DNA of 64,000 bases from Turicibacter sp. (GTDB taxonomy: Bacteria > Bacillota_I > Bacilli_A > MOL361 > Turicibacteraceae), in NCBI GenBank assembly GCA_009780245.1, contig WRAJ01000006.1, forward strand, positions 1 to 64,000, given 5' to 3'. How positions within the stretch are numbered: the first letter of the stretch is position 1; each line of letters starts with the position of its first letter. Below are positions 1 to 64,000 of this stretch, in pieces. The position numbers were made by a program, and so were the translations under genes. The notes under the pieces were generated by a model. That model did not search any database. It was given only the letters and a program-made list of their open reading frames with translations, and was not told where the DNA came from.

Positions 1-216
1 ATTCTAAAACCTTCGCGCCCAACCCGAAATCACAAACCACAACGCTTTCACAAGTTCGCTAACCACAACCGAAAACCCGCCCACGGAAGAGGACGATAGC
101 GTTTGGTTTTGCGAACTTTCAGCGTGATAGCCGATCCACAAACCACCGGTTACAGCACAAAACACAGCGCTTACACCGAAGCGTTCATCAGAAAAAAGCA
201 ACGTCTACCAACGCAT
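1..216. other. No confident gene at the window edge
   Basis: A TTG-initiated reading frame of 65 codons (201 down to 4, minus strand) has one hydrophobic stretch but a poor ribosome binding site and lies beyond the terminator of the nitroreductase gene. I do not recognise it and regard it as probably non-coding. Confidence 0.3.
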
Positions 217-249
217 CAAAAAAAGAGCCGCAACACTTTGCTAGCTCTT
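217..249 (-). terminator. Terminator of the nitroreductase gene
   Basis: On the minus strand AGAGC (248-244) pairs with GCTCT (228-224), with an inner GCAA/TTGC stem, and is followed by a run of T residues. It starts 9 bases beyond the stop codon. Confidence 0.7.
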
Positions 250-257
250 CACATCCC

Positions 258-803
258 TTATACAAATCGTAGTAAATCGTCCACTTCTTTGCGGCGTGGC
301 ATTTTCGGCTCCTCATCAGGGTAGCCGTACACAACCAACGATGCTACCTTTTCACCCTCTGGCAACGCCACCAACTCAGCGATCTTCGGCTCATCAATGA
401 CACCGAAAATACAAGTCCCAACGCCCTTCGCATGAGCCGCTAAGCAAAACGTCTGACACGCAATCCCTGCGTCAAACGACTCCCAACGCCCCGGATTTTC
501 GCTCGTTTCAATGTCGTACTTATCCGTGCGCCCGCTGCGGCCCTCAACAAAGCTAAGCACAGCCACCCCGCGCGCATTTTTCAGTGTCGCAATGTTATAA
601 GCAAAGCCTTTCACACCGTCCTCGGCAAACTTCGCAATCACCTCAGCGTCATCCACCAACGTCCAGCGCGGCGTTTGCGAATTCGTCCATGACGGCGCAT
701 GCCGCGTAATATCAATGATCTCTGTCATCACATCACGATCCACAACCTCGTCCTTATATTTCCTTATCGAGCGCCGCCCTTTAATCATTTCAATCGCTTC
801 CAT
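258..803 (-). CDS. Nitroreductase-family FMN flavoprotein
   Basis: A 181-residue protein, within the normal 170-220 residue range of the NAD(P)H-dependent nitroreductase/FMN reductase superfamily. The N-terminus MEAIEMIKGRRSIRKYK is the classic start of the family, with the RRSxRxY phosphate-binding motif for FMN; the C-terminal VVYGYPDEEP also fits. The start at 803 is chosen because AAGGAGAG lies 8 bases upstream; an upstream in-frame extension to 854 has no such signal. Substrate cannot be read from sequence. It is the last gene on the strand after mogA, separated by 73 bases that hold their own promoter-like element, so it is probably not a cofactor gene. Confidence 0.88.
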   Translation of the reverse strand: MEAIEMIKGRRSIRKYKDEVVDRDVMTEIIDITRHAPSWTNSQTPRWTLVDDAEVIAKFAEDGVKGFAYNIATLKNARGVAVLSFVEGRSGRTDKYDIETSENPGRWESFDAGIACQTFCLAAHAKGVGTCIFGVIDEPKIAELVALPEGEKVASLVVYGYPDEEPKMPRRKEVDDLLRFV

Positions 804-837
804 ACTAACACTCTCCTTACGTTTTATCATAGCCACC

Positions 838-843
838 ATTATA
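838..843 (-). promoter_or_regulatory. Promoter -10 for the nitroreductase gene
   Basis: TATAAT on the minus strand, 35 bases before the start codon, in the gap after mogA. The -35 box is weak, so the assignment rests on the -10 alone. Confidence 0.4.
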
Positions 844-876
844 CACGTTATCAAATAGAAAAGCTAGCGCAAATGC

Positions 877-1416
877 TTACATTTTGTTAATTGTGCTGAC
901 ATTATCAGAAACATCCGGCTCTGCACATTCACCTACTTCTTGTTGTAAAATCGCCAAACCATGATGAAGTGTTGGTAAGATAAAAGACAGGTTCTCTCTC
1001 ACTGCTTTTGGACTACCTGGCAGGTTAATGATGAGTGATTGTCCTCGAATGCCAGAGACACCACGCGATAGCATGGCTCTTGGTGTGATTTGCATACTGT
1101 GATGCCTCATTGCTTCGCTAATACCGGACACTTCTTTTTCTAAAATAGCCTTCGTTGCCTCTGGCGTTTGGTCACGTGGGGATAAGCCCGTACCTCCTGT
1201 TGTTAACACAAGTGCTATTTTTTGATAACAAGCGTGAAGCAACGTTTGTTTGATTGCTTGAAAGTCATCGCTAATCAGTTGATAAGAAACCACTTCATAA
1301 CCTGCTTCTTTGACCATTTTGCAAATAAGCTCGCCACTCACGTCTGTTTTGTTTTTGTCAGCTGACCGCGAGTCTGACACGGTCATCACCGCCACCGTTT
1401 TTTTATCTAAATCCAT
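877..1416 (-). CDS. mogA: MogA/MoaB molybdopterin adenylyltransferase
   Basis: Activates molybdopterin by adenylation before molybdate insertion by MoeA. The 179-residue protein has the MoaB/Mog fold signatures: VMTVSDSRS near the start, the substrate loop TTGGTGLSPRDQTPEA around residue 70, and INLPGSPKAV around 130. It overlaps the modA stop by 14 bases and has AGGAGGT 11 bases before the ATG, so it is translationally coupled. It is the last cofactor gene of the operon. MogA and MoaB are not separable by sequence in Bacillota; function is the same. Confidence 0.93.
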   Translation of the reverse strand: MDLDKKTVAVMTVSDSRSADKNKTDVSGELICKMVKEAGYEVVSYQLISDDFQAIKQTLLHACYQKIALVLTTGGTGLSPRDQTPEATKAILEKEVSGISEAMRHHSMQITPRAMLSRGVSGIRGQSLIINLPGSPKAVRENLSFILPTLHHGLAILQQEVGECAEPDVSDNVSTINKM

Positions 1417-2173
1417 GATCCGCTAGCACCTCCTGTCCAGTATCCGATAAAATGAAGCGATAAAATTCATAAGCGATGTCAAGCTGATTCTCTTGATTAA
1501 TTAACGCCAGATAGAAGGTTCCCACCACTTGATAGTGAGGGGGTAATGCAATAACGGTCACCTCACTTAATGTCTCTTCTGAAAGATCGGTTGCATAAAC
1601 AAATGTCGCATCACTTTCATTTAACATCACATAGAGCAACGCTTGCCTAACATTACTAGCACGTGAGACAACATTGCCTAAAACAGCCTCTCTGAATCCA
1701 GGATCATCACGATCAACGAGATGCAAGATGATATCGGTATAAATCCCAATTGGCACCTCATAACCGGCAAATATCAACGTTAACTCGTCATTCGCAAGAT
1801 CATAAATCGACGCAATCTCTGGCGTAGCGGTTACTAAAACAACCGGACTTTCAGCGAAACGCTCACTCTGATTGACCATACCAAGCTCGGTGAGCGCTTG
1901 AACGGGATCAAGATGCGCCGATAAAAACACGTCAACAGGGAAACCTTCCATGATTTGTTGTCGCAATTGATTGGAACCTGCAAAGTTCAGCCTGATCATA
2001 ACCTGTGGCTGTTCCGCCATAAATAAATCGGCTAATTCGGTCGCAACCTCTTGTAAAGAAGCAGCTGCAGATACATGTAATTCAACTTCCTCTGCACGAC
2101 CTTCACAACCGCTTAACAATGTAAGCATCAGGGGTAGTACGATAAAATAACTTACAAATTTTATACGTCGCAT
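1403..2173 (-). CDS. modA: ModA molybdate-binding lipoprotein
   Basis: Extracellular substrate-binding protein of the molybdate ABC importer. 256 residues, with a short signal peptide ending in a lipobox (TLLSGC, lipidated Cys at about residue 23) and the oxyanion-binding signature VSAAASLQEV directly after it. The start at 2173 has GGAGGGG 7 bases upstream; a longer in-frame N-terminus to 2287 would run through the MOSC gene and lacks a signal-peptide layout. Overlaps the MOSC gene by 13 bases. Partner genes modB and the ATPase lie 3-5 kb upstream in the same operon, separated by moaA and MOSC, which is an unusual split of the transporter. Confidence 0.93.
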   Translation of the reverse strand: MRRIKFVSYFIVLPLMLTLLSGCEGRAEEVELHVSAAASLQEVATELADLFMAEQPQVMIRLNFAGSNQLRQQIMEGFPVDVFLSAHLDPVQALTELGMVNQSERFAESPVVLVTATPEIASIYDLANDELTLIFAGYEVPIGIYTDIILHLVDRDDPGFREAVLGNVVSRASNVRQALLYVMLNESDATFVYATDLSEETLSEVTVIALPPHYQVVGTFYLALINQENQLDIAYEFYRFILSDTGQEVLADHGFR

Positions 2174-2592
2174 ATCATTACCCCTCCTACTCGCACAATG
2201 CCGCCCTTGACCACCTTCGCAAACACCCCGTTTGTTGGCATAATGCAATCCCCCATTTTGTGAAAGATGTGACAACGCACGTGGCAATCTTTTCCAATCT
2301 GGGTTATTTCAAGTTCAACGTCTTGGCATTTAAGCCTAGTTCCAACAGGCAGATTGACTAAATCGAGCCCTTCAACGATTAAATTTTCGCCAAATGCCCC
2401 GTCATGCACGTCTGCACCACGCGCGTTAAAATCAGCAATTGTTTCGTATGCCAACAGCGACACTTGGCGATGCCAGTTCCCAGCGTGGGCATCCTGTTCA
2501 ATGCCGTGGTCCGCGATGAATTTTGCCTCTTCGACATAGGTTTTCTGTGTTCCTTTTCTTTTACTGATGCAAATAGCTTTCACCACCGCCAT
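2161..2592 (-). CDS. MOSC-domain protein
   Basis: 143 residues forming a single MOSC domain, the beta-strand domain found C-terminally in Moco sulfurases and alone in many Bacillota Moco operons. Visible signatures are GIEQDAHAG near residue 35, GAFGENL near 70 and the conserved GKDCHVRCHIFH segment containing the Cys thought to carry sulfur. It probably handles Moco or sulfur for a molybdoenzyme. ATG at 2592 has GGAGG 7 bases upstream; only 4 bases separate it from moaA. Confidence 0.9.
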   Translation of the reverse strand: MAVVKAICISKRKGTQKTYVEEAKFIADHGIEQDAHAGNWHRQVSLLAYETIADFNARGADVHDGAFGENLIVEGLDLVNLPVGTRLKCQDVELEITQIGKDCHVRCHIFHKMGDCIMPTNGVFAKVVKGGIVRVGGVMICDV

Positions 2593-2596
2593 CTTT

Positions 2597-3565
2597 CTAA
2601 CCTCCAATTTGGATCATGCTTTTTAGCTCTTTATTTTCAACTTCTTGACCAAACAAATGCCTCTTCGGCTTCTCTTGTAAGGCCTCTAATATTTTTGCCT
2701 CCAAACAACCATCTGAAATAGCTTGCTTTAAATTAACACCGTGACTAAACGCTAAACAAGTTTTTAAAAACCCATCTGATGTCACCCGCATGCGATTACA
2801 TGTCTCACAAAAATGGCGACTCATGGCAGAAATAAAACCGACTTTCCCTTTAAAGCCCTCTACTTCATAATAGCGGGCTGGTCCATTTCCAAGGGGTTGC
2901 AAAAAAGGGGTTACCTCACCATAATGTTGCGTTAGCAGGTGCTTAATTTCTGCTTCTGATAATGCTGAAGTCGCCACTTGATTGCCCATTGGCATCTTTT
3001 CGATAAAGCTCACATTCGCCCGCGTATCTTTTGCCAGATTCACAAGTGAGCGTAAATCTGCCTCTGTCAAAGACGGGAGTAACACCGTATTAACCTTCAC
3101 TTTCTTAATCTGACTTTCTACAGCAGCCGTTACCCCTTTCAAAGCGTCTTCTAACCTACCAACCCGTGTAATTTCCGCATAATGTACGGGGTTTAAGGTG
3201 TCCAGACTAATATTGACACTGTCAAGGCCTGCCTTCACCAAATCAGCCATCGTCTCAGGTAGCTTAATCCCATTTGTTGTCAAAGTCACTTCTTCAATCC
3301 CTGTTAGTTTCTTCAAATCTTGAATTAGCGACATAATCTTAGGATAAAGCAACGGTTCACCACCTGTTAATTTCACTTTTTTAACCCCTAGCGTTGAAAA
3401 AACAGCTACGATTTCCTTTATCTCATCGTAAGTCAACTGCTCATGCGCTTTTAGACAGCTCACATTTTCATCTGGCACGCAATAACCACAACGTAGCTGA
3501 CAAAGATCCGTCAAAGACAACCGTATGTAGTCGATGTTTCTTCCGAAATTATCTCTCATCTTCAC
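2597..3565 (-). CDS. moaA: MoaA GTP 3',8-cyclase
   Basis: Radical SAM enzyme for the first step of molybdopterin synthesis, with MoaC. 322 residues with the N-terminal SAM cluster motif CQLRCGYC, TGGEPLLYP, and the second-cluster motif CETCNRMRVTSDG followed by KTC; the C-terminus ends in the conserved Gly-Gly needed for activity. Two starts are possible: GTG at 3565 (AAAGG 6 bases upstream) or ATG at 3559, which gives the more usual MxDNFGR start. Either overlaps the preceding fusion gene by 11-17 bases. Confidence 0.95.
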   Translation of the reverse strand: MKMRDNFGRNIDYIRLSLTDLCQLRCGYCVPDENVSCLKAHEQLTYDEIKEIVAVFSTLGVKKVKLTGGEPLLYPKIMSLIQDLKKLTGIEEVTLTTNGIKLPETMADLVKAGLDSVNISLDTLNPVHYAEITRVGRLEDALKGVTAAVESQIKKVKVNTVLLPSLTEADLRSLVNLAKDTRANVSFIEKMPMGNQVATSALSEAEIKHLLTQHYGEVTPFLQPLGNGPARYYEVEGFKGKVGFISAMSRHFCETCNRMRVTSDGFLKTCLAFSHGVNLKQAISDGCLEAKILEALQEKPKRHLFGQEVENKELKSMIQIGG

Positions 3566-5222
3566 TCAATACCTTTCGTTTAATCAGTGCCACTAGCGCA
3601 CGTACATCCGTTCGTTTAAACGTTGGAACCCCTTCGTGTTTAAACGCACCGTCCGTCACCACGGCAAGCAAATACTCAGGCAAACAGACCGAGTGTTCCA
3701 AAACAACTTCAATTTTAGGAAACGTTGACTGTTTCAACCCTTCAATCACAACTAAATCCATCTCATAAAAGTGGTGAAGCACGTCTTCAATCACCGTCTT
3801 TTTTTGACGCTTCATCAAAGCAAACTGTTCATCAGAGTAAATTAACGTCGCATCGCTACCCGCTTGTTGAAAGTGATAGGTATCTGTTCCGACATGATCA
3901 ATCTCAAACTCATGACCATCGTGCTTAATCACACCCACACGATAACCTTCCGCTTTAAACGCGCGAATCAACGTCGTAATCAACGTCGTCTTGCCACTAT
4001 TTTTAACACCACTCACACAAAAAACTGCTGGCTTTTTAACCTTTCGTAAATCGCTTTTCGTGTTCACATTCAGCAGCGTTTTATCACCAAAACAACTAAA
4101 TGATAAGGGAATATATTTCGTTTTTACCCGTGCTAACAATGCCATCATGTGGTAATTTTCCTCATTGATCATCTGCTTAATCGTCGGCAAAACTGACTTT
4201 CGATAAATCGCACAAAGCGGGTGAACCTTGTTCGTACTCCTCATCACAAACGCATCGTAATCCGAACTGATAAAGGCTGTCATAAACAGTAAAAGCTCTT
4301 TTTCAAAATACGGCATGTCCACGGCCCATACGAACAAATAGTCATTTTTGCAATGCTTTAAAGCACTATACAACCCACCAAGCGGGCCAATCCGCTCGGT
4401 TTCATCCACCACCACAGGAAAGGGGAGCGAATCATACAAGGTCGCATCTCGGGCCGAAATAAACACATCACTAAAATCGGATAACTCAGCGAGCGTCTTT
4501 TCGATAAAGGTCTGGTTTTCTAACTTCAAAAAGGCTTTTTGAAAGCCACCTAATCGCGACCCTTTTCCACCAGCCAAAATAGCAACACTGAGTCTCATTT
4601 CCTCGTTCTTGCCAATGCCTCGCTCAACAATCTTGCCTTGTTCGATTCGCAAAATGTGGTGACTCATCGCTTTCGCTTCCTCAATATCATGCGTGACTAA
4701 AATAGTCGGGATGTTTAACTGTTCTTTTAAATACGTACGGATTTTTAACCGCAATGCCGCATCCAAAGCGCTAAAAGCTTCATCTAAAAGTAACAACTGC
4801 GGATTACTCATCAACGTGCGAACAATGGCGACCCGCTTTGCTTCTCCGCCAGAAAGCTCACTAACGTGCTTGTTTAAATGTGGGCTTAATTCAAAAACAG
4901 CGATATATTCCTCAAGCTTTTCTTTGCTTTGTTGCCCGCGATACGTCATATTTTCAAGGACCGTTAAATGAGGAAACAAGGCGCTGTTTTGCTTGACGTA
5001 ACCAAAGCGACGTAAATGAACCGACACGTTCGTATAATCTTGTTCAGCGTGTTTAATCCAGCCTTCATCAAGTGGCAATAAGCCAGCAATGGCATCTAAA
5101 ATACTTGTTTTTCCAGCACCTGATTTTCCAATTAAGACGGTCATTTCACCTGCATGGACTTCAAAATCAACCGCAATCAAAAAAGTCTCACTCAGTTGCT
5201 TTCTAAGACGAAAATTAAACAT
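3549..5222 (-). CDS. ModC-MobA-MobB fusion (molybdate ATPase, MGD synthesis)
   Basis: One uninterrupted 557-residue frame holds three proteins. Residues 1-207 are a short ModC-type ABC ATPase: Walker A GKSGAGKT at 32, LSGGE at 123, Walker B LLLLDE at 143, H-loop His178; the usual C-terminal TOBE/Mop domain is missing. Residues 209-397 are MobA, which joins GMP to molybdopterin: LAGGKGSRLGGFQKA at 216. Residues 398-557 are MobB: Walker A GVKNSGKTT at 405 and VIKHDGH at 432. MobA-MobB fusions are known; fusion to ModC I consider unusual. Met209 would be a natural MobA start but the GAGG before it is only 2-3 bases away, so independent translation looks weak. AAGGAG precedes the ATG; ends overlapping moaA. 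Confidence 0.9.
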   Translation of the reverse strand: MFNFRLRKQLSETFLIAVDFEVHAGEMTVLIGKSGAGKTSILDAIAGLLPLDEGWIKHAEQDYTNVSVHLRRFGYVKQNSALFPHLTVLENMTYRGQQSKEKLEEYIAVFELSPHLNKHVSELSGGEAKRVAIVRTLMSNPQLLLLDEAFSALDAALRLKIRTYLKEQLNIPTILVTHDIEEAKAMSHHILRIEQGKIVERGIGKNEEMRLSVAILAGGKGSRLGGFQKAFLKLENQTFIEKTLAELSDFSDVFISARDATLYDSLPFPVVVDETERIGPLGGLYSALKHCKNDYLFVWAVDMPYFEKELLLFMTAFISSDYDAFVMRSTNKVHPLCAIYRKSVLPTIKQMINEENYHMMALLARVKTKYIPLSFSCFGDKTLLNVNTKSDLRKVKKPAVFCVSGVKNSGKTTLITTLIRAFKAEGYRVGVIKHDGHEFEIDHVGTDTYHFQQAGSDATLIYSDEQFALMKRQKKTVIEDVLHHFYEMDLVVIEGLKQSTFPKIEVVLEHSVCLPEYLLAVVTDGAFKHEGVPTFKRTDVRALVALIKRKVLSEDER

Positions 5223-5228
5223 AGGCCC

Positions 5229-5993
5229 TTACTCCTTTGACAAAAAATGAACACTAACGAGCACAATGCCAGCGATGATAAACATGATAAATGATAAAAA
5301 CAAAGCATGATGAACGTTGGTTTCAAGTGCACTAAAAATAGCAAGTGGTAGCGTCTGGGTAACGCCTGGCAAATTCCCAGCGAACATCATCGTCGCACCA
5401 AATTCCGCTAAACCCCGACTCCACGCCATTAACAAAGAGACCAGAATCCCTTTCTTAGCAAGTGGTAGACTGATACGAAAAAAGACCTTTCTCGCATCAT
5501 CACCGAGCAATGCGGCTGTTTGTTCCAGTTCAGGATCAACTTTTGAAAATGCCAAACTACAGCCATTAATAAAGAGGGGTAACGAAACAAACACAAAGGT
5601 AAGCATAACCGCTAAACTAGAAAAGCTTGTGCGAATCCCTAGGCGTGCTAACTGTTGACCAATAAAACCGTGGTTACCGTATGTGAACAACAATAACAAA
5701 CCAATCACAGCAGGTGGCAAGATTTGCGGCAGGTTGAGAAGAGAATCAAGAACCGATTTAAACCGAAACGTGGAGCGTGCCATGTAATAACCAGCAGGTA
5801 TCCCCACTAAAATAACAACGACCATCGAAATAAAACTACTAACTAAACTGACCCTTAAACTCGCCCAAATAAGCGCTGGGTTTAAGTTACTCAACACTAG
5901 AAAGTCATATCGAAGCGCAAAATTTAAAAACGGAAGCGACAAAAACACGAGTGCAACAAAATAACTTAATTTGAAAAAAATTTTATTTTTCAT
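5229..5993 (-). CDS. modB: ModB molybdate ABC permease
   Basis: Membrane subunit of the molybdate importer, 254 residues with about six hydrophobic segments and the permease coupling motif ([19 protein letters not shown] then [17 protein letters not shown]), the latter typical of ModB/CysTW. It ends 6 bases before the ModC-containing fusion gene that should power it. ATG at 5993 overlaps moaC by 11 bases; a GTG at 6017 has a slightly better AGGTGG but adds a non-typical N-terminus. Confidence 0.92.
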
Positions 5994-6462
5994 AAGAGAA
6001 CTCGCCACTTTTCCCACCTGACTTATAAGCTAGATGAACATCCGTGATGGTCATTTTTTTACACATGGCTTTGCACATGTCGTAAATGGTTAACAATGCG
6101 ACGTTGACCCCAGTCAAAGCTTCCATTTCGACACCGGTTTTGTGATCAACTTTCACTGTGCAAATTGCCTGAATCATATGCTGCTCAAAATCAAGCTCAA
6201 AATCAATGCGACACTCGCTAATGAACAGCGGGTGACACAGCGGAATTAAATCGGACGTTTTCTTCACCGCCATGATGCCAGCTAACCTTGAAACACCAAG
6301 GACATCGCCTTTTTTATTGCTACCCGCTTTAATTTGTGCCATGATTTCTGAATTGACGTGGATGTTTCCTTTGGCAATCGCAATGCGTTCCGTAACTGGT
6401 TTTTCAGTAACGTCCACCATCACCGCTTCCCCAGCTTCGTTGAAATGTGTTAATTTGCTCAT
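5983..6462 (-). CDS. moaC: MoaC cyclic pyranopterin monophosphate synthase
   Basis: Second step of molybdopterin synthesis, converting the MoaA product into cPMP. 159 residues, full length. Key MoaC stretches are [21 protein letters not shown] (from about residue 60), the HPL that follows, and [18 protein letters not shown] with the catalytic Lys/Asp region. AGAGGTG lies 8 bases before ATG. Confidence 0.96.
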
Positions 6463-6477
6463 TTAAATACACCTCTT

Positions 6478-7689
6478 TTAGTCAAGCATGACGACGTTGA
6501 CACTCATGCCTTTTTCAAGTTTTGGTGAGCCTTCAGGGATGTCGATAAAACAATTACAATCTAGCATACTTGATAAAACAGAAGAAGCATGCTTAGACGT
6601 TGGCAGAAAAACTTCGCCTGCTTGATAATAAGCTCGGATAAAACGGCGACGCTTACTTACTTTTAAAAAATCATGCCTCAAAATGGCTGTTATACGCTCA
6701 TGAAATGCTCCTTTTTGATGCATGAAGGCTTTACAAATTGGCTTTACTAGCAATTCGAAATTAGTTAAAGAGGCAAACGGATTGCCTGAAAGACTCAAGA
6801 TGAGTTTATCGTAGTAGCAACTAGCTAATACAGGTGTGCCAGGTTGAATATCGACTCGCCAAAAAAGTTGCTTTGCCCCTAGCGCTACGATGACATCGTG
6901 CATAACGTCTTTTTCTCCGACTGATACGCCACCAGTTGTGACAATGATATCGACTTCATTGATCCACGAATCAATCACTTCACAAATCGGTTTTGTCAAG
7001 TCAGGCAGTTGTTTGATGACGTGTGTTCGTACCTGCAACTCTTTCAATCTTCCTAGCAACATAAATTGATTGCTATTGTAGATTTGCCCTTCTTTAAGAG
7101 GCTTTCCTAATTGAGCTAATTCATCGCCTGTGCTCAATAAGCCTACTTTTAATGGTTGCAAAACAGTGACAGTTTCAATGCCAATACTTGCTATGATTCC
7201 TAAATGAATGGGTGTTAATGGGGTATGCTTGGCGATGATCCATTCACCTTTTTGAATGTCTTCTCCTTTTTTACCGTAGTTGGTATAGGGTTGGATTTCT
7301 GTGTAGATTTCAACAACCTCTTCACCACCATCCGTGTCTTCTTGCCGAAGAACCGCATCGTAACCGTCTGGGATCGGTGCACCTGTCATAATCCGAAGCA
7401 CATGGTTTGCTTCCAATTCGCATGGATGGGCATTCCCTGCTGAAACTTCCGCAGCTACTTGTAGCTTCAAAGGTGTCTTTTGGGTTGCACCTTTAGTAAG
7501 TGTTGATTTAACGGCATAACCATCCATCGCTGAACGATTAAAGGTTGGCACATCAATCGGAGCGTATAAATCTTCGGCAAGAAAATAGCCGAGTGCTTTT
7601 TGCAACGGTATTTGCATCGTTTTTTGCTGTGGCTTCACATGTGCTCGTAAGATCCTGAGTGCTTCTTCTAATTCAATCGGTTTTGTCAT
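6478..7689 (-). CDS. moeA: MoeA molybdopterin molybdenumtransferase
   Basis: Inserts molybdate into adenylated molybdopterin. 403 residues, the usual MoeA length, with PTFNRSAMDGYAV near residue 50, IMTGAPIPDGYDAVLRQEDT near 100, STGDEL near 190 and TTGGVSVGEKD near 250, then NPFASLTNFE. It lies 15 bases after the molybdopterin-binding gene and 15 bases before moaC. Confidence 0.96.
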   Translation of the reverse strand: MTKPIELEEALRILRAHVKPQQKTMQIPLQKALGYFLAEDLYAPIDVPTFNRSAMDGYAVKSTLTKGATQKTPLKLQVAAEVSAGNAHPCELEANHVLRIMTGAPIPDGYDAVLRQEDTDGGEEVVEIYTEIQPYTNYGKKGEDIQKGEWIIAKHTPLTPIHLGIIASIGIETVTVLQPLKVGLLSTGDELAQLGKPLKEGQIYNSNQFMLLGRLKELQVRTHVIKQLPDLTKPICEVIDSWINEVDIIVTTGGVSVGEKDVMHDVIVALGAKQLFWRVDIQPGTPVLASCYYDKLILSLSGNPFASLTNFELLVKPICKAFMHQKGAFHERITAILRHDFLKVSKRRRFIRAYYQAGEVFLPTSKHASSVLSSMLDCNCFIDIPEGSPKLEKGMSVNVVMLD

Positions 7690-7703
7690 CTGAATCGCCT
7701 ACC

Positions 7704-8732
7704 TTAGCTTTTCCCAAATTCACAATGGGGAAATGTACACGCCTGGCACTTTAAGCATAAACCGCCATGCCCGAGCTGTGCGATCTCCATCATTGTAATG
7801 GTATCCTGGGCTAAAATGCGTGGTAATATCAAATCAAAGCTTGTTGTACTCGCATACATGACACAACCCGGCAAACCAAGCACAGGTGTCCCATCGTCAA
7901 AGTAGCCGATCAGTAACATAGACCCGGGCAAAACCGGTGCACCATAGGTTAGAATTTCTGCACCTGCTGCTTTGATTGCCGTCGGTGTTACATCATCCGG
8001 ATCAACGCTCATCCCTCCGGTACAAAGAATCAACTCGGCCCCTTGCTCGCGAAATTCAGCGATCGTCTGTTTGATTATTTCCACATCATCAGGGACTACT
8101 TTATGAAGATCGATTTGCAAGTCATAATCGGCCAATTTTTCTGCGATTACCGGCGTAAACGTATCTTGAATTCGCCCGTGATAAATCTCGTTCCCGGTTG
8201 TGATGACTCCGACTTTAAAAGTGTGAAATGCTTTGATCTCAAGGAGGGGAACGCCAGTAGAAAGGGTTGTGACAGCACTCATTTTTGCTTTTTCAATCAC
8301 AAGCGGAATAATGCGCGTGCCAGCGATTTTATCACCTTTTTTAATGACAGTATTGTTGTGACGCGTGGCGATAATGAGGTTCCCTAGCGCGTTGATTTGG
8401 TACAATCGCTGCGTATCAACCTTAAGCAAACCACGGGCACGGGCAATGACTTCAATCTTCCCCTCGTGAACGGCAGTCGCAGCCATGGCATTTGAACTGC
8501 CAGCACAAGCATCGTATAAAATTTCTGCCGCCTCATTTTCATGCATCCTATTCTCATCCATTTCATAAATATATAGATGATCCTTGCCAACTGAAAGCAA
8601 TTTTTCGATATCGCCTTCTTGGATAATATGCCCTTTTTTAAATAGCACACCGGCTTTGACATCTTTAATAATCTGAGTAATATCGTGACTTAACGTATGA
8701 CCGACTGCATCCACTGTTTTAATTTTTTTCAC
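7704..8732 (-). CDS. Molybdopterin-binding MoeA-like protein with Cys-rich tail
   Basis: First gene after the riboswitch. 342 residues; the N-terminal half follows the pattern VGHTLSHDITQI...FKKGHII...LSVGKDHLYI, the C-terminal half is a MoCF_biosynth domain (TGNEIYHGRI, CTGGMSVDPDDVTPTAI, PGSMLLIGYF). It ends in CLKCQACTFPHC, a candidate Fe-S or Zn site absent from MoeA. Members of this family accompany molybdoenzymes in Clostridia and Bacilli, function not settled. The GTG at 8732 is chosen because GGAGGT lies 9 bases upstream; the longer frame to 8777 would run into the terminator hairpin. Confidence 0.85.
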   Translation of the reverse strand: MKKIKTVDAVGHTLSHDITQIIKDVKAGVLFKKGHIIQEGDIEKLLSVGKDHLYIYEMDENRMHENEAAEILYDACAGSSNAMAATAVHEGKIEVIARARGLLKVDTQRLYQINALGNLIIATRHNNTVIKKGDKIAGTRIIPLVIEKAKMSAVTTLSTGVPLLEIKAFHTFKVGVITTGNEIYHGRIQDTFTPVIAEKLADYDLQIDLHKVVPDDVEIIKQTIAEFREQGAELILCTGGMSVDPDDVTPTAIKAAGAEILTYGAPVLPGSMLLIGYFDDGTPVLGLPGCVMYASTTSFDLILPRILAQDTITMMEIAQLGHGGLCLKCQACTFPHCEFGKS

Positions 8733-8754
8733 TTTGCGATGACCTCCAACGATA

Positions 8755-8810
8755 TAAAAAATCGTCAATCTGCCCATTTAAGAAATGCTTAAAAAGGCAA
8801 ATTAACGATT
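8755..8810 (-). terminator. Intrinsic terminator of the riboswitch expression platform
   Basis: On the minus strand a 15-base arm (8810-8796) pairs with 8774-8760, two positions being G-U pairs, and is followed by TTTTTT. It sits between the aptamer and the first operon gene, only 23 bases before the start codon, where a termination switch belongs. Confidence 0.75.
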
Positions 8811-8825
8811 GCTAATCTATTTCAC

Positions 8826-8945
8826 CTTTTCAAAAACGGAAGGCCTCCTAATTTCTCAAAAAGACCCTGTAAGATAATGGGCTTATTATCTTAGGCGCAG
8901 GTGCCATAGCAGTTTAACTCCCTTAGGCAACCTTTGCTCGGTTAC
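8826..8945 (-). promoter_or_regulatory. Candidate Moco riboswitch (MOCO RNA motif)
   Basis: The minus-strand leader of the Moco operon contains CCTAAG and TATGG on the two sides of a hairpin, i.e. an 11-nucleotide GAAA-tetraloop receptor, closed outside by AGGTTG/CACCT. It is followed by a strong variable stem (AAGATAAT/ATTATCTT) and a GAGA loop that could dock into the receptor, ending in GGAGGCC. Tetraloop plus receptor is a known trait of Moco aptamers, and the position ahead of nine Moco/molybdate genes with a terminator downstream fits. Identification is from architecture and memory of the consensus, not a covariance search. Confidence 0.75.
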
Positions 8946-8954
8946 TTTGATTAT

Positions 8955-9908
8955 TTAGCTGTTTTGTTGTTTAAATGAATCTGTAAACATTTTAAAGAAA
9001 CCATATCCGACATAAGCTATAATGGCCGTTGTTACCCATAATTGAATCCCAAAGAAATGTCCCACCCATTGACCTGCCGCTTCAAAGCCATTAGCTGTTA
9101 AATAATCTGCCATCCTAAAGGTTGCAACTAATGCAATCGCCGTTGGGAAGGTTAATGCCGCATGTCCTACATTAAATGGCTTTCCTAAAAAGCTAGGCAA
9201 TTGACATGAAACGTAAATAATCGTTGCAAACAAGATAGCATAAATAGCAAATAAAAGGGGTTGATTAATAGGGGCAAAAGCATTTAAATAACCCACAAGG
9301 AGTAAACTTGTTGGTGCTAATAAAATCACTTTTGTCATCTCAAATTGTGATGGAATCGGATGTTTGATAACACGGTAAATCATCAGCGGGAACAGCAGGG
9401 CATACATCCCAAAGGCATAATACATCAATGCAGTCAAAATACCAGGCATTCCTTTTGGTACACCTAAGACAACAGCAACCAAAACACCTGCATATGTCAC
9501 AAACCAACTTGGCACAAACGTATCAAGCTTAATGCCTTTAATTACATTACGATAAGTGAAAATCAAAATGTGGGTAACATGTAGTACAACAGCTATTAAC
9601 CATAGACCACGACCAATCCCGTCTTGAAAACCATGAACGAAACTGCCAATAATCATAAGCAACATCGTAAATGTGGCATATAAGCTAGCTGGAACAACAT
9701 CACGATATTCTTGTAGAAATATCTCTTTATAAGCTGTCAATTTAATTAAAGCTACAATTAAAACAAAGATTCCCAAGATCATCGTTACATAGCGAACGCT
9801 TTGAAATCCAATCGTTGCATAAACATTAGAAAGGGTGGCTAAGCCGACCATTGTGCCAATCACACCAACAGGAAGCCCAGCAATTTTTTTAATTACTTTT
9901 TTCAACAT
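8955..9908 (-). CDS. TDT-family (TehA/SLAC1-like) anion transporter
   Basis: 317 residues with about ten hydrophobic segments and the TDT-family layout (IAGLPVGVIGTMVGLATL at the start; FNVGHAALTFPTAIA near residue 250). The family includes TehA, malate carriers, sulfite exporters and the SLAC1 nitrate/chloride channels. As the last gene of the molybdoenzyme cluster it may move that enzyme's anionic substrate or product, perhaps nitrate or nitrite (inference). ATG at 9908 has GAGG 5 bases upstream. Confidence 0.82.
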   Translation of the reverse strand: MLKKVIKKIAGLPVGVIGTMVGLATLSNVYATIGFQSVRYVTMILGIFVLIVALIKLTAYKEIFLQEYRDVVPASLYATFTMLLMIIGSFVHGFQDGIGRGLWLIAVVLHVTHILIFTYRNVIKGIKLDTFVPSWFVTYAGVLVAVVLGVPKGMPGILTALMYYAFGMYALLFPLMIYRVIKHPIPSQFEMTKVILLAPTSLLLVGYLNAFAPINQPLLFAIYAILFATIIYVSCQLPSFLGKPFNVGHAALTFPTAIALVATFRMADYLTANGFEAAGQWVGHFFGIQLWVTTAIIAYVGYGFFKMFTDSFKQQNS

Positions 9909-9950
9909 GTTCACCTCAATTTATTTGACATTAACGATATCAATATTTGC

Positions 9951-11189
9951 TTAGTTTTTATGATAAGTAAATTGTAGGTTATCACTTAAATGAAAGAAGT
10001 CTGAATAATCAACATCAAAAATTGATTTTTGAACGTTATTAATGTTGATTTTTTCTTTAATTAATTGTGTTAAAATACCAGCATAGGACAAATCACCTTG
10101 GATAATGGCACCGTAGATGATACCATCCTTGTAAATAATTTTTTTATAGTTGCCTAAGTCTAATTCAATTTTTGATGCAATCTCATAGGTGTCGTCCATA
10201 GCCTCTGGTATTCCTACGGATAGCGTAGGAATGTTTAGAAAGTTCATCGTTGATTTACTAGCAAAGAAATCAGTTAATTCACGTCTACTTCCAGCCATGT
10301 TAGATGCCGCAACAATCCCTTCTTTTACAGCAGCGGGCCAAATGGGATTACGCCCAGAGATATCACCCGCACCATAGACATTAATGACATTGGTTTCACC
10401 GTACTCATTAAATAAGAGACCAAATCGATCACAGGCAACTCCGCTATCTGCTAAGAAGCTAATATTTGAGCGAACACCAGTTGCAACAATAAGTAAATCA
10501 CAAGGAATCGTTTTATCACTTGAAAGATTAAGTCCCACTACACTTCCCTGCTCATCAACTAACACCTCTTCTACGGCTGTGTTATAGTATTGTGTGACAC
10601 CTTTTTCTTTAAAAGCATTCTGATAAGATGCCGCAGCGAATTCATCTAATTGAATGGATAGCATGTGACTTTTAAATTCAACAAGCGTCAAATCTTTTCC
10701 ATAATGGAGCAACCCTGTTATCACATCAACCCCAACAAGGCCTGCGCCTACCACCACAATGTTTTTTGCTACTTTTGCCTTTTCTATCATCAGCTCAGCA
10801 TCATCTAAATTTCGGAGACCCATCACATTCTTAGCCTCATTTAAACCTTTAATCGGTGGAAAAAAAGTATTTGAACCAGTTGCGAGCAAAACTTTATCAT
10901 AGCCAATTTCTGAGCCGTCTGATAAGATAAGTATTTGCCTTTCAGAAATGAGTTTTTCAACGCTTACCCCTTTTATCCAATTAATGTTGTATTCTTCAAT
11001 GAAATGGTCTTCAACAAATTCCAATTGTTTAATGTCACGAATACCTTCTATGTAATGATGTAAAATACAACGAGAATAGATGTACTCATCTTTTGAAATG
11101 AGTGTAATTGTTGCCTTTGAATCAAGCTTTCGAAGTGTTCTTATACCATTAATTCCTGCGGCTGATGCACCTACAACAACATAATGCAT
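9951..11189 (-). CDS. NAD(P)/FAD-dependent oxidoreductase
   Basis: 412-residue pyridine-nucleotide-disulfide-type reductase. The N-terminal Rossmann motif is VVVGASAAGINGIRTL, a second NAD site is VVVGAGLVGVD near residue 145, and the FAD motif VINVYGAGDI lies near 270. It resembles the reductase half of NasB/nitrite reductase and rubredoxin reductases. ATG at 11189 has GGAGG upstream; its start nearly touches the polyferredoxin stop. Likely passes NAD(P)H electrons to the ferredoxin and molybdoenzyme next to it. Confidence 0.88.
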   Translation of the reverse strand: MHYVVVGASAAGINGIRTLRKLDSKATITLISKDEYIYSRCILHHYIEGIRDIKQLEFVEDHFIEEYNINWIKGVSVEKLISERQILILSDGSEIGYDKVLLATGSNTFFPPIKGLNEAKNVMGLRNLDDAELMIEKAKVAKNIVVVGAGLVGVDVITGLLHYGKDLTLVEFKSHMLSIQLDEFAAASYQNAFKEKGVTQYYNTAVEEVLVDEQGSVVGLNLSSDKTIPCDLLIVATGVRSNISFLADSGVACDRFGLLFNEYGETNVINVYGAGDISGRNPIWPAAVKEGIVAASNMAGSRRELTDFFASKSTMNFLNIPTLSVGIPEAMDDTYEIASKIELDLGNYKKIIYKDGIIYGAIIQGDLSYAGILTQLIKEKININNVQKSIFDVDYSDFFHLSDNLQFTYHKN

Positions 11190-11190
11190 A

Positions 11191-11601
11191 TTAACCAACC
11201 TCCTCAAGTGTAATTGCTTGCATTGGGCATCTTTCGACGCACTGTGGCATCCTAGAAGGATGCGACTGACACATATCACATTTCATAATTTGTTTTTGTG
11301 TTAAGCTGTCTTCTTTCAAAACACCATAAGGACAAGCCATAATACACATGTAGCAGCTAGCGCAATGATTCTTGTCATAGTCAACATAGCTCGTTTGATT
11401 ATTTTTATGCATCGCACCCGTCATACAGGTGAATGCACATTCTGGCAAATCACAATGGCGACAAAAAATAGGGGAATTTTTACTGTCACTACTGATGACA
11501 ACGCGGTTTCTTGGATCTTCTCCATCATGCGATACGGAACAGGCTACAACACAGGTTAAACAACTAATACAGATATCACGATTTATTTTAATACGTTTCA
11601 T
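11191..11601 (-). CDS. Four-cluster 4Fe-4S ferredoxin-like electron transfer subunit
   Basis: 136 residues with 16 Cys arranged in four groups: CISCLTCVVAC, CRHCDLPECAFTC, CASCYMCIMAC and CDMCQ...CVERC. This is the layout of the DmsB/HycB/NrfC-type subunit that wires molybdopterin oxidoreductases to their electron donor. No signal peptide, so cytoplasmic. AGGAGG precedes the ATG; 4 bases after the catalytic subunit gene. Confidence 0.92.
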   Translation of the reverse strand: MKRIKINRDICISCLTCVVACSVSHDGEDPRNRVVISSDSKNSPIFCRHCDLPECAFTCMTGAMHKNNQTSYVDYDKNHCASCYMCIMACPYGVLKEDSLTQKQIMKCDMCQSHPSRMPQCVERCPMQAITLEEVG

Positions 11602-11605
11602 ATGA

Positions 11606-13684
11606 TTATCCTCCTATTTTTTTGATTTGAATAGGTGTCATTTTATAAGAAGGCTGACTAGAATGACGATCATAGACAGACGGTGTTAAAGCATTTGTTT
11701 CAATATAGTTAAACGATGTATAAAGCTCGCCATATTTCACACGATTCGTTACTCTAGCTTCAAAGATTGAACAAACACCATTGATGGAATGGATTTCAAC
11801 AGGATCATTGTGATTAATCAGTAATTCCTCAGCTAATTTTTCATTGATATAAATATAAGCTTCTGCTGATGTTGCAGCGCCCACTTGTTTAATTTCTCTC
11901 GTACGTGTCTGCGTCTGCCATTGTCCCGCTGTTTCTCGTCCCGTATTTAAAATATATGGGTACTCCTTAGTTGTTGGTAACGGGTTTTCAAGAGGTTTTT
12001 CGAAAATAAATTGGGCTTTTTTAGAAGCTGTGTAATAGTGACCATCTTCGTACAAACGACGTTCATCCTCTTTTAACACATCCCCTTTTGCAAATGGCCA
12101 TTGGATACCTTTTGAATTTATTAAATCATCATATTCGATTCCTGTAAAATCACTAGGCATCCCTTCAGTACATTTTTTCATGAGATCAAAAACGGCTCTT
12201 GGCGTTCGCCATTTATCTAACAAACTTCCCATTCCTAGAGCTTCTCCCATTTTTAAGAAAACATCAAAATCGCTTAATTCATTTTCTTCACGTTTTAAAA
12301 CTGGTCGAAATGCAGACAGACGACGTTCTGTGTTAATACCTGTTCCTTCTTTTTTAATCCCTGGAACAACTGGGAAGAAAGTATCACAGTTCTCGGAGCT
12401 GTCTGTATTGTCATATAAATCTTGCACAATAAACAACTCAAGTTTACCCATCGCGGCTTTGAACGTTTCATTATTTACCCAAGAATGGCGTGGATTGGTA
12501 CAAACCACCCAGAGTGCTTTAATTTCTCCTGCATTAATCTTTTCAATAATTTGATTGTAAGGTAATGTTGGCTTTGTTGCTAACCACGATTCGTCAATTC
12601 CTAAAATACCTGCAATTGCTTGTCGACGAGCAGGATCTTCATGATCTCCTCCACCATACAAACTTGTTGTGTTACTAAACATTCGTGATCCCATTGCATT
12701 ACTTTGGCCTGTTATTGCATTAGGGCCAGTTCCAGGACGTCCAATGTTTCCTGTCATTAAGGAGATATTTATAATGGCTTGTGCAGTACGCGTTCCTTCA
12801 TAACCTTGATTAATCCCCATTGCCCACCAAAAAGAAACATTCTTTCCTTCATGAATCAACGTGGCTAGTTGTAAAATTTGTTCTGAGGTCAGACCCGTTT
12901 CAGCTTCTGCATGATCTAATGGGTAGTCTTTGACAAATTCTTTGAATTCTGAAAAGTTTTCTGTGTAATTTTCAATGTAATTTGAATCAATCCACCCATT
13001 TTCAATCAAAAGATTAGCTAGGATATAAAATAGTTTTAAATCTGACTTTGGCTTGAGTGGGTAATGATAATCAGCGTGGATGGCTGTTTCTGATACACGA
13101 GGGTCAATCACAATCAATTTTTTATTCTTATTGCTACGAATACGTCCCCAAGCAACAGGTTGAGCAACCAATGGATTCCCTCCTATGATAATCACTGTAT
13201 CCGAAAGCTCTAAATCATTTAATGTGTAAGGAGGTGCATCAAAACCAAAACTTTCTTTATAGGCGTAGACAGCACTTGACATGCACAGGCGAGTGTTACC
13301 ATCAACATTTGCTTTCATGTAATTGCGCATCACATGACATAAAAGGGCAAATTCTTCAAGCATCATCTGACCAGTACTAATAGCCGCAATACTTTCTGAA
13401 CCATATTTTGTACTGATTTCTTTTAACTTTTTTGCAGTTTTTTCAATTGCTTGATCCCAACTCATATGCTCAAACGTTCCATCTTGTCTGCTAATCCGTG
13501 GCAGTGGATTAGGTTTATAGACTTGTGTTTGCTTATCTAAGTTTAAACCTTTAATACACGAAAATCCTTTGTTGACTGGGTAATTTTCTGTAGGTATAAC
13601 CTTTATAACACGATTGTCTTCTACAAAAAAGTCAATGTTACAAGCTAACCCACAGTAATTACATAGTGATTGAATTTTTTTCAT
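11606..13684 (-). CDS. Molybdopterin oxidoreductase, assimilatory nitrate reductase-like
   Basis: 692 residues. N-terminal 4Fe-4S motif CNYCGLACN plus Cys at about 43, then Molybdopterin domain and C-terminal Molydop_binding domain (LNTGRETAGQWQTQTRTR). The Mo-ligand region NTRLCMSSAV near residue 130 carries a Cys, as in NarB/NasC/Nap nitrate reductases and unlike Sec/Ser enzymes; GINQGYEGT and TGNIGRPGTGPNAITGQSNAMG also match the nitrate reductase branch. No Tat signal, so cytoplasmic. Nitrate is the best guess; other oxyanions are possible. First gene of its four-gene operon. Confidence 0.87.
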   Translation of the reverse strand: MKKIQSLCNYCGLACNIDFFVEDNRVIKVIPTENYPVNKGFSCIKGLNLDKQTQVYKPNPLPRISRQDGTFEHMSWDQAIEKTAKKLKEISTKYGSESIAAISTGQMMLEEFALLCHVMRNYMKANVDGNTRLCMSSAVYAYKESFGFDAPPYTLNDLELSDTVIIIGGNPLVAQPVAWGRIRSNKNKKLIVIDPRVSETAIHADYHYPLKPKSDLKLFYILANLLIENGWIDSNYIENYTENFSEFKEFVKDYPLDHAEAETGLTSEQILQLATLIHEGKNVSFWWAMGINQGYEGTRTAQAIINISLMTGNIGRPGTGPNAITGQSNAMGSRMFSNTTSLYGGGDHEDPARRQAIAGILGIDESWLATKPTLPYNQIIEKINAGEIKALWVVCTNPRHSWVNNETFKAAMGKLELFIVQDLYDNTDSSENCDTFFPVVPGIKKEGTGINTERRLSAFRPVLKREENELSDFDVFLKMGEALGMGSLLDKWRTPRAVFDLMKKCTEGMPSDFTGIEYDDLINSKGIQWPFAKGDVLKEDERRLYEDGHYYTASKKAQFIFEKPLENPLPTTKEYPYILNTGRETAGQWQTQTRTREIKQVGAATSAEAYIYINEKLAEELLINHNDPVEIHSINGVCSIFEARVTNRVKYGELYTSFNYIETNALTPSVYDRHSSQPSYKMTPIQIKKIGG

Positions 13685-13967
13685 GATATGATTACTCCTT
13701 TTAGTTGTCTTATTTTAAGCAGAAGTTCCTTATTAATAGTAAGCGTATCACATGATTATGCCTAGTTCAAGTGCTTTCGACAATAAAACTCAATAAAATT
13801 CACATTTTTTGCAACAGTTGGAGGTATTTTATCAGAATAGAAAGACCCAAGCGTATGCTCAGCTAAAATTTACTCTGAACTTTAACTTTTAGATTTTGAA
13901 AAATCAGACTGTAAAAGGGCAACGCCTAATACCTAATCCCGCTCCCATACACATTCTACTCCGCCAA
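13685..13967. other. Intergenic region upstream of the molybdoenzyme operon
   Basis: Contains the operon promoter and otherwise AT-rich sequence with no frame I can support. Confidence 0.5.
13755..13783 (-). promoter_or_regulatory. Promoter of the molybdoenzyme operon
   Basis: TTGTCG (13783-13778), 17 bases, CATAAT (13760-13755) on the minus strand, about 70 bases before the start codon. Confidence 0.5.
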
Positions 13968-13994
13968 CAAAAAAGCCAGACAAAAAGTCTAGCT
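13968..13994 (-). terminator. Terminator of the SNF2 helicase gene
   Basis: AGCTAGAC (13994-13987) pairs with GTCTGGCT (13981-13974) around TTTTT and is followed by TTTTTTG. The stop codon lies in the ascending arm. Confidence 0.8.
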
Positions 13995-16900
13995 AACTCA
14001 TAAACAACGCCATAATGTCTTCCCTCGACATGCTAGTAATCGTCCCATCGTTTCCTTCTACAAACGCATCCGCTAAATCCTTCTTCGCCTCTTGTAACAA
14101 CTGAATCTTCTCCTCAATGCTGTCTTTCATAATCAACTTAAACACTTGTACCGTGTTTTCTTGGCCGATCCGATGTGCACGGTCGGTTGCCTGGTTTTGC
14201 GCGGACATGTTCCACCACGGATCGTAGTGAATCACCGCTTCCGCAGCTGTCAAATTCAGCCCCGTTCCACCCGCTTTCAACGAAATCAAAAACACGCCTG
14301 TATCATCGTTCTGAAACTTCCCAACCAACTCGCGCCGCTTCACCTTATCCGTAGAACCGGTTAACGTGTAATGCGAAACCCCGGCTTCATCAAGCTCCGC
14401 ATGTAGCAAGTCTAACACGCTCGTAAAACTAGAAAATAATAAGACCTTTTTCCCATTCTCGCGTAGCTGCGTAATTAATTCCATACAAGCCTGCAGTTTC
14501 GAAGACGGCCCTTCCACGTTCTCATATAACACCCGAGGTTCACAACAAATCTGGCGCAACCGTGTTAGCATCGCTAAAATCGCAATCGCATTCACTTGGT
14601 TCATCTGCAGCTTGTCTTGTAATTCCACATTGACCTGCGATAGGTTAGCCAAATAAAGCTTCTTCTCAGCTTCGCTAAATTCAATCGGCATCGTCGTCTC
14701 AATCTTATCCGGTAATTCCTGCAAAACATCCGCCTTACGCCGCCTTAAAATAAACGGAGAAATCAACTTCCTGAGCGCCATCTGCTTCTGCTCATCCTTC
14801 TCCCTCACAATCGGACGCTCATACTCGCGTGCAAAATACGCATACGGATACAAATACCCCGGCATCAGAAAATCAAAAATCGACCATAACTCAGCCAATG
14901 AATTCTCAATCGGCGTCCCCGTCAACACCAACCGATGCTTGCTACGCAACTCCTTCACCGATAACGCACTCTTCGTCTTCTGATTCTTAATGTATTGCGC
15001 CTCATCTAAAATCACATACTCAAACTGAAAATCGTTGTACAACTCAAAATCACGACGAATGTAATCGTACGACGTGATGAGCAGCTCATAATCCGTCGCG
15101 CACTTGATCACTGCTTGTCGCGCACTAGCCGAGCCATACACACTAACCGCTCGTAAATCCGGGGCAAATTTCTTAACCTCGTCTTCCCAGTTTAAAATCA
15201 GTGATGCAGGTGCGACAACGATACTGACCTGCCCTTCTTTTTTATGTTGGTCCAGTAATGCGATGACCTGCAAGGTCTTTCCAAGACCCATATCATCCGC
15301 CAAGATGCCCCCAAACCCATAGTCAGATAACAACCGTAGCCACTGATAACCGTATTTTTGATAATCGCGAAGAAGCTCGCCATACCGCTGATTGATTTCG
15401 TAGCTTTTCACGTCAATGTTTTCAAAACGCGCAATCACATCTTTAAACAAATCACTCCGATTAAAATCAATTAAGCTATAATCGCTCTGTGCACGTTCAT
15501 TGATACTAAAAGCACGGAATAAATCCAAATCAATGTGCCCGTCAATTATTTTAGTCGGATCAACCTGATAACTCTCCAACATCTTATCCACTTCTTCTAA
15601 TTCGTCAGAATCCAAATAAATCCGCTCGCCATTTTTTAATTTATGAAATTTTTTCTTACGACGATAAGCAGCTAGCACATCAGCTAATTCATCGCGCGGG
15701 ATATCAATGCTGTCCAAATCAATACTCAACAAATCATTTTTAATCGTGACGCCAGCTGTCATTTGAATGCGTGTCTTTTTGCCCATCTGCTTTAAAGATT
15801 CACTCACATAAACGTTCGCATATTGTTGCAAATACGATAGACCAGCATGAATAAACGCTTGGATGTGGCGGTTGTCACCACGCACGTAAGCGGTGCTGCT
15901 CGCTTTATCTATTGTGGCGTGCGATTTAATGTAACTTTCGATTTTATGCGCGGCGAGTGACAGCTCGGTATTCGCATCATCAAAACCAACCCGGTCGCAA
16001 GACCCCTCATAATGATAAATAATTTTGACATACACTTCGTCGGTTTCATCCACATCGGCGTAAATGTCAATCTCATTTTCAGTCGTCACGTCGATTGCAA
16101 ACCCTTCGATTTGAACAAAATTCTTGATATCAGAAAGGACATACGTGTAAAAATCATTGAAATCAACGTCCCGAACAATCAGGCCACCTTGCCTGCTTAA
16201 TTTATAAAGTAAGCTGATCGTTTTACCAGCTAAATCAAGCTTTGTTCTGACTAACACACGACCGTCTAAATGATAGAGGTGGTTTTGCCCTAAAACGTAG
16301 CGGTATTTTGTGCGCAACTTCATCCGGTAGTAACCGTCTAGCTGTTCAATTTGGATGATTGGGTACTCACTGGAATCGTCTAAGTAAAAATCTCGGTGTG
16401 TATGGGAAACCTGTTCGAAGGTTACAAAAAAATCGTCAATGACGCCATTGGTCAGCGTTAAATCTTTGATGGTGGCTTCGTACTGATGATCGTTAGAGAG
16501 TTGATTCGCAATCATTTTTCTCATAAATTGAATGATCAGTTTTGAGGTGTCATCAAAATTGGCTTCTGCGTGCTTGAATGCTAAATTTTTCCCATAGCTC
16601 ACGTAGGAAGAACGTGTGACATCGGTTAAGAATGACTGAATGTTTTTCACGACGTATTGCGTTTTTTCAACTGCTCCGACTTTAAATTTTAATTTTAAGC
16701 TACCACGATGGTCTGATAAAAACGTCTTGATCTGATGATTACCGGTTAAGATGTTTTCGACAAGTTCATTCGCCGCTCTTACTTTATACGATTCAATTAA
16801 CGTTGTCGTCTCATCCGCATCCGTTCGGTATTTCATTTCCCTTTTCCACAAATGAGTTTCGCTGTGAAAGATAAAAGGCAGATGTTTCGGAGCAAATTTA

Positions 16901-17178
16901 TTAATGCTCATTAAAATAAACAGAATATACACATTCTGTGGTCTGAAAATATAGCTGCTGTACTTGCATTTTTCGACCCTGCCATCCTGTGTCAAATGAA
17001 GACTTATTTCAAATTCCACTTGATCGTTAATCGCCGCCCGCACTTCATAGATACCGTTTCTTTCCTCATCAATCTCAAGGGCTTGCAAAGCATTAGTGCC
17101 AGACAAAGTCGTTGCCATTCGCTTATAATGATCGTTCGTTTGATATTGCTGCATTGCTTTTTTTGTAATCACTAGCAT
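13993..17178 (-). CDS. SNF2-family DEAD/DEAH helicase
   Basis: 1061 residues. The N-terminal 600 residues are a bacterial SNF2-associated region, followed by the SNF2 ATPase: DDMGLGKTLQ (Walker A), DEAQYIKN (motif II), LTGTPIENS (III), then the helicase C lobe with LKAGGTGLNL and QATDRAHRIGQ (VI). Such proteins translocate on DNA and remodel protein-DNA complexes such as stalled RNA polymerase; the exact job of this subfamily is unknown. ATG at 17178 has GGGAG 8 bases upstream. Monocistronic. Confidence 0.92.
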   Translation of the reverse strand: MLVITKKAMQQYQTNDHYKRMATTLSGTNALQALEIDEERNGIYEVRAAINDQVEFEISLHLTQDGRVEKCKYSSYIFRPQNVYILFILMSINKFAPKHLPFIFHSETHLWKREMKYRTDADETTTLIESYKVRAANELVENILTGNHQIKTFLSDHRGSLKLKFKVGAVEKTQYVVKNIQSFLTDVTRSSYVSYGKNLAFKHAEANFDDTSKLIIQFMRKMIANQLSNDHQYEATIKDLTLTNGVIDDFFVTFEQVSHTHRDFYLDDSSEYPIIQIEQLDGYYRMKLRTKYRYVLGQNHLYHLDGRVLVRTKLDLAGKTISLLYKLSRQGGLIVRDVDFNDFYTYVLSDIKNFVQIEGFAIDVTTENEIDIYADVDETDEVYVKIIYHYEGSCDRVGFDDANTELSLAAHKIESYIKSHATIDKASSTAYVRGDNRHIQAFIHAGLSYLQQYANVYVSESLKQMGKKTRIQMTAGVTIKNDLLSIDLDSIDIPRDELADVLAAYRRKKKFHKLKNGERIYLDSDELEEVDKMLESYQVDPTKIIDGHIDLDLFRAFSINERAQSDYSLIDFNRSDLFKDVIARFENIDVKSYEINQRYGELLRDYQKYGYQWLRLLSDYGFGGILADDMGLGKTLQVIALLDQHKKEGQVSIVVAPASLILNWEDEVKKFAPDLRAVSVYGSASARQAVIKCATDYELLITSYDYIRRDFELYNDFQFEYVILDEAQYIKNQKTKSALSVKELRSKHRLVLTGTPIENSLAELWSIFDFLMPGYLYPYAYFAREYERPIVREKDEQKQMALRKLISPFILRRRKADVLQELPDKIETTMPIEFSEAEKKLYLANLSQVNVELQDKLQMNQVNAIAILAMLTRLRQICCEPRVLYENVEGPSSKLQACMELITQLRENGKKVLLFSSFTSVLDLLHAELDEAGVSHYTLTGSTDKVKRRELVGKFQNDDTGVFLISLKAGGTGLNLTAAEAVIHYDPWWNMSAQNQATDRAHRIGQENTVQVFKLIMKDSIEEKIQLLQEAKKDLADAFVEGNDGTITSMSREDIMALFMS

Positions 17179-17199
17179 TCCTAATTCTCCCAACGTTCC

Positions 17200-17218
17200 G
17201 CTTAAGGATTCCTTAAGC
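17200..17218. promoter_or_regulatory. 19-bp perfect palindrome upstream of the SNF2 gene
   Basis: GCTTAAGGA and TCCTTAAGC separated by one base, 22 bases before the start codon. It could be an operator or a leader hairpin just upstream of the ribosome binding site. Confidence 0.45.
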
Positions 17219-17319
17219 TTAATATTAAAATTTTAACTTAAAATAAGAAAAAAAGCTAGTACTTTCACTTGTTTTAGGCAGAATTCTGTCAGTAATCAAT
17301 CAATTTTTCTGTGATTTCA

Positions 17320-17364
17320 TAAAAAAAACATCAGAAACGTGCGTCTTTGATGCACATTTCTGAT
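17320..17364 (-). terminator. Terminator of the YlaN-unrelated lipoprotein gene at 17386
   Basis: A 13-base stem (17364-17352 with 17342-17330, one G-U pair) followed by eight T residues, 22 bases after the stop codon. Confidence 0.85.
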
Positions 17365-17385
17365 ACTTCCATTCACTTTTCAGCT

Positions 17386-17928
17386 TTATCTTAAACCGAA
17401 AATACCGTTCCAGTTCGTTCTAAACTCATCGGCATTTCTTGATGTGTGACCATCGCGATTAACGATTTGTGCCTGTTCAGCGGATTCACCTTCTCCAAAG
17501 TGATAAGCACCAATTGGCTTTCCAGCATGACTCATAATATGAACCGTGCGACTTTGTCCATCTAAATCAGCGGTATAGCGATAAATATCAATCTCTTTGT
17601 CGACAAAATCGTTTGGTTCTACCCACGTGTGGCGCCACCCATGAAACACATCGTTATCATTCGCCATGGTCGCATCTAGTTTATAGCGGTGATAATAAGA
17701 ATTCCCCATACTGTTCATAATGTTGGTAAACCCGTATTCCCATAAATAATCTTCATGCGGATCATTGGTCGCCACGCGATCGTGAACATCAGTGTCTCTG
17801 TAACGATCCGTCGTACTCAAAGGATTTAACGGGTTTTCAATGTGATCAATGCGGTCTGCTTGTCTGTGACAAGCCGTCAACGCAAGGGTAGAAACAGCAA
17901 GTACTGTGATTAATAGTTTTCTTTTCAT
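17386..17928 (-). CDS. Lipoprotein of unknown function
   Basis: 180 residues with a clear lipoprotein signal peptide (MKRKLLITVLAVSTLALTAC, Cys20) and AAAGGAGC 9 bases before the ATG. The mature part is hydrophilic, rich in Asp, His and Arg early on, with Trp/Tyr-rich segments (YLWEYGF, WRHTWVEPNDF) and no motif I recognise. Expected to be anchored on the outer face of the membrane. Monocistronic with its own promoter and terminator. Confidence 0.8.
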   Translation of the reverse strand: MKRKLLITVLAVSTLALTACHRQADRIDHIENPLNPLSTTDRYRDTDVHDRVATNDPHEDYLWEYGFTNIMNSMGNSYYHRYKLDATMANDNDVFHGWRHTWVEPNDFVDKEIDIYRYTADLDGQSRTVHIMSHAGKPIGAYHFGEGESAEQAQIVNRDGHTSRNADEFRTNWNGIFGLR

Positions 17929-17947
17929 GATAAAAAGCTCCTTTAAA

Positions 17948-17976
17948 TTATTGTGTCATAACTAGTATTGTCGCAA
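17948..17976 (-). promoter_or_regulatory. Promoter of the lipoprotein gene
   Basis: TTGCGA (17976-17971), 17 bases, CAATAA (17953-17948) on the minus strand. Confidence 0.4.
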
Positions 17977-18036
17977 AAGAAAAAATTATGCGACAATATT
18001 TGATAGTAGCGTCACCCTTTTTACGCATCACACCTA

Positions 18037-18061
18037 GTAAAAAAACTCCCGATCGGGAGTT
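18037..18061 (-). terminator. Terminator of the SpoVIF-like gene
   Basis: AACTCCC, loop GATC, GGGAGTT, then TTTTT on the minus strand; 9 bases after the stop codon. Confidence 0.85.
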
Positions 18062-18070
18062 AAATGAGTC

Positions 18071-18319
18071 TTACATCATCATTTCCATTAAACTAGCCAT
18101 ATCTGTTGGCGCTTCACCACTTGTAATGATTTCTGTTAAGCGATCCTCAATTTCCGGATCAATTTCTTTTCCTACCATGGCACCAACGCTACGGATTAAA
18201 TTCCGTACATCGGCGTCATCACCTAAATCAGTCTGTGCCGCGTCGGCAGCCATCTCAATCACATCCTCTTGTTCCACATCGACATCCGCGCCAAATTGGT
18301 CAAAAATATTATTAATCAT
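18071..18319 (-). CDS. SpoVIF-like small protein
   Basis: 82 residues, starting MINNIFDQF with GGGAG 9 bases upstream. The pattern FD-x(n)-EDV-x-MA-x(n)-VRNLIRSVGAMVGKEI-x(n)-ITSGEAPTDM-x-L-x-MM matches B. subtilis SpoVIF (stage VI sporulation protein F), a late mother-cell protein needed for coat assembly. Length agrees. The homology is from pattern memory; the protein is acidic and otherwise featureless. A candidate sigma-A-type promoter (18354-18383) is visible, and I see no convincing sporulation-sigma promoter. Confidence 0.7.
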   Translation of the reverse strand: MINNIFDQFGADVDVEQEDVIEMAADAAQTDLGDDADVRNLIRSVGAMVGKEIDPEIEDRLTEIITSGEAPTDMASLMEMMM

Positions 18320-18353
18320 CTCAAGCACTCCCTTATTAGCTATTTCTAACAAC

Positions 18354-18383
18354 AGTATATGCAAGCATTTGGGCGAGTGTCAC
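18354..18383 (-). promoter_or_regulatory. Promoter of the SpoVIF-like gene
   Basis: GTGACA (18383-18378), 18 bases, TATACT (18359-18354) on the minus strand. Confidence 0.35.
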
Positions 18384-18452
18384 TTTTTTATGCGACAACC
18401 TTCATTATCAAATCTGCACAATAATTTTTAGATATGATGTGCAGGTTTGACA

Positions 18453-18481
18453 TTGTTATGAAACAGGTTTCAGTATATAAT
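18453..18481 (+). promoter_or_regulatory. Promoter of the msmK-like gene with cre-like operator
   Basis: TTGTTA (18453-18458), 17 bases, TATAAT (18476-18481). The spacer holds TGAAACAGGTTTCA (18459-18472), which fits the CcpA cre consensus at every fixed position but one and is itself a near-perfect palindrome. Binding there would block RNA polymerase. Confidence 0.6.
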
Positions 18482-18513
18482 AATTTACATAGTAATAATT
18501 AGGAGTGATTAGC

Positions 18514-19614
18514 GTGGCAGAAGTACAATTAAAAAATATTTATAAAATTTACGATGGAAACCCAAAACCATCGGTAACGGATTTCAATTTAGACATTCAA
18601 GATAAGGAGTTTATCGTCTTCGTAGGGCCATCTGGTTGTGGTAAATCAACGACGTTAAGAATGATCGCTGGTTTAGAAGAAATTTCTGAAGGTGAATTAA
18701 TCATTGATGGAACGCGCATGAACGATGTCGCACCTAAAGATCGCGACATTGCGATGGTATTCCAGTCGTACGCACTTTACCCACACATGAACGTGTTTGA
18801 TAACATGGCATTTGGATTAAAGTTACGTAAAGTACCAAAAGATGAGATTAGACAAAAAGTTGAAGATGCAGCAAAAATTTTAGGTCTAGAAGAGTATTTA
18901 GAGCGTAAGCCTAAAGCCTTATCGGGTGGTCAGCGCCAGCGTGTGGCATTAGGACGTGCGATCGTTCGTAACGCAAAAGTATTCTTAATGGATGAGCCAT
19001 TATCAAACTTAGACGCGAAACTACGTGTATCAATGCGTTCTGAGATTATCAAATTACATGAGCGTTTAGCAACGACGACGATTTATGTGACGCACGACCA
19101 AACTGAAGCAATGACAATGGCATCACGTATCGTTGTTATGAGAGACGGTTTGATTGAGCAAATTGGAACACCAAAAGAAATCTATAACACGCCTGCAACG
19201 GTCTTCGTTGGTGGGTTCACAGGTTCTCCTGCTATGAACTTCTTAGAAGGGAAAATCGAAAACGGATACTTTAATGTTTTAACTGGAAAATTCAAAATTC
19301 CAGAAGGAAAGTACAAAGTGCTAGCTGATAAAGGATACGAAGGGAAAGACATTATTTTCGGTATTCGTCCGGAAGATTTAAGTAACGACCCATTAGTGGC
19401 AGAGGTGCACGCAGATGCTAAATACAAAGCAACCGTTGAAGTATCAGAGCTACTTGGACATGAGCTCATTGTTTATACAGCAATCGGTGAGCAAAGAGTC
19501 ATTGCTAAACTTGATGCGCGTAACGAAGTGGCGATGCACGACCAAATTGAATTAGCTATCGACATGAATAAATGTCACTTCTTTGATAAAGAAACAGAAG
19601 AAGCAATCAGATAA
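18514..19614 (+). CDS. msmK: MsmK/UgpC-type sugar ABC transporter ATPase
   Basis: 366 residues: ABC ATPase with Walker [10 protein letters not shown] near residue 38, LSGGQRQR near 135, Walker [13 protein letters not shown] near 158, H-loop THDQTEAM, then a C-terminal TOBE/OB regulatory region from about 240. This is the shared ATPase that energises several sugar permeases in Bacillota; no permease gene is adjacent, which fits a multitask subunit. GTG at 18514 is chosen because AGGAG lies 8 bases upstream. Confidence 0.93.
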
Positions 19615-19630
19615 TCAGTTATTAAGTTTC

Positions 19631-19685
19631 AAAAAGCCTTGCGCAAAATGTCATTTTCATTTGACGTGTGTAGCAAGGTTTTTTT
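19631..19685 (+). terminator. Terminator of the msmK-like gene
   Basis: AAAAAGCCTTGC (19631-19642) pairs across a 30-base loop with GCAAGG (19673-19678), followed by TTTTTTT. Confidence 0.7.
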
Positions 19686-19689
19686 GTGG

Positions 19690-20054
19690 CGTGATAAACA
19701 GCTGATTTTAGGGCAACCTAATAGTAGCAAGATTTTTAAGCGCATTTTTAGCCAATTGTCAGCTATAAATTTTGCAATAACCCGTCATTTTTGTTAAAAT
19801 TCTTATTATTTAAAAATTTTCTTCTGCGTGTAATACGATATCAGCAGAATATATCCAAAAAAACCAAATTGTCTTTCTTCAACCGATCATTCGACAGCTT
19901 TAGCCCACTATTCGCCCTATTTTGAGTTTTATTTTTTCTTTTATCGTTGATCTAGTTCATGCTCAAAACACTCTTATTCAGACGAAAAAGAGATTAATTT
20001 TCAGCAAAAATGATGTGGTTTGAGCTTAGTGTTTAGTTTAGATAGCATTTTCAA
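19690..20054. other. Gene-free AT-rich spacer
   Basis: About 365 bases between the msmK terminator and the tmRNA promoter. No frame with a ribosome binding site and no strong hairpin was seen. Confidence 0.5.
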
Positions 20055-20083
20055 TTGAAAAAATGTCTTTTATGTGTTATACT
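20055..20083 (+). promoter_or_regulatory. tmRNA promoter
   Basis: TTGAAA (20055-20060), 17 bases, TATACT (20078-20083), about 25 bases upstream of the mature tmRNA 5' end. Confidence 0.75.
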
Positions 20084-20107
20084 ATAAAAACATTGTATTG
20101 ATGACAT

Positions 20108-20478
20108 GGGGATGTTTAGGATTCGACGGGAGTGTGTCACCCTTGATAAGCAAGTCGTGTTTGCCCACGTTAAAAGGTTCGAGGTTATAATAACCGGAAA
20201 CAATAATAATTTACAATTAGCTGCTGCCTAATTTCGATTAAGTAGTAAGCCGCTACTAGACGTTGTAGTTACCCACGCTGCGGTTTAGCTAGCTCACTTA
20301 AATTGTGGGATACGTTTCGATGTGCCGCCTGAGCATCGAAAAAGAGACCTTAAGGCTCGCAAGTCATCAACTTTTGTCTTTGGAGAGATGGCTTGTTAAA
20401 TCAATCAAAGACTAAACTTGTAGAAATTCGAGCGGTTAGTACTTTCGGACGCGGGTTCAAATCCCGCCATCTCCACCA
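20108..20478 (+). ncRNA. ssrA: tmRNA (SsrA)
   Basis: Rescues stalled ribosomes by trans-translation. The 5' end GGGGATGTTTAGGATTCGAC and the 3' end with a T-arm (GGTTCAAATCCC), acceptor strand and encoded CCA form the tRNA-like domain. The tag frame begins about 20197 and ends at TAA 20230-20232, reading GNNNNLQLAAA if the resume codon is GGA. The hydrophobic Ala-rich end is the usual protease signal. Pseudoknot-rich middle present by position. Length about 371 nt is normal. Confidence 0.97.
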
Positions 20479-20540
20479 ATTATGTGCTTTAAGGTGCCCC
20501 AAGCATCAAAACTGAATCTTTAGAAAGGAGAGCCATTTTT

Positions 20541-20984
20541 ATGGTTAAGAAGAAGGTAGAAAAAATGGTAGATGAAATGCGCGCCATAACTGGCGAAGTA
20601 TGGGGAGTCGCTCCGATAGAAGGCGAATTCGGTGAAAGAATTCGTAAATTGAAAGAGCAACTGCAACCAGCTACCTTGGCGGAATTAAAAGGCAAAAAAA
20701 TTGTCATTGCAATTCCATCACGAGATAAAAACAACAACAAATTAGAAGCAACAAATTATTTCTTGTTCTTCAAACAATCAGCAAGTGGTCATGAACTGGC
20801 AATCTACCTAGAAGAAACCATAGGTATTGATCTTGTCAAATTGTTGTCCAACGTTGATGCAGTAAATAAAATTAATGCTGAAGTTGATTATTTGATCTTT
20901 CTCCATTCTTTCGAAGATTTAGAAAAGGAAAAAATTACAGAAGTCCTACATTCTGAAAGCTTAAAAATCATTGAGCTAACGTAA
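20541..20984 (+). CDS. Conserved-looking cytoplasmic protein, unknown
   Basis: 147 residues starting after AAAGGAGA with 8-base spacing. No signal peptide or membrane segment. The N-terminal third is Lys/Glu-rich and helical (MVKKKVEKMVDEMRAI, ERIRKLKEQLQ), the rest alternates strands and helices. I do not recognise a family. It starts 62 bases after tmRNA with no visible terminator or separate promoter, so it may be read from the ssrA promoter. Confidence 0.7.
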   Translation: MVKKKVEKMVDEMRAITGEVWGVAPIEGEFGERIRKLKEQLQPATLAELKGKKIVIAIPSRDKNNNKLEATNYFLFFKQSASGHELAIYLEETIGIDLVKLLSNVDAVNKINAEVDYLIFLHSFEDLEKEKITEVLHSESLKIIELT

Positions 20985-21074
20985 GCATGCAGGTTGATCA
21001 GAGGATTTAGCATCAAAAGATGTTCATATTTCATCAAAAATTATTAATTTTTATGTATGAATCAGCTTTAAATA

Positions 21075-21083
21075 TGCTATAAT
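21075..21083 (+). promoter_or_regulatory. Extended -10 promoter of the LytTR gene
   Basis: TGCTATAAT, an extended -10, 36 bases before the start codon. No good -35 box. Confidence 0.6.
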
Positions 21084-21118
21084 AACTTCAGACTAAAAAA
21101 TAAAAGAGGTGTTGTGAA

Positions 21119-21889
21119 ATGGCATTTTCATTCTTATCATTAGAAAATGAAGAATCATTCGTAAACAAAATAGAGTCAACTATCAGTTCAATGGGCGTTG
21201 AGAATAAACTTCACTCTGTTTATTCTGTGGAAAGTGCTCTTGAGGCTGCAAAACAAATTAGTATTGATGTGTTCATCGTCAACGTTAATTTGGAAGATCG
21301 CAAAAAAGGCATTAACACGGCAGGTATCGAGTTCATTAAAGAACTCCGTGAGATCGATAAAGCAACTCCGATTATCACAACGGGTAGATTAGCTGATCCA
21401 GTGAAAACCGTTGCGATGTTTAATGATCTTAAAATCTTCTCTTATTTAGAAAAAGATTTTGAAAATGAGCACCTTAAGAGTGAGCTCGAAAAAGCGGTTG
21501 AGTACGTTGAATCAACGTTATTCAGAAAAAGAACCATCGCGTTCAAAAGAAAAGGATCGATCAAAGTCTTTCCAACGAAAAACATTTTCTGTATCCAAAG
21601 AGTGCCACACGGTAAAAAACAGATTCTTGTTACTAGCTATGACGACATCATTAACGAAGTCGTTACTGAAACGTTCTCAATTAAAAGTAGCTTAGGTGAA
21701 ATTCTAGATCAGTTTGAAAATAGCAAAGATGTTCTTCGTGTTCATCAAAGCTGGATCGTTAACCCGAAAATGATTAGAGGTCTCGATTTAGCACGTGAAG
21801 AAATCACGTTGTTATCAAACATTAGAGTGCCAATTGGAGACACGTACCGACGTGATTTAAGGCCTTATTTTAAAAACGAAAGCTTATAA
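21119..21889 (+). CDS. LytTR-family regulator with degenerate receiver
   Basis: 256 residues. Residues 1-130 have the receiver layout, but the phospho-acceptor Asp is replaced by Asn55 (DVFIVNVNL); part of the acidic pocket (LEN) and the conserved Lys (YLEKDF) remain. Residues 140-250 are a LytTR DNA-binding domain (VFPTKNIFCIQR, LGEILDQF, LRVHQSWIVNPKMI, VPIGDTYRRDLRPYF). It should bind DNA without classical phosphorylation. Monocistronic; no sensor gene adjacent. A second regulator of the same kind is at 50403-51149. Confidence 0.88.
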   Translation: MAFSFLSLENEESFVNKIESTISSMGVENKLHSVYSVESALEAAKQISIDVFIVNVNLEDRKKGINTAGIEFIKELREIDKATPIITTGRLADPVKTVAMFNDLKIFSYLEKDFENEHLKSELEKAVEYVESTLFRKRTIAFKRKGSIKVFPTKNIFCIQRVPHGKKQILVTSYDDIINEVVTETFSIKSSLGEILDQFENSKDVLRVHQSWIVNPKMIRGLDLAREEITLLSNIRVPIGDTYRRDLRPYFKNESL

Positions 21890-21908
21890 TTAATAGCAAT
21901 TAGTCTAC

Positions 21909-21937
21909 TAAAAACCCCCGATTAGGGGGCTTTTTTG
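21909..21937 (+). terminator. Terminator between the LytTR gene and thrS
   Basis: CCCCC, loop GATTA, GGGGG, then TTTTTT; AAAAA on the other side could let it serve thrS too. Confidence 0.85.
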
Positions 21938-21967
21938 TTTTCATCTGTCATAGCAAGGAGCCAACAG

Positions 21968-23893
21968 CTACCTTGATTTGTTCGCAATCTCATCTAAGAT
22001 GGTCGTTACAAACTCTTCTAAAGCCAGGGTTTGTTGATCATCTTGACCATAACGACGAACGTTGATGGTTTTACTTTCAACCTCTTTGTCACCAATCACG
22101 ATGAGCATTGGGACTTTTTTCGTCTGAGATTCACGGATTTTATAACCCAACTTCTCCTCGCGGTCATCCAGGTTGAAACGGATGCGATGCTTTTTAAGTC
22201 GTGCGACAATTTCTGCGACGTATTCTGAGTGGTAATTGTTATTTACCGGGATGATCGTCACTTGCGTTGGTGCGAGCCACATCGGGAACGCGCCTTTGTA
22301 CAGCTCAATCAGATAAGCAAGTAGACGCTCGTACGTTGAGATAAAGCCACGGTGAATCACGACCGGCGTAACCTTCTCACCGTTCTCATCGATGTACGAT
22401 AATTCAAAACGTTGCGGCAATAAGAAATCCAGTTGAATCGTTGATAACGTTAAGTCGTGGCCAAGCGCTGTTTTAATTTGAATGTCCAACTTTGGTCCGT
22501 AAAACGCAGCCTCTCCCGTCATCGGCACGTAATCGATGCCGTTTTCATCTAGCACTTCTGCGAGCATCGTTTCTGCTTTGATCCACATCGCATCGTCATC
22601 GTGATACTTTTCTTTGTCTTCTGGGTCACGTAGTGATAAGCTATAATAAGCAATCTCAATCCCGAAATCTTCTACGGCTTGGTGAATCATTTTTAAACAA
22701 TGCGCAAATTCTTGCTTGATTTGATCCGGACGAACAAATAAATGCGCATCGGTTAACGTCATAGCACGCACACGTTCAAGGCCCGTTAACGCACCAGAAG
22801 CTTCGTAGCGATGTTGGATCACTTCTTCAGCTAAGCGAATTGGTAAATCACGATACGAACGCATTTTTGACCCGTAAACTAGCATGTGGTGCGGACATGA
22901 CATCGGCCGTAAAAATAGGGCTTCATGATCCAATTCGATCGGTGGGAAATTGTCCTCTTTGTAAAGCTCCCAATGCCCAGACGTTTTATACAAATCCACA
23001 GACCCGATAACCGGAGTAAAGACATGTTGAAAGCCATAGTCCTCTTCCAACTCCGTCACGTATCTAGCGATCTGCTTACGGATGGTGGCGCCGTTTGGGA
23101 GAAGGATGGGAAAGCCAAGTCCTGATAACGGATTTAACGTAAAAATTTCCAGTTCTTTCCCCAGCTTCTTATGGTCACGCTCTTTACGTTCTTGCAGAAT
23201 TTCTAAATAAGCTGCCACGTCTTTTTGCGAAAACGCCGCGTACCCGTAAATACGCGTCAACATTTTATTGTTTGAATCCCCGCGCCAGTAAGCACCCGCC
23301 ACCGTTAATAATTTGAAAAACTTAATTTCTTTGGTATTTGTGACATGACCCCCAGCACAGAGGTCGGCAAATTCGCCTTGCTCATACACGGTAATCATTT
23401 CACCTTCTTCGATCGCTTCAATGAGTTCTAGCTTGTATGCGTCATTGACAAACAGGGCCTTTGCTTCTTCGCGCGTGATTTCTTTCCTTGTGATTTCAAG
23501 GGCTTCAGAGGCAATATTCGACATCATTTTTTCGATTTTAGTTAGATCCTCATCCGTTACTTTTTCTTCTGTGTCAAAATCGTAGTAGAACCCTTCTTCG
23601 ATCGCAGGACCAACGCCAAACTTGGCATCTGGGTACAGACGTTTGATCGCTTGGGCCATTAAATGCGCCGTTGAATGATTCAGTACAGGCATGGCTGCCT
23701 CGTTATCGTTTGTGATGAGCTCTAAATGAGCATCAGCCTGGATCGGGCGGTTTAACTCATAAGTCTCACCGTCTAGTTTAGCTGCCACACATTTTTTACG
23801 TAAGCTCGGTGAAATTGAAGCGGCAATCTGACCCGCGGTCGTTGTCGCTTCGTACTCCCGCACGCTGTTATCTGGAAAAGTTATTTTTATCAT
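21968..23893 (-). CDS. thrS: Threonyl-tRNA synthetase
   Basis: Charges tRNA-Thr. 641 residues, normal length: TGS domain (1-62), editing domain with NHSTAHLMAQAI (from 73) and GGHVTNT, class II core with RPMSCPHHM (zinc/active-site Cys), and a C-terminal anticodon-binding domain from about 535 (VTIIPVNNNYHSEY). AAGGAG precedes the ATG. No T-box leader is present. Confidence 0.98.
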   Translation of the reverse strand: MIKITFPDNSVREYEATTTAGQIAASISPSLRKKCVAAKLDGETYELNRPIQADAHLELITNDNEAAMPVLNHSTAHLMAQAIKRLYPDAKFGVGPAIEEGFYYDFDTEEKVTDEDLTKIEKMMSNIASEALEITRKEITREEAKALFVNDAYKLELIEAIEEGEMITVYEQGEFADLCAGGHVTNTKEIKFFKLLTVAGAYWRGDSNNKMLTRIYGYAAFSQKDVAAYLEILQERKERDHKKLGKELEIFTLNPLSGLGFPILLPNGATIRKQIARYVTELEEDYGFQHVFTPVIGSVDLYKTSGHWELYKEDNFPPIELDHEALFLRPMSCPHHMLVYGSKMRSYRDLPIRLAEEVIQHRYEASGALTGLERVRAMTLTDAHLFVRPDQIKQEFAHCLKMIHQAVEDFGIEIAYYSLSLRDPEDKEKYHDDDAMWIKAETMLAEVLDENGIDYVPMTGEAAFYGPKLDIQIKTALGHDLTLSTIQLDFLLPQRFELSYIDENGEKVTPVVIHRGFISTYERLLAYLIELYKGAFPMWLAPTQVTIIPVNNNYHSEYVAEIVARLKKHRIRFNLDDREEKLGYKIRESQTKKVPMLIVIGDKEVESKTINVRRYGQDDQQTLALEEFVTTILDEIANKSR

Positions 23894-23934
23894 ATTGCCA
23901 ACTCCTTGTTTTTTAGATATTTTAGGTATCCAAA

Positions 23935-23964
23935 CATTGTACTATACAATGGACTTTTTTTCAA
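23935..23964 (-). promoter_or_regulatory. thrS promoter overlapped by a palindrome
   Basis: TTGAAA (23964-23959), 17 bases, TACAAT (23941-23936). The perfect inverted repeat CATTGTA-N3-TACAATG (23935-23951) covers the -10 and could be a repressor site. Confidence 0.65.
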
Positions 23965-23970
23965 TAGAAA

Positions 23971-24005
23971 ATACGATGTTTCAACCGTTAACTGAAACAT
24001 CGTAT
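23971..24005 (-). terminator. Terminator of the GntR-ABC operon
   Basis: Perfect 13-base stem ATACGATGTTTCA / TGAAACATCGTAT with T-rich sequence on both sides, 34 bases after the permease stop codon. Confidence 0.85.
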
Positions 24006-24038
24006 TTCGTTTTATTTTCACAAGGATATTCTATCGTC

Positions 24039-24797
24039 TTATCGCGTCTTTACAGGTAACTGCTTAATCAGCAAGTAAGCACCTGTTCCAAAGAACAAAA
24101 TGGTCGCCACGGTTGCAAAAATCATGACGTTACTGTCATGCGTTTGTGCTAATAAAAATTGATTTCCTTCGACGACGTTCTCAACCACATATTCAATGAC
24201 ATAACCAAGGTTGTCTAAGTTAACGTCGAGGTGATCAATTGAAATGTTTGTCGCCGCCGTTCTGATGCCTAGCCAGCCAGTAACAAAAACGGTCATCACA
24301 ACCAAAATCATCGTCAGCAGCCAACCAATTCTTTGCCAGAGGAAGGCGATGAACATACCACAAAAGAATGCTGCGATATACATTAAGAATTGCACTAGGA
24401 ACATCCCCATCGTCCAGTGAGCAATAAACGTCGTCGCTCTTGGTAGCAGCTGAAGAATCATCGCAACTGCTAATAGAAACGGACCAATCAACACGCTAAC
24501 AATGAGCGCACTGGTACTTTCTGAAATAAAACTTTCAACGCGCGAAATACCTCTTCTTACACCAGCTGGGACTTCGGCACCAGCAACAATACCACTGATA
24601 AACATAATAATCGTAGCCGCTCCAAAACTTGCCGTGTGGAAGATAGTAACAAAAAAGCCATTATCACCAAAATCAAAAATCATGTTTATGACTCTTCCAA
24701 GCACCCAACTTGCAAAGATAAAAGTAACCGACCCGAGCGCAAAGTGCACATACTCTATGAGATCTTGTTTAATTAGTTTTAATAATCTGTTATTCAT
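24039..24797 (-). CDS. ABC transporter membrane subunit
   Basis: 252 residues with about six hydrophobic segments, arranged as an ABC-2-like permease. No known substrate motif. GGAGG lies 9 bases before the ATG, and the gene overlaps the ATPase gene by 8 bases. Together with the ATPase and the YtrA-type regulator it forms a three-gene operon of the kind induced by cell-envelope stress or antimicrobial peptides. Confidence 0.82.
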   Translation of the reverse strand: MNNRLLKLIKQDLIEYVHFALGSVTFIFASWVLGRVINMIFDFGDNGFFVTIFHTASFGAATIIMFISGIVAGAEVPAGVRRGISRVESFISESTSALIVSVLIGPFLLAVAMILQLLPRATTFIAHWTMGMFLVQFLMYIAAFFCGMFIAFLWQRIGWLLTMILVVMTVFVTGWLGIRTAATNISIDHLDVNLDNLGYVIEYVVENVVEGNQFLLAQTHDSNVMIFATVATILFFGTGAYLLIKQLPVKTR

Positions 24798-25710
24798 TAT
24801 AGCTGCCTCCCGTTAAATGGATGAATAAATCTTGTAGCGTGACCGATGAGAGTTGTAAGCCCAATTCTTGAGCTAGTCGGTGTTCCTTGTCAGTAAGGTT
24901 ACTACTTAAGGTTATTTTTTTGAAGCCACCGAGGGTTTCTGTACTTAAAATGGCTTTGCCCCCAGCGAACATATCCACTGCGTCGGCTGGGCCGGTGATC
25001 GCGTGGCCAGCTGAGACAATTTCGTCGTAGCTGCCTTTTTTGAGGAGCTTGCCTTGATGGATGATGATCACTTCGTCAAAAAGGTATTCCATTTCTGAGA
25101 CGAGGTGTGTTGACATGACGATCGTGCGTGGATGGCGTTCTTGATCTCTTAAGATTTCTTTATAAAAGAGGTCACGCGTTGGCGCATCCATACCAATGTA
25201 GGCTTCGTCGAAGATGGTGATCGGTGCACGACTGGCTAGTCCGACGATGACCGAGAGCGCCGATTGCTGCCCGGTTGATAGTTTATGTGGGCGCTTGTTA
25301 GTTGGAAGTCCAAATTTTTGAATCAGTTCATCCGCGTAGGCTTGATCGAAATTTGGGCGGTATGCCGTTTCTTTTTTTATGTATTTTGGTACTTTTGGGT
25401 GTGTATCCGCATCATCTGAACTAAATTCCCTCGGATAAACAAACTGGATGTGTGACATCAGATCGCCGTTATCAAACACGCGTTCGCCATCAATGGTGAT
25501 GTCACCGTGAGACGCTTCTCTAAACGAAGCAAGGGCCGATAGTAAGCTTGTTTTTCCTGCACCGTTGCGACCGATTAGGCCGTAAATTTTTCCTGGTTCA
25601 AGCGTAAACGTGACGTCTTTGAGTGCTTGAAAGGCAGGCGTTGGTGGTAATAGACTTTGGTTGTAGGTGACGGATAAATTTTTCACTTCAAGTGTATAGT
25701 TATGTTTCAT
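24790..25710 (-). CDS. ABC transporter ATPase
   Basis: 306 residues with Walker A GRNGAGKTS near residue 49, signature LSTGQQSA near 145 (a variant of LSGGQ), Walker B APITIFDEAYIGMD, and H-loop STHLVSEM. The ATPase belongs to the CcmA/YtrB-like group. AGGAGG precedes the ATG; starts inside the end of the gntR gene. Confidence 0.9.
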   Translation of the reverse strand: MKHNYTLEVKNLSVTYNQSLLPPTPAFQALKDVTFTLEPGKIYGLIGRNGAGKTSLLSALASFREASHGDITIDGERVFDNGDLMSHIQFVYPREFSSDDADTHPKVPKYIKKETAYRPNFDQAYADELIQKFGLPTNKRPHKLSTGQQSALSVIVGLASRAPITIFDEAYIGMDAPTRDLFYKEILRDQERHPRTIVMSTHLVSEMEYLFDEVIIIHQGKLLKKGSYDEIVSAGHAITGPADAVDMFAGGKAILSTETLGGFKKITLSSNLTDKEHRLAQELGLQLSSVTLQDLFIHLTGGSYNE

Positions 25711-26080
25711 TGTTCATTTCCTCCTGCTTTAACATCTCAATCAATGCTTGAATATCAAATCCTAATTTTTGTGCCTCTATCAGCATTGGCCTTAAATATT
25801 GCGCCACAAAATTCTCTTGTCTTTTTTCCGTTAACATTATTTTCGCTCCTTTGCTCACAAATATTCCGACACCGCGCTTTTTATATAAGATTCCTTCATC
25901 CACTAGTATATTCACACCTTTTGAAACGGTGATGTGGTTAATTTTATAAAATTGCACGATTTGCGTGGTTGAAGGGACTTGCTCGTCTTCAGCGAGTGCC
26001 CCGTTCATAATTTGATCTTCGATTCGTTCTTTGATTTGCAAGAACAATGGGCTATTGTCATCAAACGATTTTCCTAACAT
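25700..26080 (-). CDS. GntR-family (YtrA subfamily) regulator
   Basis: 126 residues: an N-terminal winged helix (PLFLQIKERIEDQIMNG...VPSTTQIVQFYKINHITVSKGVNILVDEG) followed by a short C-terminal dimerisation arm, the YtrA subfamily shape. It is the first gene of the operon and should repress it by binding the operator just downstream of the -10. GGAGGTG precedes the ATG. Confidence 0.93.
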   Translation of the reverse strand: MLGKSFDDNSPLFLQIKERIEDQIMNGALAEDEQVPSTTQIVQFYKINHITVSKGVNILVDEGILYKKRGVGIFVSKGAKIMLTEKRQENFVAQYLRPMLIEAQKLGFDIQALIEMLKQEEMNNET

Positions 26081-26111
26081 CGTCGCACCTCCGATTTAAT
26101 AGTTTAACACT

Positions 26112-26161
26112 TATATAGTTAAGTATATAGCTATAATACTATATTAGTTTGGTTTTGTCAA
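26112..26161 (-). promoter_or_regulatory. Promoter and operator of the GntR-ABC operon
   Basis: TTGACA (26161-26156), 17 bases, TATTAT (26138-26133). The near-perfect palindrome TATATAGTTAAGTATATA (26112-26129) follows at the transcription start, a typical place for autorepression by YtrA-type proteins. Confidence 0.75.
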
Positions 26162-26233
26162 CTACTTTTTTGCAACCAGTTCAAATTAATTTCAAAATCA
26201 CAGGCTTTCACCCGCCAAACTATCATAGTAAAA

Positions 26234-26262
26234 TTGCTAAAATCGTAGAACTATGTTATAAT
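26234..26262 (+). promoter_or_regulatory. Promoter of the zinc-ribbon protein gene
   Basis: TTGCTA (26234-26239), 17 bases, TATAAT (26257-26262). Confidence 0.75.
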
Positions 26263-26310
26263 GTCGAGAATATACTGGTGTGTAAGACCGTATAAACAGG
26301 AGTGATAGCG

Positions 26311-27858
26311 ATGGAGAAAAAATGTTCTACTTGTGGAGCCCCGGCTACTGGACGGAAGTGCGAATATTGTGGAGAACGCATAGGAAAGGGCGAGGTTGGC
26401 CACCACGATGCTAATAGGGTTGACGAATCTGTGGGAATAGATCCTAATACAGGGGCCCCAACGATAAGCAATGGTCTACCCAGAAATAACCATTCAAGTA
26501 GTGGAAAAGCAGCTTTTATCGCAATCGCAGCTGTTTCGTCTTTGCTTGCGATTGGGGCGTTTTTGATTTTTGGTCCGCTGTTTTCACGTCGATTAAACCC
26601 CTTTAACTTGTTCGGGAATTCTTTTGCTGAAGTAGCAGCAGCTGATTCCATTATGATTGCCTTCGACGGTGAAATTGGTATGTCGGATGCGATGTTTCAG
26701 CTAGATCTACCCATTAGTGGGCAACTACACATTGATAACATCGGGCAAGAAAATATCGGTATCATGTTAGAGATGGAAGTTTCGACGTTTGGGATGAGAG
26801 AATTCACCACGATGTTCTGGCGAGATGGGTATCGCTACACCGATCTGGATGGCGAAAGAAGCCGAGAGCCAGTTGACTCTGAATTCGAAGATCTACTTGC
26901 TGAACTTGGCGAATGGCAAGCTGATGCGTCAGCCAATCAATACTTCTTCCTTGCACCAGCGGATGGCAGTGTCGAAGGGGATGCCGAAAGGATTGACGGT
27001 GGTGGCTATCGGCTAACTTTTGATTTTAATACCAGTGACTGGTTTGGCGACATCCCTGTCTTTGATGGCCTTTTCCCCACCAATCATCAAGATGCTGTCT
27101 TTACTTTAACGGCTTATTTGGATCGAAATAGAAATTTATCCACGATCCAATTAGTGCTTGAGTTTGATATCTTCGATTTCGGCGGCTCGTCAGGCTTTAG
27201 TGTTGATATTTCAGCAGACATTGCGCAGATTGGCAACGTGTCGGTTGATTTCCCTGCTTGGTTGGACGACGTTGCAGCTGTTGAATTTGCCGATCCAACA
27301 ACCGCGCCTTTCCTTGGTTCATGGGACGAAGGTTTCGGTGCGATCCCCTTGTTTGTTTTTGGTGAAGCAGCGTCTGTCGAGTTCTTACCTACTGGCGATG
27401 TGATTTTCATTCAAAACAACGGCGACTGGGCGATTGAATCATGGACCATTTGTACAAATGATATCCTGAGAGTCGCAGGACGTGAATTCACATGGGTCGT
27501 CCGTGGTGATACGCTCATCCTCATTGACAGTTGGAACGATGATTGGACGTTTGTTCGTCAAGGAGAAGGCGCTGACACTTTCATGCAAATCGAGGATTCA
27601 GAACTGCTTGGCTACTGGGACAACGGTAGTGGCCGCATCCTGTTATTCGTATTCGGAACTGCCGATTCGGTTGAATTTCTCGAGGATGGCACTGTGATTA
27701 TCACCGAGCGTGGCAACAGCACCACGGTAAATTGGGCCCCGATTGAACCAGGGAGATTCCTGGCAAATAATCAAGAATTTTCTTACCGCATCGTTGGTGA
27801 CGTCTTAACCATTACGGATAGTTGGAACGATGATTGGCACTTTGATCGTGCTGACTAG
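26311..27858 (+). CDS. Zinc-ribbon, single-TM protein with two C-terminal repeats
   Basis: 515 residues. The N-terminus is a zinc ribbon (CSTCGAPATGRKCEYCG), then a Gly/Ser linker and one membrane segment (about 66-87). The large C-terminal part is acidic and should lie outside. It ends in two related repeats of about 80 residues, each running from LFVFGxAxSVEFL to DSWNDDWxF. Such zinc-ribbon membrane proteins are common in Bacillota and poorly understood. AGGAG precedes ATG 26311. Confidence 0.85.
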   Translation: MEKKCSTCGAPATGRKCEYCGERIGKGEVGHHDANRVDESVGIDPNTGAPTISNGLPRNNHSSSGKAAFIAIAAVSSLLAIGAFLIFGPLFSRRLNPFNLFGNSFAEVAAADSIMIAFDGEIGMSDAMFQLDLPISGQLHIDNIGQENIGIMLEMEVSTFGMREFTTMFWRDGYRYTDLDGERSREPVDSEFEDLLAELGEWQADASANQYFFLAPADGSVEGDAERIDGGGYRLTFDFNTSDWFGDIPVFDGLFPTNHQDAVFTLTAYLDRNRNLSTIQLVLEFDIFDFGGSSGFSVDISADIAQIGNVSVDFPAWLDDVAAVEFADPTTAPFLGSWDEGFGAIPLFVFGEAASVEFLPTGDVIFIQNNGDWAIESWTICTNDILRVAGREFTWVVRGDTLILIDSWNDDWTFVRQGEGADTFMQIEDSELLGYWDNGSGRILLFVFGTADSVEFLEDGTVIITERGNSTTVNWAPIEPGRFLANNQEFSYRIVGDVLTITDSWNDDWHFDRAD

Positions 27859-27924
27859 CTGGTTGGCTTGGTCAAGAAGGCCGATAAGCTCATTTGAGGG
27901 TTACCACACAATTTTAAATCATTT

Positions 27925-27958
27925 AAAAATCTAGTGAGCTCGTATTCACTAGATTTTT
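27925..27958 (+). terminator. Bidirectional terminator
   Basis: AAAAATCTAGTGA pairs with TCACTAGATTTTT around an 8-base loop, between two convergent genes. Confidence 0.85.
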
Positions 27959-27983
27959 CTATTTGCCGAATTTTTTTAAAGCA

Positions 27984-28532
27984 TTAAAGAACGTGTGACA
28001 CGATGAGAAGGGCCTGTAGTAGGATCACAATCCCAAAAAGAATCGATCTTTCCAGCTTATTCTTTCTCAGACGGTTTAGGACTTTCGTGAAGTCACGCAA
28101 ATGAAGCACCAGTAGCAGGATCGTGAGCGTTAGGATTTGTGCAGTGAATCGGATGGCGGTCTCAGATAGTGACAACCAGTTGATGATTGATAGTAAAATG
28201 AGACCTTGGGTAACTAAAATTAGCATAAAGGTCGTGCAGTAAATGATAAACGTATCGATAAGCGAGCGCTCTGCTAAGCATTTGATGATGAAGAAAATTA
28301 AAACAGAGCTAAAGATTTGTAAAATCAAGCCCGGGACAACGGTATAAACGAGGCCAATCGAGATCCCATAGATGAGGGCCCAAACGATGAGGGGGATTTT
28401 TGTGCTCGCCTTTTGTGGTGGTGCAGAGAAAAACACTAATTTCTCACCAATCATGCTTTGACAAATACTGTAGAAGAACAAAAACTCAAACGTGTTGCTA
28501 AATAGAAATGAGAACAATTCAAGATTTTCCAT
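27984..28532 (-). CDS. Six-segment membrane protein resembling a kinase-less AgrC sensor
   Basis: 182 residues, almost entirely hydrophobic, about five or six membrane segments ending with a short basic loop (LNRLRKNKLERS) and a last helix. No enzymatic motif. Its shape is like the N-terminal sensor part of AgrC-type GHKL kinases, without any kinase. GAGGAGC precedes the ATG. Lies alone downstream of nothing obvious; function unknown. Confidence 0.7.
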   Translation of the reverse strand: MENLELFSFLFSNTFEFLFFYSICQSMIGEKLVFFSAPPQKASTKIPLIVWALIYGISIGLVYTVVPGLILQIFSSVLIFFIIKCLAERSLIDTFIIYCTTFMLILVTQGLILLSIINWLSLSETAIRFTAQILTLTILLLVLHLRDFTKVLNRLRKNKLERSILFGIVILLQALLIVSHVL

Positions 28533-28588
28533 GTTAACCAGCTCCTCTTTATTTTTACAACGTTTACAAAGTTACAAAAGCAAATAAA

Positions 28589-28612
28589 AGACCAACTCAA
28601 AAGAGTTGATCT
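28589..28612 (-). terminator. gap terminator
   Basis: AGATCAACTC, loop TTTT, GAGTTGGTCT, then TTTATTTG on the minus strand. Confidence 0.8.
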
Positions 28613-28630
28613 TCGTCTAACAAATAGCAT

Positions 28631-29635
28631 TTAGATAAGTGATGCAAAATATCCTAATGTACGGATTAACTGAGCCGTGTAAGACATTTCATTGTCGTAC
28701 CAAGAAGCAACTTTAACTAATTGCTCGCCGCCAGCTTCCATTACTTTCGTTTGTGTCCCATCGAATAATGATCCGTAGTGGATTCCGATTGTATCAGAAG
28801 AAACGATTTCGTCTTCCGTGTAACCGAATGACTCGTTCGCAGCTGCTTTCATTGCCGCGTTGATTTCTTCTACCGTTGTTTTCTTGTCTAATGTGACAAC
28901 TAATTCAGTTAATGAACCAGTGATCGTTGGCACACGTTGCGCGCCACCGTCAAGTTTCCCGTTTAACTCAGGAATAACTAAACCGATTGCTTTCGCTGCA
29001 CCCGTCGAGTTAGGGATGATGTTAGCCGCAGCAGCACGTGCACGACGTAAGTCACCTTTTCCGTGTGGTCCATCTAATGTGTTTTGGTCATTTGTGTAAG
29101 CGTGGATCGTTGACATGAATCCTTTTTGGATACCGAAGTTGTCTTGTAACACTTTAGCGAATGGTGCTAAACAGTTCGTTGTACAAGAAGCACCAGAGAT
29201 AACCGTCTCGCTACCATCTAAAATATCGTGGTTGACATTATAAACGATTGTTTTAACATCACCAGTTGCAGGTGCAGAAACTACGACTTTCTTAGCGCCA
29301 GCCGTTAAATGCTTGCCAGCTCCTTCTTGAGATACGAAGAATCCTGTACACTCTAATACCACATCAACACCAAGGTCAGCCCATGGTAAATCTTCTGGGT
29401 TGCGCTCTGCTAATACTTTGATTTCTTTTCCGTTAACAACGAATGCGCCGTCTTTCACTTCGATATCACCGTTAAAACGTCCTTGAGCTGAATCATACTT
29501 GAATAAATGAGCTAATGTCTTAGCGTCAGTTAAATCGTTGATTGCTACTACTTCAAATTCAGATTTCTCTGCTAATAAACGTAGAGCTAAACGCCCGATA
29601 CGTCCAAAACCGTTAATTGCTACTTTAGTTGCCAT
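28631..29635 (-). CDS. gap: Glyceraldehyde-3-phosphate dehydrogenase
   Basis: Glycolytic NAD-dependent enzyme, 334 residues, normal length. NAD site INGFGRIGR at the start, catalytic Cys in [12 protein letters not shown] near residue 152, HAYTNDQ, and the C-terminal [11 protein letters not shown]. Codon use is that of a highly expressed gene. Not clustered with pgk/tpi and no CggR gene beside it. Confidence 0.98.
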
Positions 29636-29676
29636 GCGTAAACGCCTCCTATTTTATGAAACAATTTTCAACGCTA

Positions 29677-29705
29677 ATTTTACCTATTTTAACTTGTGAA
29701 ATCAA
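29677..29705 (-). promoter_or_regulatory. gap promoter
   Basis: TTGATT (29705-29700), 17 bases, TAAAAT (29682-29677). About 40 bases further upstream is a half Rex-like site (TTTGTGAC) without its partner. Confidence 0.65.
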
Positions 29706-29882
29706 GGCTTTTGTGGATGAAAGTGTTTTTTGTCACAAATAAATGCAGTGATTTTTTGTTGTAACCCTAACGAGGGCGCTTTTCTCTTTTTGGAATGCGC
29801 TTTCTGACTCCGATCAAACATGAAATTGTTATGATTGGCATACGCTGTAAGTAACGATTATGTAAAACGGGGGGACGATCCC

Positions 29883-30077
29883 ATGAAAACAATCTTCTGG
29901 TTTATCAAAAAAATCGCTTTTGGCTTTGTGGCGCTATACGCGTTCAACTTTATCGGCTCGTTTATTAATATCGGGGTCGCGTCTAACTGGCTATCTTATT
30001 TTATCATCGGCACTCTGGGTGTCCCGGGCTTGCTAATTGTGTATATAGCGAATGTGTTGCTGGGATTCTGGTTGTGA
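29883..30077 (+). CDS. BofA-family membrane protein (pro-sigma-K inhibitor-like)
   Basis: 64 residues, two hydrophobic segments, with the C-terminal pattern IGTLGVPGLLIVYIANVLL matching the BofA family (LGIPGL followed by a hydrophobic end). In B. subtilis BofA holds back SpoIVFB cleavage of pro-sigma-K. GGGGG lies 8 bases before the ATG at 29883; a longer frame from 29835 lacks that signal. Confidence 0.7.
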   Translation: MKTIFWFIKKIAFGFVALYAFNFIGSFINIGVASNWLSYFIIGTLGVPGLLIVYIANVLLGFWL

Positions 30078-30093
30078 GCAGCTGGGATCTTTT

Positions 30094-30135
30094 GCGAAAA
30101 GCCACTGAGTCAGCGATTTCAGTGGTCTTTTTCGT
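30094..30135. terminator. Bidirectional terminator between bofA-like and spoVM
   Basis: GCGAAAAGCCACTGA pairs with TCAGTGGTCTTTTTCG. Serves the bofA-like gene on plus and the spoVM operon on minus. Confidence 0.75.
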
Positions 30136-30186
30136 AAAGGTGCGCAAAAAAAAGCAACTGCACATCGATTTGTACAATTGCCCATT

Positions 30187-30273
30187 TTATTTATCTTTTC
30201 CTTTGAACACACTTGCAAACGCAACAATAATAATACTGATAAACCTCGGTAGTTTAATTGTGATAAACCTCAT
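30187..30273 (-). CDS. spoVM: SpoVM, stage V sporulation protein M
   Basis: 28 residues: begins MRFITIKLPRF and ends FKGKDK. B. subtilis SpoVM (26 residues) begins MKFYTIKLPKF and ends SFRKD; the amphipathic helix, conserved Lys-Leu-Pro and basic tail agree. SpoVM recognises the curved forespore membrane and anchors SpoIVA during coat assembly. The position directly after thiN in the rsgA-rpe-thiN order is exactly that of Bacillus. AAGGGGG lies 9 bases before the ATG. Confidence 0.87.
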   Translation of the reverse strand: MRFITIKLPRFISIIIVAFASVFKGKDK

Positions 30274-30349
30274 ATTTAGGCGCCCCCTTGTCAAACATTA
30301 ATCGCTATATAACTAAATGTATGAATGATTACCCCTCTTTATGACACAT

Positions 30350-30985
30350 TTAATCCGAGCTCTTTATCATTAACAAATAGCCGGAATCAAACGTGACACC
30401 AAACATCGCTGCCAGCGGCTCATTACTCACACACAACGAATCCTCCACAGCTAAATCATAGCCCTTCAAAGGATACTTCACATTCTCAAGCGTTAAACTC
30501 GTCACCATTGCCTCAAGCGCAAAGAAAGACACATAACGCTTATTACGCGCTGGAATCAGGTGTTCACCTGGACCTAGAATTGAAATCTCATTCTTTCGAT
30601 CCACACTACGAATTTTAATGCCTTGCTTCGTATACTTTAACATTAACCCAATCGTGGCAAACTGATGATCAAAGCGCCCCCCCGTCGCACCGTAAATGTA
30701 AATCTCACGATACCCCAAGGCAACCGCATGGGCAACCGCAGCTTCGCAATCCGTCATGTCCTTCGCAGCAGGCAGCTCTAATACAAGTTTTGCCTTTTCT
30801 TCAATCCGCTGCCGCTCGAGCGCCGATACCGAATCGAAATCGCCAATGGCAACATCAAGCGCAATCCCCTTTTTAATCAATTTTAAAGCCCCTTGATCAA
30901 CCCCGATAAGATAGCCTGCCAGCTGCTTGACACGAGGCAACCATAGTTGAGGAGAACCGCACACAATATGAGCTGACCCGTTCAT
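30350..30985 (-). CDS. thiN: Thiamine pyrophosphokinase
   Basis: Makes thiamine diphosphate from thiamine. 211 residues with the catalytic domain signatures GVDQGALKL, IGDFDSV near residue 50, AAKDMTDCEAAVAHA near 75 and GATGGRFDHQFA near 100. Start at 30985 has AGGTGA 7 bases upstream; it follows the rpe stop by one base. Confidence 0.95.
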   Translation of the reverse strand: MNGSAHIVCGSPQLWLPRVKQLAGYLIGVDQGALKLIKKGIALDVAIGDFDSVSALERQRIEEKAKLVLELPAAKDMTDCEAAVAHAVALGYREIYIYGATGGRFDHQFATIGLMLKYTKQGIKIRSVDRKNEISILGPGEHLIPARNKRYVSFFALEAMVTSLTLENVKYPLKGYDLAVEDSLCVSNEPLAAMFGVTFDSGYLLMIKSSD

Positions 30986-30986
30986 C

Positions 30987-31634
30987 CTAGTCACCTGCAA
31001 TCGCCGCAATCGCCGCTGCCCGATCAGCAGCGCCAAAAATAGCCGTCCCAGCTACGATCACGTCCACCCCAGCTGCCTCCAACTCCCGGGCGTTGCTAGG
31101 GCTGCCACCGCCGTCGATCTCAATCAGAAAATCGAGCCCGCCGTATTCACGCCACTCGTTCAAATCCTTGATTTTCTGGGTCATCACAGGATTAAAAGCC
31201 TGACCACCAAAACCGGGATTAACCGTCATGACCAACACCACGTCTAACTTATGAATCACAAATTCCAACACCTCAGGCGGCGTATGCGGATTCAAAGCAA
31301 CGCCACACTTAATCCCAGCCTCCTTAATCAAATCAATGGTCCGATCAAGATGGCGAGTTGCCTCAGCATGGACCACAATCAAATCCGCACCTGCACGGGC
31401 AAAACTCGGGATATACTGATCCGGATTCTCAATCATCAAATGCACATCAAAAAATAACTTCGAATGCTGACGCAACGACCTCACCACATCCGCACCAAAC
31501 GAAATATTCGGTACAAAATGCCCGTCCATCACATCCAAATGCAACCAATCCGCACCTAACTTTTCAACCTCAGCCACCTCCTCAGCCAACCTCGCAAAAT
31601 CAGCCGCTAACACCGACGGTGCTACCTTTACCAT
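30987..31634 (-). CDS. rpe: Ribulose-phosphate 3-epimerase
   Basis: Pentose phosphate enzyme, 215 residues with metal-site motifs LHLDVMDGHFVPNISFG (about 33) and VMTVNPGFGGQAF (about 138), and IDGGG. GGAGTG precedes the ATG by 10 bases. Normally follows rsgA closely; here 360 bases of repeats separate them. Confidence 0.97.
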   Translation of the reverse strand: MVKVAPSVLAADFARLAEEVAEVEKLGADWLHLDVMDGHFVPNISFGADVVRSLRQHSKLFFDVHLMIENPDQYIPSFARAGADLIVVHAEATRHLDRTIDLIKEAGIKCGVALNPHTPPEVLEFVIHKLDVVLVMTVNPGFGGQAFNPVMTQKIKDLNEWREYGGLDFLIEIDGGGSPSNARELEAAGVDVIVAGTAIFGAADRAAAIAAIAGD

Positions 31635-31684
31635 AACTAATCACTCCTCATCCTACAGTGCCCTCAAAAAATCTCAACATATAA

Positions 31685-31732
31685 GGTAGTGGTTTGGTGT
31701 TAGCTGCTTGCAGGTAACACCAAACCACTACC
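31685..31732. repeat. 22-bp-stem inverted repeat between rpe and rsgA
   Basis: Arms GGTAGTGGTTTGGTGTTA (31685-31702) and its exact complement (31715-31732), continued inward by CTGC/GCAG with one mismatch. No T run directly follows on either strand, so it is not a standard terminator. Confidence 0.85.
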
Positions 31733-31815
31733 CCAGTAAGCCAAAAGGCGCGGTAGCTAAAGAGCACTAAACACACGCAATGACCTAAAATATCATCAGG
31801 GGTCGTATCAAACTA

Positions 31816-31981
31816 ATCCCCGAAAGGGCGCTAACTCTCAAAAAAACTAAAAGCCGCCTCAATCTAATCCCCAAAGGCACATTAAACCCAAAATAAAATC
31901 AAAAGTCATTCACAACCCGATCCCCGAAAGGGCGCTCACACTCAATAAAATTAAAGAGCACATCATCATCCCCGAAAGGGA
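31816..31981. repeat. Degenerate ~51-bp tandem repeat array
   Basis: Four copies of a unit starting ATCCCCGAAAGGG (31816, 31867 degenerate, 31920, 31968) at spacings of 51, 53 and 48 bases, separated by A-rich sequence. Each head can form a small CCC/GGG hairpin. It ends just after the rsgA stop codon. Confidence 0.7.
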
Positions 31982-31998
31982 TGCACCAACACCACCCC

Positions 31999-32889
31999 TC
32001 AATACCGCACCTTCCGCCCCTGAATCTCACCCAACAACTGCAAATAATTCTCATAGCGCGAAGCCAAAATCCCCCCAGCATCCACAGCCCCTTTAACCGC
32101 ACACTTCGGCTCATTCACATGCATACACCCCCGAAACTTGCAAGCATCCTGCACCGCAACAAATTCAACAAAAGCCTCGCGCAAATCTTCCGCTTCCAGC
32201 TCATCTAAATCAAGCGCACTAAACCCCGGCGTATCCGCCACTAGACCATCTGCCAGCTTATGTAACTCAACGTGACGCGTCGTATGCTTCCCGCGACCCA
32301 ACGCCTTGGAAATTTCGTTTACTTCAATGTCCAATTCCGGATCAATCGCATTTAATAACGAGGATTTCCCAACCCCTGATTGACCGCAAATCACAATCGT
32401 TTCACTCTTGACCAACTCTTTCACCGCATCCAGCCCAATCCCTTGATACGCTGAAATTTCGACGACTTTATAATGGATCTCACGATAATAATCTAAAAGC
32501 GGCGCTAAGATTTCTTTTTCATCCGCTGATAATAAATCAATTTTGCTAATCAAAATAATAGGTTCAATGTGATTGGCCTCAATGACCGCTAATAACCGAT
32601 CCAAGAACTTGATGTTAAAGTTAGGCTCTTTGGCTGAAAACACCACCAGGGCTTTGCCGATGTTGGCTATTGGCGGTCGCACCAATTGGTTTTCACGCTC
32701 TTTAGCTTCTGTAATGTAGCCGTTTCCATCCTCACCGACATCGAATTTTACCCGATCGCCCACCAGCAACACAAAGCCGTCTTTGCGAAACAACCCACGG
32801 CCTCGGCACGTCACGATTTCTTTCGTGTCGCGATCTTCCACGTCGTAGAAGCCGGCCAGCGATTTTAAGATGATCCCTTGGCGCTGCAT
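31999..32889 (-). CDS. rsgA: RsgA small ribosomal subunit GTPase
   Basis: Circularly permuted GTPase acting late in 30S assembly. 296 residues: OB fold at the N-terminus, G4 SKIDLL near 115, G1 GQSGVGKSSLLNAI near 165, G3 DTPGFSALDL near 220, and a C-terminal zinc site with CKFRGCMH and C. Its ATG shares a base with the prkC stop (TAATG). Confidence 0.97.
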   Translation of the reverse strand: MQRQGIILKSLAGFYDVEDRDTKEIVTCRGRGLFRKDGFVLLVGDRVKFDVGEDGNGYITEAKERENQLVRPPIANIGKALVVFSAKEPNFNIKFLDRLLAVIEANHIEPIILISKIDLLSADEKEILAPLLDYYREIHYKVVEISAYQGIGLDAVKELVKSETIVICGQSGVGKSSLLNAIDPELDIEVNEISKALGRGKHTTRHVELHKLADGLVADTPGFSALDLDELEAEDLREAFVEFVAVQDACKFRGCMHVNEPKCAVKGAVDAGGILASRYENYLQLLGEIQGRKVRY

Positions 32890-34196
32890 TAGTCTCGCGC
32901 CTCAGCCACTAAAAAATCCACAGGGTGTGCAGAAGTCTCGTCAGTCGCAATAAAGATAATAATGGTCACGTCTTCAACCAAACGCACGCGCACATTCTCA
33001 GCTGGGTGCGTGCGGAACACTTCGCCGTTTGGAATGTCGGAATTTGCGACTTCTCTCACGTCAATGTACACGTACTCAAACCCTTCGTCTGCCAACGTGT
33101 TTCGTGCTTCCGTTTCGTTCATCCCAATAAGGTCGGGAATAACGGCATGCAGGCTTTCAAAACGTGTTGGATAAATCACGAGTCGGTAGTAAATCACCGC
33201 TGCGGCAATGATAATAAACGTATAAGCAAGCCCATTTAAAAGTGACAACGGGCTGAATCTTTTTTCTGATTTTCTTGGCATGCGTTCTCTCTCTTCCATC
33301 ATGAATTCGTCACCATCCAGCGGATCAAGAATCATGGTTTCTTCTAATTCCTCTACAGCCGGCGCATCAATCGCACCTTCGATGTGCACCAAACGCAGGT
33401 CTTCGATCATTTCAAGCACATCTGGGTATCTCAAAGCAGGCTTCTTTGCCGTTGCTTTACCGATAATCAAATCGAAATTTTCAGGTAGCAATTCGTCCAC
33501 TTCTAACACAGACGGCATGGCACTTTCCATGTGCTGCAACGCAATGTTGACCGCGCCTTCCCCTTTAAACGGTACCGTACCAGTTAGCAATTCGTACAAC
33601 AAAATACCTAACGAATAAATGTCCGAAGCAGCGGTTGCTAAATTTCCACGTGCCAGCTCAGGTGCCAAATAATGAACCGATCCCATAATGGTGTTTGTTT
33701 GCGTCATGTCCGCTTCGTTGCTTGACAAAGCAATACCAAAGTCGGCAATTTTAACGTTCAAATCATCGTCAATCATAATGTTTTGCGACTTTAAGTCACG
33801 GTGAATAATACCTTGATGATGTGCTTGATCCACACCTTGGCAAATTTGTGTCATAATGTGAACCGCTTCTTCGGACGTGATGCTACCATACTCACGCAAA
33901 AAATCTTTGAGTGTGCGTCCTTTAATGTACTCCATGACAATAAACGGTTGATCGTTGTATTCACCTACGGCATAGCTCTTTACCACATTTGGGTGTTCAA
34001 GTTTCGTCACCTGCATCGCTTCACGGTTGAATCGTTTAATAAAACTTTCATCTTTCGAGAGTTCATATCGGAGCATTTTAATCGCAACGTTTTTGCGAAG
34101 AATGCGATCATAAGCGAGGTAGACGTTCGCCATCCCACCATCACCAATGAGCATTTTAATATCATATCTTGAGTTAATTACTTCTCCCACAATCAT
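32889..34196 (-). CDS. prkC: PrkC-type Ser/Thr kinase with one PASTA domain
   Basis: 435 residues. Kinase lobes with GDGGMANVYLA, VAIKML, HRDLKSQNIM and DFGIA; then a membrane segment near 320 and a single extracellular PASTA domain (VIPDLIGMNETEARNTL...). Most PrkC proteins have three or more PASTA repeats, so this one is short. Muropeptide-sensing kinase in Bacillota. Overlaps prpC by 4 bases (ATGA). Confidence 0.95.
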   Translation of the reverse strand: MIVGEVINSRYDIKMLIGDGGMANVYLAYDRILRKNVAIKMLRYELSKDESFIKRFNREAMQVTKLEHPNVVKSYAVGEYNDQPFIVMEYIKGRTLKDFLREYGSITSEEAVHIMTQICQGVDQAHHQGIIHRDLKSQNIMIDDDLNVKIADFGIALSSNEADMTQTNTIMGSVHYLAPELARGNLATAASDIYSLGILLYELLTGTVPFKGEGAVNIALQHMESAMPSVLEVDELLPENFDLIIGKATAKKPALRYPDVLEMIEDLRLVHIEGAIDAPAVEELEETMILDPLDGDEFMMEERERMPRKSEKRFSPLSLLNGLAYTFIIIAAAVIYYRLVIYPTRFESLHAVIPDLIGMNETEARNTLADEGFEYVYIDVREVANSDIPNGEVFRTHPAENVRVRLVEDVTIIIFIATDETSAHPVDFLVAEARD

Positions 34197-34948
34197 TTTG
34201 CTAAACTCCTTTCTTCGAACTCAATCAAAGCAACAGAAACATTATCTTTCCCACCCTCACTGTTTGCCAATTCAATTAAGTTAGCAACCTTCTTCTCAAC
34301 GGATTCGTCCCTTTGAATCACATCAAAAATGTCTTTATCTTCAACCATTCCCGTCAAGCCATCTGTGCACAATAAAATCTGCTGCAGATCGACATGCTCA
34401 ATGGTTAATACGTCGTAATCCAATATTTTATTAGCTCCTAACGCATTGATAATCAGGTTCTTTTGCGGATGCATTTTTGCCGCACGTTCAGAAATTTGTC
34501 CTTCCTCAACGAGCCTACGAACAAACGTGTGATCGGTTGTAATTTGTCGCAACTTATTATAAGCAACTAAGTAAGCGCGACTATCACCGATATTCACAAT
34601 CGTGACAAAGTCTGGCGTTACCATTGCCGCCACTAACGTTGTTCCCATCTTTTTCACTTGATGCTTTCGCGCATAAGCCAAAATATCACCGTTTACGCGA
34701 TGCAAGACATCAGAAAACCAAGCGACAACCGCTGCTTCATCGCTAAACGTTAATTCTGGATTAAACTTCTCATTCACAGCGTCTAGCGCCATCTTCGCTG
34801 CCACATCACCCGCTGAATGTCCCCCCATGCCATCCGCGACAACCATTAACAACACATGTTCGTTCTGTAAAATTTGCACAGCATCCTCATTGTGGGTTCG
34901 TACACGCCCAACGTCTGTCTGATAGCTACCTGTCAAATTCATCTTCAT
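34193..34948 (-). CDS. prpC: PrpC PP2C-type protein phosphatase
   Basis: Reverses PrkC phosphorylation. 251 residues with the PP2C motifs TDVGRVRTHNEDA, VVADGMGGHSAGDVAA (metal-binding Asp), and LLCTDGLTGMV, SEGGKDNVSVALI. AGGTGA lies 4 bases before the ATG. Cytoplasmic. Confidence 0.97.
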   Translation of the reverse strand: MKMNLTGSYQTDVGRVRTHNEDAVQILQNEHVLLMVVADGMGGHSAGDVAAKMALDAVNEKFNPELTFSDEAAVVAWFSDVLHRVNGDILAYARKHQVKKMGTTLVAAMVTPDFVTIVNIGDSRAYLVAYNKLRQITTDHTFVRRLVEEGQISERAAKMHPQKNLIINALGANKILDYDVLTIEHVDLQQILLCTDGLTGMVEDKDIFDVIQRDESVEKKVANLIELANSEGGKDNVSVALIEFEERSLAK

Positions 34949-34956
34949 TTTCTCAC

Positions 34957-35994
34957 CTACTTCATTCCTTTACTTTCACTAGCACGAAGCTGACCGCAAG
35001 CCGCATCAATGTTCGCACCCATTTCACGACGAACCGTTACGTTCACCCGTTCCTGCTCTAAAATTTCCTTAAATTTCATGACTTGTTTTTTTGACGACCG
35101 TTCGACGCCAAGCTCGGCGACGGGGTTCATCGGGATTAAGTTGATGTGACAGTTAATCCCTTTCACCAACCGCGCCAGTTGATAAGCATGCTCATCCAGA
35201 TCGTTCACGTCACGCATTAAAATATATTCAAAGGTAATGCGACGATTGGTTTCTTTTAAATAATGCTTCACGGCTTTCATAATCTCAGATAACGGATAAG
35301 CGCGATTGATTTGCATGATCTTCGTGCGGAGATTATCGTTTGCTGCGTGTAGGCTAATCGCCAATGACACCTGTTTATGATCGCGAGCAAAGTCATAAAT
35401 CTTCGGCACTAAGCCACTCGTGGAAACCGTGATATGACGAGCCCCGATGTTCAACCCTTTATCGTGGTTAATCAGGTTGATGAAAGTGGTTAAAGCCTCG
35501 TAATTTTCGAAAGGCTCACCGATGCCCATCACCACGACGTGACCGATGCGTTCACCGACAGCACGGGCAACGTGGATGATTTGAGCGACGATTTCACCGG
35601 CTTCTAAGTTACGCACGAGACCGCCGATCGCCGAGGCGCAAAACGAGCAGCCAATGCGACAGCCGATTTGCGTGGTCACACAGATGGATAATCCGTAAGA
35701 CTGCTTCATCAACACCGTTTCAATCGTGTTGCCGTCTGCTAAGCGGAATAAGAATTTCTGCGTCCCATCGGTAGCGACTTGGTGCGTCACCGTTTTGAAG
35801 GTGGTAAAATCAAAGACGTTTGCGATGAGTTCTTTCAGTGTGTTTGGGACGTTTTTCATTTCATCAAAGCCGCTGACTTGCTTAACATAAAGCCAGTCAA
35901 AAATCTGAGCCGCGCGGAATTTCGGTTGTCCGTTTGTGACGACGAAATCTTCCCATTCCGGAAGTGTTAAGCTATATATTGAACGTTTATTCAT
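34957..35994 (-). CDS. rlmN: RlmN 23S rRNA/tRNA A2 methyltransferase
   Basis: Radical SAM enzyme methylating A2503 of 23S rRNA. 345 residues with cluster motif CRIGCSFCASA near residue 113, GIGEPFENY, and the C-terminal catalytic Cys region DAACGQLR. Full length. Confidence 0.97.
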   Translation of the reverse strand: MNKRSIYSLTLPEWEDFVVTNGQPKFRAAQIFDWLYVKQVSGFDEMKNVPNTLKELIANVFDFTTFKTVTHQVATDGTQKFLFRLADGNTIETVLMKQSYGLSICVTTQIGCRIGCSFCASAIGGLVRNLEAGEIVAQIIHVARAVGERIGHVVVMGIGEPFENYEALTTFINLINHDKGLNIGARHITVSTSGLVPKIYDFARDHKQVSLAISLHAANDNLRTKIMQINRAYPLSEIMKAVKHYLKETNRRITFEYILMRDVNDLDEHAYQLARLVKGINCHINLIPMNPVAELGVERSSKKQVMKFKEILEQERVNVTVRREMGANIDAACGQLRASESKGMK

Positions 35995-36038
35995 GGTTGG
36001 TAACCCTCTTTTCTAATGTTTGCTTTTGCAAGTGGTTG

Positions 36039-37364
36039 TTATTTTTTAACGAGTGAGGCGACGAAGAAGCCGTCTGTTCCAAAGTCTTGTGGGAACAGTT
36101 GTAGCATTTCGTGTTCAAAATGTTTCTTTAACGCGCTTGGCATTCTCGCTTCGAAGGCGGTATCAAACGTGAAATCTTGATGTTCATTTAAGAAGCCTTC
36201 GACTTGGCGCTGATTTTCTTTCCGATTCACAGTGCAGGTACTATAGACTAAGCGACCGGTTGGTTTTAATAACTTTGAGGCGCTGATCAGAATCTGTTTT
36301 TGGATGTCCGTGATCGCGTCTAAATCTTCCGGTCGCTTCGTGATCTTAGCTTCGGGGTGTCTTCTTAGAATCCCAAGCCCTGAGCACGGGGCATCGACTA
36401 GGATATAATCAAAACTTTCTGGCTCGTATTGTTCGGCGAGTGCTAACGCATTGCAGAGGCTAGCTTCGACGTTGTTGATTTCTAAACGCTTGGCATTTTC
36501 CTCGATTCTCGCGATTTTATGATCGTAGATATCGTGGGCATAAACGACCCCTTTTGGACCTGTCATCTCAGCCAGATGAAACGTCTTCCCACCAGGAGCG
36601 GCACAGACATCAAGCACTTTGCTTCCAGACGTCGGTGCTAGAGCGAGCGCTGGTAGCATGGACGACTCGTCTTGGATATAGAATAGCCCCGCTTTGAAGC
36701 TTTGTGTGGTGAGGGGATTGCCTGAGGTGACCGTGAGGGCTGTAGGGATGATTTCGCTCAGCGCGGTTTGCACACCTTCGCTTTGCAGTCGCTTTTGCAA
36801 GTCATCCCTCGTTGTTTTCGTGGCATTTGCTCGGATGGCTAGTTTCGGACGCTGGTTATTCGCCGTGAGCATCGCTTTTGTTTTTTCCTCGCCAAACTGC
36901 GCCATCCAAAGACGAACTAACCACGTCGGATGCGAGGTTTCAACGGCGATGCGGTTCGGACCGGCTTCCATCTCATCGGTGTCTCGCAGTTCATTCGTGG
37001 TGACTTTGCGCAGGATGGCGTTGACGGCTTTGGCATTGAAATCACCGCCACGCCCCTTTGCCAGCTTCACCGCTTCATCGACCGCTGCATAATCTGGGAC
37101 CTTTTCTAAATAGATGATTTGGTATAACGTCATCGCCAGTAAGACCTTCACCCATTCTTTCACCCGCCCTTGAAAATAAGGCTTTAACCAAAATTTCAAC
37201 AGCTTGTAATGCGTCAGTGTGCCGTAAACGATTTCCGTTATTAACCCTTTATCCGCAGCAGAGATTTCCTGCGCATCCAATGCGGCAGACAACGCTACGT
37301 TACTATATGCCTCTTCCGTGACTACTTCAAGTAAAATCTCAAATGCTATACGCCTTGCTTCCAT
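36039..37364 (-). CDS. rsmB: RsmB 16S rRNA m5C967 methyltransferase
   Basis: 441 residues: NusB-like N-terminal domain, then SAM methyltransferase with VLDVCAAPGGKTFHLAEM, DAPCSGLGILRRHPE and YSTCTVNRKEN (two catalytic Cys). First gene of the housekeeping operon; GAGGGTG precedes the ATG. Confidence 0.97.
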   Translation of the reverse strand: MEARRIAFEILLEVVTEEAYSNVALSAALDAQEISAADKGLITEIVYGTLTHYKLLKFWLKPYFQGRVKEWVKVLLAMTLYQIIYLEKVPDYAAVDEAVKLAKGRGGDFNAKAVNAILRKVTTNELRDTDEMEAGPNRIAVETSHPTWLVRLWMAQFGEEKTKAMLTANNQRPKLAIRANATKTTRDDLQKRLQSEGVQTALSEIIPTALTVTSGNPLTTQSFKAGLFYIQDESSMLPALALAPTSGSKVLDVCAAPGGKTFHLAEMTGPKGVVYAHDIYDHKIARIEENAKRLEINNVEASLCNALALAEQYEPESFDYILVDAPCSGLGILRRHPEAKITKRPEDLDAITDIQKQILISASKLLKPTGRLVYSTCTVNRKENQRQVEGFLNEHQDFTFDTAFEARMPSALKKHFEHEMLQLFPQDFGTDGFFVASLVKK

Positions 37365-37408
37365 AAAGACACCCTCGTTTTATTTGTTATCATTAACTAT
37401 CACCCTAT

Positions 37409-37417
37409 AGTATACCA
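37409..37417 (-). promoter_or_regulatory. Extended -10 promoter of the rsmB operon
   Basis: TGGTATACT on the minus strand about 45 bases before the rsmB start; -35 weak. Confidence 0.55.
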
Positions 37418-37571
37418 CAAATTTGATGCTTGAGGAAATTTTATGTTGGAAATATGAAAAAATTGAACGGGCTTACCCCACTTTTTGCGTTTGCCCAGGT
37501 ATGAGCGCTAGCTTTTTTGCTTAGATGGGTGCGAAAGGCAGTGGCGTAAAGGATCCTTCGGTCACAATCGG

Positions 37572-37617
37572 CATATCATTTGAGGGTTAATGCGCATTTA
37601 CAACCTTGATTCCTAGT
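37572..37617 (+). repeat. 46-bp dispersed direct repeat, copy A
   Basis: Identical at 45 of 46 positions to 41266-41311, same orientation. Begins CATATCATTT and ends CTTGATTCCTAGT. Confidence 0.85.
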
Positions 37618-37875
37618 CAATGCTACCCTTCCAAGAACCACTAAATCCCAAAAATCAACCAGTCACTGGCTCTAACCTGCTAAAACAAGCTACCAAAAGC
37701 CAATGGATTACGAAAATCGACATCTCAGTGGCTCCAACAGCGAAATTTCAGCCTCACAAAGCCAATAGACTGTAAAAAACAGGGAATCAGTGGCTCTGAT
37801 CTGTTAAAGCAGGCCAAAAAAAGCCACAGAATTACAAAAACCGGCTCCTCAGTGGCTCTTAATCTGCTATAATGT
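37603..37875. repeat. 62-bp tandem repeat array
   Basis: The heads (A)NTGGCTC occur at 37665, 37727, 37789 and 37851, exactly 62 bases apart, with an older partial copy before the first. Each unit can pair AGCCA with the next TGGCT. The last unit carries the TGCTATAAT extended -10 (37865-37873) for the lipoprotein gene downstream. Confidence 0.85.
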
Positions 37876-37898
37876 TAGTAACGAAGAGGTGAGATATC

Positions 37899-38759
37899 AT
37901 GAAAAATATTAAATTGTTTGGTTTGTTAATTTTTACTGCATTTGCACTCATGGCTTGCGATTCAGAACCGGGTGAAAGGAATAATGATGCGGCAGAAGCA
38001 GATGCGCTTGTTGATGAATTGATTGCACCGGTTGCTACTGATTTTGAAAATGAAATGGCTTATTTTGAGGCTCAGATTGATTATTTTGAAATTGCGGTTG
38101 AAGCCTTAGAAGCTGCTTTTGCAGAAATCGACTCAGAGGGTGAAGCGTTGAATGTTATCCAAGCGGAGGGGCTCATTTTATCAGAACGGATTGAAAATAG
38201 CATGAATGAACTAGGTGTTTACTTATGGGAGAATTTTGAAGAACATTGTATAGAAGACGGCGGGGTCTACATCTACGAAGCTTTCTACGATATACGCCAG
38301 TGTTCTTTTAGACCAGACGTTACTCCGGAAAGGGAAGATCGAGAGCACATCCAATTTATGTATATGGAACTATTTATGCGATTGGTTGCAATTGAGTATG
38401 CTTTTTTTGGTGATAACTTAACTGATTTCGAGAATAGATTAGATGAGTTGGATGTTTTGGTGGATGAATTGGTAATCACCCTAGATGAACTACTTACTAG
38501 CGAGCCAACCATTTCTGAGGGTGATGAAAGGTTAGTCGCAATTGCTGATCAGGCAAATACTTTAGGAAACCACGTTCATGCGGTAAGATTAGGGATCATG
38601 AGATACACATCAGCTAATCCAGAGATCTATCCTGTTGATTGTGTAGACCCAAACTATTATTATACGGTTTATTGCCCACAGCGTGAATTGATTACAATCA
38701 GAATATCGGAGATGATGTGGGAATTAATGAGAGTTAGACTTCCTTTTGGAGCGGGATAA
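37899..38759 (+). CDS. Lipoprotein with helical extracellular domain, unknown
   Basis: 286 residues with lipobox LMAC (Cys20) after a good signal peptide and GAGGTGAG before the ATG. The mature part is strongly acidic and helical, with regular hydrophobic spacing (about 35-90 and 160-205) suggesting a coiled-coil or helical bundle, and four Cys in two pairs. No recognised family. Confidence 0.8.
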   Translation: MKNIKLFGLLIFTAFALMACDSEPGERNNDAAEADALVDELIAPVATDFENEMAYFEAQIDYFEIAVEALEAAFAEIDSEGEALNVIQAEGLILSERIENSMNELGVYLWENFEEHCIEDGGVYIYEAFYDIRQCSFRPDVTPEREDREHIQFMYMELFMRLVAIEYAFFGDNLTDFENRLDELDVLVDELVITLDELLTSEPTISEGDERLVAIADQANTLGNHVHAVRLGIMRYTSANPEIYPVDCVDPNYYYTVYCPQRELITIRISEMMWELMRVRLPFGAG

Positions 38760-38801
38760 CGTTTTATATGACTAGAAGGACAAACTTTGAAGGTGATCAT
38801 C

Positions 38802-38873
38802 TTGAAGCGAAAAATAGTAGTTATTTTAATAACGCAACTTATGTTGTTTATTGTTTTTAATAGCAACTTTTAA
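38802..38873 (+). CDS. Possible 23-residue hydrophobic peptide
   Basis: TTG start preceded by AAGGTGA at 7 bases; the peptide is basic at the start then one hydrophobic stretch (IVVILITQLMLFIVF). Could be a small membrane peptide or a chance frame. Confidence 0.25.
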   Translation: MKRKIVVILITQLMLFIVFNSNF

Positions 38874-38892
38874 ACTGAATTTTTGTCACTAA

Positions 38893-38932
38893 AAAGTCGC
38901 TAATTCATTGGTTTTTTGAAAACAGCGACTTT
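38893..38932 (-). terminator. Hairpin serving convergent genes
   Basis: AAAGTCGCT and AGCGACTTT flank a 22-base loop; on the minus strand T5 follows, so it can terminate the Rpn gene. Confidence 0.5.
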
Positions 38933-38955
38933 CGTAATTACCTAGTATAAGAGTG

Positions 38956-39160
38956 ATGGCGAGGAGTAAATCTGAGACCTCAATTTACGTTGTTTTAATA
39001 GTTATTTTCACTTTCTTAATAGTAGCGTGGCTCAGCAGCGAGGAGATTTATATCAGCTCTGAACTGCAATTTTCTGAATGCCAACCATCAGAATTGCAAG
39101 AAACTTTTATGAATGCATTCACTTCAAACGAAGCATTACCATTCGCTTTGTTGACAGCCT
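38956..39160 (+). pseudogene. Remnant of a small membrane protein gene, cut by the Rpn gene
   Basis: About 68 residues read as a plausible protein with one membrane segment (YVVLIVIFTFLIVAWL), after which the frame continues to 39264 only as antisense of the Rpn 3' end. It looks like the front of a gene truncated when the Rpn unit arrived. Weak ribosome binding site. Confidence 0.3.
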
Positions 39161-39988
39161 CTATCCATTTACCAATCCTTGAACAACATCAAGTGGCAAC
39201 TCTGATATCTCTGCAACTTCTTCAGCTGACAGCCCTCTTCCAAAAAGCTTCTTTGCTATCTTAATCGCCTTTTTGGACGCTCCACGCTCAATTCCTTGCT
39301 CGATTCCTTGCTCAATGCCTAAATCAACACCCTTCTCAAACCCAAAATCAATCAATTCCTGATCATACGAAAACACATCTGCAAACATATCTCTCATCTC
39401 CTTCTGTTTGAAAAATTCTGGTAAATACCCTTCTTCTAATAACTGATCAATCGCATCGTTAATAAATAATTCTTGATTCTCTACTAAGTCTATCAACCGT
39501 GCATATGCCGCTACTGCATTGTCACCATCTCGGTTAGCCAGTTTATCAAAATGGATATTCAACACTTTAGCTTTAGCCTGAACATCGCCTAAATCTAGCT
39601 TTGGCAAATCCGCCATCTCTTTCCTGCCGTTGTACACGACAAAAAATTCTGCTCTCGGTATCTTCACTTCTTTTGTCCCAAATCTATTTTGATTTTGTTG
39701 CTTCAGAAACCGACCTGCTAAAAGCACATAATACTCTAACAAACGAAATACCATATTGCGGTTCGGTGTTTTCTGATGCTCGATTAACACAAGTAATTTG
39801 TTCTCATCCGTAATAAACGAAATGTCGTTATAACGCTTAGGACGAGTTAAGCTATCACCTAAATTAACTAGTTTGATTCGTGAAGAATCAAGTTCTTCTC
39901 CTGTTAGCACCTCATATAATTGCACAGCATATTCTTCCTTTTGAAACATCAATGTAAATGCTGAATTTCCTGCTTGTTGTTGCTGCAT
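39161..39988 (-). CDS. Rpn-family PD-(D/E)XK nuclease (transposase-like), intact
   Basis: 275 residues. N-terminal PD-(D/E)XK core: YNDISFI supplies the Asp and LLVLIEHQKT the catalytic E-x-Q. The C-terminal part contains the EQGIEQGIERG repeats typical of the family and a final small helical domain (LSAEEVAEISELPLDVVQGL). Rpn proteins promote RecA-independent recombination or cleave DNA; their biology in Bacillota is mostly unknown. ATG 39988 fits GGGAG at 9 bases better than 39997. Confidence 0.88.
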   Translation of the reverse strand: MQQQQAGNSAFTLMFQKEEYAVQLYEVLTGEELDSSRIKLVNLGDSLTRPKRYNDISFITDENKLLVLIEHQKTPNRNMVFRLLEYYVLLAGRFLKQQNQNRFGTKEVKIPRAEFFVVYNGRKEMADLPKLDLGDVQAKAKVLNIHFDKLANRDGDNAVAAYARLIDLVENQELFINDAIDQLLEEGYLPEFFKQKEMRDMFADVFSYDQELIDFGFEKGVDLGIEQGIEQGIERGASKKAIKIAKKLFGRGLSAEEVAEISELPLDVVQGLVNG

Positions 39989-40031
39989 GTTTCTCATCTC
40001 CCGTATCTAATTTAGGACTCTCCCTAATGCC

Positions 40032-40128
40032 CACCCTTTATATACGCGAAAATTTTTTTTTCACCTGCAAGAATCCGCAAGAAAATGTTTTCCAAAATCG
40101 ATGTAAACGTCTTCACTCGTTTTTTGAG
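40032..40128 (-). repeat. Shared Rpn leader, copy 1
   Basis: Conserved block upstream of the intact Rpn gene, about 95% identical to 41063-41166. It holds TTGCGGATTCTTGCAG repeats and TATATAAAGGGTG near the transcription start. Confidence 0.8.
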
Positions 40129-40150
40129 TATCATTCTCATCAATAAAACC

Positions 40151-41023
40151 TCATCCCATTTTTAGGCCTTGAACAACATCTATAGAAAGACCTGTAAGTA
40201 TAGAAATAAGCTCTGGCGAAAGACTATTTTCCAATGCAGCTTTTGCCATCTCAATCGCCTTTTCAAAAGCTCCACGCTCTATCCCACGCTCTATCCCGTG
40301 TTCGATTCCATCCTCATAACGTGCCTCTAATGCATCTTCCATTTTCCATTCAAACATATTAAATACCTCCGCATCGTATTTTTGTAAAAACTCAGTTAGT
40401 ATCCCCCGTTCTTTTGCTACGTTTGTTGCTAACCCAAGTGCCTCACCTAATGGCTTGCCAGCTTTTCGATGTTGCTCAACTAAATAGACGAAGTAACTAT
40501 ACTCATATAAATAAGCCGATCGACTTAGAACACCATGTCCTACTTCATAATTAATGTTAATAAATTTAACCACTACCTCCAACGGCATCACACCCTCTCT
40601 CTTTTCCAGAAATGAATCTGATAGATTAAACATTTGCTCTGCCGGTTGTGGCATTTTTCCGTTATAAAGCACATACAGCTCAGGTGTGGGTATTTTGATT
40701 TGCTTTTCCAAATGCAAAGCTTTGTTTGGAATCATTTGGTGATACAGAAAAGCGATATACATCAAAATCCGTAGCGCCATGTTGTTATTTGGGATGGTCT
40801 GGTGTTCCAATACAACGATTAGTCTTTCATTAATGATAAACGAAAGATCATTTATCTGGTTGCGATAGAGTGCTTGTTCCAACGTATTGAATTTTATCTT
40901 ATCAGCATCCTTCAAAAAGGTTTGATTAATGGCATTATACAACTCCAATGCTTTTCTTTATCTTGAAACAACAAGCGCAGCATTGAGTCGCGGTATTGCA
41001 CATTTGATTCTAGCATGGTTTAT
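40151..41023 (-). pseudogene. Rpn-family nuclease gene with a frameshift
   Basis: The frame from 40948 encodes residues with NDLSFII, LEHQ, and the EHGIERGIERG and VVQGL ends of the family, but starts inside the domain. The missing N-terminus (MLESNVQYRDSMLRLLFQ) is present upstream in another frame from ATG 41023, with AGGGA before it. Adding one A in the run at about 40952-40955 would join them. Either a true inactivating deletion, a sequencing error, or slippage. Confidence 0.8.
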
Positions 41024-41062
41024 CCCTACTTTCGTATTTAAATGTACGATCCCCCGATTCGT

Positions 41063-41166
41063 CACCCTTTATATACGATATACGCGAAAAAAAATTTTTC
41101 ACCTGCAAGAATCCGCAAGAAAATGTTTTCCTAAATCGATGTAAACGTCTTCACTCATTTTTTGAG
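41063..41166 (-). repeat. Shared Rpn leader, copy 2
   Basis: Second copy of the Rpn upstream block, with a 7-bp tandem duplication (CGTATAT) at the TATATA segment. Between it and 41266 I see nothing else. Confidence 0.8.
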
Positions 41167-41265
41167 CACAACTTTTATTAACAAAACAATAGGGTAGATA
41201 ATAAGATACACACTCATTATACCACCTCCGTAGATTAATTTCAACTAACAAACCAAACAAAAAAT

Positions 41266-41311
41266 CATATCATTTAAGGGTTAATGCGCATTTACAACCT
41301 TGATTCCTAGT
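41266..41311 (+). repeat. 46-bp dispersed direct repeat, copy B
   Basis: One mismatch to copy A at 37572. The two copies bracket about 3.65 kb holding a lipoprotein and both Rpn genes. Confidence 0.85.
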
Positions 41312-41418
41312 GAAGCTTACTTTTATCAGCGTTAAAACTAAACCAACCATTCTATAATAAATTTGATGAACCATTGAAGCCAAGCAAAACAAGGGACATT
41401 CTGATAATCCCTTGTCGC
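41312..41418. other. Non-coding spacer
   Basis: Between repeat copy B and the pseudogene; nothing recognised. Confidence 0.4.
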
Positions 41419-41727
41419 TCACATCAATAAATGAACAAACCAGTTTATTTCATCTGTGCTAAGGAAATATTGAACCCATGCAGTTGCTTGTTCCTCAGCA
41501 CTTTGCTCAACTTCGTCTTACTACCCATTCTCAATATCAAATCCAATTGGATTTGAAGTAGCCAAAACTTCTTTGTAGCTCATTTGACCAAGAATATTAG
41601 GTGCAGCTAAAAACGTTCTTTTCTGTACCACGTTTCGTCTATCAGGCAAGAAATTCATAATTCCTAGTGGTTGACCAAAACCTAAAGAATGGCATGTTTG
41701 ATTTACCTGAGTTTTCTTTGTAATCAG
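41419..41727 (-). pseudogene. Decayed gene downstream of the holin-like genes
   Basis: A minus-strand frame reads HSLGFGQPLGIMNFLPDRRN, FLAAPNILGQMSYKEVLA, NPIGFDIENG, then TAG TAA, and continues in the same frame as DEVEQSAEEQATAWVQYF up to TGA 41419-41421. It has no start after the upstream stop except an internal Met. Two adjacent in-frame stops mark it as a relic. Identity unknown; position suggests a lysis gene. Confidence 0.55.
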
Positions 41728-41963
41728 CTAGCTTCATTACTTTTAAAACATTTATAAACATCGTAAATGCCAGAAGCGGACAAGCCAATTACCAACCCTT
41801 GTTGGATGCGAGATATAAACGCCAAATCTGCTTTCAAAACCAAGGATAAAATGATCGCAGTCACAATATTAAGTAACGGAATTAAGTGATGATCCAGCCC
41901 CTGCTTCTTCCAGATTTGTGCAGTCAACATGACGACACTTAAAGTAATACTAGTATCAATCAT
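41724..41963 (-). CDS. Holin-like small membrane protein
   Basis: 79 residues with two or three hydrophobic segments and a charged tail, the size and layout of phage holins. ATG at 41963 has GAGGCGG 8 bases upstream. Follows the BhlA-type gene with an 8-base overlap. Assignment is by layout and neighbours. Confidence 0.6.
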   Translation of the reverse strand: MIDTSITLSVVMLTAQIWKKQGLDHHLIPLLNIVTAIILSLVLKADLAFISRIQQGLVIGLSASGIYDVYKCFKSNEAS

Positions 41964-42189
41964 AGTTTGCACCGCCTCGCATCATAACTTTAATGTCGCT
42001 CACATTACATGATAAGCTACTGAATGCTTTTGCTTGTTCAGAAATAATTGACTGATTTTTTTCAATCGTCTTTTGATAACGATCTTCTCGTATTGTATTG
42101 CGCTTGCTGGTTGAATGGAGAAGCCAAACGAATAAACCCGCAAAGATGCCATAAGTTAGTGCGTTTTCTAACAACAATTCAAACATCAT
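41956..42189 (-). CDS. BhlA/UviB-family holin-like protein
   Basis: 77 residues: one N-terminal membrane segment (ALTYGIFAGLFVWLLHST) followed by a charged helix (NTIREDRYQKTIEKNQ), the pattern of BhlA/UviB holin-like peptides from phages and bacteriocin plasmids. GAGGTGA precedes the ATG; overlaps the gene upstream by 4 bases. Confidence 0.78.
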   Translation of the reverse strand: MMFELLLENALTYGIFAGLFVWLLHSTSKRNTIREDRYQKTIEKNQSIISEQAKAFSSLSCNVSDIKVMMRGGANYD

Positions 42190-42659
42190 TGACGTTCACC
42201 TCTTATCTTCAAAATTTCTGCAAAACATGCTGCACATGACGTTGTTTCTATTCCCAAAAATGCCGACAAGGCTTTAATAAAATGCTGATTTTTCTTTAAC
42301 GCAACTGATAACAAATACGAATCATGCTCGCTTGCTTGCCACGCTTCAAAGGCACACATCATAGCAATCGCTAAATGCTTAACTGAACACCACTGTTCTT
42401 TATCTCCTACCCCACCATACATCTCATACAAGTAAAACATATCTTCACGCCGAAGCGCAGCAAACTTGTGAATGTTACGCTCTAATGTGTTGATGCTTTC
42501 GAGTTGCTTTTCAATATTACCTTCTTCAATCCTGCCATTTTCAAGTTCTGAAACACGCTTCTCAAGCAATGTTTTTGTATGCATTTCTACAACAGCCATT
42601 TGCACAAAGCTACGAATAATATCCTCAGCAATACCGTCTGTTGCGTGTTTGTTTGTCAT
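42186..42659 (-). CDS. Unknown protein in the lysis-like cluster
   Basis: 157 residues, no signal peptide. The front half is a charged helix/coiled coil (residues 25-65), the rest has Cys (WCSVKH, TTSCAACF) and mixed structure. AGGAGGAAAG precedes the ATG. Operon with two holin-like genes, so perhaps a phage-derived structural or regulatory protein. Confidence 0.65.
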   Translation of the reverse strand: MTNKHATDGIAEDIIRSFVQMAVVEMHTKTLLEKRVSELENGRIEEGNIEKQLESINTLERNIHKFAALRREDMFYLYEMYGGVGDKEQWCSVKHLAIAMMCAFEAWQASEHDSYLLSVALKKNQHFIKALSAFLGIETTSCAACFAEILKIRGERQ

Positions 42660-42717
42660 TTTTACTTTCCTCCTGACGATGTGTGGCTAATTACCACAAA
42701 ATTTTATAGTTTAATGT

Positions 42718-42746
42718 TTGAATAATAGCAATAAGTCGTGTATAAT
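42718..42746 (+). promoter_or_regulatory. Promoter of the paralogous lipoprotein pair
   Basis: TTGAAT (42718-42723), 17 bases, TATAAT (42741-42746). Confidence 0.7.
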
Positions 42747-42799
42747 TGTAGTTATTATCTATTTTCTAATCGGATGTAGAAAAAGGAGTGACGATTGTC

Positions 42800-44077
42800 A
42801 TGAAAATAATCATTACATTACTATCATTATTAATGTTAAGTGCTTTTTTAACTGGTTGTGACTTTGATCCACCGAATAACAATGAGGATTCTTCTACTGA
42901 GACTCCTACCATCGAAAGAGTCGTCTCTGCAGATGATTTAACCATCGTACTATCAAATGACAGCTTGCCACCTGTTGACGGTGACGACATAATGACATAC
43001 AAGGAAGCTGCTTTAATTGGTTCGGCAATGGTCTTTGATTTGTTTGAGATAGATTTTGAAGACAAGGTTATTGTTATGCACTATATTCCGATAGGATCAA
43101 TGTGGAATAATACCAGAGGATTTCCTTATGAGCACAGTGAGTGGCTTGGATTTATTTGGGAAAGTGAGCATTATTCTTTATACTTAACTGATAGTTTGTT
43201 TCATTATGGAGAAATAGTCTCCTTGATTTCCTTTACAGCGAATACCACAACCGGTGCCGTTACTGTCATTAACAAACCTAATAAACTCATCCATGTACTG
43301 TTTCAATACAATCATCTGATACAAGATTTTGTAACATCTGGATTTGTTGATGAGAGCTTGAACCTTTCTTCCGCAGAGATTCAGCTTGCTCAAGAAAGGG
43401 CAGAATATTATCTTGCAATCTTTACAAACAACACACCATTAACACTTCTTTACGATCCAGTTACACACCCTTATGTGACAATCCCAATTCCATTTTTACC
43501 ATTTATTTTCATATGTGATAATGGCGACTATCACGGTGCTTCTTTTCATTATGAAACACTTCAATTGATAGGCGTATCTAGTCAAAGGCCATGGTCTGAA
43601 TGGGTTGATCCTGATTTGGATGATGATACTAATGACATCTATGTAGAATCATGCGAATACGATTGCATCATTTTTGGTGATTTTATTCAAGAATTGAATT
43701 TGTCACTTGGTCTTCCGATTTATCAAGCGATTAACCTTTTAGGTGAACCACATGACGCAGAATTTTTTGAGTTCAATGGCATGGAAATGTGGGCTATGTC
43801 TTGGCACTATTTCGACACAACTGATTTTTTTCCTTACCTAGTTCGTCTTGATTTTGAGGATGGCTACCTAGTTAATATTGTAGGATCTTTTCCCTATCGA
43901 ACAGATGCAGATTGGGAGAACTACAGTCATGAAATCAGATGGGGTATGTCATCGCAAGAAGCCTACCGACTTCTTGGTCTGCCAAGTATCATTCAGTATA
44001 ATGATGCAGACGGTCTAGGAGCAACTTGGTTAGAGTATGGCACTTATTCAGGCTTCGGTACTGGTATTGTTGATTAA
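42800..44077 (+). CDS. Lipoprotein, large paralogue with BamE-like C-terminus
   Basis: 425 residues, signal peptide ending FLTGC. Residues 40-265 share high similarity with the next gene. The extra C-terminal part has two motifs like the SmpA/OmlA/BamE fold (LGLPIYQAINLLGEP and IRWGMSSQEAYRLLGLPS), a fold seen in small surface lipoproteins. ATG 42800 fits GGAGTG at 9 bases; an upstream in-frame GTG overlaps the ribosome binding site. Confidence 0.82.
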   Translation: MKIIITLLSLLMLSAFLTGCDFDPPNNNEDSSTETPTIERVVSADDLTIVLSNDSLPPVDGDDIMTYKEAALIGSAMVFDLFEIDFEDKVIVMHYIPIGSMWNNTRGFPYEHSEWLGFIWESEHYSLYLTDSLFHYGEIVSLISFTANTTTGAVTVINKPNKLIHVLFQYNHLIQDFVTSGFVDESLNLSSAEIQLAQERAEYYLAIFTNNTPLTLLYDPVTHPYVTIPIPFLPFIFICDNGDYHGASFHYETLQLIGVSSQRPWSEWVDPDLDDDTNDIYVESCEYDCIIFGDFIQELNLSLGLPIYQAINLLGEPHDAEFFEFNGMEMWAMSWHYFDTTDFFPYLVRLDFEDGYLVNIVGSFPYRTDADWENYSHEIRWGMSSQEAYRLLGLPSIIQYNDADGLGATWLEYGTYSGFGTGIVD

Positions 44078-44151
44078 AAGTAACTGATTCAGAATAACGC
44101 GAATTTCTTTCATCATTAAACAATAGAAACAAATAAGGAGTGACGATTGCC

Positions 44152-45045
44152 ATGAAAAAAATTGCATTACTATCATTATTATTGTTAAGTATCTTTTTAG
44201 CTGGTTGTGAATTGTTTAATTCACTGAGTAGCAACGAGGATTCTTCCGATATTCCAACCACCGAATCAGCTTCCTCATATTCTGATATCCCTACCACTGA
44301 AGTTTTCTCAGCGGATGATTTAACCATCATGTTATCAAATGACCACTTGCCACCTGTTGATGATGAAGACATTATGACCTATGAAGAAGCTGCTTTAATT
44401 GGTTCGGCGATGGTCTTTGATTTGGTAGAACTAGATTTTGAGGATAAGGTTATTATTATGCACTATATCCCGATAGACTCAATGTGGAATAATAGCAGAG
44501 GATTCACTTATGAATACGATGAATGGCTTGGATTTATTTTGGCGAGTGATAATTATTCTTTGTATTTCTATGATCGTTTTATTCTTTCGGGAAATATGTA
44601 CTTTGATGAACAAATGAATCCTCGAATAGACGAATTGGTCTTCTTTATTGAATTCAGAATAAATGTCACGACTGGTGCCGTTACTCTTGTTAACAAACCT
44701 AATAAAGTTACCTATGTAGCTGCGCAATACAGTCATTTAGCACGGGATGCTGTGAACTATGGACTTGTTGATGAAAATTTGAATCTTTCGCCAACAGAGA
44801 TTGAGCTTGCGCAAGAAAGAGCAGAGCATTATCTTGCTATTTTCACAGGTGGCATACCGTTAACACTTCTTTACGATCCAGCTACACATCCTTTCATGAT
44901 AACTCCGATTCCATTTCTACAATTTACTTTCACATGTGATATTGATAACTATCATAGTATCAATCTTCATTATGAAACACTTCAATTAATAGGTATATCT
45001 AGCCTTGAACCATGGCATAACTTGTATTTTTCTGATAGTGAGTAA
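44152..45045 (+). CDS. Lipoprotein, short paralogue
   Basis: 297 residues, signal peptide ending FLAGC, a Ser/Thr-rich linker, then the same domain as its neighbour (FSADDLTI, LPPVDDEDIMTYEEAA, MWNNSRGF, LAQERAEHYLAIFTGG, HYETLQLIGISS). It stops where the larger paralogue continues into the BamE-like part. TAAGGAGTG upstream, identical leader layout to the first copy: tandem duplication. Confidence 0.82.
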   Translation: MKKIALLSLLLLSIFLAGCELFNSLSSNEDSSDIPTTESASSYSDIPTTEVFSADDLTIMLSNDHLPPVDDEDIMTYEEAALIGSAMVFDLVELDFEDKVIIMHYIPIDSMWNNSRGFTYEYDEWLGFILASDNYSLYFYDRFILSGNMYFDEQMNPRIDELVFFIEFRINVTTGAVTLVNKPNKVTYVAAQYSHLARDAVNYGLVDENLNLSPTEIELAQERAEHYLAIFTGGIPLTLLYDPATHPFMITPIPFLQFTFTCDIDNYHSINLHYETLQLIGISSLEPWHNLYFSDSE

Positions 45046-45206
45046 TCGTGCACTTGATTTTCACAAAAATTCCCAATGCTATAGTTTTGAAAATTTTTTG
45101 GTTTTCCATTCGCTATCTCATTGGGAGTCTATCATTATTCTTTTAGATTAAGATTTTCACACTAATTACAAAGCAATCAAAAATAATTAGTAAAAGATTT
45201 TAAAAT
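45046..45206. other. Spacer with long-range inverted repeat
   Basis: CCCAATG and CATTGGG face each other across about 45 bases, between convergent genes. No T run follows, so termination is uncertain. Confidence 0.35.
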
Positions 45207-47834
45207 CTATTGAAATATTGGTAATCCCCATAAGCCTAAAACATTATTAATTGCTTCCACAAGGACACGCCTTGCTGCTGATATCACATCAGCATTTCCT
45301 ACTGCACCTGCTGCTGTACTTAGAGCTAATGGCTTCGCTAAAGCAATCGCACCGATGACAATTCCAGAGATGATTAAAATCCTCAAGCCAGTTCCAGCAT
45401 GTTGTCTAATAAAATCAAGGGCATCGCTAGTTGTCGATGTAACCGATGCATGAGCAGCAGCAGGAATGGCTACAGGTGAATTACAAGTTAGTCGTACACC
45501 TCTAGGAATCAAGGTCAAGATATATTCAACATCCATTACATTTTGTGTTCCTGACAATGTAAATCTATCTCTAACGACAATTTCGATTCCAGGATCTCTG
45601 CCATCAAAGGCCAAACGAACGGTAACGTTAGGCTGTCCAATTATTTGTGGCAATTGTGCTTGAAATTGCGGTAGCTGCATGTTCTCAAAGCGAGTGTTTA
45701 GTCCTCTTAAAATACCAAGTACACCTTCTCCTAAACTAGGTGTTTCACGGGTGATTCTTCCGTTTTGTATGATGATATTATCAAATTCAAGGGGGGTATT
45801 ACCAGGCACTGCACCTTGCACAACTAGTCTTCTGTCAACCCGTGGCGTGATACACGTTGGCGGAACAAATGGCAACGTTTGTGTACGTCTAGTAAATACC
45901 AAGTTAGAGAAAAACCTATCTGGAACTGCCCCGCCAATTCCGATAGAACGGTGAATAGCGCTTATTTGACTGTGGATACGGCTATTCACTACGTTCATTT
46001 GAGCTTGAGTTAAATTCATCGTCGTATTTGATGGTGGGTGCGGCGTAGACGCAGATAATAATGCTCGAACTTCGTTTCGAATGTTTGTAATATTAATATC
46101 GTTACATAATGTCGATTGTCCCGGTAAGTCTCGATGCCTGACAATTCGTGTAACATGAGAAGCGCTCCATCCAAAGCGACGCATAGCAGCAGCAATTCTA
46201 ATTGCTAAGGTTCTAAGTTGAGTTGTCGTCACATTATTAATGCCTGAAGCATGTTGTCCTGTTACAGCGATGTGCCACGTATGGTTGTTTTGACTAGCAG
46301 CACCCCACATTCTACGTCGATCTTGCATATTGACTTCGACGCTTCCATTATACAGAACCACTTCATGGTAACCACCACGATTATCACCAGGAAACCCCAT
46401 CCCTGTATTTCCTCGCCAATGGTTTTCAAACATTGCAGTGTTTACATGATTACCATTTACAGGGTTGGCACTATGATGGATGACAATTTGAGTAATGTTA
46501 TTTAAATTTCTATCATCAGCGCCTCTTCCTAAAGCAATATGCATGCGGTTAATCACAGATGAAGAGCCACTAGTTCCGCCACCAGATGGTGGTGTTGTTC
46601 CGCCGCCGCCACCTGCCATTCGCAAGTCTTGAAGTCTAACGGCTCCTACTACAGCGCCTCCGTATGTAATAACCACACGGCTTCCAATGATTTCAATAAT
46701 CTGGCTAACACGTGTACGCGCAAATTGGGGCACGGCTGTACTTGTTCCATACCAGACGGCACTTGCTGCCAGCGTGACAGAATGACCGACGGCAAAACTT
46801 CCGCCTCCTGCTGGTGGATTTCCACCACCACCTGAGGTATTGCGCAAGTCTTGGAATCTTACAGCACCAACAACGACACCTCCGTATGTAATAACCACAC
46901 GATTTCCAATGATTTCAATGACTCGACTAACACGAGTTCGCGCAAATTGAGGAACAGCTGTATTTGTGCCATACCAGACGGCACTTGCTGCTAGTGTGAC
47001 GGAACTACCAACTGTAAAGTTTCCGCCACCAGTTGTTGGTGGTGGCGTAGAACCTCCTGAAGTGTTTCGCAAATCCTGACGCCTAACAGCACCAACAACG
47101 GCACCTCCGTATGCGATAACCACACGATTTCCAATGATTTCAATAATTTGACTAATACGATCACGGGCAAATTGAGGCACCACGGTGTTTGTGCCATACC
47201 AGACAGCGTTTGGTGCTAGAATGACAGAGTTTCCGACTACAAAATTCCCTCCTCCTACTGGTGGCGCACTAGTTCCTCCTCCTGAAACAAGTGTCACATT
47301 AGCATGTCTGATCCATGATAAGATGCCACCTAACAGTAATTCATTACCGTTATTTCTCATTTCAATAACCTGATACACTTGACCTCGAACCCACGTTGGA
47401 ATTCCTTCTCCTGTTGCCCAAGTTGTCGCATTTTGATTAACACGAACTTGTGAACCGACAACAATAAAGTCTGAAGACATCGGTGCAATTTGGGCGAAGC
47501 TTTCGAAATTAGCAGTTTCAATTTCTTCAGGTGATGAAAACTCTTCTAACAAAGGTTCTTCGAGTGGCAAAGCTTCTGGTGATGGAAACTCTTCTAGTGG
47601 TAACATTTCTGGTAATAAAAGCTCTTCTTCTAATAACAAATCTTCTAGCAATCCATCTTCTAAAGATACATCTTCTGGTAATAAAGTTGCTTCATATTCT
47701 TCAGGAGCGACACCTAAGCAGCCACATCCACAGCCGTGAATCTCTGCTACTTCGGGTTGCTCTAAGGCAGACTCCGTGTTTTCTGTATGCTCATCTACAA
47801 GTTCATCATAAACAACATCGTTTTCTGTTTTCAT
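45207..47834 (-). CDS. SH3-repeat N-acetylmuramoyl-L-alanine amidase without signal peptide
   Basis: 875 residues. An acidic N-terminus carries GCGCGC (Cys35, 37, 39) and Leu/Glu/Pro-rich low complexity up to 105. Four SH3-like wall-binding repeats follow (126-183, 200-256, 275-331, 349-405) joined by Gly/Pro linkers; the last three are near identical. Residues 448-592 form an Amidase_2/PGRP domain with zinc ligands His453, His567 and Cys577 (RHRDLPGQSTLC). The rest is a beta-rich domain ending in a membrane segment (819-838). No secretion signal, so release may need the holin-like proteins or an unusual route. AGGAG precedes the ATG. Confidence 0.85.
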   Translation of the reverse strand: MKTENDVVYDELVDEHTENTESALEQPEVAEIHGCGCGCLGVAPEEYEATLLPEDVSLEDGLLEDLLLEEELLLPEMLPLEEFPSPEALPLEEPLLEEFSSPEEIETANFESFAQIAPMSSDFIVVGSQVRVNQNATTWATGEGIPTWVRGQVYQVIEMRNNGNELLLGGILSWIRHANVTLVSGGGTSAPPVGGGNFVVGNSVILAPNAVWYGTNTVVPQFARDRISQIIEIIGNRVVIAYGGAVVGAVRRQDLRNTSGGSTPPPTTGGGNFTVGSSVTLAASAVWYGTNTAVPQFARTRVSRVIEIIGNRVVITYGGVVVGAVRFQDLRNTSGGGGNPPAGGGSFAVGHSVTLAASAVWYGTSTAVPQFARTRVSQIIEIIGSRVVITYGGAVVGAVRLQDLRMAGGGGGTTPPSGGGTSGSSSVINRMHIALGRGADDRNLNNITQIVIHHSANPVNGNHVNTAMFENHWRGNTGMGFPGDNRGGYHEVVLYNGSVEVNMQDRRRMWGAASQNNHTWHIAVTGQHASGINNVTTTQLRTLAIRIAAAMRRFGWSASHVTRIVRHRDLPGQSTLCNDINITNIRNEVRALLSASTPHPPSNTTMNLTQAQMNVVNSRIHSQISAIHRSIGIGGAVPDRFFSNLVFTRRTQTLPFVPPTCITPRVDRRLVVQGAVPGNTPLEFDNIIIQNGRITRETPSLGEGVLGILRGLNTRFENMQLPQFQAQLPQIIGQPNVTVRLAFDGRDPGIEIVVRDRFTLSGTQNVMDVEYILTLIPRGVRLTCNSPVAIPAAAHASVTSTTSDALDFIRQHAGTGLRILIISGIVIGAIALAKPLALSTAAGAVGNADVISAARRVLVEAINNVLGLWGLPIFQ

Positions 47835-47868
47835 TGTAATAACTCCTCACTCAGCCTCAAAGCTGATT

Positions 47869-48138
47869 TTATTTTGTTCTGACACTTGCGTGCCACGCTG
47901 AAATAAATGATGCGAGAGTTTGATACGTCCTTTTAGTATTTTTACTCACCATAATAAAAGGGGCAAACTCAAGGGGAATGTTTTCTTGTGCAAGTTTTCC
48001 CATGACTTCAATTTCTAATCGCTTATCTTCTAACTTACGATCAAGTTGTCGCTTTTCCCGTGCGAGACGTTTATTCATCTTATCGTTGACCTCTTCTTGG
48101 CTCAGCAATATCTTGCTCGTTTTCGTTAACTTCTGCAT
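47869..48138 (-). CDS. Small protein resembling phage scaffold (DUF4355) fragment
   Basis: 89 residues: a long charged helix (EVNDKMNKRLAREKRQLDRK...) followed by KLAQENIPLEFAPFI, the signature stretch of DUF4355 capsid-scaffold proteins. Shorter than those proteins and lacking their acidic front. GGAGG precedes the ATG. Probably a remnant or domesticated part. Confidence 0.55.
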   Translation of the reverse strand: MQKLTKTSKILLSQEEVNDKMNKRLAREKRQLDRKLEDKRLEIEVMGKLAQENIPLEFAPFIMVSKNTKRTYQTLASFISAWHASVRTK

Positions 48139-48213
48139 TAAAAATTCCTCCTTACGAGTTTTCGGATGACTGGACGTCCATCATCTTCTGCTTTTACCGT
48201 CCAAGTGAAATTC

Positions 48214-48690
48214 TTACTTGTTTTTCAATTTTTGCTTCTTTTTTTTAAGTAACTTTTGAAACTCAGCATTCTCTTCCAAATAAGCTTCTAGTTCTAATTT
48301 GATGTGCTCTATCAGCAAATGATTAAGTGATCCAATCATCCTTTGTGTTGTTGATTTTGATAAATGCTCTCTCATAGCAATATTTTCCTGTGTTCGTCCG
48401 TCAAAATTATTCTGATAGAACAATTTACACACATAGTCAGTGCCCTGTTCCTTCACTAATTTCAAACCTTTGTCGACAATTTCAAGTAGTTTTCTGTAAT
48501 GATCGTTCTCTTTTTTGATTTCAAGAATCGAACGATGGCAATCCTTCTCTTTCTTTTCATGCAACTCTCTTTGTGCATATTCGGATGAATAAATATCTAT
48601 CTGATTTTCTAATCGTTTCACTTCATCTTCATTGGCCTGAATTTTCTTCTTAGTTTTAAGATATAATTTAATAATTGATTTTGCCTCCAC
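48214..48690 (-). CDS. ArpU/RinA-like phage regulator
   Basis: 158 residues starting GTG with GAGGAGC 8 bases upstream. A long coiled coil (15-85) precedes a sigma-70-region-4-like helix-turn-helix (RTQENIAMREHLSKSTTQRMI region), the shape of ArpU/RinA late-gene transcription regulators. Basic tail (KKKKQKLKNK). Confidence 0.55.
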   Translation of the reverse strand: MEAKSIIKLYLKTKKKIQANEDEVKRLENQIDIYSSEYAQRELHEKKEKDCHRSILEIKKENDHYRKLLEIVDKGLKLVKEQGTDYVCKLFYQNNFDGRTQENIAMREHLSKSTTQRMIGSLNHLLIEHIKLELEAYLEENAEFQKLLKKKKQKLKNK

Positions 48691-48942
48691 AATAATGCTC
48701 CTCTCTTAACTGTCATCCGTCTTAATTGAACATAGCTTCATTCTAACAGTTTTGTTCCGATAAAAAACGTCAAAGTTTGATCTTTTTCAAAACCGTTAAG
48801 AACAGCGCAGAAAACGCTCTTATCGATTTTGTTTAGAAAACTCTATTGCACTTTTTCTTCAAAATCTGCACAATAAAGATTCTTTTCTATTCTGATAAAA
48901 CAAAAAAATCGAGTTTTTGCTTGTATCAGCGATACTTGCACT

Positions 48943-49167
48943 TTACTCGATTTTTATTTTTGTTTTTAATTCTTCTGGGATTTCTAGGCTGTGCAGTTGG
49001 CGCAGGAGGGTTTCGCGTTCTTCGCCTTCGAATTTGGCCTCTATTTGTTTAGTGAATATCTGTATCATGAATTCGTGGTTCTTAAGGATTAGCTGTCTTC
49101 GTTTCTCGAGAATTTCTTCCTGATCTTTCATGATTTTTTCAATGCGCTGATACATGTCTTTTCTCAT
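48943..49167 (-). CDS. Small coiled-coil protein, unknown
   Basis: 74 residues, almost fully helical and charged. Ribosome binding site weak (GGGCGG). Resembles the C-terminal tails of Rpn-family proteins in composition (LHSLEIPEELKTK), so it may be a leftover of one. The 250 bases between it and 48690 hold no gene. Confidence 0.45.
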   Translation of the reverse strand: MRKDMYQRIEKIMKDQEEILEKRRQLILKNHEFMIQIFTKQIEAKFEGEERETLLRQLHSLEIPEELKTKIKIE

Positions 49168-49217
49168 ACTTAAAACCGCCCTGTCCCATTATTTCTGTAA
49201 CTTTTCGTTTAAAACCC

Positions 49218-49246
49218 TTGAAAAATTAGTGGAAGGTTGCTATAAT
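49218..49246 (+). promoter_or_regulatory. Strong promoter toward the small peptide gene
   Basis: TTGAAA (49218-49223), 17 bases, TATAAT (49241-49246). Transcription would start about 49253, giving a roughly 175-base leader before the peptide start. Confidence 0.65.
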
Positions 49247-49429
49247 TAACTTCAAGAGATTTGCTCGAATGTTGATAGCTTTTACCCTTAAGTATAACAC
49301 AAAGTAACGGTTATTCTGGTTTTTGGGGTCAATGCGCTAGTTATTTCTGACGATTCGACATTTTTTGAACTTGTATTTCAGGGGATTCTCTGGGGATATT
49401 TTAAATATCTATAAAAGGAGTGTCTCATT

Positions 49430-49513
49430 ATGTTTAGATTTTTATTTTTGATTGCTGCAAATATTGCACCACGAGGGCCTGTATGCTGGATAATGCCACA
49501 TAATTGCCCATAG
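49430..49513 (+). CDS. 27-residue candidate signal peptide precursor
   Basis: ATG with AAAGGAG 9 bases upstream. The peptide begins MFRFLFLIAAN (hydrophobic, amphipathic), has a Pro-Arg-Gly hinge, and ends CWIMPHNCP with two Cys seven residues apart. The leader-core layout recalls AgrD-type cyclic peptides, though no AgrB protease is nearby and no known AgrD consensus is fully met. It is divergent from the sensor/LytTR pair at 49552-51149. Could also be a small membrane toxin. Confidence 0.6.
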   Translation: MFRFLFLIAANIAPRGPVCWIMPHNCP

Positions 49514-49530
49514 GAAAAATATAATATTTA

Positions 49531-49573
49531 AAAAAATCAATGCGACCTTTTCTACAAGATCACATTGATTTTT
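49531..49573. terminator. Bidirectional terminator between peptide and sensor genes
   Basis: An 18-base stem (49532-49549 with 49556-49573, two G-U pairs on minus) flanked by A7 and T5. The sensor stop codon lies in the stem. Confidence 0.8.
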
Positions 49574-50406
49574 ATTTGTTCTTTTGTTGCGATGCATTTG
49601 TAATTTTTAATGGTGCCAAGCTCAGCATGCTTTTCTAAAGCTTGTTCGATTGACTTTTTGATTTCGATAATGTTATTGAATTCAATGACAAACTGATAGA
49701 CCATTTCCACTTGTTGATACTCAGATGAGAGGCTTTCTAGTGTTTCTAAAAATTCATCAGGAGTTGCCTGTCTCAAAAGACTAGTAGTGGTTGCCGTTTC
49801 TAACCTTGTTTTATTGTAGAGATAAATACCACTAATCATAGCTAGCGCAAATAAAGATAGATGTAAGGACAAAGAGAATCCAACTAATAGTGGCATTAGA
49901 TACACAATCAAAGACGCAATGGATACGATCGTAAACAACCATTCTTTCTTCACTAAAAATAAATAAGTTTTTCTAAAAACTCCTTGATACGCCATCCCAA
50001 TGATTAGGATTAATATTGCTAGAAATGAAAGAATGAATCTGAGTGGAATAATGATGTCAATCCATGCTACTACAAGTGTAGATACCACCACAAGCACATT
50101 TGATAACAAAAGCTTCTTTAAATCAAATGTCCTTCTCAATAAAAAGTAAGCTAAGAGCGGACGTAAGAAGTGATCCACTAAAATCCCATATCCTCCCGGA
50201 ATTGTTTGAATCATAAGCGTTGCCGTCACCGGATACACCAACAACAGCACAATGTTCCCATAAAACACGCCTTGTGGAATTTTAATCAACCGCGTGAACG
50301 ACTCCTTCAAATCCTTGCCATGAATATTAGCTAAAACTAAGTAAAACATCAACAGTTCAATAATTCTTTGAGTCAATATGACCAAGTTAACGTTTAATGG
50401 TATCAT
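49552..50406 (-). CDS. AgrC-like membrane sensor lacking the kinase domain
   Basis: 284 residues: six or seven hydrophobic segments (about 5-200) as in AgrC-type peptide receptors, then a short cytoplasmic part with a helical linker (FLETLESLSSEYQQVEMVYQ) in place of the usual dimerisation/HATPase domains. There is no phospho-His box and no N, G1 or G2 box. GGAGGG 8 bases before ATG; overlaps the LytTR stop by 4 bases, so both are made together. Confidence 0.8.
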   Translation of the reverse strand: MIPLNVNLVILTQRIIELLMFYLVLANIHGKDLKESFTRLIKIPQGVFYGNIVLLLVYPVTATLMIQTIPGGYGILVDHFLRPLLAYFLLRRTFDLKKLLLSNVLVVVSTLVVAWIDIIIPLRFILSFLAILILIIGMAYQGVFRKTYLFLVKKEWLFTIVSIASLIVYLMPLLVGFSLSLHLSLFALAMISGIYLYNKTRLETATTTSLLRQATPDEFLETLESLSSEYQQVEMVYQFVIEFNNIIEIKKSIEQALEKHAELGTIKNYKCIATKEQIKINVIL

Positions 50407-51149
50407 TGCTTGTTCCCTCCTTTTGCTTTATTAATTCTCTTCCGCTTAAAATTCCCGATAAACTTTCGGCTAGTCGGCACCGCTTTTCCATCATAAAGGA
50501 TCAGCTCATAATCGGCGCTCGACACGCTTTTTACGTGAGAAGTGTTCACGAGCCAACTTTGATGCGCCTGCCTGATGCGATTTTCGACCCGATGAAAGGT
50601 AATGAAGTCTTCTAAAGGATGGTCGTAATAAAAGTCCTCGGTTTCTTCCATTTGGGTGACCGGGTTATGGTAATAAACTTTGATGCGACGACCTTTAATT
50701 CGTTCGATGCGCGAGACGTGTTTGACTTTATATTTGTAATCATCCCCGTTTTTCTCAATAATAATGGTTTGATCATCAAATAACACCGCAACCCGCACGC
50801 ACGTTTCGAGGCGCTCAAGAAGCTCGTTGTCGATGATCGGATAAGGAATGAAAAAGGAGGCAACACTTTTATCTCTTTCCAACTGCAGTTTTTCAGTTCT
50901 TTCCGTTGAAATAAAAATCGTCGGCGTCCATTCTGAGTGATCCTCACGGGCTTGTCTTAAAAAATTCAAAATCTCATCGCTCGTCTCTTCGGCCGACATC
51001 ATAATGAAAACGTCAATGTGGTGCTCATCAAGGGTGTCCAAACCACTCCACGCATCCTCCACAATATGAAGCTGATACTTCTCTTTTAACTTGTCTTGCA
51101 AGGCTTGCTCAATTTCATAATTATTTTTAATAATCAGTACGCTTCCCAC
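50403..51149 (-). CDS. LytTR-family regulator without phospho-acceptor Asp
   Basis: 248 residues starting GTG (GGAGGG 9 bases upstream). The front has a receiver-like length, but the acidic pocket is KNN and the phospho-Asp position is Met51 (DVFIMMSAEE). The LytTR domain spans about 135-240 (VKHVSRIERI, FITFHRVENRIRQAHQSWLVNTSHV, VPTSRKFIGNFKRKR). Likely a DNA-binding effector controlled by other means than phosphorylation. Confidence 0.88.
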   Translation of the reverse strand: MGSVLIIKNNYEIEQALQDKLKEKYQLHIVEDAWSGLDTLDEHHIDVFIMMSAEETSDEILNFLRQAREDHSEWTPTIFISTERTEKLQLERDKSVASFFIPYPIIDNELLERLETCVRVAVLFDDQTIIIEKNGDDYKYKVKHVSRIERIKGRRIKVYYHNPVTQMEETEDFYYDHPLEDFITFHRVENRIRQAHQSWLVNTSHVKSVSSADYELILYDGKAVPTSRKFIGNFKRKRINKAKGGNKQ

Positions 51150-51184
51150 GATGTTCTCCCTCCATTCGTTTTGCGTAAAAGCAC

Positions 51185-51224
51185 GAAAAATCGAGCGCTT
51201 TTAGAATAGACGCTCGATCTCATT
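51185..51224 (-). terminator. Terminator upstream of the LytTR-sensor pair
   Basis: ATCGAGCG and CGCTCGAT with a 13-base loop, then TTTTTC on the minus strand. It ends the tail-anchored gene; only 36 bases remain to the GTG of the LytTR gene, too few for a separate promoter. Confidence 0.75.
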
Positions 51225-51227
51225 TTT

Positions 51228-52508
51228 TTAAAGAAGACTAAATAAGACTAATAACAAAATAACACTTATTACCGTCACGAAAACAAGGATAATCATTTCA
51301 GTCTTGATATACGATGACCTTTTTTCCATGTATTCAACTGTGATGGCATCCGTCGGTATTTTCAAACTTTCACTCTCAATTGATTCTTTTAAATTTTCCG
51401 CCAAGAAACTTGCATCTGCGTTTTCAGTATTTTCCTCAGTAATTTTTTCTGTAACCCTCTCATCCAGGAAGCTCATTTCTTCGCGGATGTCTTTTACCAA
51501 GAAATTATCAGCGGCAACGTCGGCTTTTGACGTATCCGTAAAGCTTGTCGGACCTTGTGGCGATTTCCCATCCATGATGAACGGCGCATCCAGCTGCTCT
51601 TCTTTTTCTTGGTGGTCGATCGGTTCGATGATCGGTGGCGCTACTGGTGCTTCTGGCACTGCTGGTAGCTCCACTGTTTTTTGCGCTTCAATTTGATCAG
51701 CAAGCGATTTGATCATGTCAAAGATCTCTGGTTCTTCGAGTGGATCGGCCATCTTGATCTCTTCATTCAGCGCTGTTGGCGGTGCGCTGATTTCTGATGC
51801 TGGTTGGCTGGTTTTCGACATTGGTTGCAGGTCCATCCCTGGCATCCAGATCGGCTCAGCCATTTCAGGTTGTGATACTTCTGGCATCGTAGCAGGCTCT
51901 GGCGCTTCATCTTCAAATTTAACGCTCAGGCTTGGTGGCACTGGCACGTCTTGTTCGGTGACTGGGTGGAACGTTTGTGATGTGCTGATGTCTTCTGTTA
52001 TTACTGGCTTTTTGGTTTTAACGGCTTCGATGATTGGCTGAATGATGCCTTTCGCTGGTTGCAAAGAAGCATCTTTCGTACTTGCTGAGATGTTCTTTAC
52101 AAGCGTTCCTTCGTCAGGTGGGTAGTTTTCCGAATCGAAATTGAATTCGCTCTCCTCGCCGTTTTTATAATTGAACGCTAAATCTTGGAATTTTTGAATC
52201 AGGCTTGCGTAGCTTATTTCCGTTGTACAAGTTCCTTTTAGACGTTCGATCAAACCGTCTTTGATCACTAGCTCCAAATTGATCGTTTCGTTTTGGCGCG
52301 TGATGACTTCAACACCAAAAACACGACCTTCTGATTCTTTTATCGCTAGCAGTCGAGGGGCGAAAAAATTCACGGTAAAGCCCATTTCAGATTCTTCCCT
52401 AGAAGTTACTTCTGCGTCTAAATACTGGTCGAATAATGTTTCTAATCGTGGGTCATCGCTAGTAAGTAACATCCCCATTATTTTGTGTTCAAATTTTTCA
52501 TAAGTCAT
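51228..52508 (-). CDS. Tail-anchored acidic protein, unknown
   Basis: 426 residues. Residues 1-130 form a mixed alpha/beta domain (TVNFFAPRLLAIKESEGRVFGVEVIT); 140-395 are acidic, Pro/Glu-rich and disordered-looking; the C-terminus is one membrane segment (IILVFVTVISVILLLVLF) right at the end. No family recognised. AGGAG precedes ATG 52508. Reads into the LytTR-sensor pair if its terminator is leaky. Confidence 0.75.
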   Translation of the reverse strand: MTYEKFEHKIMGMLLTSDDPRLETLFDQYLDAEVTSREESEMGFTVNFFAPRLLAIKESEGRVFGVEVITRQNETINLELVIKDGLIERLKGTCTTEISYASLIQKFQDLAFNYKNGEESEFNFDSENYPPDEGTLVKNISASTKDASLQPAKGIIQPIIEAVKTKKPVITEDISTSQTFHPVTEQDVPVPPSLSVKFEDEAPEPATMPEVSQPEMAEPIWMPGMDLQPMSKTSQPASEISAPPTALNEEIKMADPLEEPEIFDMIKSLADQIEAQKTVELPAVPEAPVAPPIIEPIDHQEKEEQLDAPFIMDGKSPQGPTSFTDTSKADVAADNFLVKDIREEMSFLDERVTEKITEENTENADASFLAENLKESIESESLKIPTDAITVEYMEKRSSYIKTEMIILVFVTVISVILLLVLFSLL

Positions 52509-52539
52509 AAGATCTTCGCTCCTAAAGGGTTGTGTCCAT

Positions 52540-52568
52540 ATCATACACCAATTCGACTATTTAGTAAA
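52540..52568 (-). promoter_or_regulatory. Promoter of the tail-anchored protein gene
   Basis: TTTACT (52568-52563), 17 bases, TATGAT (52545-52540) on the minus strand. Confidence 0.6.
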
Positions 52569-52679
52569 GTACTCGACACCATTTGCCACCTATTTTTTAA
52601 GCATAATTTCCTGTGAAAATTCGTAATTCGAGATGTAAACGCTATTTTTCTGCTTTGATCGCCTGTCAAGCAAAAAAGC

Positions 52680-52708
52680 TTGACACCCATTATGCGATGT
52701 GCTATACT
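52680..52708 (+). promoter_or_regulatory. rpsP-khpA promoter
   Basis: TTGACA (52680-52685), 17 bases, TATACT (52703-52708). Confidence 0.8.
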
Positions 52709-52753
52709 AGCCAAGTTGAAAATGAGTAACTAATTTTTGGAGGTATTTTTATA

Positions 52754-53029
52754 ATGGTTAAATTAAGATTGACTCGTATGGGTTCTCACAAGAGACCTTT
52801 TTATAGAATTGTAGCAGCAACTTCGACTGCTCCGCGTGATGGACGTTTCTTAGAAATCGTCGGTACTTACAACCCAGTTGCAGAGCCAGCTGTCGTTGAT
52901 ATTGACGAAGAAAAAGTAATGAAGTGGTTAAGCGATGGTGCGCAACCAACTGACACGGTTCGTTCTTTGTTGTCAAAAGAAGGGATCATGACAAAGTTTC
53001 ATGAAGCAAAATTAGCAGCTAAAAAGTAA
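52754..53029 (+). CDS. rpsP: 30S ribosomal protein S16
   Basis: 91 residues, start [20 protein letters not shown], the invariant S16 N-terminus. GGAGG 11 bases before the ATG. First gene of a two-gene operon. Confidence 0.98.
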
Positions 53030-53053
53030 ATAATTGAAGGAGGTTAAGCTTTA

Positions 53054-53305
53054 ATGGATTTTATTGAAATGATTAAAGGTTTTGTTACACCCTTAGCACG
53101 TGATCAAATGGCTGTTTCAGTTCGAGAGATCGAAAGTAACGAGGCGGGATCGCTAGTGTTTGAAATTTTAGTTTCTCAAGAAGATTTAGGGCGCGTCATC
53201 GGTCGTGATGGTCGCGTTGCAAACGCATTGCGTACCATCGCTTATGCAGCCGCAATTAAAGAGGGCTTTAAAGTTAAACTGACTTTTTCTGCTAACCCTG
53301 AATAA
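53054..53305 (+). CDS. khpA: KhpA single-KH-domain RNA-binding protein
   Basis: 83 residues, one type II KH domain with the GRDGR loop (IGRDGRVANALRTIA). Partner of KhpB in RNA binding and cell elongation control in Bacillota. AGGAGG precedes the ATG. rimM and trmD, which usually follow, are absent: a terminator comes next. Confidence 0.95.
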   Translation: MDFIEMIKGFVTPLARDQMAVSVREIESNEAGSLVFEILVSQEDLGRVIGRDGRVANALRTIAYAAAIKEGFKVKLTFSANPE

Positions 53306-53319
53306 TTATGAATGAGCAC

Positions 53320-53343
53320 AACTCCCAAACGGGAGTTTTTTTG
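53320..53343 (+). terminator. Terminator after khpA
   Basis: AACTCCC, AAAC loop, GGGAGTT, then TTTTTT. Confidence 0.9.
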
Positions 53344-53394
53344 TTGCTTCTCGTTAAAAAAAAACAGGTTCTCAAATTAAAAACAGCTCTCCTA

Positions 53395-53445
53395 TAGACA
53401 ATCCCCCAAGAAAATATATAATACAAAAGTGTGACACAATTCACA
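53395..53445 (+). promoter_or_regulatory. Promoter and Rex-like operator of flavolipoprotein 1
   Basis: TAGACA (53395-53400), 16 bases, TATAAT (53417-53422). At the start site lies TGTGACACAATTCACA (53430-53445), with a complete right Rex half-site TTCACAA and a left half at 5 of 7. Confidence 0.65.
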
Positions 53446-53500
53446 AGTTCGTGGTACGCTTAAAAGCCACACCTAAACTTCAATAAAGGAGAGAAATTTA

Positions 53501-55459
53501 ATGAAGAAAAAATTATTTTTATTTGCCCTCATGCTGTTTTTAGCAGTTGGACTAGTGGCATGTAACGACGACGGGGATGACTACGATGAGCCAGATACTG
53601 GTGAAGTAGGTGACGGCGAGGCTTTATTTACTGCTGGTACGTTTACTGGTGAGTCAATGGAAGGTTGGGGTTCTGGGCCAATCGTGGTAGAAGTTGAATT
53701 TTCTGAGACAGAAATTTTAAGCGTTACGGTTGTTTCTCACACGGAAACGCCTGGTCTTTCGGACGGTGCGCTAGAGCAAGTGCCTAGCCAAATCGTGGCC
53801 TATCAGACGTTAATGGTTGATGCCGTATCTGGTGCTACGATTACGGTTGAAGCTATTGTGGATGCCGTGATAGATGCCGTTGAGCAAGCAAGTGGTGACG
53901 TTGATGCGTTAATGCTTGATGTCATTACGCGTGTAGCTGGTGATCCAATCTATGTGGATGTAGATGTGGTTGTCATCGGTGCTGGTGGTGCTGGGTTATC
54001 TTCTGCGATCATCGCCTTAGAAGAAGGCGCAGATGTGCTAGTATTAGAGAAGACTTCTGCTCCTGGTGGAAACACGCTAGCAGCTGGTGCAGGGACGTTA
54101 GCATGGAACGCGGTTCAGCCGGATCGTATTGCGATGAGAGAAGCGATTCCTGGTCAAACAGCCTTTTTAGAAGGGTTCTTAGACTATGACCCAGCTGATT
54201 TTGCTCCTGGCTTCGATGAGGCATTAGTTATCCTACAAGAGCAAATCACTGAGTTCTTAGCTGAAGGTGACGCGTCGGCTCACTTCGATACGCTAGAATT
54301 CCACTTAGTTCAAACGTATACAGGTAGTATTCGTTACGAATTAGACGACACAAGAGTTTATAGCGATTACGATCTTGCTCGTATCATGGTTTACTATAGT
54401 TACGAAGCTCTGCAGTGGATCGAAGAATTAGGTGGCGAGTTCCGTGATGGCTTAATCGAGCCAGGTGGTGCCATGTGGACACGTGGTGCAGCGCCTTACA
54501 CGAACAACCAAGTGGATATCTTTGATCCAATGGTAGCTAGAATTGACGAGCTTGGTGGCGACATCATGCTAAACACAACAGCTGAAGAGCTCATCGTAGA
54601 AGATGGCGCAGTTGTTGGTGTAACTGGTACACAAGCCGATGGAACGCCAGTGACGGTTAATGCTGGTTCAGTGATCATTGCAACTGGTGGCTTTGCTGCT
54701 AACACAGAAATGGTTGCTTACTACAACAACTTCTGGGAGAACTTCACGGCTGATATCTTAACAACAAACGTATCATCAGCACAAGGTGAAGGCATCATCA
54801 TGGCGCAAGCAGCTGGTGCTGATGTGACGCAAATGGGGATCACGCAGTTAATGCCAATGGCGTTTGAAGCAACGGGTCAACTTGCTGGTGGTCACCAAAG
54901 AGGCATCGTCTACCTAAACGAAGATGGTGAGCGTTTCATGAACGAAGTAAACGAGCGTGACACCATTGGTGCGGCAATGTTTGCACAAGGTGGAACGGTA
55001 TTCGAACTTAGAAGAGTTGAAGACGCGATTCCTTCACACGTCGACATGGCTGGCGATGACACGGGACGCGTATTCCTTGCTGACACAGTCGCAGAAGTGG
55101 CTGAACTTGCTGGTTTAGATCCAGATGTGGTCGTTGCAGAGGTTGAAAGATTCAATGAATTCGCGGCAGCTGGTTACGATGAGGACTTTGGGCGCGTTGT
55201 GTTTGACAACGATTTGGCTGACGGGCCTTTCATTATCAGAGTCCTATCACCGTCTACCCACTACACAAATGGTGGTTTAATAACAACCACTGACGCAAGA
55301 GTACTCGGCGTAGACGGGGAAGTGATTCCAAACTTGTTTGCCGCTGGAGAAGTAATGGGCGGCATCCATGGCGGAAACCGTCTGGGTGGAAATGCCGTTG
55401 CTGAAGCCTTTGTATTCGGTAGAATCGCTGGTGAAATGGCAGCGATTAACGCACAATAA
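53501..55459 (+). CDS. Surface flavolipoprotein 1 (fumarate/urocanate reductase type)
   Basis: 652 residues. Lipobox LVAC (Cys21), acidic linker, FMN_bind domain with DAVSGATIT (107-115; the last Thr is the FMN attachment site in this family), then an FAD-binding domain with GAGGAG (160-165), the Arg loop NERDTIGAA and C-terminal HYTNGG...AAGEVMGGIHGGNRLGGNAVAEAFVFGRIAG, the signature of FrdA/UrdA. It should sit outside the cell and take electrons from membrane quinones. Substrate open: fumarate, urocanate or another enoate. Own promoter and terminator. Confidence 0.93.
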   Translation: MKKKLFLFALMLFLAVGLVACNDDGDDYDEPDTGEVGDGEALFTAGTFTGESMEGWGSGPIVVEVEFSETEILSVTVVSHTETPGLSDGALEQVPSQIVAYQTLMVDAVSGATITVEAIVDAVIDAVEQASGDVDALMLDVITRVAGDPIYVDVDVVVIGAGGAGLSSAIIALEEGADVLVLEKTSAPGGNTLAAGAGTLAWNAVQPDRIAMREAIPGQTAFLEGFLDYDPADFAPGFDEALVILQEQITEFLAEGDASAHFDTLEFHLVQTYTGSIRYELDDTRVYSDYDLARIMVYYSYEALQWIEELGGEFRDGLIEPGGAMWTRGAAPYTNNQVDIFDPMVARIDELGGDIMLNTTAEELIVEDGAVVGVTGTQADGTPVTVNAGSVIIATGGFAANTEMVAYYNNFWENFTADILTTNVSSAQGEGIIMAQAAGADVTQMGITQLMPMAFEATGQLAGGHQRGIVYLNEDGERFMNEVNERDTIGAAMFAQGGTVFELRRVEDAIPSHVDMAGDDTGRVFLADTVAEVAELAGLDPDVVVAEVERFNEFAAAGYDEDFGRVVFDNDLADGPFIIRVLSPSTHYTNGGLITTTDARVLGVDGEVIPNLFAAGEVMGGIHGGNRLGGNAVAEAFVFGRIAGEMAAINAQ

Positions 55460-55497
55460 TTCCAAATGTATTAACATTTGAATTTCGTATTAAACAA

Positions 55498-55552
55498 ACA
55501 ACCTTCGGTAAATCGTGAATTTTTCAGGGATCTCCGGAGGTTGTCATTTTTT
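55498..55552 (+). terminator. Terminator of flavolipoprotein 1
   Basis: ACAACCTTCGG pairs with CCGGAGGTTGT, then ATTTTTT. Confidence 0.8.
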
Positions 55553-55688
55553 AAACGATTGTCGTCCGCATATTATAAAAAGCGATTGCACGAAGAGGGG
55601 AAGAGTGTTGCATTTTGTGTGTGTCATCATAACTGATACGATTAAGCAAATATAAAAGGGTTGAAGCCCAAACAAAGGAGAGAAAGGC

Positions 55689-58127
55689 ATGAAGAAGTTT
55701 ACCAAGCAAAAAAGAATTAAACTATTTGCCAAAATAGCTGTATTAGCCGTAGCGGTTGGTATTGCAATAAACGTACTACCAGCTACTTATGCACAGCGCG
55801 ACGACATCCCCTACGCACCGTGTGAGGATCGTTACCTCGTATTGTGTGGTAGAACGCCAGGTATGATCATCTTGGATCGCAGAGGAAATCAATTGCGCTG
55901 TCCAGACTTTATACCTAATCCTGATTTCCCACTTGTGCGACGCGCACCAATGTATATTTGTCCAGAAGCGGCGTCAGCGTTTGACGTTTTAAGAGATGAA
56001 GTCATCACCGCAATTGATGACGTTGGTTTACCAAACGTCGAAGCCTTCCTCACAGACGGCTATAGCGTCGTCGTGCCAGGGATGGAGATCATTGAGCGTG
56101 TGCGACTATCTTCAAATCCTGATGCTGCTGCGCCAAACTTAAGTGCGATTTATGACCCTTATATGATTCCTTTTACCTATTGGGACACGTTAGGGATTCC
56201 AGCGATTGCAAGTGAGTGGGGATCTCGCGATGCGACTGGTATTTATGCGCTAGTAGATCAGCTGATTGCACTTGCAGAAGCTGAGGGACGCGATTGGACG
56301 CTCGAAACAGATGACGATCCGAGTCTCGCTAATTTCGCAGCATTTGCGCTTCTGCACGCGCCAATGGCAAGAGCCGGCACACCAGTCTATACGAACTTAG
56401 TTAATATTGTGAGTGTTCACGCGGATACGCAAAGAACGCAAGAAAACGATCCTGATCCGTCTTTTGATAGCACATTAGATTACCGCGTGTTCTTAGCTGC
56501 TATTGAAGTGGGTGAAGGGCCACTGAATGAATTGAGAATCGCCAACATCTTACCGGATGCTGGACCATCAGGAGGTCCTGGTCAACCAATATTGGCACCT
56601 TGGGATGGCATTAGAGCGCAAGTGTTTGACTTCGATTTCAATTATCAAGGCGTTGTGGTTGGGTTTAGATCAATTAGAACCGATAACCCACAACATTTTG
56701 TGCCGACTTACATTGACGGCGTTCGTCACATCAGAATTGGTGATTACTTAAACACCTACTTCCCGGTTGCACCTGATGCAAAATTCTATTGGGTGTCAAC
56801 TGGCGCAACGGCTGTGCAAGATATCAGGCAAATGGATTGGGCAGAGTTAGAGCCAAGTATTTCTCAGCACATTCGCGTCGTGTTCTGTGAGAATTTCGAA
56901 ACCATTATCGAAGTTTACATCAGTGCCGGAACGCGCGCGGCATTACCAGCAAACATTGACGGGGTTCGTCGATTCACTTACCATTTAGGTGTTGTGCCTC
57001 ACGATGCAAGGTTCGGATTTAATGAAAGAGAAAACCCGCACCCTATTAGCTACTCTTTGTTTGACCCAACCAGATTCCCTGAAGAGACGGGTGCAACTGA
57101 TCCAGATGGACGTTACCCACTGTTCATTTACTTCCACGGGCTCGGTGGTGGTGCGAATATGAATACGTTCTCTAATTTTGGTATTCCTTTCACTTTCGAA
57201 GGTCGTCAACGTGAATTTGAGAATGAAAACCCTGCATTATCAGGTGCCTTTATTATGAACATGCGCGGAAACCAATTCGCTTCTTCGTCACTCGGTCAAG
57301 ATTGGATGCATGGCAATAGAAGTTACACGAATCCGATGTGGGCTGCTGGGTACGAAGCTTATCGAGCTAGACCAACTAATGTCGCAGCCATTGTGGCAAA
57401 TGTTCAGCGATTGATTGCTGACAATCCAAACATTGATCCAAACAGAATTTACTTAACAGGTATTTCAGCTGGTGCCTACATGGCTTTCTTTACGCTGTTA
57501 GAAGCACCTGACTTATTCGCTGGTGGGATGTTTGTTGTCCCTGCCTTCTTCCCGCATGACGATGCTCGACCATACATGGATGCGTCGATGTTCTTTGAAG
57601 GTAGCGATTTTGCAGAACGTTTCATGGCTGTTATGCACATCCCAATGTGGTGGACCAGTCATCCAAACGATCCGATCACACCGTTCTATTACACCACGCA
57701 AGCAGAGTTCCCAACGGCTATCTACGGGCAGTATGCCATCAATGCTTTGATCAATGCCTTTAGAGAGAGTCCAAATGGAAACAGCTTAACGCGTGTAGAC
57801 GTTAATAACCGTCAACGTAATGCAGCTGGTAACATTGTAATGGGGCACTCTGGTAATCAATTGGCAGATAATAACCGATTTAACGATGATGTTGTGAGAG
57901 ACGGCATTCAGCTTCGTTACATGTCACAAATCTTTGGTGAGCGTCCGGCGGATTGGGTACCACATCCACCGTCGATGTCAACGGCACCAACACCGCAAGA
58001 TGCTAACATTTACTCTTATGGAACCTGTAGCGTTTACAGCACACAAGAGCCATGGTTAGGTTCTATGATTGAATGGTTTAATGCTGCTGCTGCGGGCCGA
58101 GACTACAACCCTAGAACAGCTGAGTAA
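55689..58127 (+). CDS. Secreted alpha/beta hydrolase (esterase-like)
   Basis: 812 residues. Basic N-terminus and signal peptide ending near ATYAQ (about residue 36). The C-terminal third is an alpha/beta hydrolase: oxyanion region FIYFHGLGGGANMN near 480, nucleophile TGISAGAYM near 595, acid candidate in HPNDPITPFY near 655 and a late His. The first 450 residues are a beta-rich region of unknown role. Resembles esterase/PHB-depolymerase-like secreted enzymes. AAAGGAG precedes the ATG. Confidence 0.8.
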   Translation: MKKFTKQKRIKLFAKIAVLAVAVGIAINVLPATYAQRDDIPYAPCEDRYLVLCGRTPGMIILDRRGNQLRCPDFIPNPDFPLVRRAPMYICPEAASAFDVLRDEVITAIDDVGLPNVEAFLTDGYSVVVPGMEIIERVRLSSNPDAAAPNLSAIYDPYMIPFTYWDTLGIPAIASEWGSRDATGIYALVDQLIALAEAEGRDWTLETDDDPSLANFAAFALLHAPMARAGTPVYTNLVNIVSVHADTQRTQENDPDPSFDSTLDYRVFLAAIEVGEGPLNELRIANILPDAGPSGGPGQPILAPWDGIRAQVFDFDFNYQGVVVGFRSIRTDNPQHFVPTYIDGVRHIRIGDYLNTYFPVAPDAKFYWVSTGATAVQDIRQMDWAELEPSISQHIRVVFCENFETIIEVYISAGTRAALPANIDGVRRFTYHLGVVPHDARFGFNERENPHPISYSLFDPTRFPEETGATDPDGRYPLFIYFHGLGGGANMNTFSNFGIPFTFEGRQREFENENPALSGAFIMNMRGNQFASSSLGQDWMHGNRSYTNPMWAAGYEAYRARPTNVAAIVANVQRLIADNPNIDPNRIYLTGISAGAYMAFFTLLEAPDLFAGGMFVVPAFFPHDDARPYMDASMFFEGSDFAERFMAVMHIPMWWTSHPNDPITPFYYTTQAEFPTAIYGQYAINALINAFRESPNGNSLTRVDVNNRQRNAAGNIVMGHSGNQLADNNRFNDDVVRDGIQLRYMSQIFGERPADWVPHPPSMSTAPTPQDANIYSYGTCSVYSTQEPWLGSMIEWFNAAAAGRDYNPRTAE

Positions 58128-58156
58128 TTAGTTTTGATCAATCATCAACTAAGCTT

Positions 58157-58196
58157 AAAAATACATCACTGGCAGTGTGTGGTGATGTATTTTTTT
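58157..58196 (+). terminator. Terminator of the hydrolase gene
   Basis: AAAAATACATCAC and GTGATGTATTTTTTT around a 12-base loop. Confidence 0.9.
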
Positions 58197-58333
58197 GTAA
58201 TAAATAAGGATACCCTTGCATAAGATTTACAGTTGCTGATCATTTCGCAATTTTTTGTCTTGCTCGTTTTGAGATTGTTTTTCCATTTTTCATCTTAGCG
58301 TTCACTTGTCGTACGTATATACGAAAAAAACGG

Positions 58334-58395
58334 TTGCATTTGTGGCGCTTTGATGTTATAATTGTGAGGGCACAATTTTTGTGATCGGTTTCACA
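58334..58395 (+). promoter_or_regulatory. Promoter and Rex-like operator of flavolipoprotein 2
   Basis: TTGCAT (58334-58339), 17 bases, TATAAT (58357-58362). Downstream are ATTGTG-N4-CACAAT (58361-58376) and TGTGATCGGTTTCACA (58380-58395), the latter with Rex half-sites TTGTGAT and TTCACAG. Confidence 0.65.
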
Positions 58396-58445
58396 GTTTC
58401 TCGGTTTTAACTGAACAAGATTTTATTTATAAAGGAGAGAGATTC

Positions 58446-60446
58446 ATGAAGAAAAAACTATTTTTATTTGCACTCGTGCTGTTCTTAGGTATCGGTCTTG
58501 TTGCATGTAATGACGATGATAACGGCGATGACTACGATGAGCCAGACACTGCTGATGAGGTAGAGGATGAGAATGGCGATGGTGCATTTACACCAGGAAC
58601 GTTCACTGCACAAGCTTCTGGTTGGGGGATCAGACCAATCGTTATTGATGTCACCTTTAGCGAGGATGCGATCACGGATATCGAGATTATTTCTCACGAT
58701 GAAACACCAGGACTATCTGATATCGCATTTGATCAAGTACCAGCTCAAATTATTGAGCATCAGTTGTTAAACGTTGATGCGGTAGCTGGTGCAACGTTAA
58801 CCAGAATGGGTATTATCATGGCTACTAGAGACGCTATTGAGCAAGCCGGTGGTAATGTCGCGGACTTCAATGATTCATTGCCTGCACCTGTTGCTGGCGA
58901 CCCAATCACTAGAGAAGTCGACATTGTTGTCGTTGGTGGTGGTGGCGCTGGAATGACGGCTGCTATCGCTGCTATTGAAGCTGGAAGCGATGATGTCTTA
59001 TTAGTTGAGATGACGGCTCAAGTTGGTGGGAACACGCTTGCTGCAGGTAACGGATTCCTAGCATGGAATGCGATTATGCCTGACCGATTAGAGGACATGG
59101 AAGCAATGGGTGGCCCTGAAGGTCAGAGAAACAGACTCAATATGTACCTAGGGTTAGATCCAGATACGTTCAGCGAAGGTTTTGATCAGCGCTTAATCAA
59201 CGTACAAGCAGAAATCGAAGCATTCTTAGATGACGACGACACAGCGCAATTCGATAGTTTAGATTTCTTCATGGTCCAAACTTACTTGCACAGTCGTCGT
59301 GAAGAGCTTGATGGCACGGTTGTTTCAGCTAGCTACGACTTTGTACGTCTCATGGTTGAAGGCAGCTACCCAGCCCTACAATGGATTGAATCACTAGGTG
59401 GCGAGTTTGAACATGCTATCGGTGAACCAGTAGGTGCGATGTGGCGTCGTGGTGCTAGACCAGCAAACGGCAACCACGCTGATTTATTCCAGCCAATGCT
59501 TGATGAGCTAGACCGCCTCGGTGGCGACATCATGTTCAACACTAGAATTGAAAATTTAATCTTCGAAGACGGTGAAGTAACAGGTGTTGTAGGAACAATG
59601 ACGGATGGAACGGAAGTAACGATCTATGCTGATTCGGTTGTTTTAGCAACAGGTGGCTTTGCTGCAAACTTAGATATGGTAAGTTACTACGACAACTTCT
59701 GGGGAGATGACATTGATTTAGTAACTGGAACGACAAACGTTTCAGCTGCTCGTGGTGATGGTATTATCATGGCACAAGAAGTTGGTGCAGACGTTTACCA
59801 GATGGGAATCACTCAGTTAATGCAACTAGGATTCGCGCATAACGGTGTCCTTGCAACAGGCCATGCGAACTACTCGTTCTACGTTAACCAAGAGGGTGTC
59901 AGATTCATCAATGAAACAGCACCACGTGACACAGTAGCAGCAGCAGCATTTGCGCAAGGCGGAACGTTCTTTGAAGTTCGTAGTAACATCAACGAAGTAT
60001 GGAATCAACTATATTTAGCGGATGATGGCACTAGCAGAATTTACACAGCAGATACCATTGCGGAATTAGCTGAGATGGTAGGCATTGATCCAGATGTACT
60101 AGAAGCGACGTTCGAGGAATTCGTTGCGTTCGCAGAAGCTGGATACGATGAGGAATTCGGAAGAACAACGTTCTTTAGAAGAGACGACGAGTTACCAATC
60201 GCAACTGGACCATGGCACATCCGCGTGCTTCGTCCATCTACACACTACACGAATGGTGGGTTATTAGTAGATACTTACACAAGAGTTATTAACACGGATG
60301 GTGAAGCTATCCCTAACTTATTCGCTGCTGGTGAGATCATGAGTGGGGTACACGGCGGAAACCGTTTAGGTGGAAATGCAGTTGCTGAAGCATTCGTATT
60401 CGGTAGAATCGCTGGTGAAATGGCAGCTGAGAATGCTGGTAACTAG
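58446..60446 (+). CDS. Surface flavolipoprotein 2 (fumarate/urocanate reductase type)
   Basis: 666 residues, close paralogue of flavolipoprotein 1: lipobox LVAC (Cys21), FMN site DAVAGATLT, FAD motif GGGGAGMTAA, Arg loop APRDTVAAA, HYTNGGLLVD and GGNRLGGNAVAEAFVFGRIAG. Expected extracellular reductase with covalent FMN and bound FAD. Differences in the substrate-facing parts suggest another acceptor from copy 1. AAAGGAGAGA precedes the ATG. Confidence 0.93.
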   Translation: MKKKLFLFALVLFLGIGLVACNDDDNGDDYDEPDTADEVEDENGDGAFTPGTFTAQASGWGIRPIVIDVTFSEDAITDIEIISHDETPGLSDIAFDQVPAQIIEHQLLNVDAVAGATLTRMGIIMATRDAIEQAGGNVADFNDSLPAPVAGDPITREVDIVVVGGGGAGMTAAIAAIEAGSDDVLLVEMTAQVGGNTLAAGNGFLAWNAIMPDRLEDMEAMGGPEGQRNRLNMYLGLDPDTFSEGFDQRLINVQAEIEAFLDDDDTAQFDSLDFFMVQTYLHSRREELDGTVVSASYDFVRLMVEGSYPALQWIESLGGEFEHAIGEPVGAMWRRGARPANGNHADLFQPMLDELDRLGGDIMFNTRIENLIFEDGEVTGVVGTMTDGTEVTIYADSVVLATGGFAANLDMVSYYDNFWGDDIDLVTGTTNVSAARGDGIIMAQEVGADVYQMGITQLMQLGFAHNGVLATGHANYSFYVNQEGVRFINETAPRDTVAAAAFAQGGTFFEVRSNINEVWNQLYLADDGTSRIYTADTIAELAEMVGIDPDVLEATFEEFVAFAEAGYDEEFGRTTFFRRDDELPIATGPWHIRVLRPSTHYTNGGLLVDTYTRVINTDGEAIPNLFAAGEIMSGVHGGNRLGGNAVAEAFVFGRIAGEMAAENAGN

Positions 60447-60481
60447 TAGCTATTCTTAGTCATTTTACCCTTGCATCAAAG

Positions 60482-60526
60482 AAAAGCCAATGAATTGCGT
60501 ATAAATCAACGTTTCATTGGCTTTTT
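60482..60526 (+). terminator. Terminator of flavolipoprotein 2
   Basis: AAAAGCCAATGAA pairs with TTCATTGGCTTTT, then TT. Only about 50 bases separate it from the next start codon, and I see no -10 there. Confidence 0.85.
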
Positions 60527-60576
60527 TCATGAAGACAGAAACACATCCATCCACAAATAAAAAGGAGAGAAAACAA

Positions 60577-62355
60577 ATGAAGAAAAAACTATTTTTATTC
60601 GCGCTCGTCTTGTTCTTAGCCGTGGGCTTAGCAGCGTGTAACAACGACGATAACGGTGAAGACGTCGATGAGCCAGATACGGAAGAAGCCACTGGTAACG
60701 AAGAAGATGATAACGGGACAGGCTTCACCCCAGGAACATTCACTGGGACCGCGTATGGTTGGGGCGGTGAAATCACCGTAGAAGTTGTTTTTACAGAAGA
60801 TCGCATTGACGCTGTCACGGTAACCGAACACAATGAAACACGAAACATTGCGATCCCGGTCATCGAGAGAATCCCAGCAGAGATTGTTGACTATCAGTCG
60901 CTCGCTGTGGATGGCGTCACTGGGGCTACGGCGTCGAGCTTTGCACTGATCGCGGCGGTTCGTGATGCAGTGGAGCAGGCGGGTGGCGACGTTGATGCGT
61001 TATTGACACCACTACCAGAGGTTGTTCCAAATGCTCCTGTTACGATTGAAACGGAAGTCTTGGTTGTCGGATCTGGGATTGCCGGCCTGGCATCTGCGAT
61101 TGAGGCAGCCGATGCGGGGGCGGATGTGTTGGTCATTGAGAAGTTAGCGTTCTTCGGTGGAAACACGGCGGTGAGTGCGTCGATCATTCAGGCGGCAGGT
61201 ACCCCGCTTCAAGCGGAACAAGGCGTGGAGGATAGTGCAGAGCTTTACGAGGCCTTCTTATTAGAGTTGGCGCGTGGCGAAGCGGATCCGGATATGATTC
61301 ATCACATTGCGCACACGTCAGCAGATACGATTGCGTGGCTAGAGGGGATGGGCGTTGTGTTCCAAGATGCGCTAAACGTTTATCATTACCGACAACCAAC
61401 GTTACGCGGACATGTGACCATTGAGAACATGGGGTATGGGTTAACGATTCCGATGATCGCACACGCAGAAAGTTTAGGCGCTGAGTTTATGGCAGAGACG
61501 ACAGCTGTTTCTTTGATTGTCGAAGACGGCGTGGTCGTTGGGGTGAATGCCACGGACAGAACGGGCGGCGAAGTCACGATCATGGCGGATGCTGTTATTT
61601 TAGCAACCGGTGGCTTTGACCGTAACCCAGAATTGATGGCGCAGTATCAGCCACTGGCGATTAATCCGGTTTCTCTCGGGATTGTGGGTGTGACCGGAGA
61701 CGGGCTTTTAATGGGACGCGAAGTCGGTGCGGATTCGATCATGGTGCCTTATACGATTGGATTGCCAACGATGGCACAGCCGCTTCATGGCGTCATTGTT
61801 GGGCCAAGCGGGCTCCGTTTCTTCGATGAGTCTGGGTATGCGTTAACCCGTATGGTTGTGGCTTTCGGTCATGGGTACGATCACTTCTATTCTGTTTTTG
61901 ATCAAGCAGATTACAGTGAAGACTTAGCCGATCTCATCGCCGAGGGACGCGTGTTTACAGCGGATACGATCGAAGAGCTGGCTGAATTAATCGACATGGA
62001 TCCGGCTGTCCTAGCGGCTACTGTGGCGCGTTATAATGAGATGGTCGCAGCTGGCGTTGATACCGACTTCGATAAACCTGCTGATCATTTAGCACCAATT
62101 GAAGAAGGGCCATTCTTTGCTCGCATTTTTGATCGTCATACCATTTTCGGCACACAAGGCGGTCTCAGAATTGATTTACACGGGCATGTTATTGATACCG
62201 ATGGTAATATTATTCCAGGACTATTCGCAGCAGGCGAAGTAGCAAATGCGCAATTCTTACCGGTGGAATATGGTGGCAGTGGAACCGCCCTTGCTTTGTA
62301 TAGTAACATGGCAAGATTGGCTGGTGTTGCAGCTGCAGAATTTGCTCTTGAATAG
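60577..62355 (+). CDS. Surface flavolipoprotein 3, divergent active site
   Basis: 592 residues, start MKKKLFLFALVLFLAVGLAAC with lipobox Cys21 and AAAGGAGAG upstream; a longer frame from 60517 would bury the signal peptide. FMN site DGVTGATASS, FAD motif GSGIAGLASA. The catalytic Arg loop is replaced (ESGYALTRM) and the His motif reads RHTIFGTQGG, with the C-terminus GSGTALALYSNMARLAG instead of GGNRLGGNA. So it is a flavinylated oxidoreductase of the same superfamily with another substrate. Confidence 0.88.
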   Translation: MKKKLFLFALVLFLAVGLAACNNDDNGEDVDEPDTEEATGNEEDDNGTGFTPGTFTGTAYGWGGEITVEVVFTEDRIDAVTVTEHNETRNIAIPVIERIPAEIVDYQSLAVDGVTGATASSFALIAAVRDAVEQAGGDVDALLTPLPEVVPNAPVTIETEVLVVGSGIAGLASAIEAADAGADVLVIEKLAFFGGNTAVSASIIQAAGTPLQAEQGVEDSAELYEAFLLELARGEADPDMIHHIAHTSADTIAWLEGMGVVFQDALNVYHYRQPTLRGHVTIENMGYGLTIPMIAHAESLGAEFMAETTAVSLIVEDGVVVGVNATDRTGGEVTIMADAVILATGGFDRNPELMAQYQPLAINPVSLGIVGVTGDGLLMGREVGADSIMVPYTIGLPTMAQPLHGVIVGPSGLRFFDESGYALTRMVVAFGHGYDHFYSVFDQADYSEDLADLIAEGRVFTADTIEELAELIDMDPAVLAATVARYNEMVAAGVDTDFDKPADHLAPIEEGPFFARIFDRHTIFGTQGGLRIDLHGHVIDTDGNIIPGLFAAGEVANAQFLPVEYGGSGTALALYSNMARLAGVAAAEFALE

Positions 62356-62391
62356 CGCACTACCCTAATGTAGAAAATTGATGATTTTGAT

Positions 62392-62430
62392 AAGCTCGCA
62401 GGCAGATAAATGCCCGCGAGCTTTCCTTTT
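62392..62430 (+). terminator. Terminator of flavolipoprotein 3
   Basis: AAGCTCGC-A-GGCA and TGCC-C-GCGAGCTT form a nearly perfect stem, followed by TCCTTTT. Confidence 0.85.
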
Positions 62431-62523
62431 GGAAAAATCATCTGAATTAGTAAAAAACCGGCATTCTCCTCTGATAGTACAGAGCTGAAAAGGCTTTTTT
62501 TTGAAAAAATTTCAAGAAAAAGA

Positions 62524-62552
62524 TTGACAGCAAAACTGAAACGTTGTATGAT
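62524..62552 (+). promoter_or_regulatory. Promoter of the exported protease
   Basis: TTGACA (62524-62529), 17 bases, TATGAT (62547-62552). The 130-base leader also contains CACTC/GAGTG that can form a small hairpin. Confidence 0.75.
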
Positions 62553-62684
62553 GCTGTACAATTTACACCCATAGTCCACTCACCAGCGGAGTGATTATGA
62601 CTTCTAACTTTCCAGTTTCAATACGGCATAATAATAAGGAGGCTTGCGGCATAGGAACAAACTAAACAAAAGGAGAGATTATGC

Positions 62685-64000
62685 ATGCTTAAAAAATTGT
62701 TTACTGAAAACGGATGGTCCAAAACGGCAATCTCGTCAATGCTTGCTCTAGCCTTGTTGCTCAGCCCGTTTCAATTGTTAGGTGCGACAGCCAATGCTGT
62801 TACGGCACCCGAGTTACACGCTGAACATCAAGAATTAGAGTTAACAGACGAGCAAGTCGTTGCCCTTGGCGCCTTGGCAGATATTAGAGAGAACTTTTCA
62901 GGCCTAGTCGGGTTTGAAGGGGAGTACGAATTAACGGACGATGATACGCCAATTAGTGTCATTGTTGTGTTCAATTCAAGCCCAGCTGATGTGCAACTAA
63001 TTGAAGCACAAGTGTTTGGTGACGGATATGGTGCGACAACCATTGAAGAAGCCGAAGCGAACGTTGAAGCTGATCAAGAGCTCTTCCAAGACGAATTAGA
63101 TGAGTTGCTAGATGTGCAACCGCTAAGTCGTTTCTTCACCCCGTCGTATGAGATCGAGTGGCAATATCGTCGTGCGTTTAACGGGGTCGTTGTCACTGTG
63201 CCAGCTAATGCGGTTGAAGAGATCGCTGAATTCGAAAGTGTGGCACTCGTGATGCCAAACGAAACCGTCTCAATTCCTGAGCCAATTGCTTTTGAAGGCG
63301 ATCATGAAAGAGACCCAGTTGGTATGCGCGATGCGAGACAAACGATGAACGCTCATTTACTTCATGATCAAGGCTATCGTGGAGAAGGCGTTTTAGTTGC
63401 CGTTTTAGATACTGGTATTGATTACTATCACCCAGCCTTTGCTGGCTCATTTCCAACGCTTGAAGACATGCATGAAAGAAATCCTGACAACCCGTTTTTA
63501 GGTGTTTGGTCTGGTATGCCAGATGTGAATTTGGGACCAACAAACGGTGAGTTCCCAGTGCCAGCAGTGATGCCTGGTTACGATTATTTCTTCGGTCGTA
63601 ACTTTATCCGTGGTAACGGGTGGGCGGACTGGAACGATCCAATGGAAACTTCTCCGGGACACCCAGCTGGGGCTCCTGGAACACCTGCACATGACAATTA
63701 TGTCAACCCTGCACAAACCACTTCGCATGGTACGCACGTTGCAGGAACAACATTAGGACGTGATTCAGGCGGTGAAAATTCAATTTTAGGGATTGCACCT
63801 GAAGCGAGCATGATTGCTTACCGCGTCCTCGGTCCAGGTGGATCAGGTCAATTAGGTGCTGTCATTGCTGGTGTTAACATGACTTATTACGACAATCCTG
63901 ACGTGGTTAACATGTCATTAGGTGGTGGCGGTGCCTCACCGTTTGTTGCTACGAGCCTTGCGGTTAATAACATTGTCCTTGCTCGCCCGCACATCGTCTT
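62685..64000 (+). CDS. Subtilisin-like (S8) exported serine protease, 5' part
   Basis: About 438 residues before the window ends; the gene continues. Signal peptide MLKKLFTENGW... ending near GATANA, then a propeptide-like region (DTPISVIVVFNSS; VVVTVPANAVEEIAEF, Inhibitor_I9 type). Catalytic Asp in VLVAVLDTGIDYYHPAF (about 240) and His in TSHGTHVAGTT (about 350), then NMSLGGGG. The catalytic Ser lies beyond the window. Resembles C5a peptidase/lactocepin and Vpr-type surface proteases. ATG at 62685 has AAAGGAGAG 7-8 bases upstream; an ATG at 62681 closes after three codons. Confidence 0.92.
   Translation, partial: MLKKLFTENGWSKTAISSMLALALLLSPFQLLGATANAVTAPELHAEHQELELTDEQVVALGALADIRENFSGLVGFEGEYELTDDDTPISVIVVFNSSPADVQLIEAQVFGDGYGATTIEEAEANVEADQELFQDELDELLDVQPLSRFFTPSYEIEWQYRRAFNGVVVTVPANAVEEIAEFESVALVMPNETVSIPEPIAFEGDHERDPVGMRDARQTMNAHLLHDQGYRGEGVLVAVLDTGIDYYHPAFAGSFPTLEDMHERNPDNPFLGVWSGMPDVNLGPTNGEFPVPAVMPGYDYFFGRNFIRGNGWADWNDPMETSPGHPAGAPGTPAHDNYVNPAQTTSHGTHVAGTTLGRDSGGENSILGIAPEASMIAYRVLGPGGSGQLGAVIAGVNMTYYDNPDVVNMSLGGGGASPFVATSLAVNNIVLARPHIV

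Follow-up and report, generated by a model that had tools for sequence, protein, structure and literature searches.

The fusion gene and its operon

The window, that is, the whole stretch of 64,000 nucleotides analysed here, carries on its minus strand a molybdenum operon of tightly overlapping genes, within which an open frame of 557 codons without an internal stop (3549..5222) joins modC, mobA and mobB. Along this strand, genes for a molybdoenzyme resembling formate dehydrogenase and for its iron-sulphur and oxidoreductase partners are followed by a Moco riboswitch (RF01055, 8807..8955; 72 bits in Rfam against a gathering threshold of 36), which lies upstream of the remaining part of the operon. 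The latter consists of the gene for a second molybdopterin-binding (MoCF) protein, here called moeA2 (7704..8777), the molybdenum insertase gene moeA (6478..7689), moaC (5983..6462), modB (5229..6017), the fusion gene, moaA (2597..3565), which overlaps the end of the fusion gene, a gene for a MOSC-domain protein (2161..2607), modA (1403..2287) and a mog/moaB-type molybdopterin-binding protein gene, mog (877..1416). The moeA, moaC and MOSC assignments are based on Pfam, that of moaA on the open frame and Pfam, and those of moeA2 and mog on Pfam and on comparison with a relative, G006, described below. The molybdate permease ModB, the partner of the ModC domain, scores 188.4 bits with TIGR02141 (cut-off 182.6) and is 60–61% identical to its G006 counterpart, and the molybdate-binding protein ModA scores 101 bits with TIGR01256 (cut-off 62.5); the ModC domain is thus encoded together with both of its expected partners. 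The listed start of modA is the first possible one, and the true start probably lies near 2171.

Elsewhere in the window, the plus strand encodes a MalK-type ABC ATPase with OB_MalK and TOBE domains (18505–19614), which has no recognised permease gene next to it and is perhaps a shared importer ATPase, and a tmRNA (20108–20478; 190 bits). The region 53501–62355, also on the plus strand, encodes three large predicted lipoproteins (652, 666 and 612 aa) that seem to form a repeated family, with near-identical signal peptides (MKKKLFLFAL.LFL..GL.ACN); a predicted exported protein of 812 aa is encoded between the first and the second of them.

Domain architecture of the fusion protein

The initial annotation had read ModC, MobA and MobB in one frame, and the domain searches bear this out. 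Pfam places ABC_tran at residues 18–150 (118 bits, cut-off 25), the MobA-like NTP_transf_3 domain at 214–364 (114 bits) and the MobB domain at 400–510 (128 bits), the latter two also far above their cut-offs. The ModC nucleotide-binding domain occupies residues 1–205 (4608..5222) and retains all ATPase motifs, namely, Walker A (GKSGAGKTS), the signature (LSGGE), Walker B (LLLLDE) and the H-loop (VTHD); in Foldseek comparisons, it groups with the MalK, PotA and ModC ATPases. The LAGGKGSRLGG motif is readable in the MobA domain (residues ~209–396; 4035..4598), as are Walker A (GVKNSGKTT), KHDGHEFEID and VIEGLK (EGLK) in the MobB domain (residues ~397–557; 3552..4034), which scores 142.9 bits with TIGR00176 (cut-off 76.2). 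For residues 211–553, the best NCBIfam match is the bifunctional MobA/MobB model, and the order of an MobA-like NTP transferase domain followed by an MobB GTPase domain, found with both Pfam and NCBIfam, is that of such proteins; the fusion, scored alone, reaches 247.6 bits with NF011056, below the full-length cut-off of 379, with positions 6–356 of 363 aligned. The earlier description of the two as both enzymes of MGD formation is accurate as to their presence, but MobB is not a strictly needed enzyme: in E. coli it is an accessory GTPase that is not strictly required for MGD formation (PMC13197769). The fusion gene is the only match to either its MobA or its MobB part in its own genome, which suggests that the Moco operon depends on the fusion, within the limits of a 76%-complete assembly.

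The joint spans residues 204–210 (GKNEEMR; 4593..4613) and contains Met209, the MobA start, as had been noted before. In the AlphaFold2 model, built from 12 sequences, the last ATPase strand (197–203) runs straight into the first MobA strand (211–216). The three domains are folded with confidence (mean pLDDT 84), whereas residues 205–208 have pLDDT below 50 and the pTM of the whole model is 0.50, pointing to a joint that is short and flexible and to domains without a predicted fixed arrangement. The ModC part lacks a C-terminal TOBE-type domain. Accordingly, the NCBIfam modC_ABC model covers residues 5–210 only, and TIGR02142, the 353 positions of which include the C-terminal domain, is matched over positions 4–220 with 165.8 bits, below its cut-off of 285.05.

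Comparison with separate genes in a syntenic relative

G006, a genome from a different genus of the same family, contains 14 genes identical in order to those of the window operon, with modC and mobAB counted separately (loci L010/L105), and a Moco riboswitch at the same place (70.6 bits). Taken together with the three family-level matches in a single frame, the conservation of this operon argues that the ModC-MobA-MobB frame did not arise by chance. The ModC part is 51–54% identical to G006 ModC and the MobAB part 48% identical to G006 MobAB, which is as close as the unfused products of moaA (51%), moeA (53%) and modA (43%), and nothing therefore points to decay.

The two operons differ at the joint. 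In G006, modC is a separate gene of 340 codons that extends ~124 residues past the point at which the ATPase of the window ends and has its own stop, which is overlapped by the GTG start of mobAB (GTGATTAA); the latter gene is preceded by a well-spaced GGAGGG ribosome site (-10.4 kcal/mol). Relative to G006, the fusion therefore lacks ~124 codons, the stop of modC and the strong ribosome site of mobAB. The suggestion that a stop codon between modC and mobA was lost by chance is right in that the stop is missing, but the absence of the other two elements shows that more than the stop was lost. Since separate genes are found in the syntenic genome and the tail is absent from the fusion, the fused state is most simply derived. 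The arrangement that the initial annotation had held to speak against the fusion if shared by all close relatives, namely, modC and mobAB as distinct genes divided by a stop codon, is thus present in G006, the only relative with the operon; this makes the fusion lineage-specific but does not make it unreal here.

Regulatory domains of ModC sit at the position of the C-terminal extension of G006 ModC. The tail loss that had been proposed from the sequence is confirmed by these ~124 extra residues; the identity of the tail as TOBE is not, as Pfam yields no TOBE match in the G006 tail even at E = 10, and a sensing role of the tail is accordingly deduced from its position. The lost tail has no counterpart in the genome of the window, at the 76% completeness of its assembly.

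The comparison also bears on whether the cell could contain free MobAB in addition to the fusion, translated from a start at Met209, a scenario compatible with a deletion-born fusion. Met209 aligns with the natural MobAB start in G006 and in the bifunctional protein of L023, and a GAGG closely precedes its ATG. This GAGG, however, lies 2 bases from the ATG (-6.3 kcal/mol), too close for good initiation, and the well-spaced site of G006 (GGAGGG, -10.4) is absent. Given such a poorly placed ribosome site, one long product is likelier than a separate MobAB, and we consider the additional internal start unlikely. We infer that the frame is made as one 557-residue protein and that the genes are co-transcribed.

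The other relatives are organized differently. In G001, a genome of the same genus as the window, mobAB has no match and the modB-like permeases are only distant. Two sister genomes, G005 (L145) and G004 (L146), carry a Moco locus with the order mobB, moeA, mobA, mog, modA, modB, moeA2, moaC, moaA, MOSC, in which no modC was detected next to modB; its permease may be served by a different ATPase. Being differently ordered and devoid of modC at modB, this locus was set aside as evidence on the joint.

Distribution of the fusion and known relatives of its layout

A search for the same domain order, as had been proposed at the outset, recovered the fusion in one genome only. Among the matches listed for MobAB queries in ~1,660 genomes, there was no second ModC-MobA fusion; the sample comprised ~850 relatives of the window genome and members of its class and phylum (with repeats), 391 Clostridia (the class of L023) and 399 Bacilli (the class of a Brevibacillus), the Bacilli result likewise referring to the matches listed. 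None of the four long frames inspected (L026, L036, L029 and L040) contained ModC; they carry MoeA or MOSC/MoaC instead, or nothing else that Pfam recognises. Beyond these four, the listed matches include MobB frames in G944 (613 aa) and G920 (465 aa) and MobA frames of ~445–465 aa in G009, G021, G042, G131, G248 and G283, with MobA N-terminal in those loci that were read. A single scan of GTDB-species contigs returned 49 relatives and other Moco fusions, none of them ModC-MobA-MobB; among plasmids, none of the best 5000 records covered 80% of the fusion protein; viral contigs yielded no match; and a search of the published literature found no ModC-MobA fusion. Thus, the occurrence of the same order in more than one species that would be expected of a conserved family was not observed among the matches listed for the genomes or in the contigs and plasmids searched, and ModC-MobA-MobB is an unreported layout known from one genome so far, all parts of which are well known.

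An arrangement close to this layout surfaced in the plasmid search. In Listeria monocytogenes (L132:8929-10153, NZ_LR134403.1), a tail-less ModC of 220 aa and the ModC part of the fusion end at an equivalent position behind the ATPase domain, and mobA follows directly, starting 20 bases before the end of modC in another frame. The Listeria genes are two, with a 20-base overlap in different frames and mobB elsewhere in the cluster, whereas those of the window form one frame; nevertheless, a single small indel would suffice to turn the pair into a ModC-MobA fusion. Among structurally characterized relatives of the same ATPase fold and family, neither of which has MobA or MobB, ModC of Archaeoglobus (2onk) is short, with 240 aa, whereas that of Methanosarcina acetivorans (3d31) has a C-terminal regulatory domain, which in Methanosarcina binds molybdate or tungstate and blocks transport (PMC10710835). 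Given the short Listeria and Archaeoglobus proteins, and that TOBE is present in only ‘some forms of ModC’ (PMC11980592), a tail-less ModC is ordinary.

The Listeria pair also lends substance to an artefactual origin of the frame. The genome is represented by a single draft assembly (60 contigs, 76% complete), so that an assembly or base error is conceivable: a real, short, Listeria-like modC might overlap mobAB through ATGA, with the fusion produced by a one-base error or by assembly collapse of the tail. The MobA ATG is indeed followed by an A, such that the +1 frame ends in a TGA overlapping this ATG, and a one-base error anywhere in the ~25 bases before the ATG would suffice for a false fusion. 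Against this, no homopolymer at the joint, within these ~25 bases, exceeds 3 bases, the neighbouring syntenic genes show no sign of broken frames and the tail sequence occurs nowhere else in the assembly. We therefore regard an artefact as improbable, and as the chief risk to the present reading.

Other Moco genes are fused as well. The bifunctional MobA/MobB proteins (NF011056, PRK14489; L023, L024 and L010) present MobA and then MobB on one chain, as in the fusion, but lack the preceding ModC ATPase domain; in L034, L035 and L038, from Clostridia, the order is reversed, MobB-MobA. Clostridia encode MoeA-MobA-MobB (L026:3735-5999), MobA-MoeA (L036:5040-7013) and MobB-MOSC-MoaC (L040:6068-7849). 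These three place cofactor-synthesis genes in one frame, as does the window, but unlike the latter, none includes a transporter subunit.

Origin and function

The fusion is unusual and lineage-specific, and probably functional. We consider it likely that it is a lineage-specific, deletion-born fusion of adjacent modC and mobAB that would still import molybdate and make MGD and leave feedback to the riboswitch. Neighbouring, overlapping modC and mobAB would have been joined with the loss of the three elements missing relative to G006 (tail, stop and ribosome site), either through a single in-frame deletion or through loss of the tail, as in Listeria, and a subsequent small indel; the +1-frame TGA positioned exactly at the MobA ATG (ATGA) fits the second path. 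Gene fusions born by deletion are a documented route (PMC12803068) and would explain the frame without recourse to a new function. In such a protein, the ATPase half would drive ModA-ModB-ModC in a pairing with ModB (ModB2C2), whereas MobA-MobB would reside in the cytosol on a linker of ~7 residues, where ModC normally has its regulatory tail, and would convert Mo-MPT made by MoeA to bis-MGD for the formate dehydrogenase of the operon. With the tail gone, feedback through ModC would be lost, and the most likely means of control is the Moco riboswitch that precedes the operon, a class that in E. coli needs Moco synthesis for repression (PMC2408646).

A further role has been envisaged for the fusion, namely, the channelling of incoming molybdate to dinucleotide synthesis. 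In the established pathway, MoeA inserts molybdenum first and MobA acts afterwards. There is little reason to expect molybdate to be channelled to MobA, given the intervening MoeA step, and the idea finds no support here, as molybdate is used by MoeA before MobA and the fusion is not conserved. A modified version would have MobA-MobB tethered at the point of molybdate entry by selection and recruiting MoeA through contacts with MobA and MobB, such that scarce molybdate is used efficiently. MobAB does occupy the position of the regulatory tail of ModC, many Moco gene fusions exist in Clostridia (L026, L036 and L040), and MoeA1 contacts both MobA and MobB in two-hybrid assays in Methylorubrum, in addition to which MoeA-MobB fusions exist (PMC13197769). 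Nevertheless, the use of molybdate by MoeA rather than MobA, the occurrence of the fusion in one genome and in none of the relatives searched, and the lack of a fixed domain arrangement in the AlphaFold2 model (pTM 0.50) leave only a small chance that coupling was selected. The corresponding picture of a transporter-tethered station, in which the tail of the importer ATPase is replaced by cofactor-finishing enzymes that couple molybdate entry to MGD synthesis, appears very improbable.

As it stands, the deletion-born fusion that we favour belongs to one genome, consists of familiar domains and calls for no new function. It illustrates a way for a transporter subunit to become joined to cofactor enzymes in a tightly overlapping operon and, if functional, would offer a natural setting in which to ask whether an operon controlled by a Moco riboswitch can dispense with feedback through the ModC tail.
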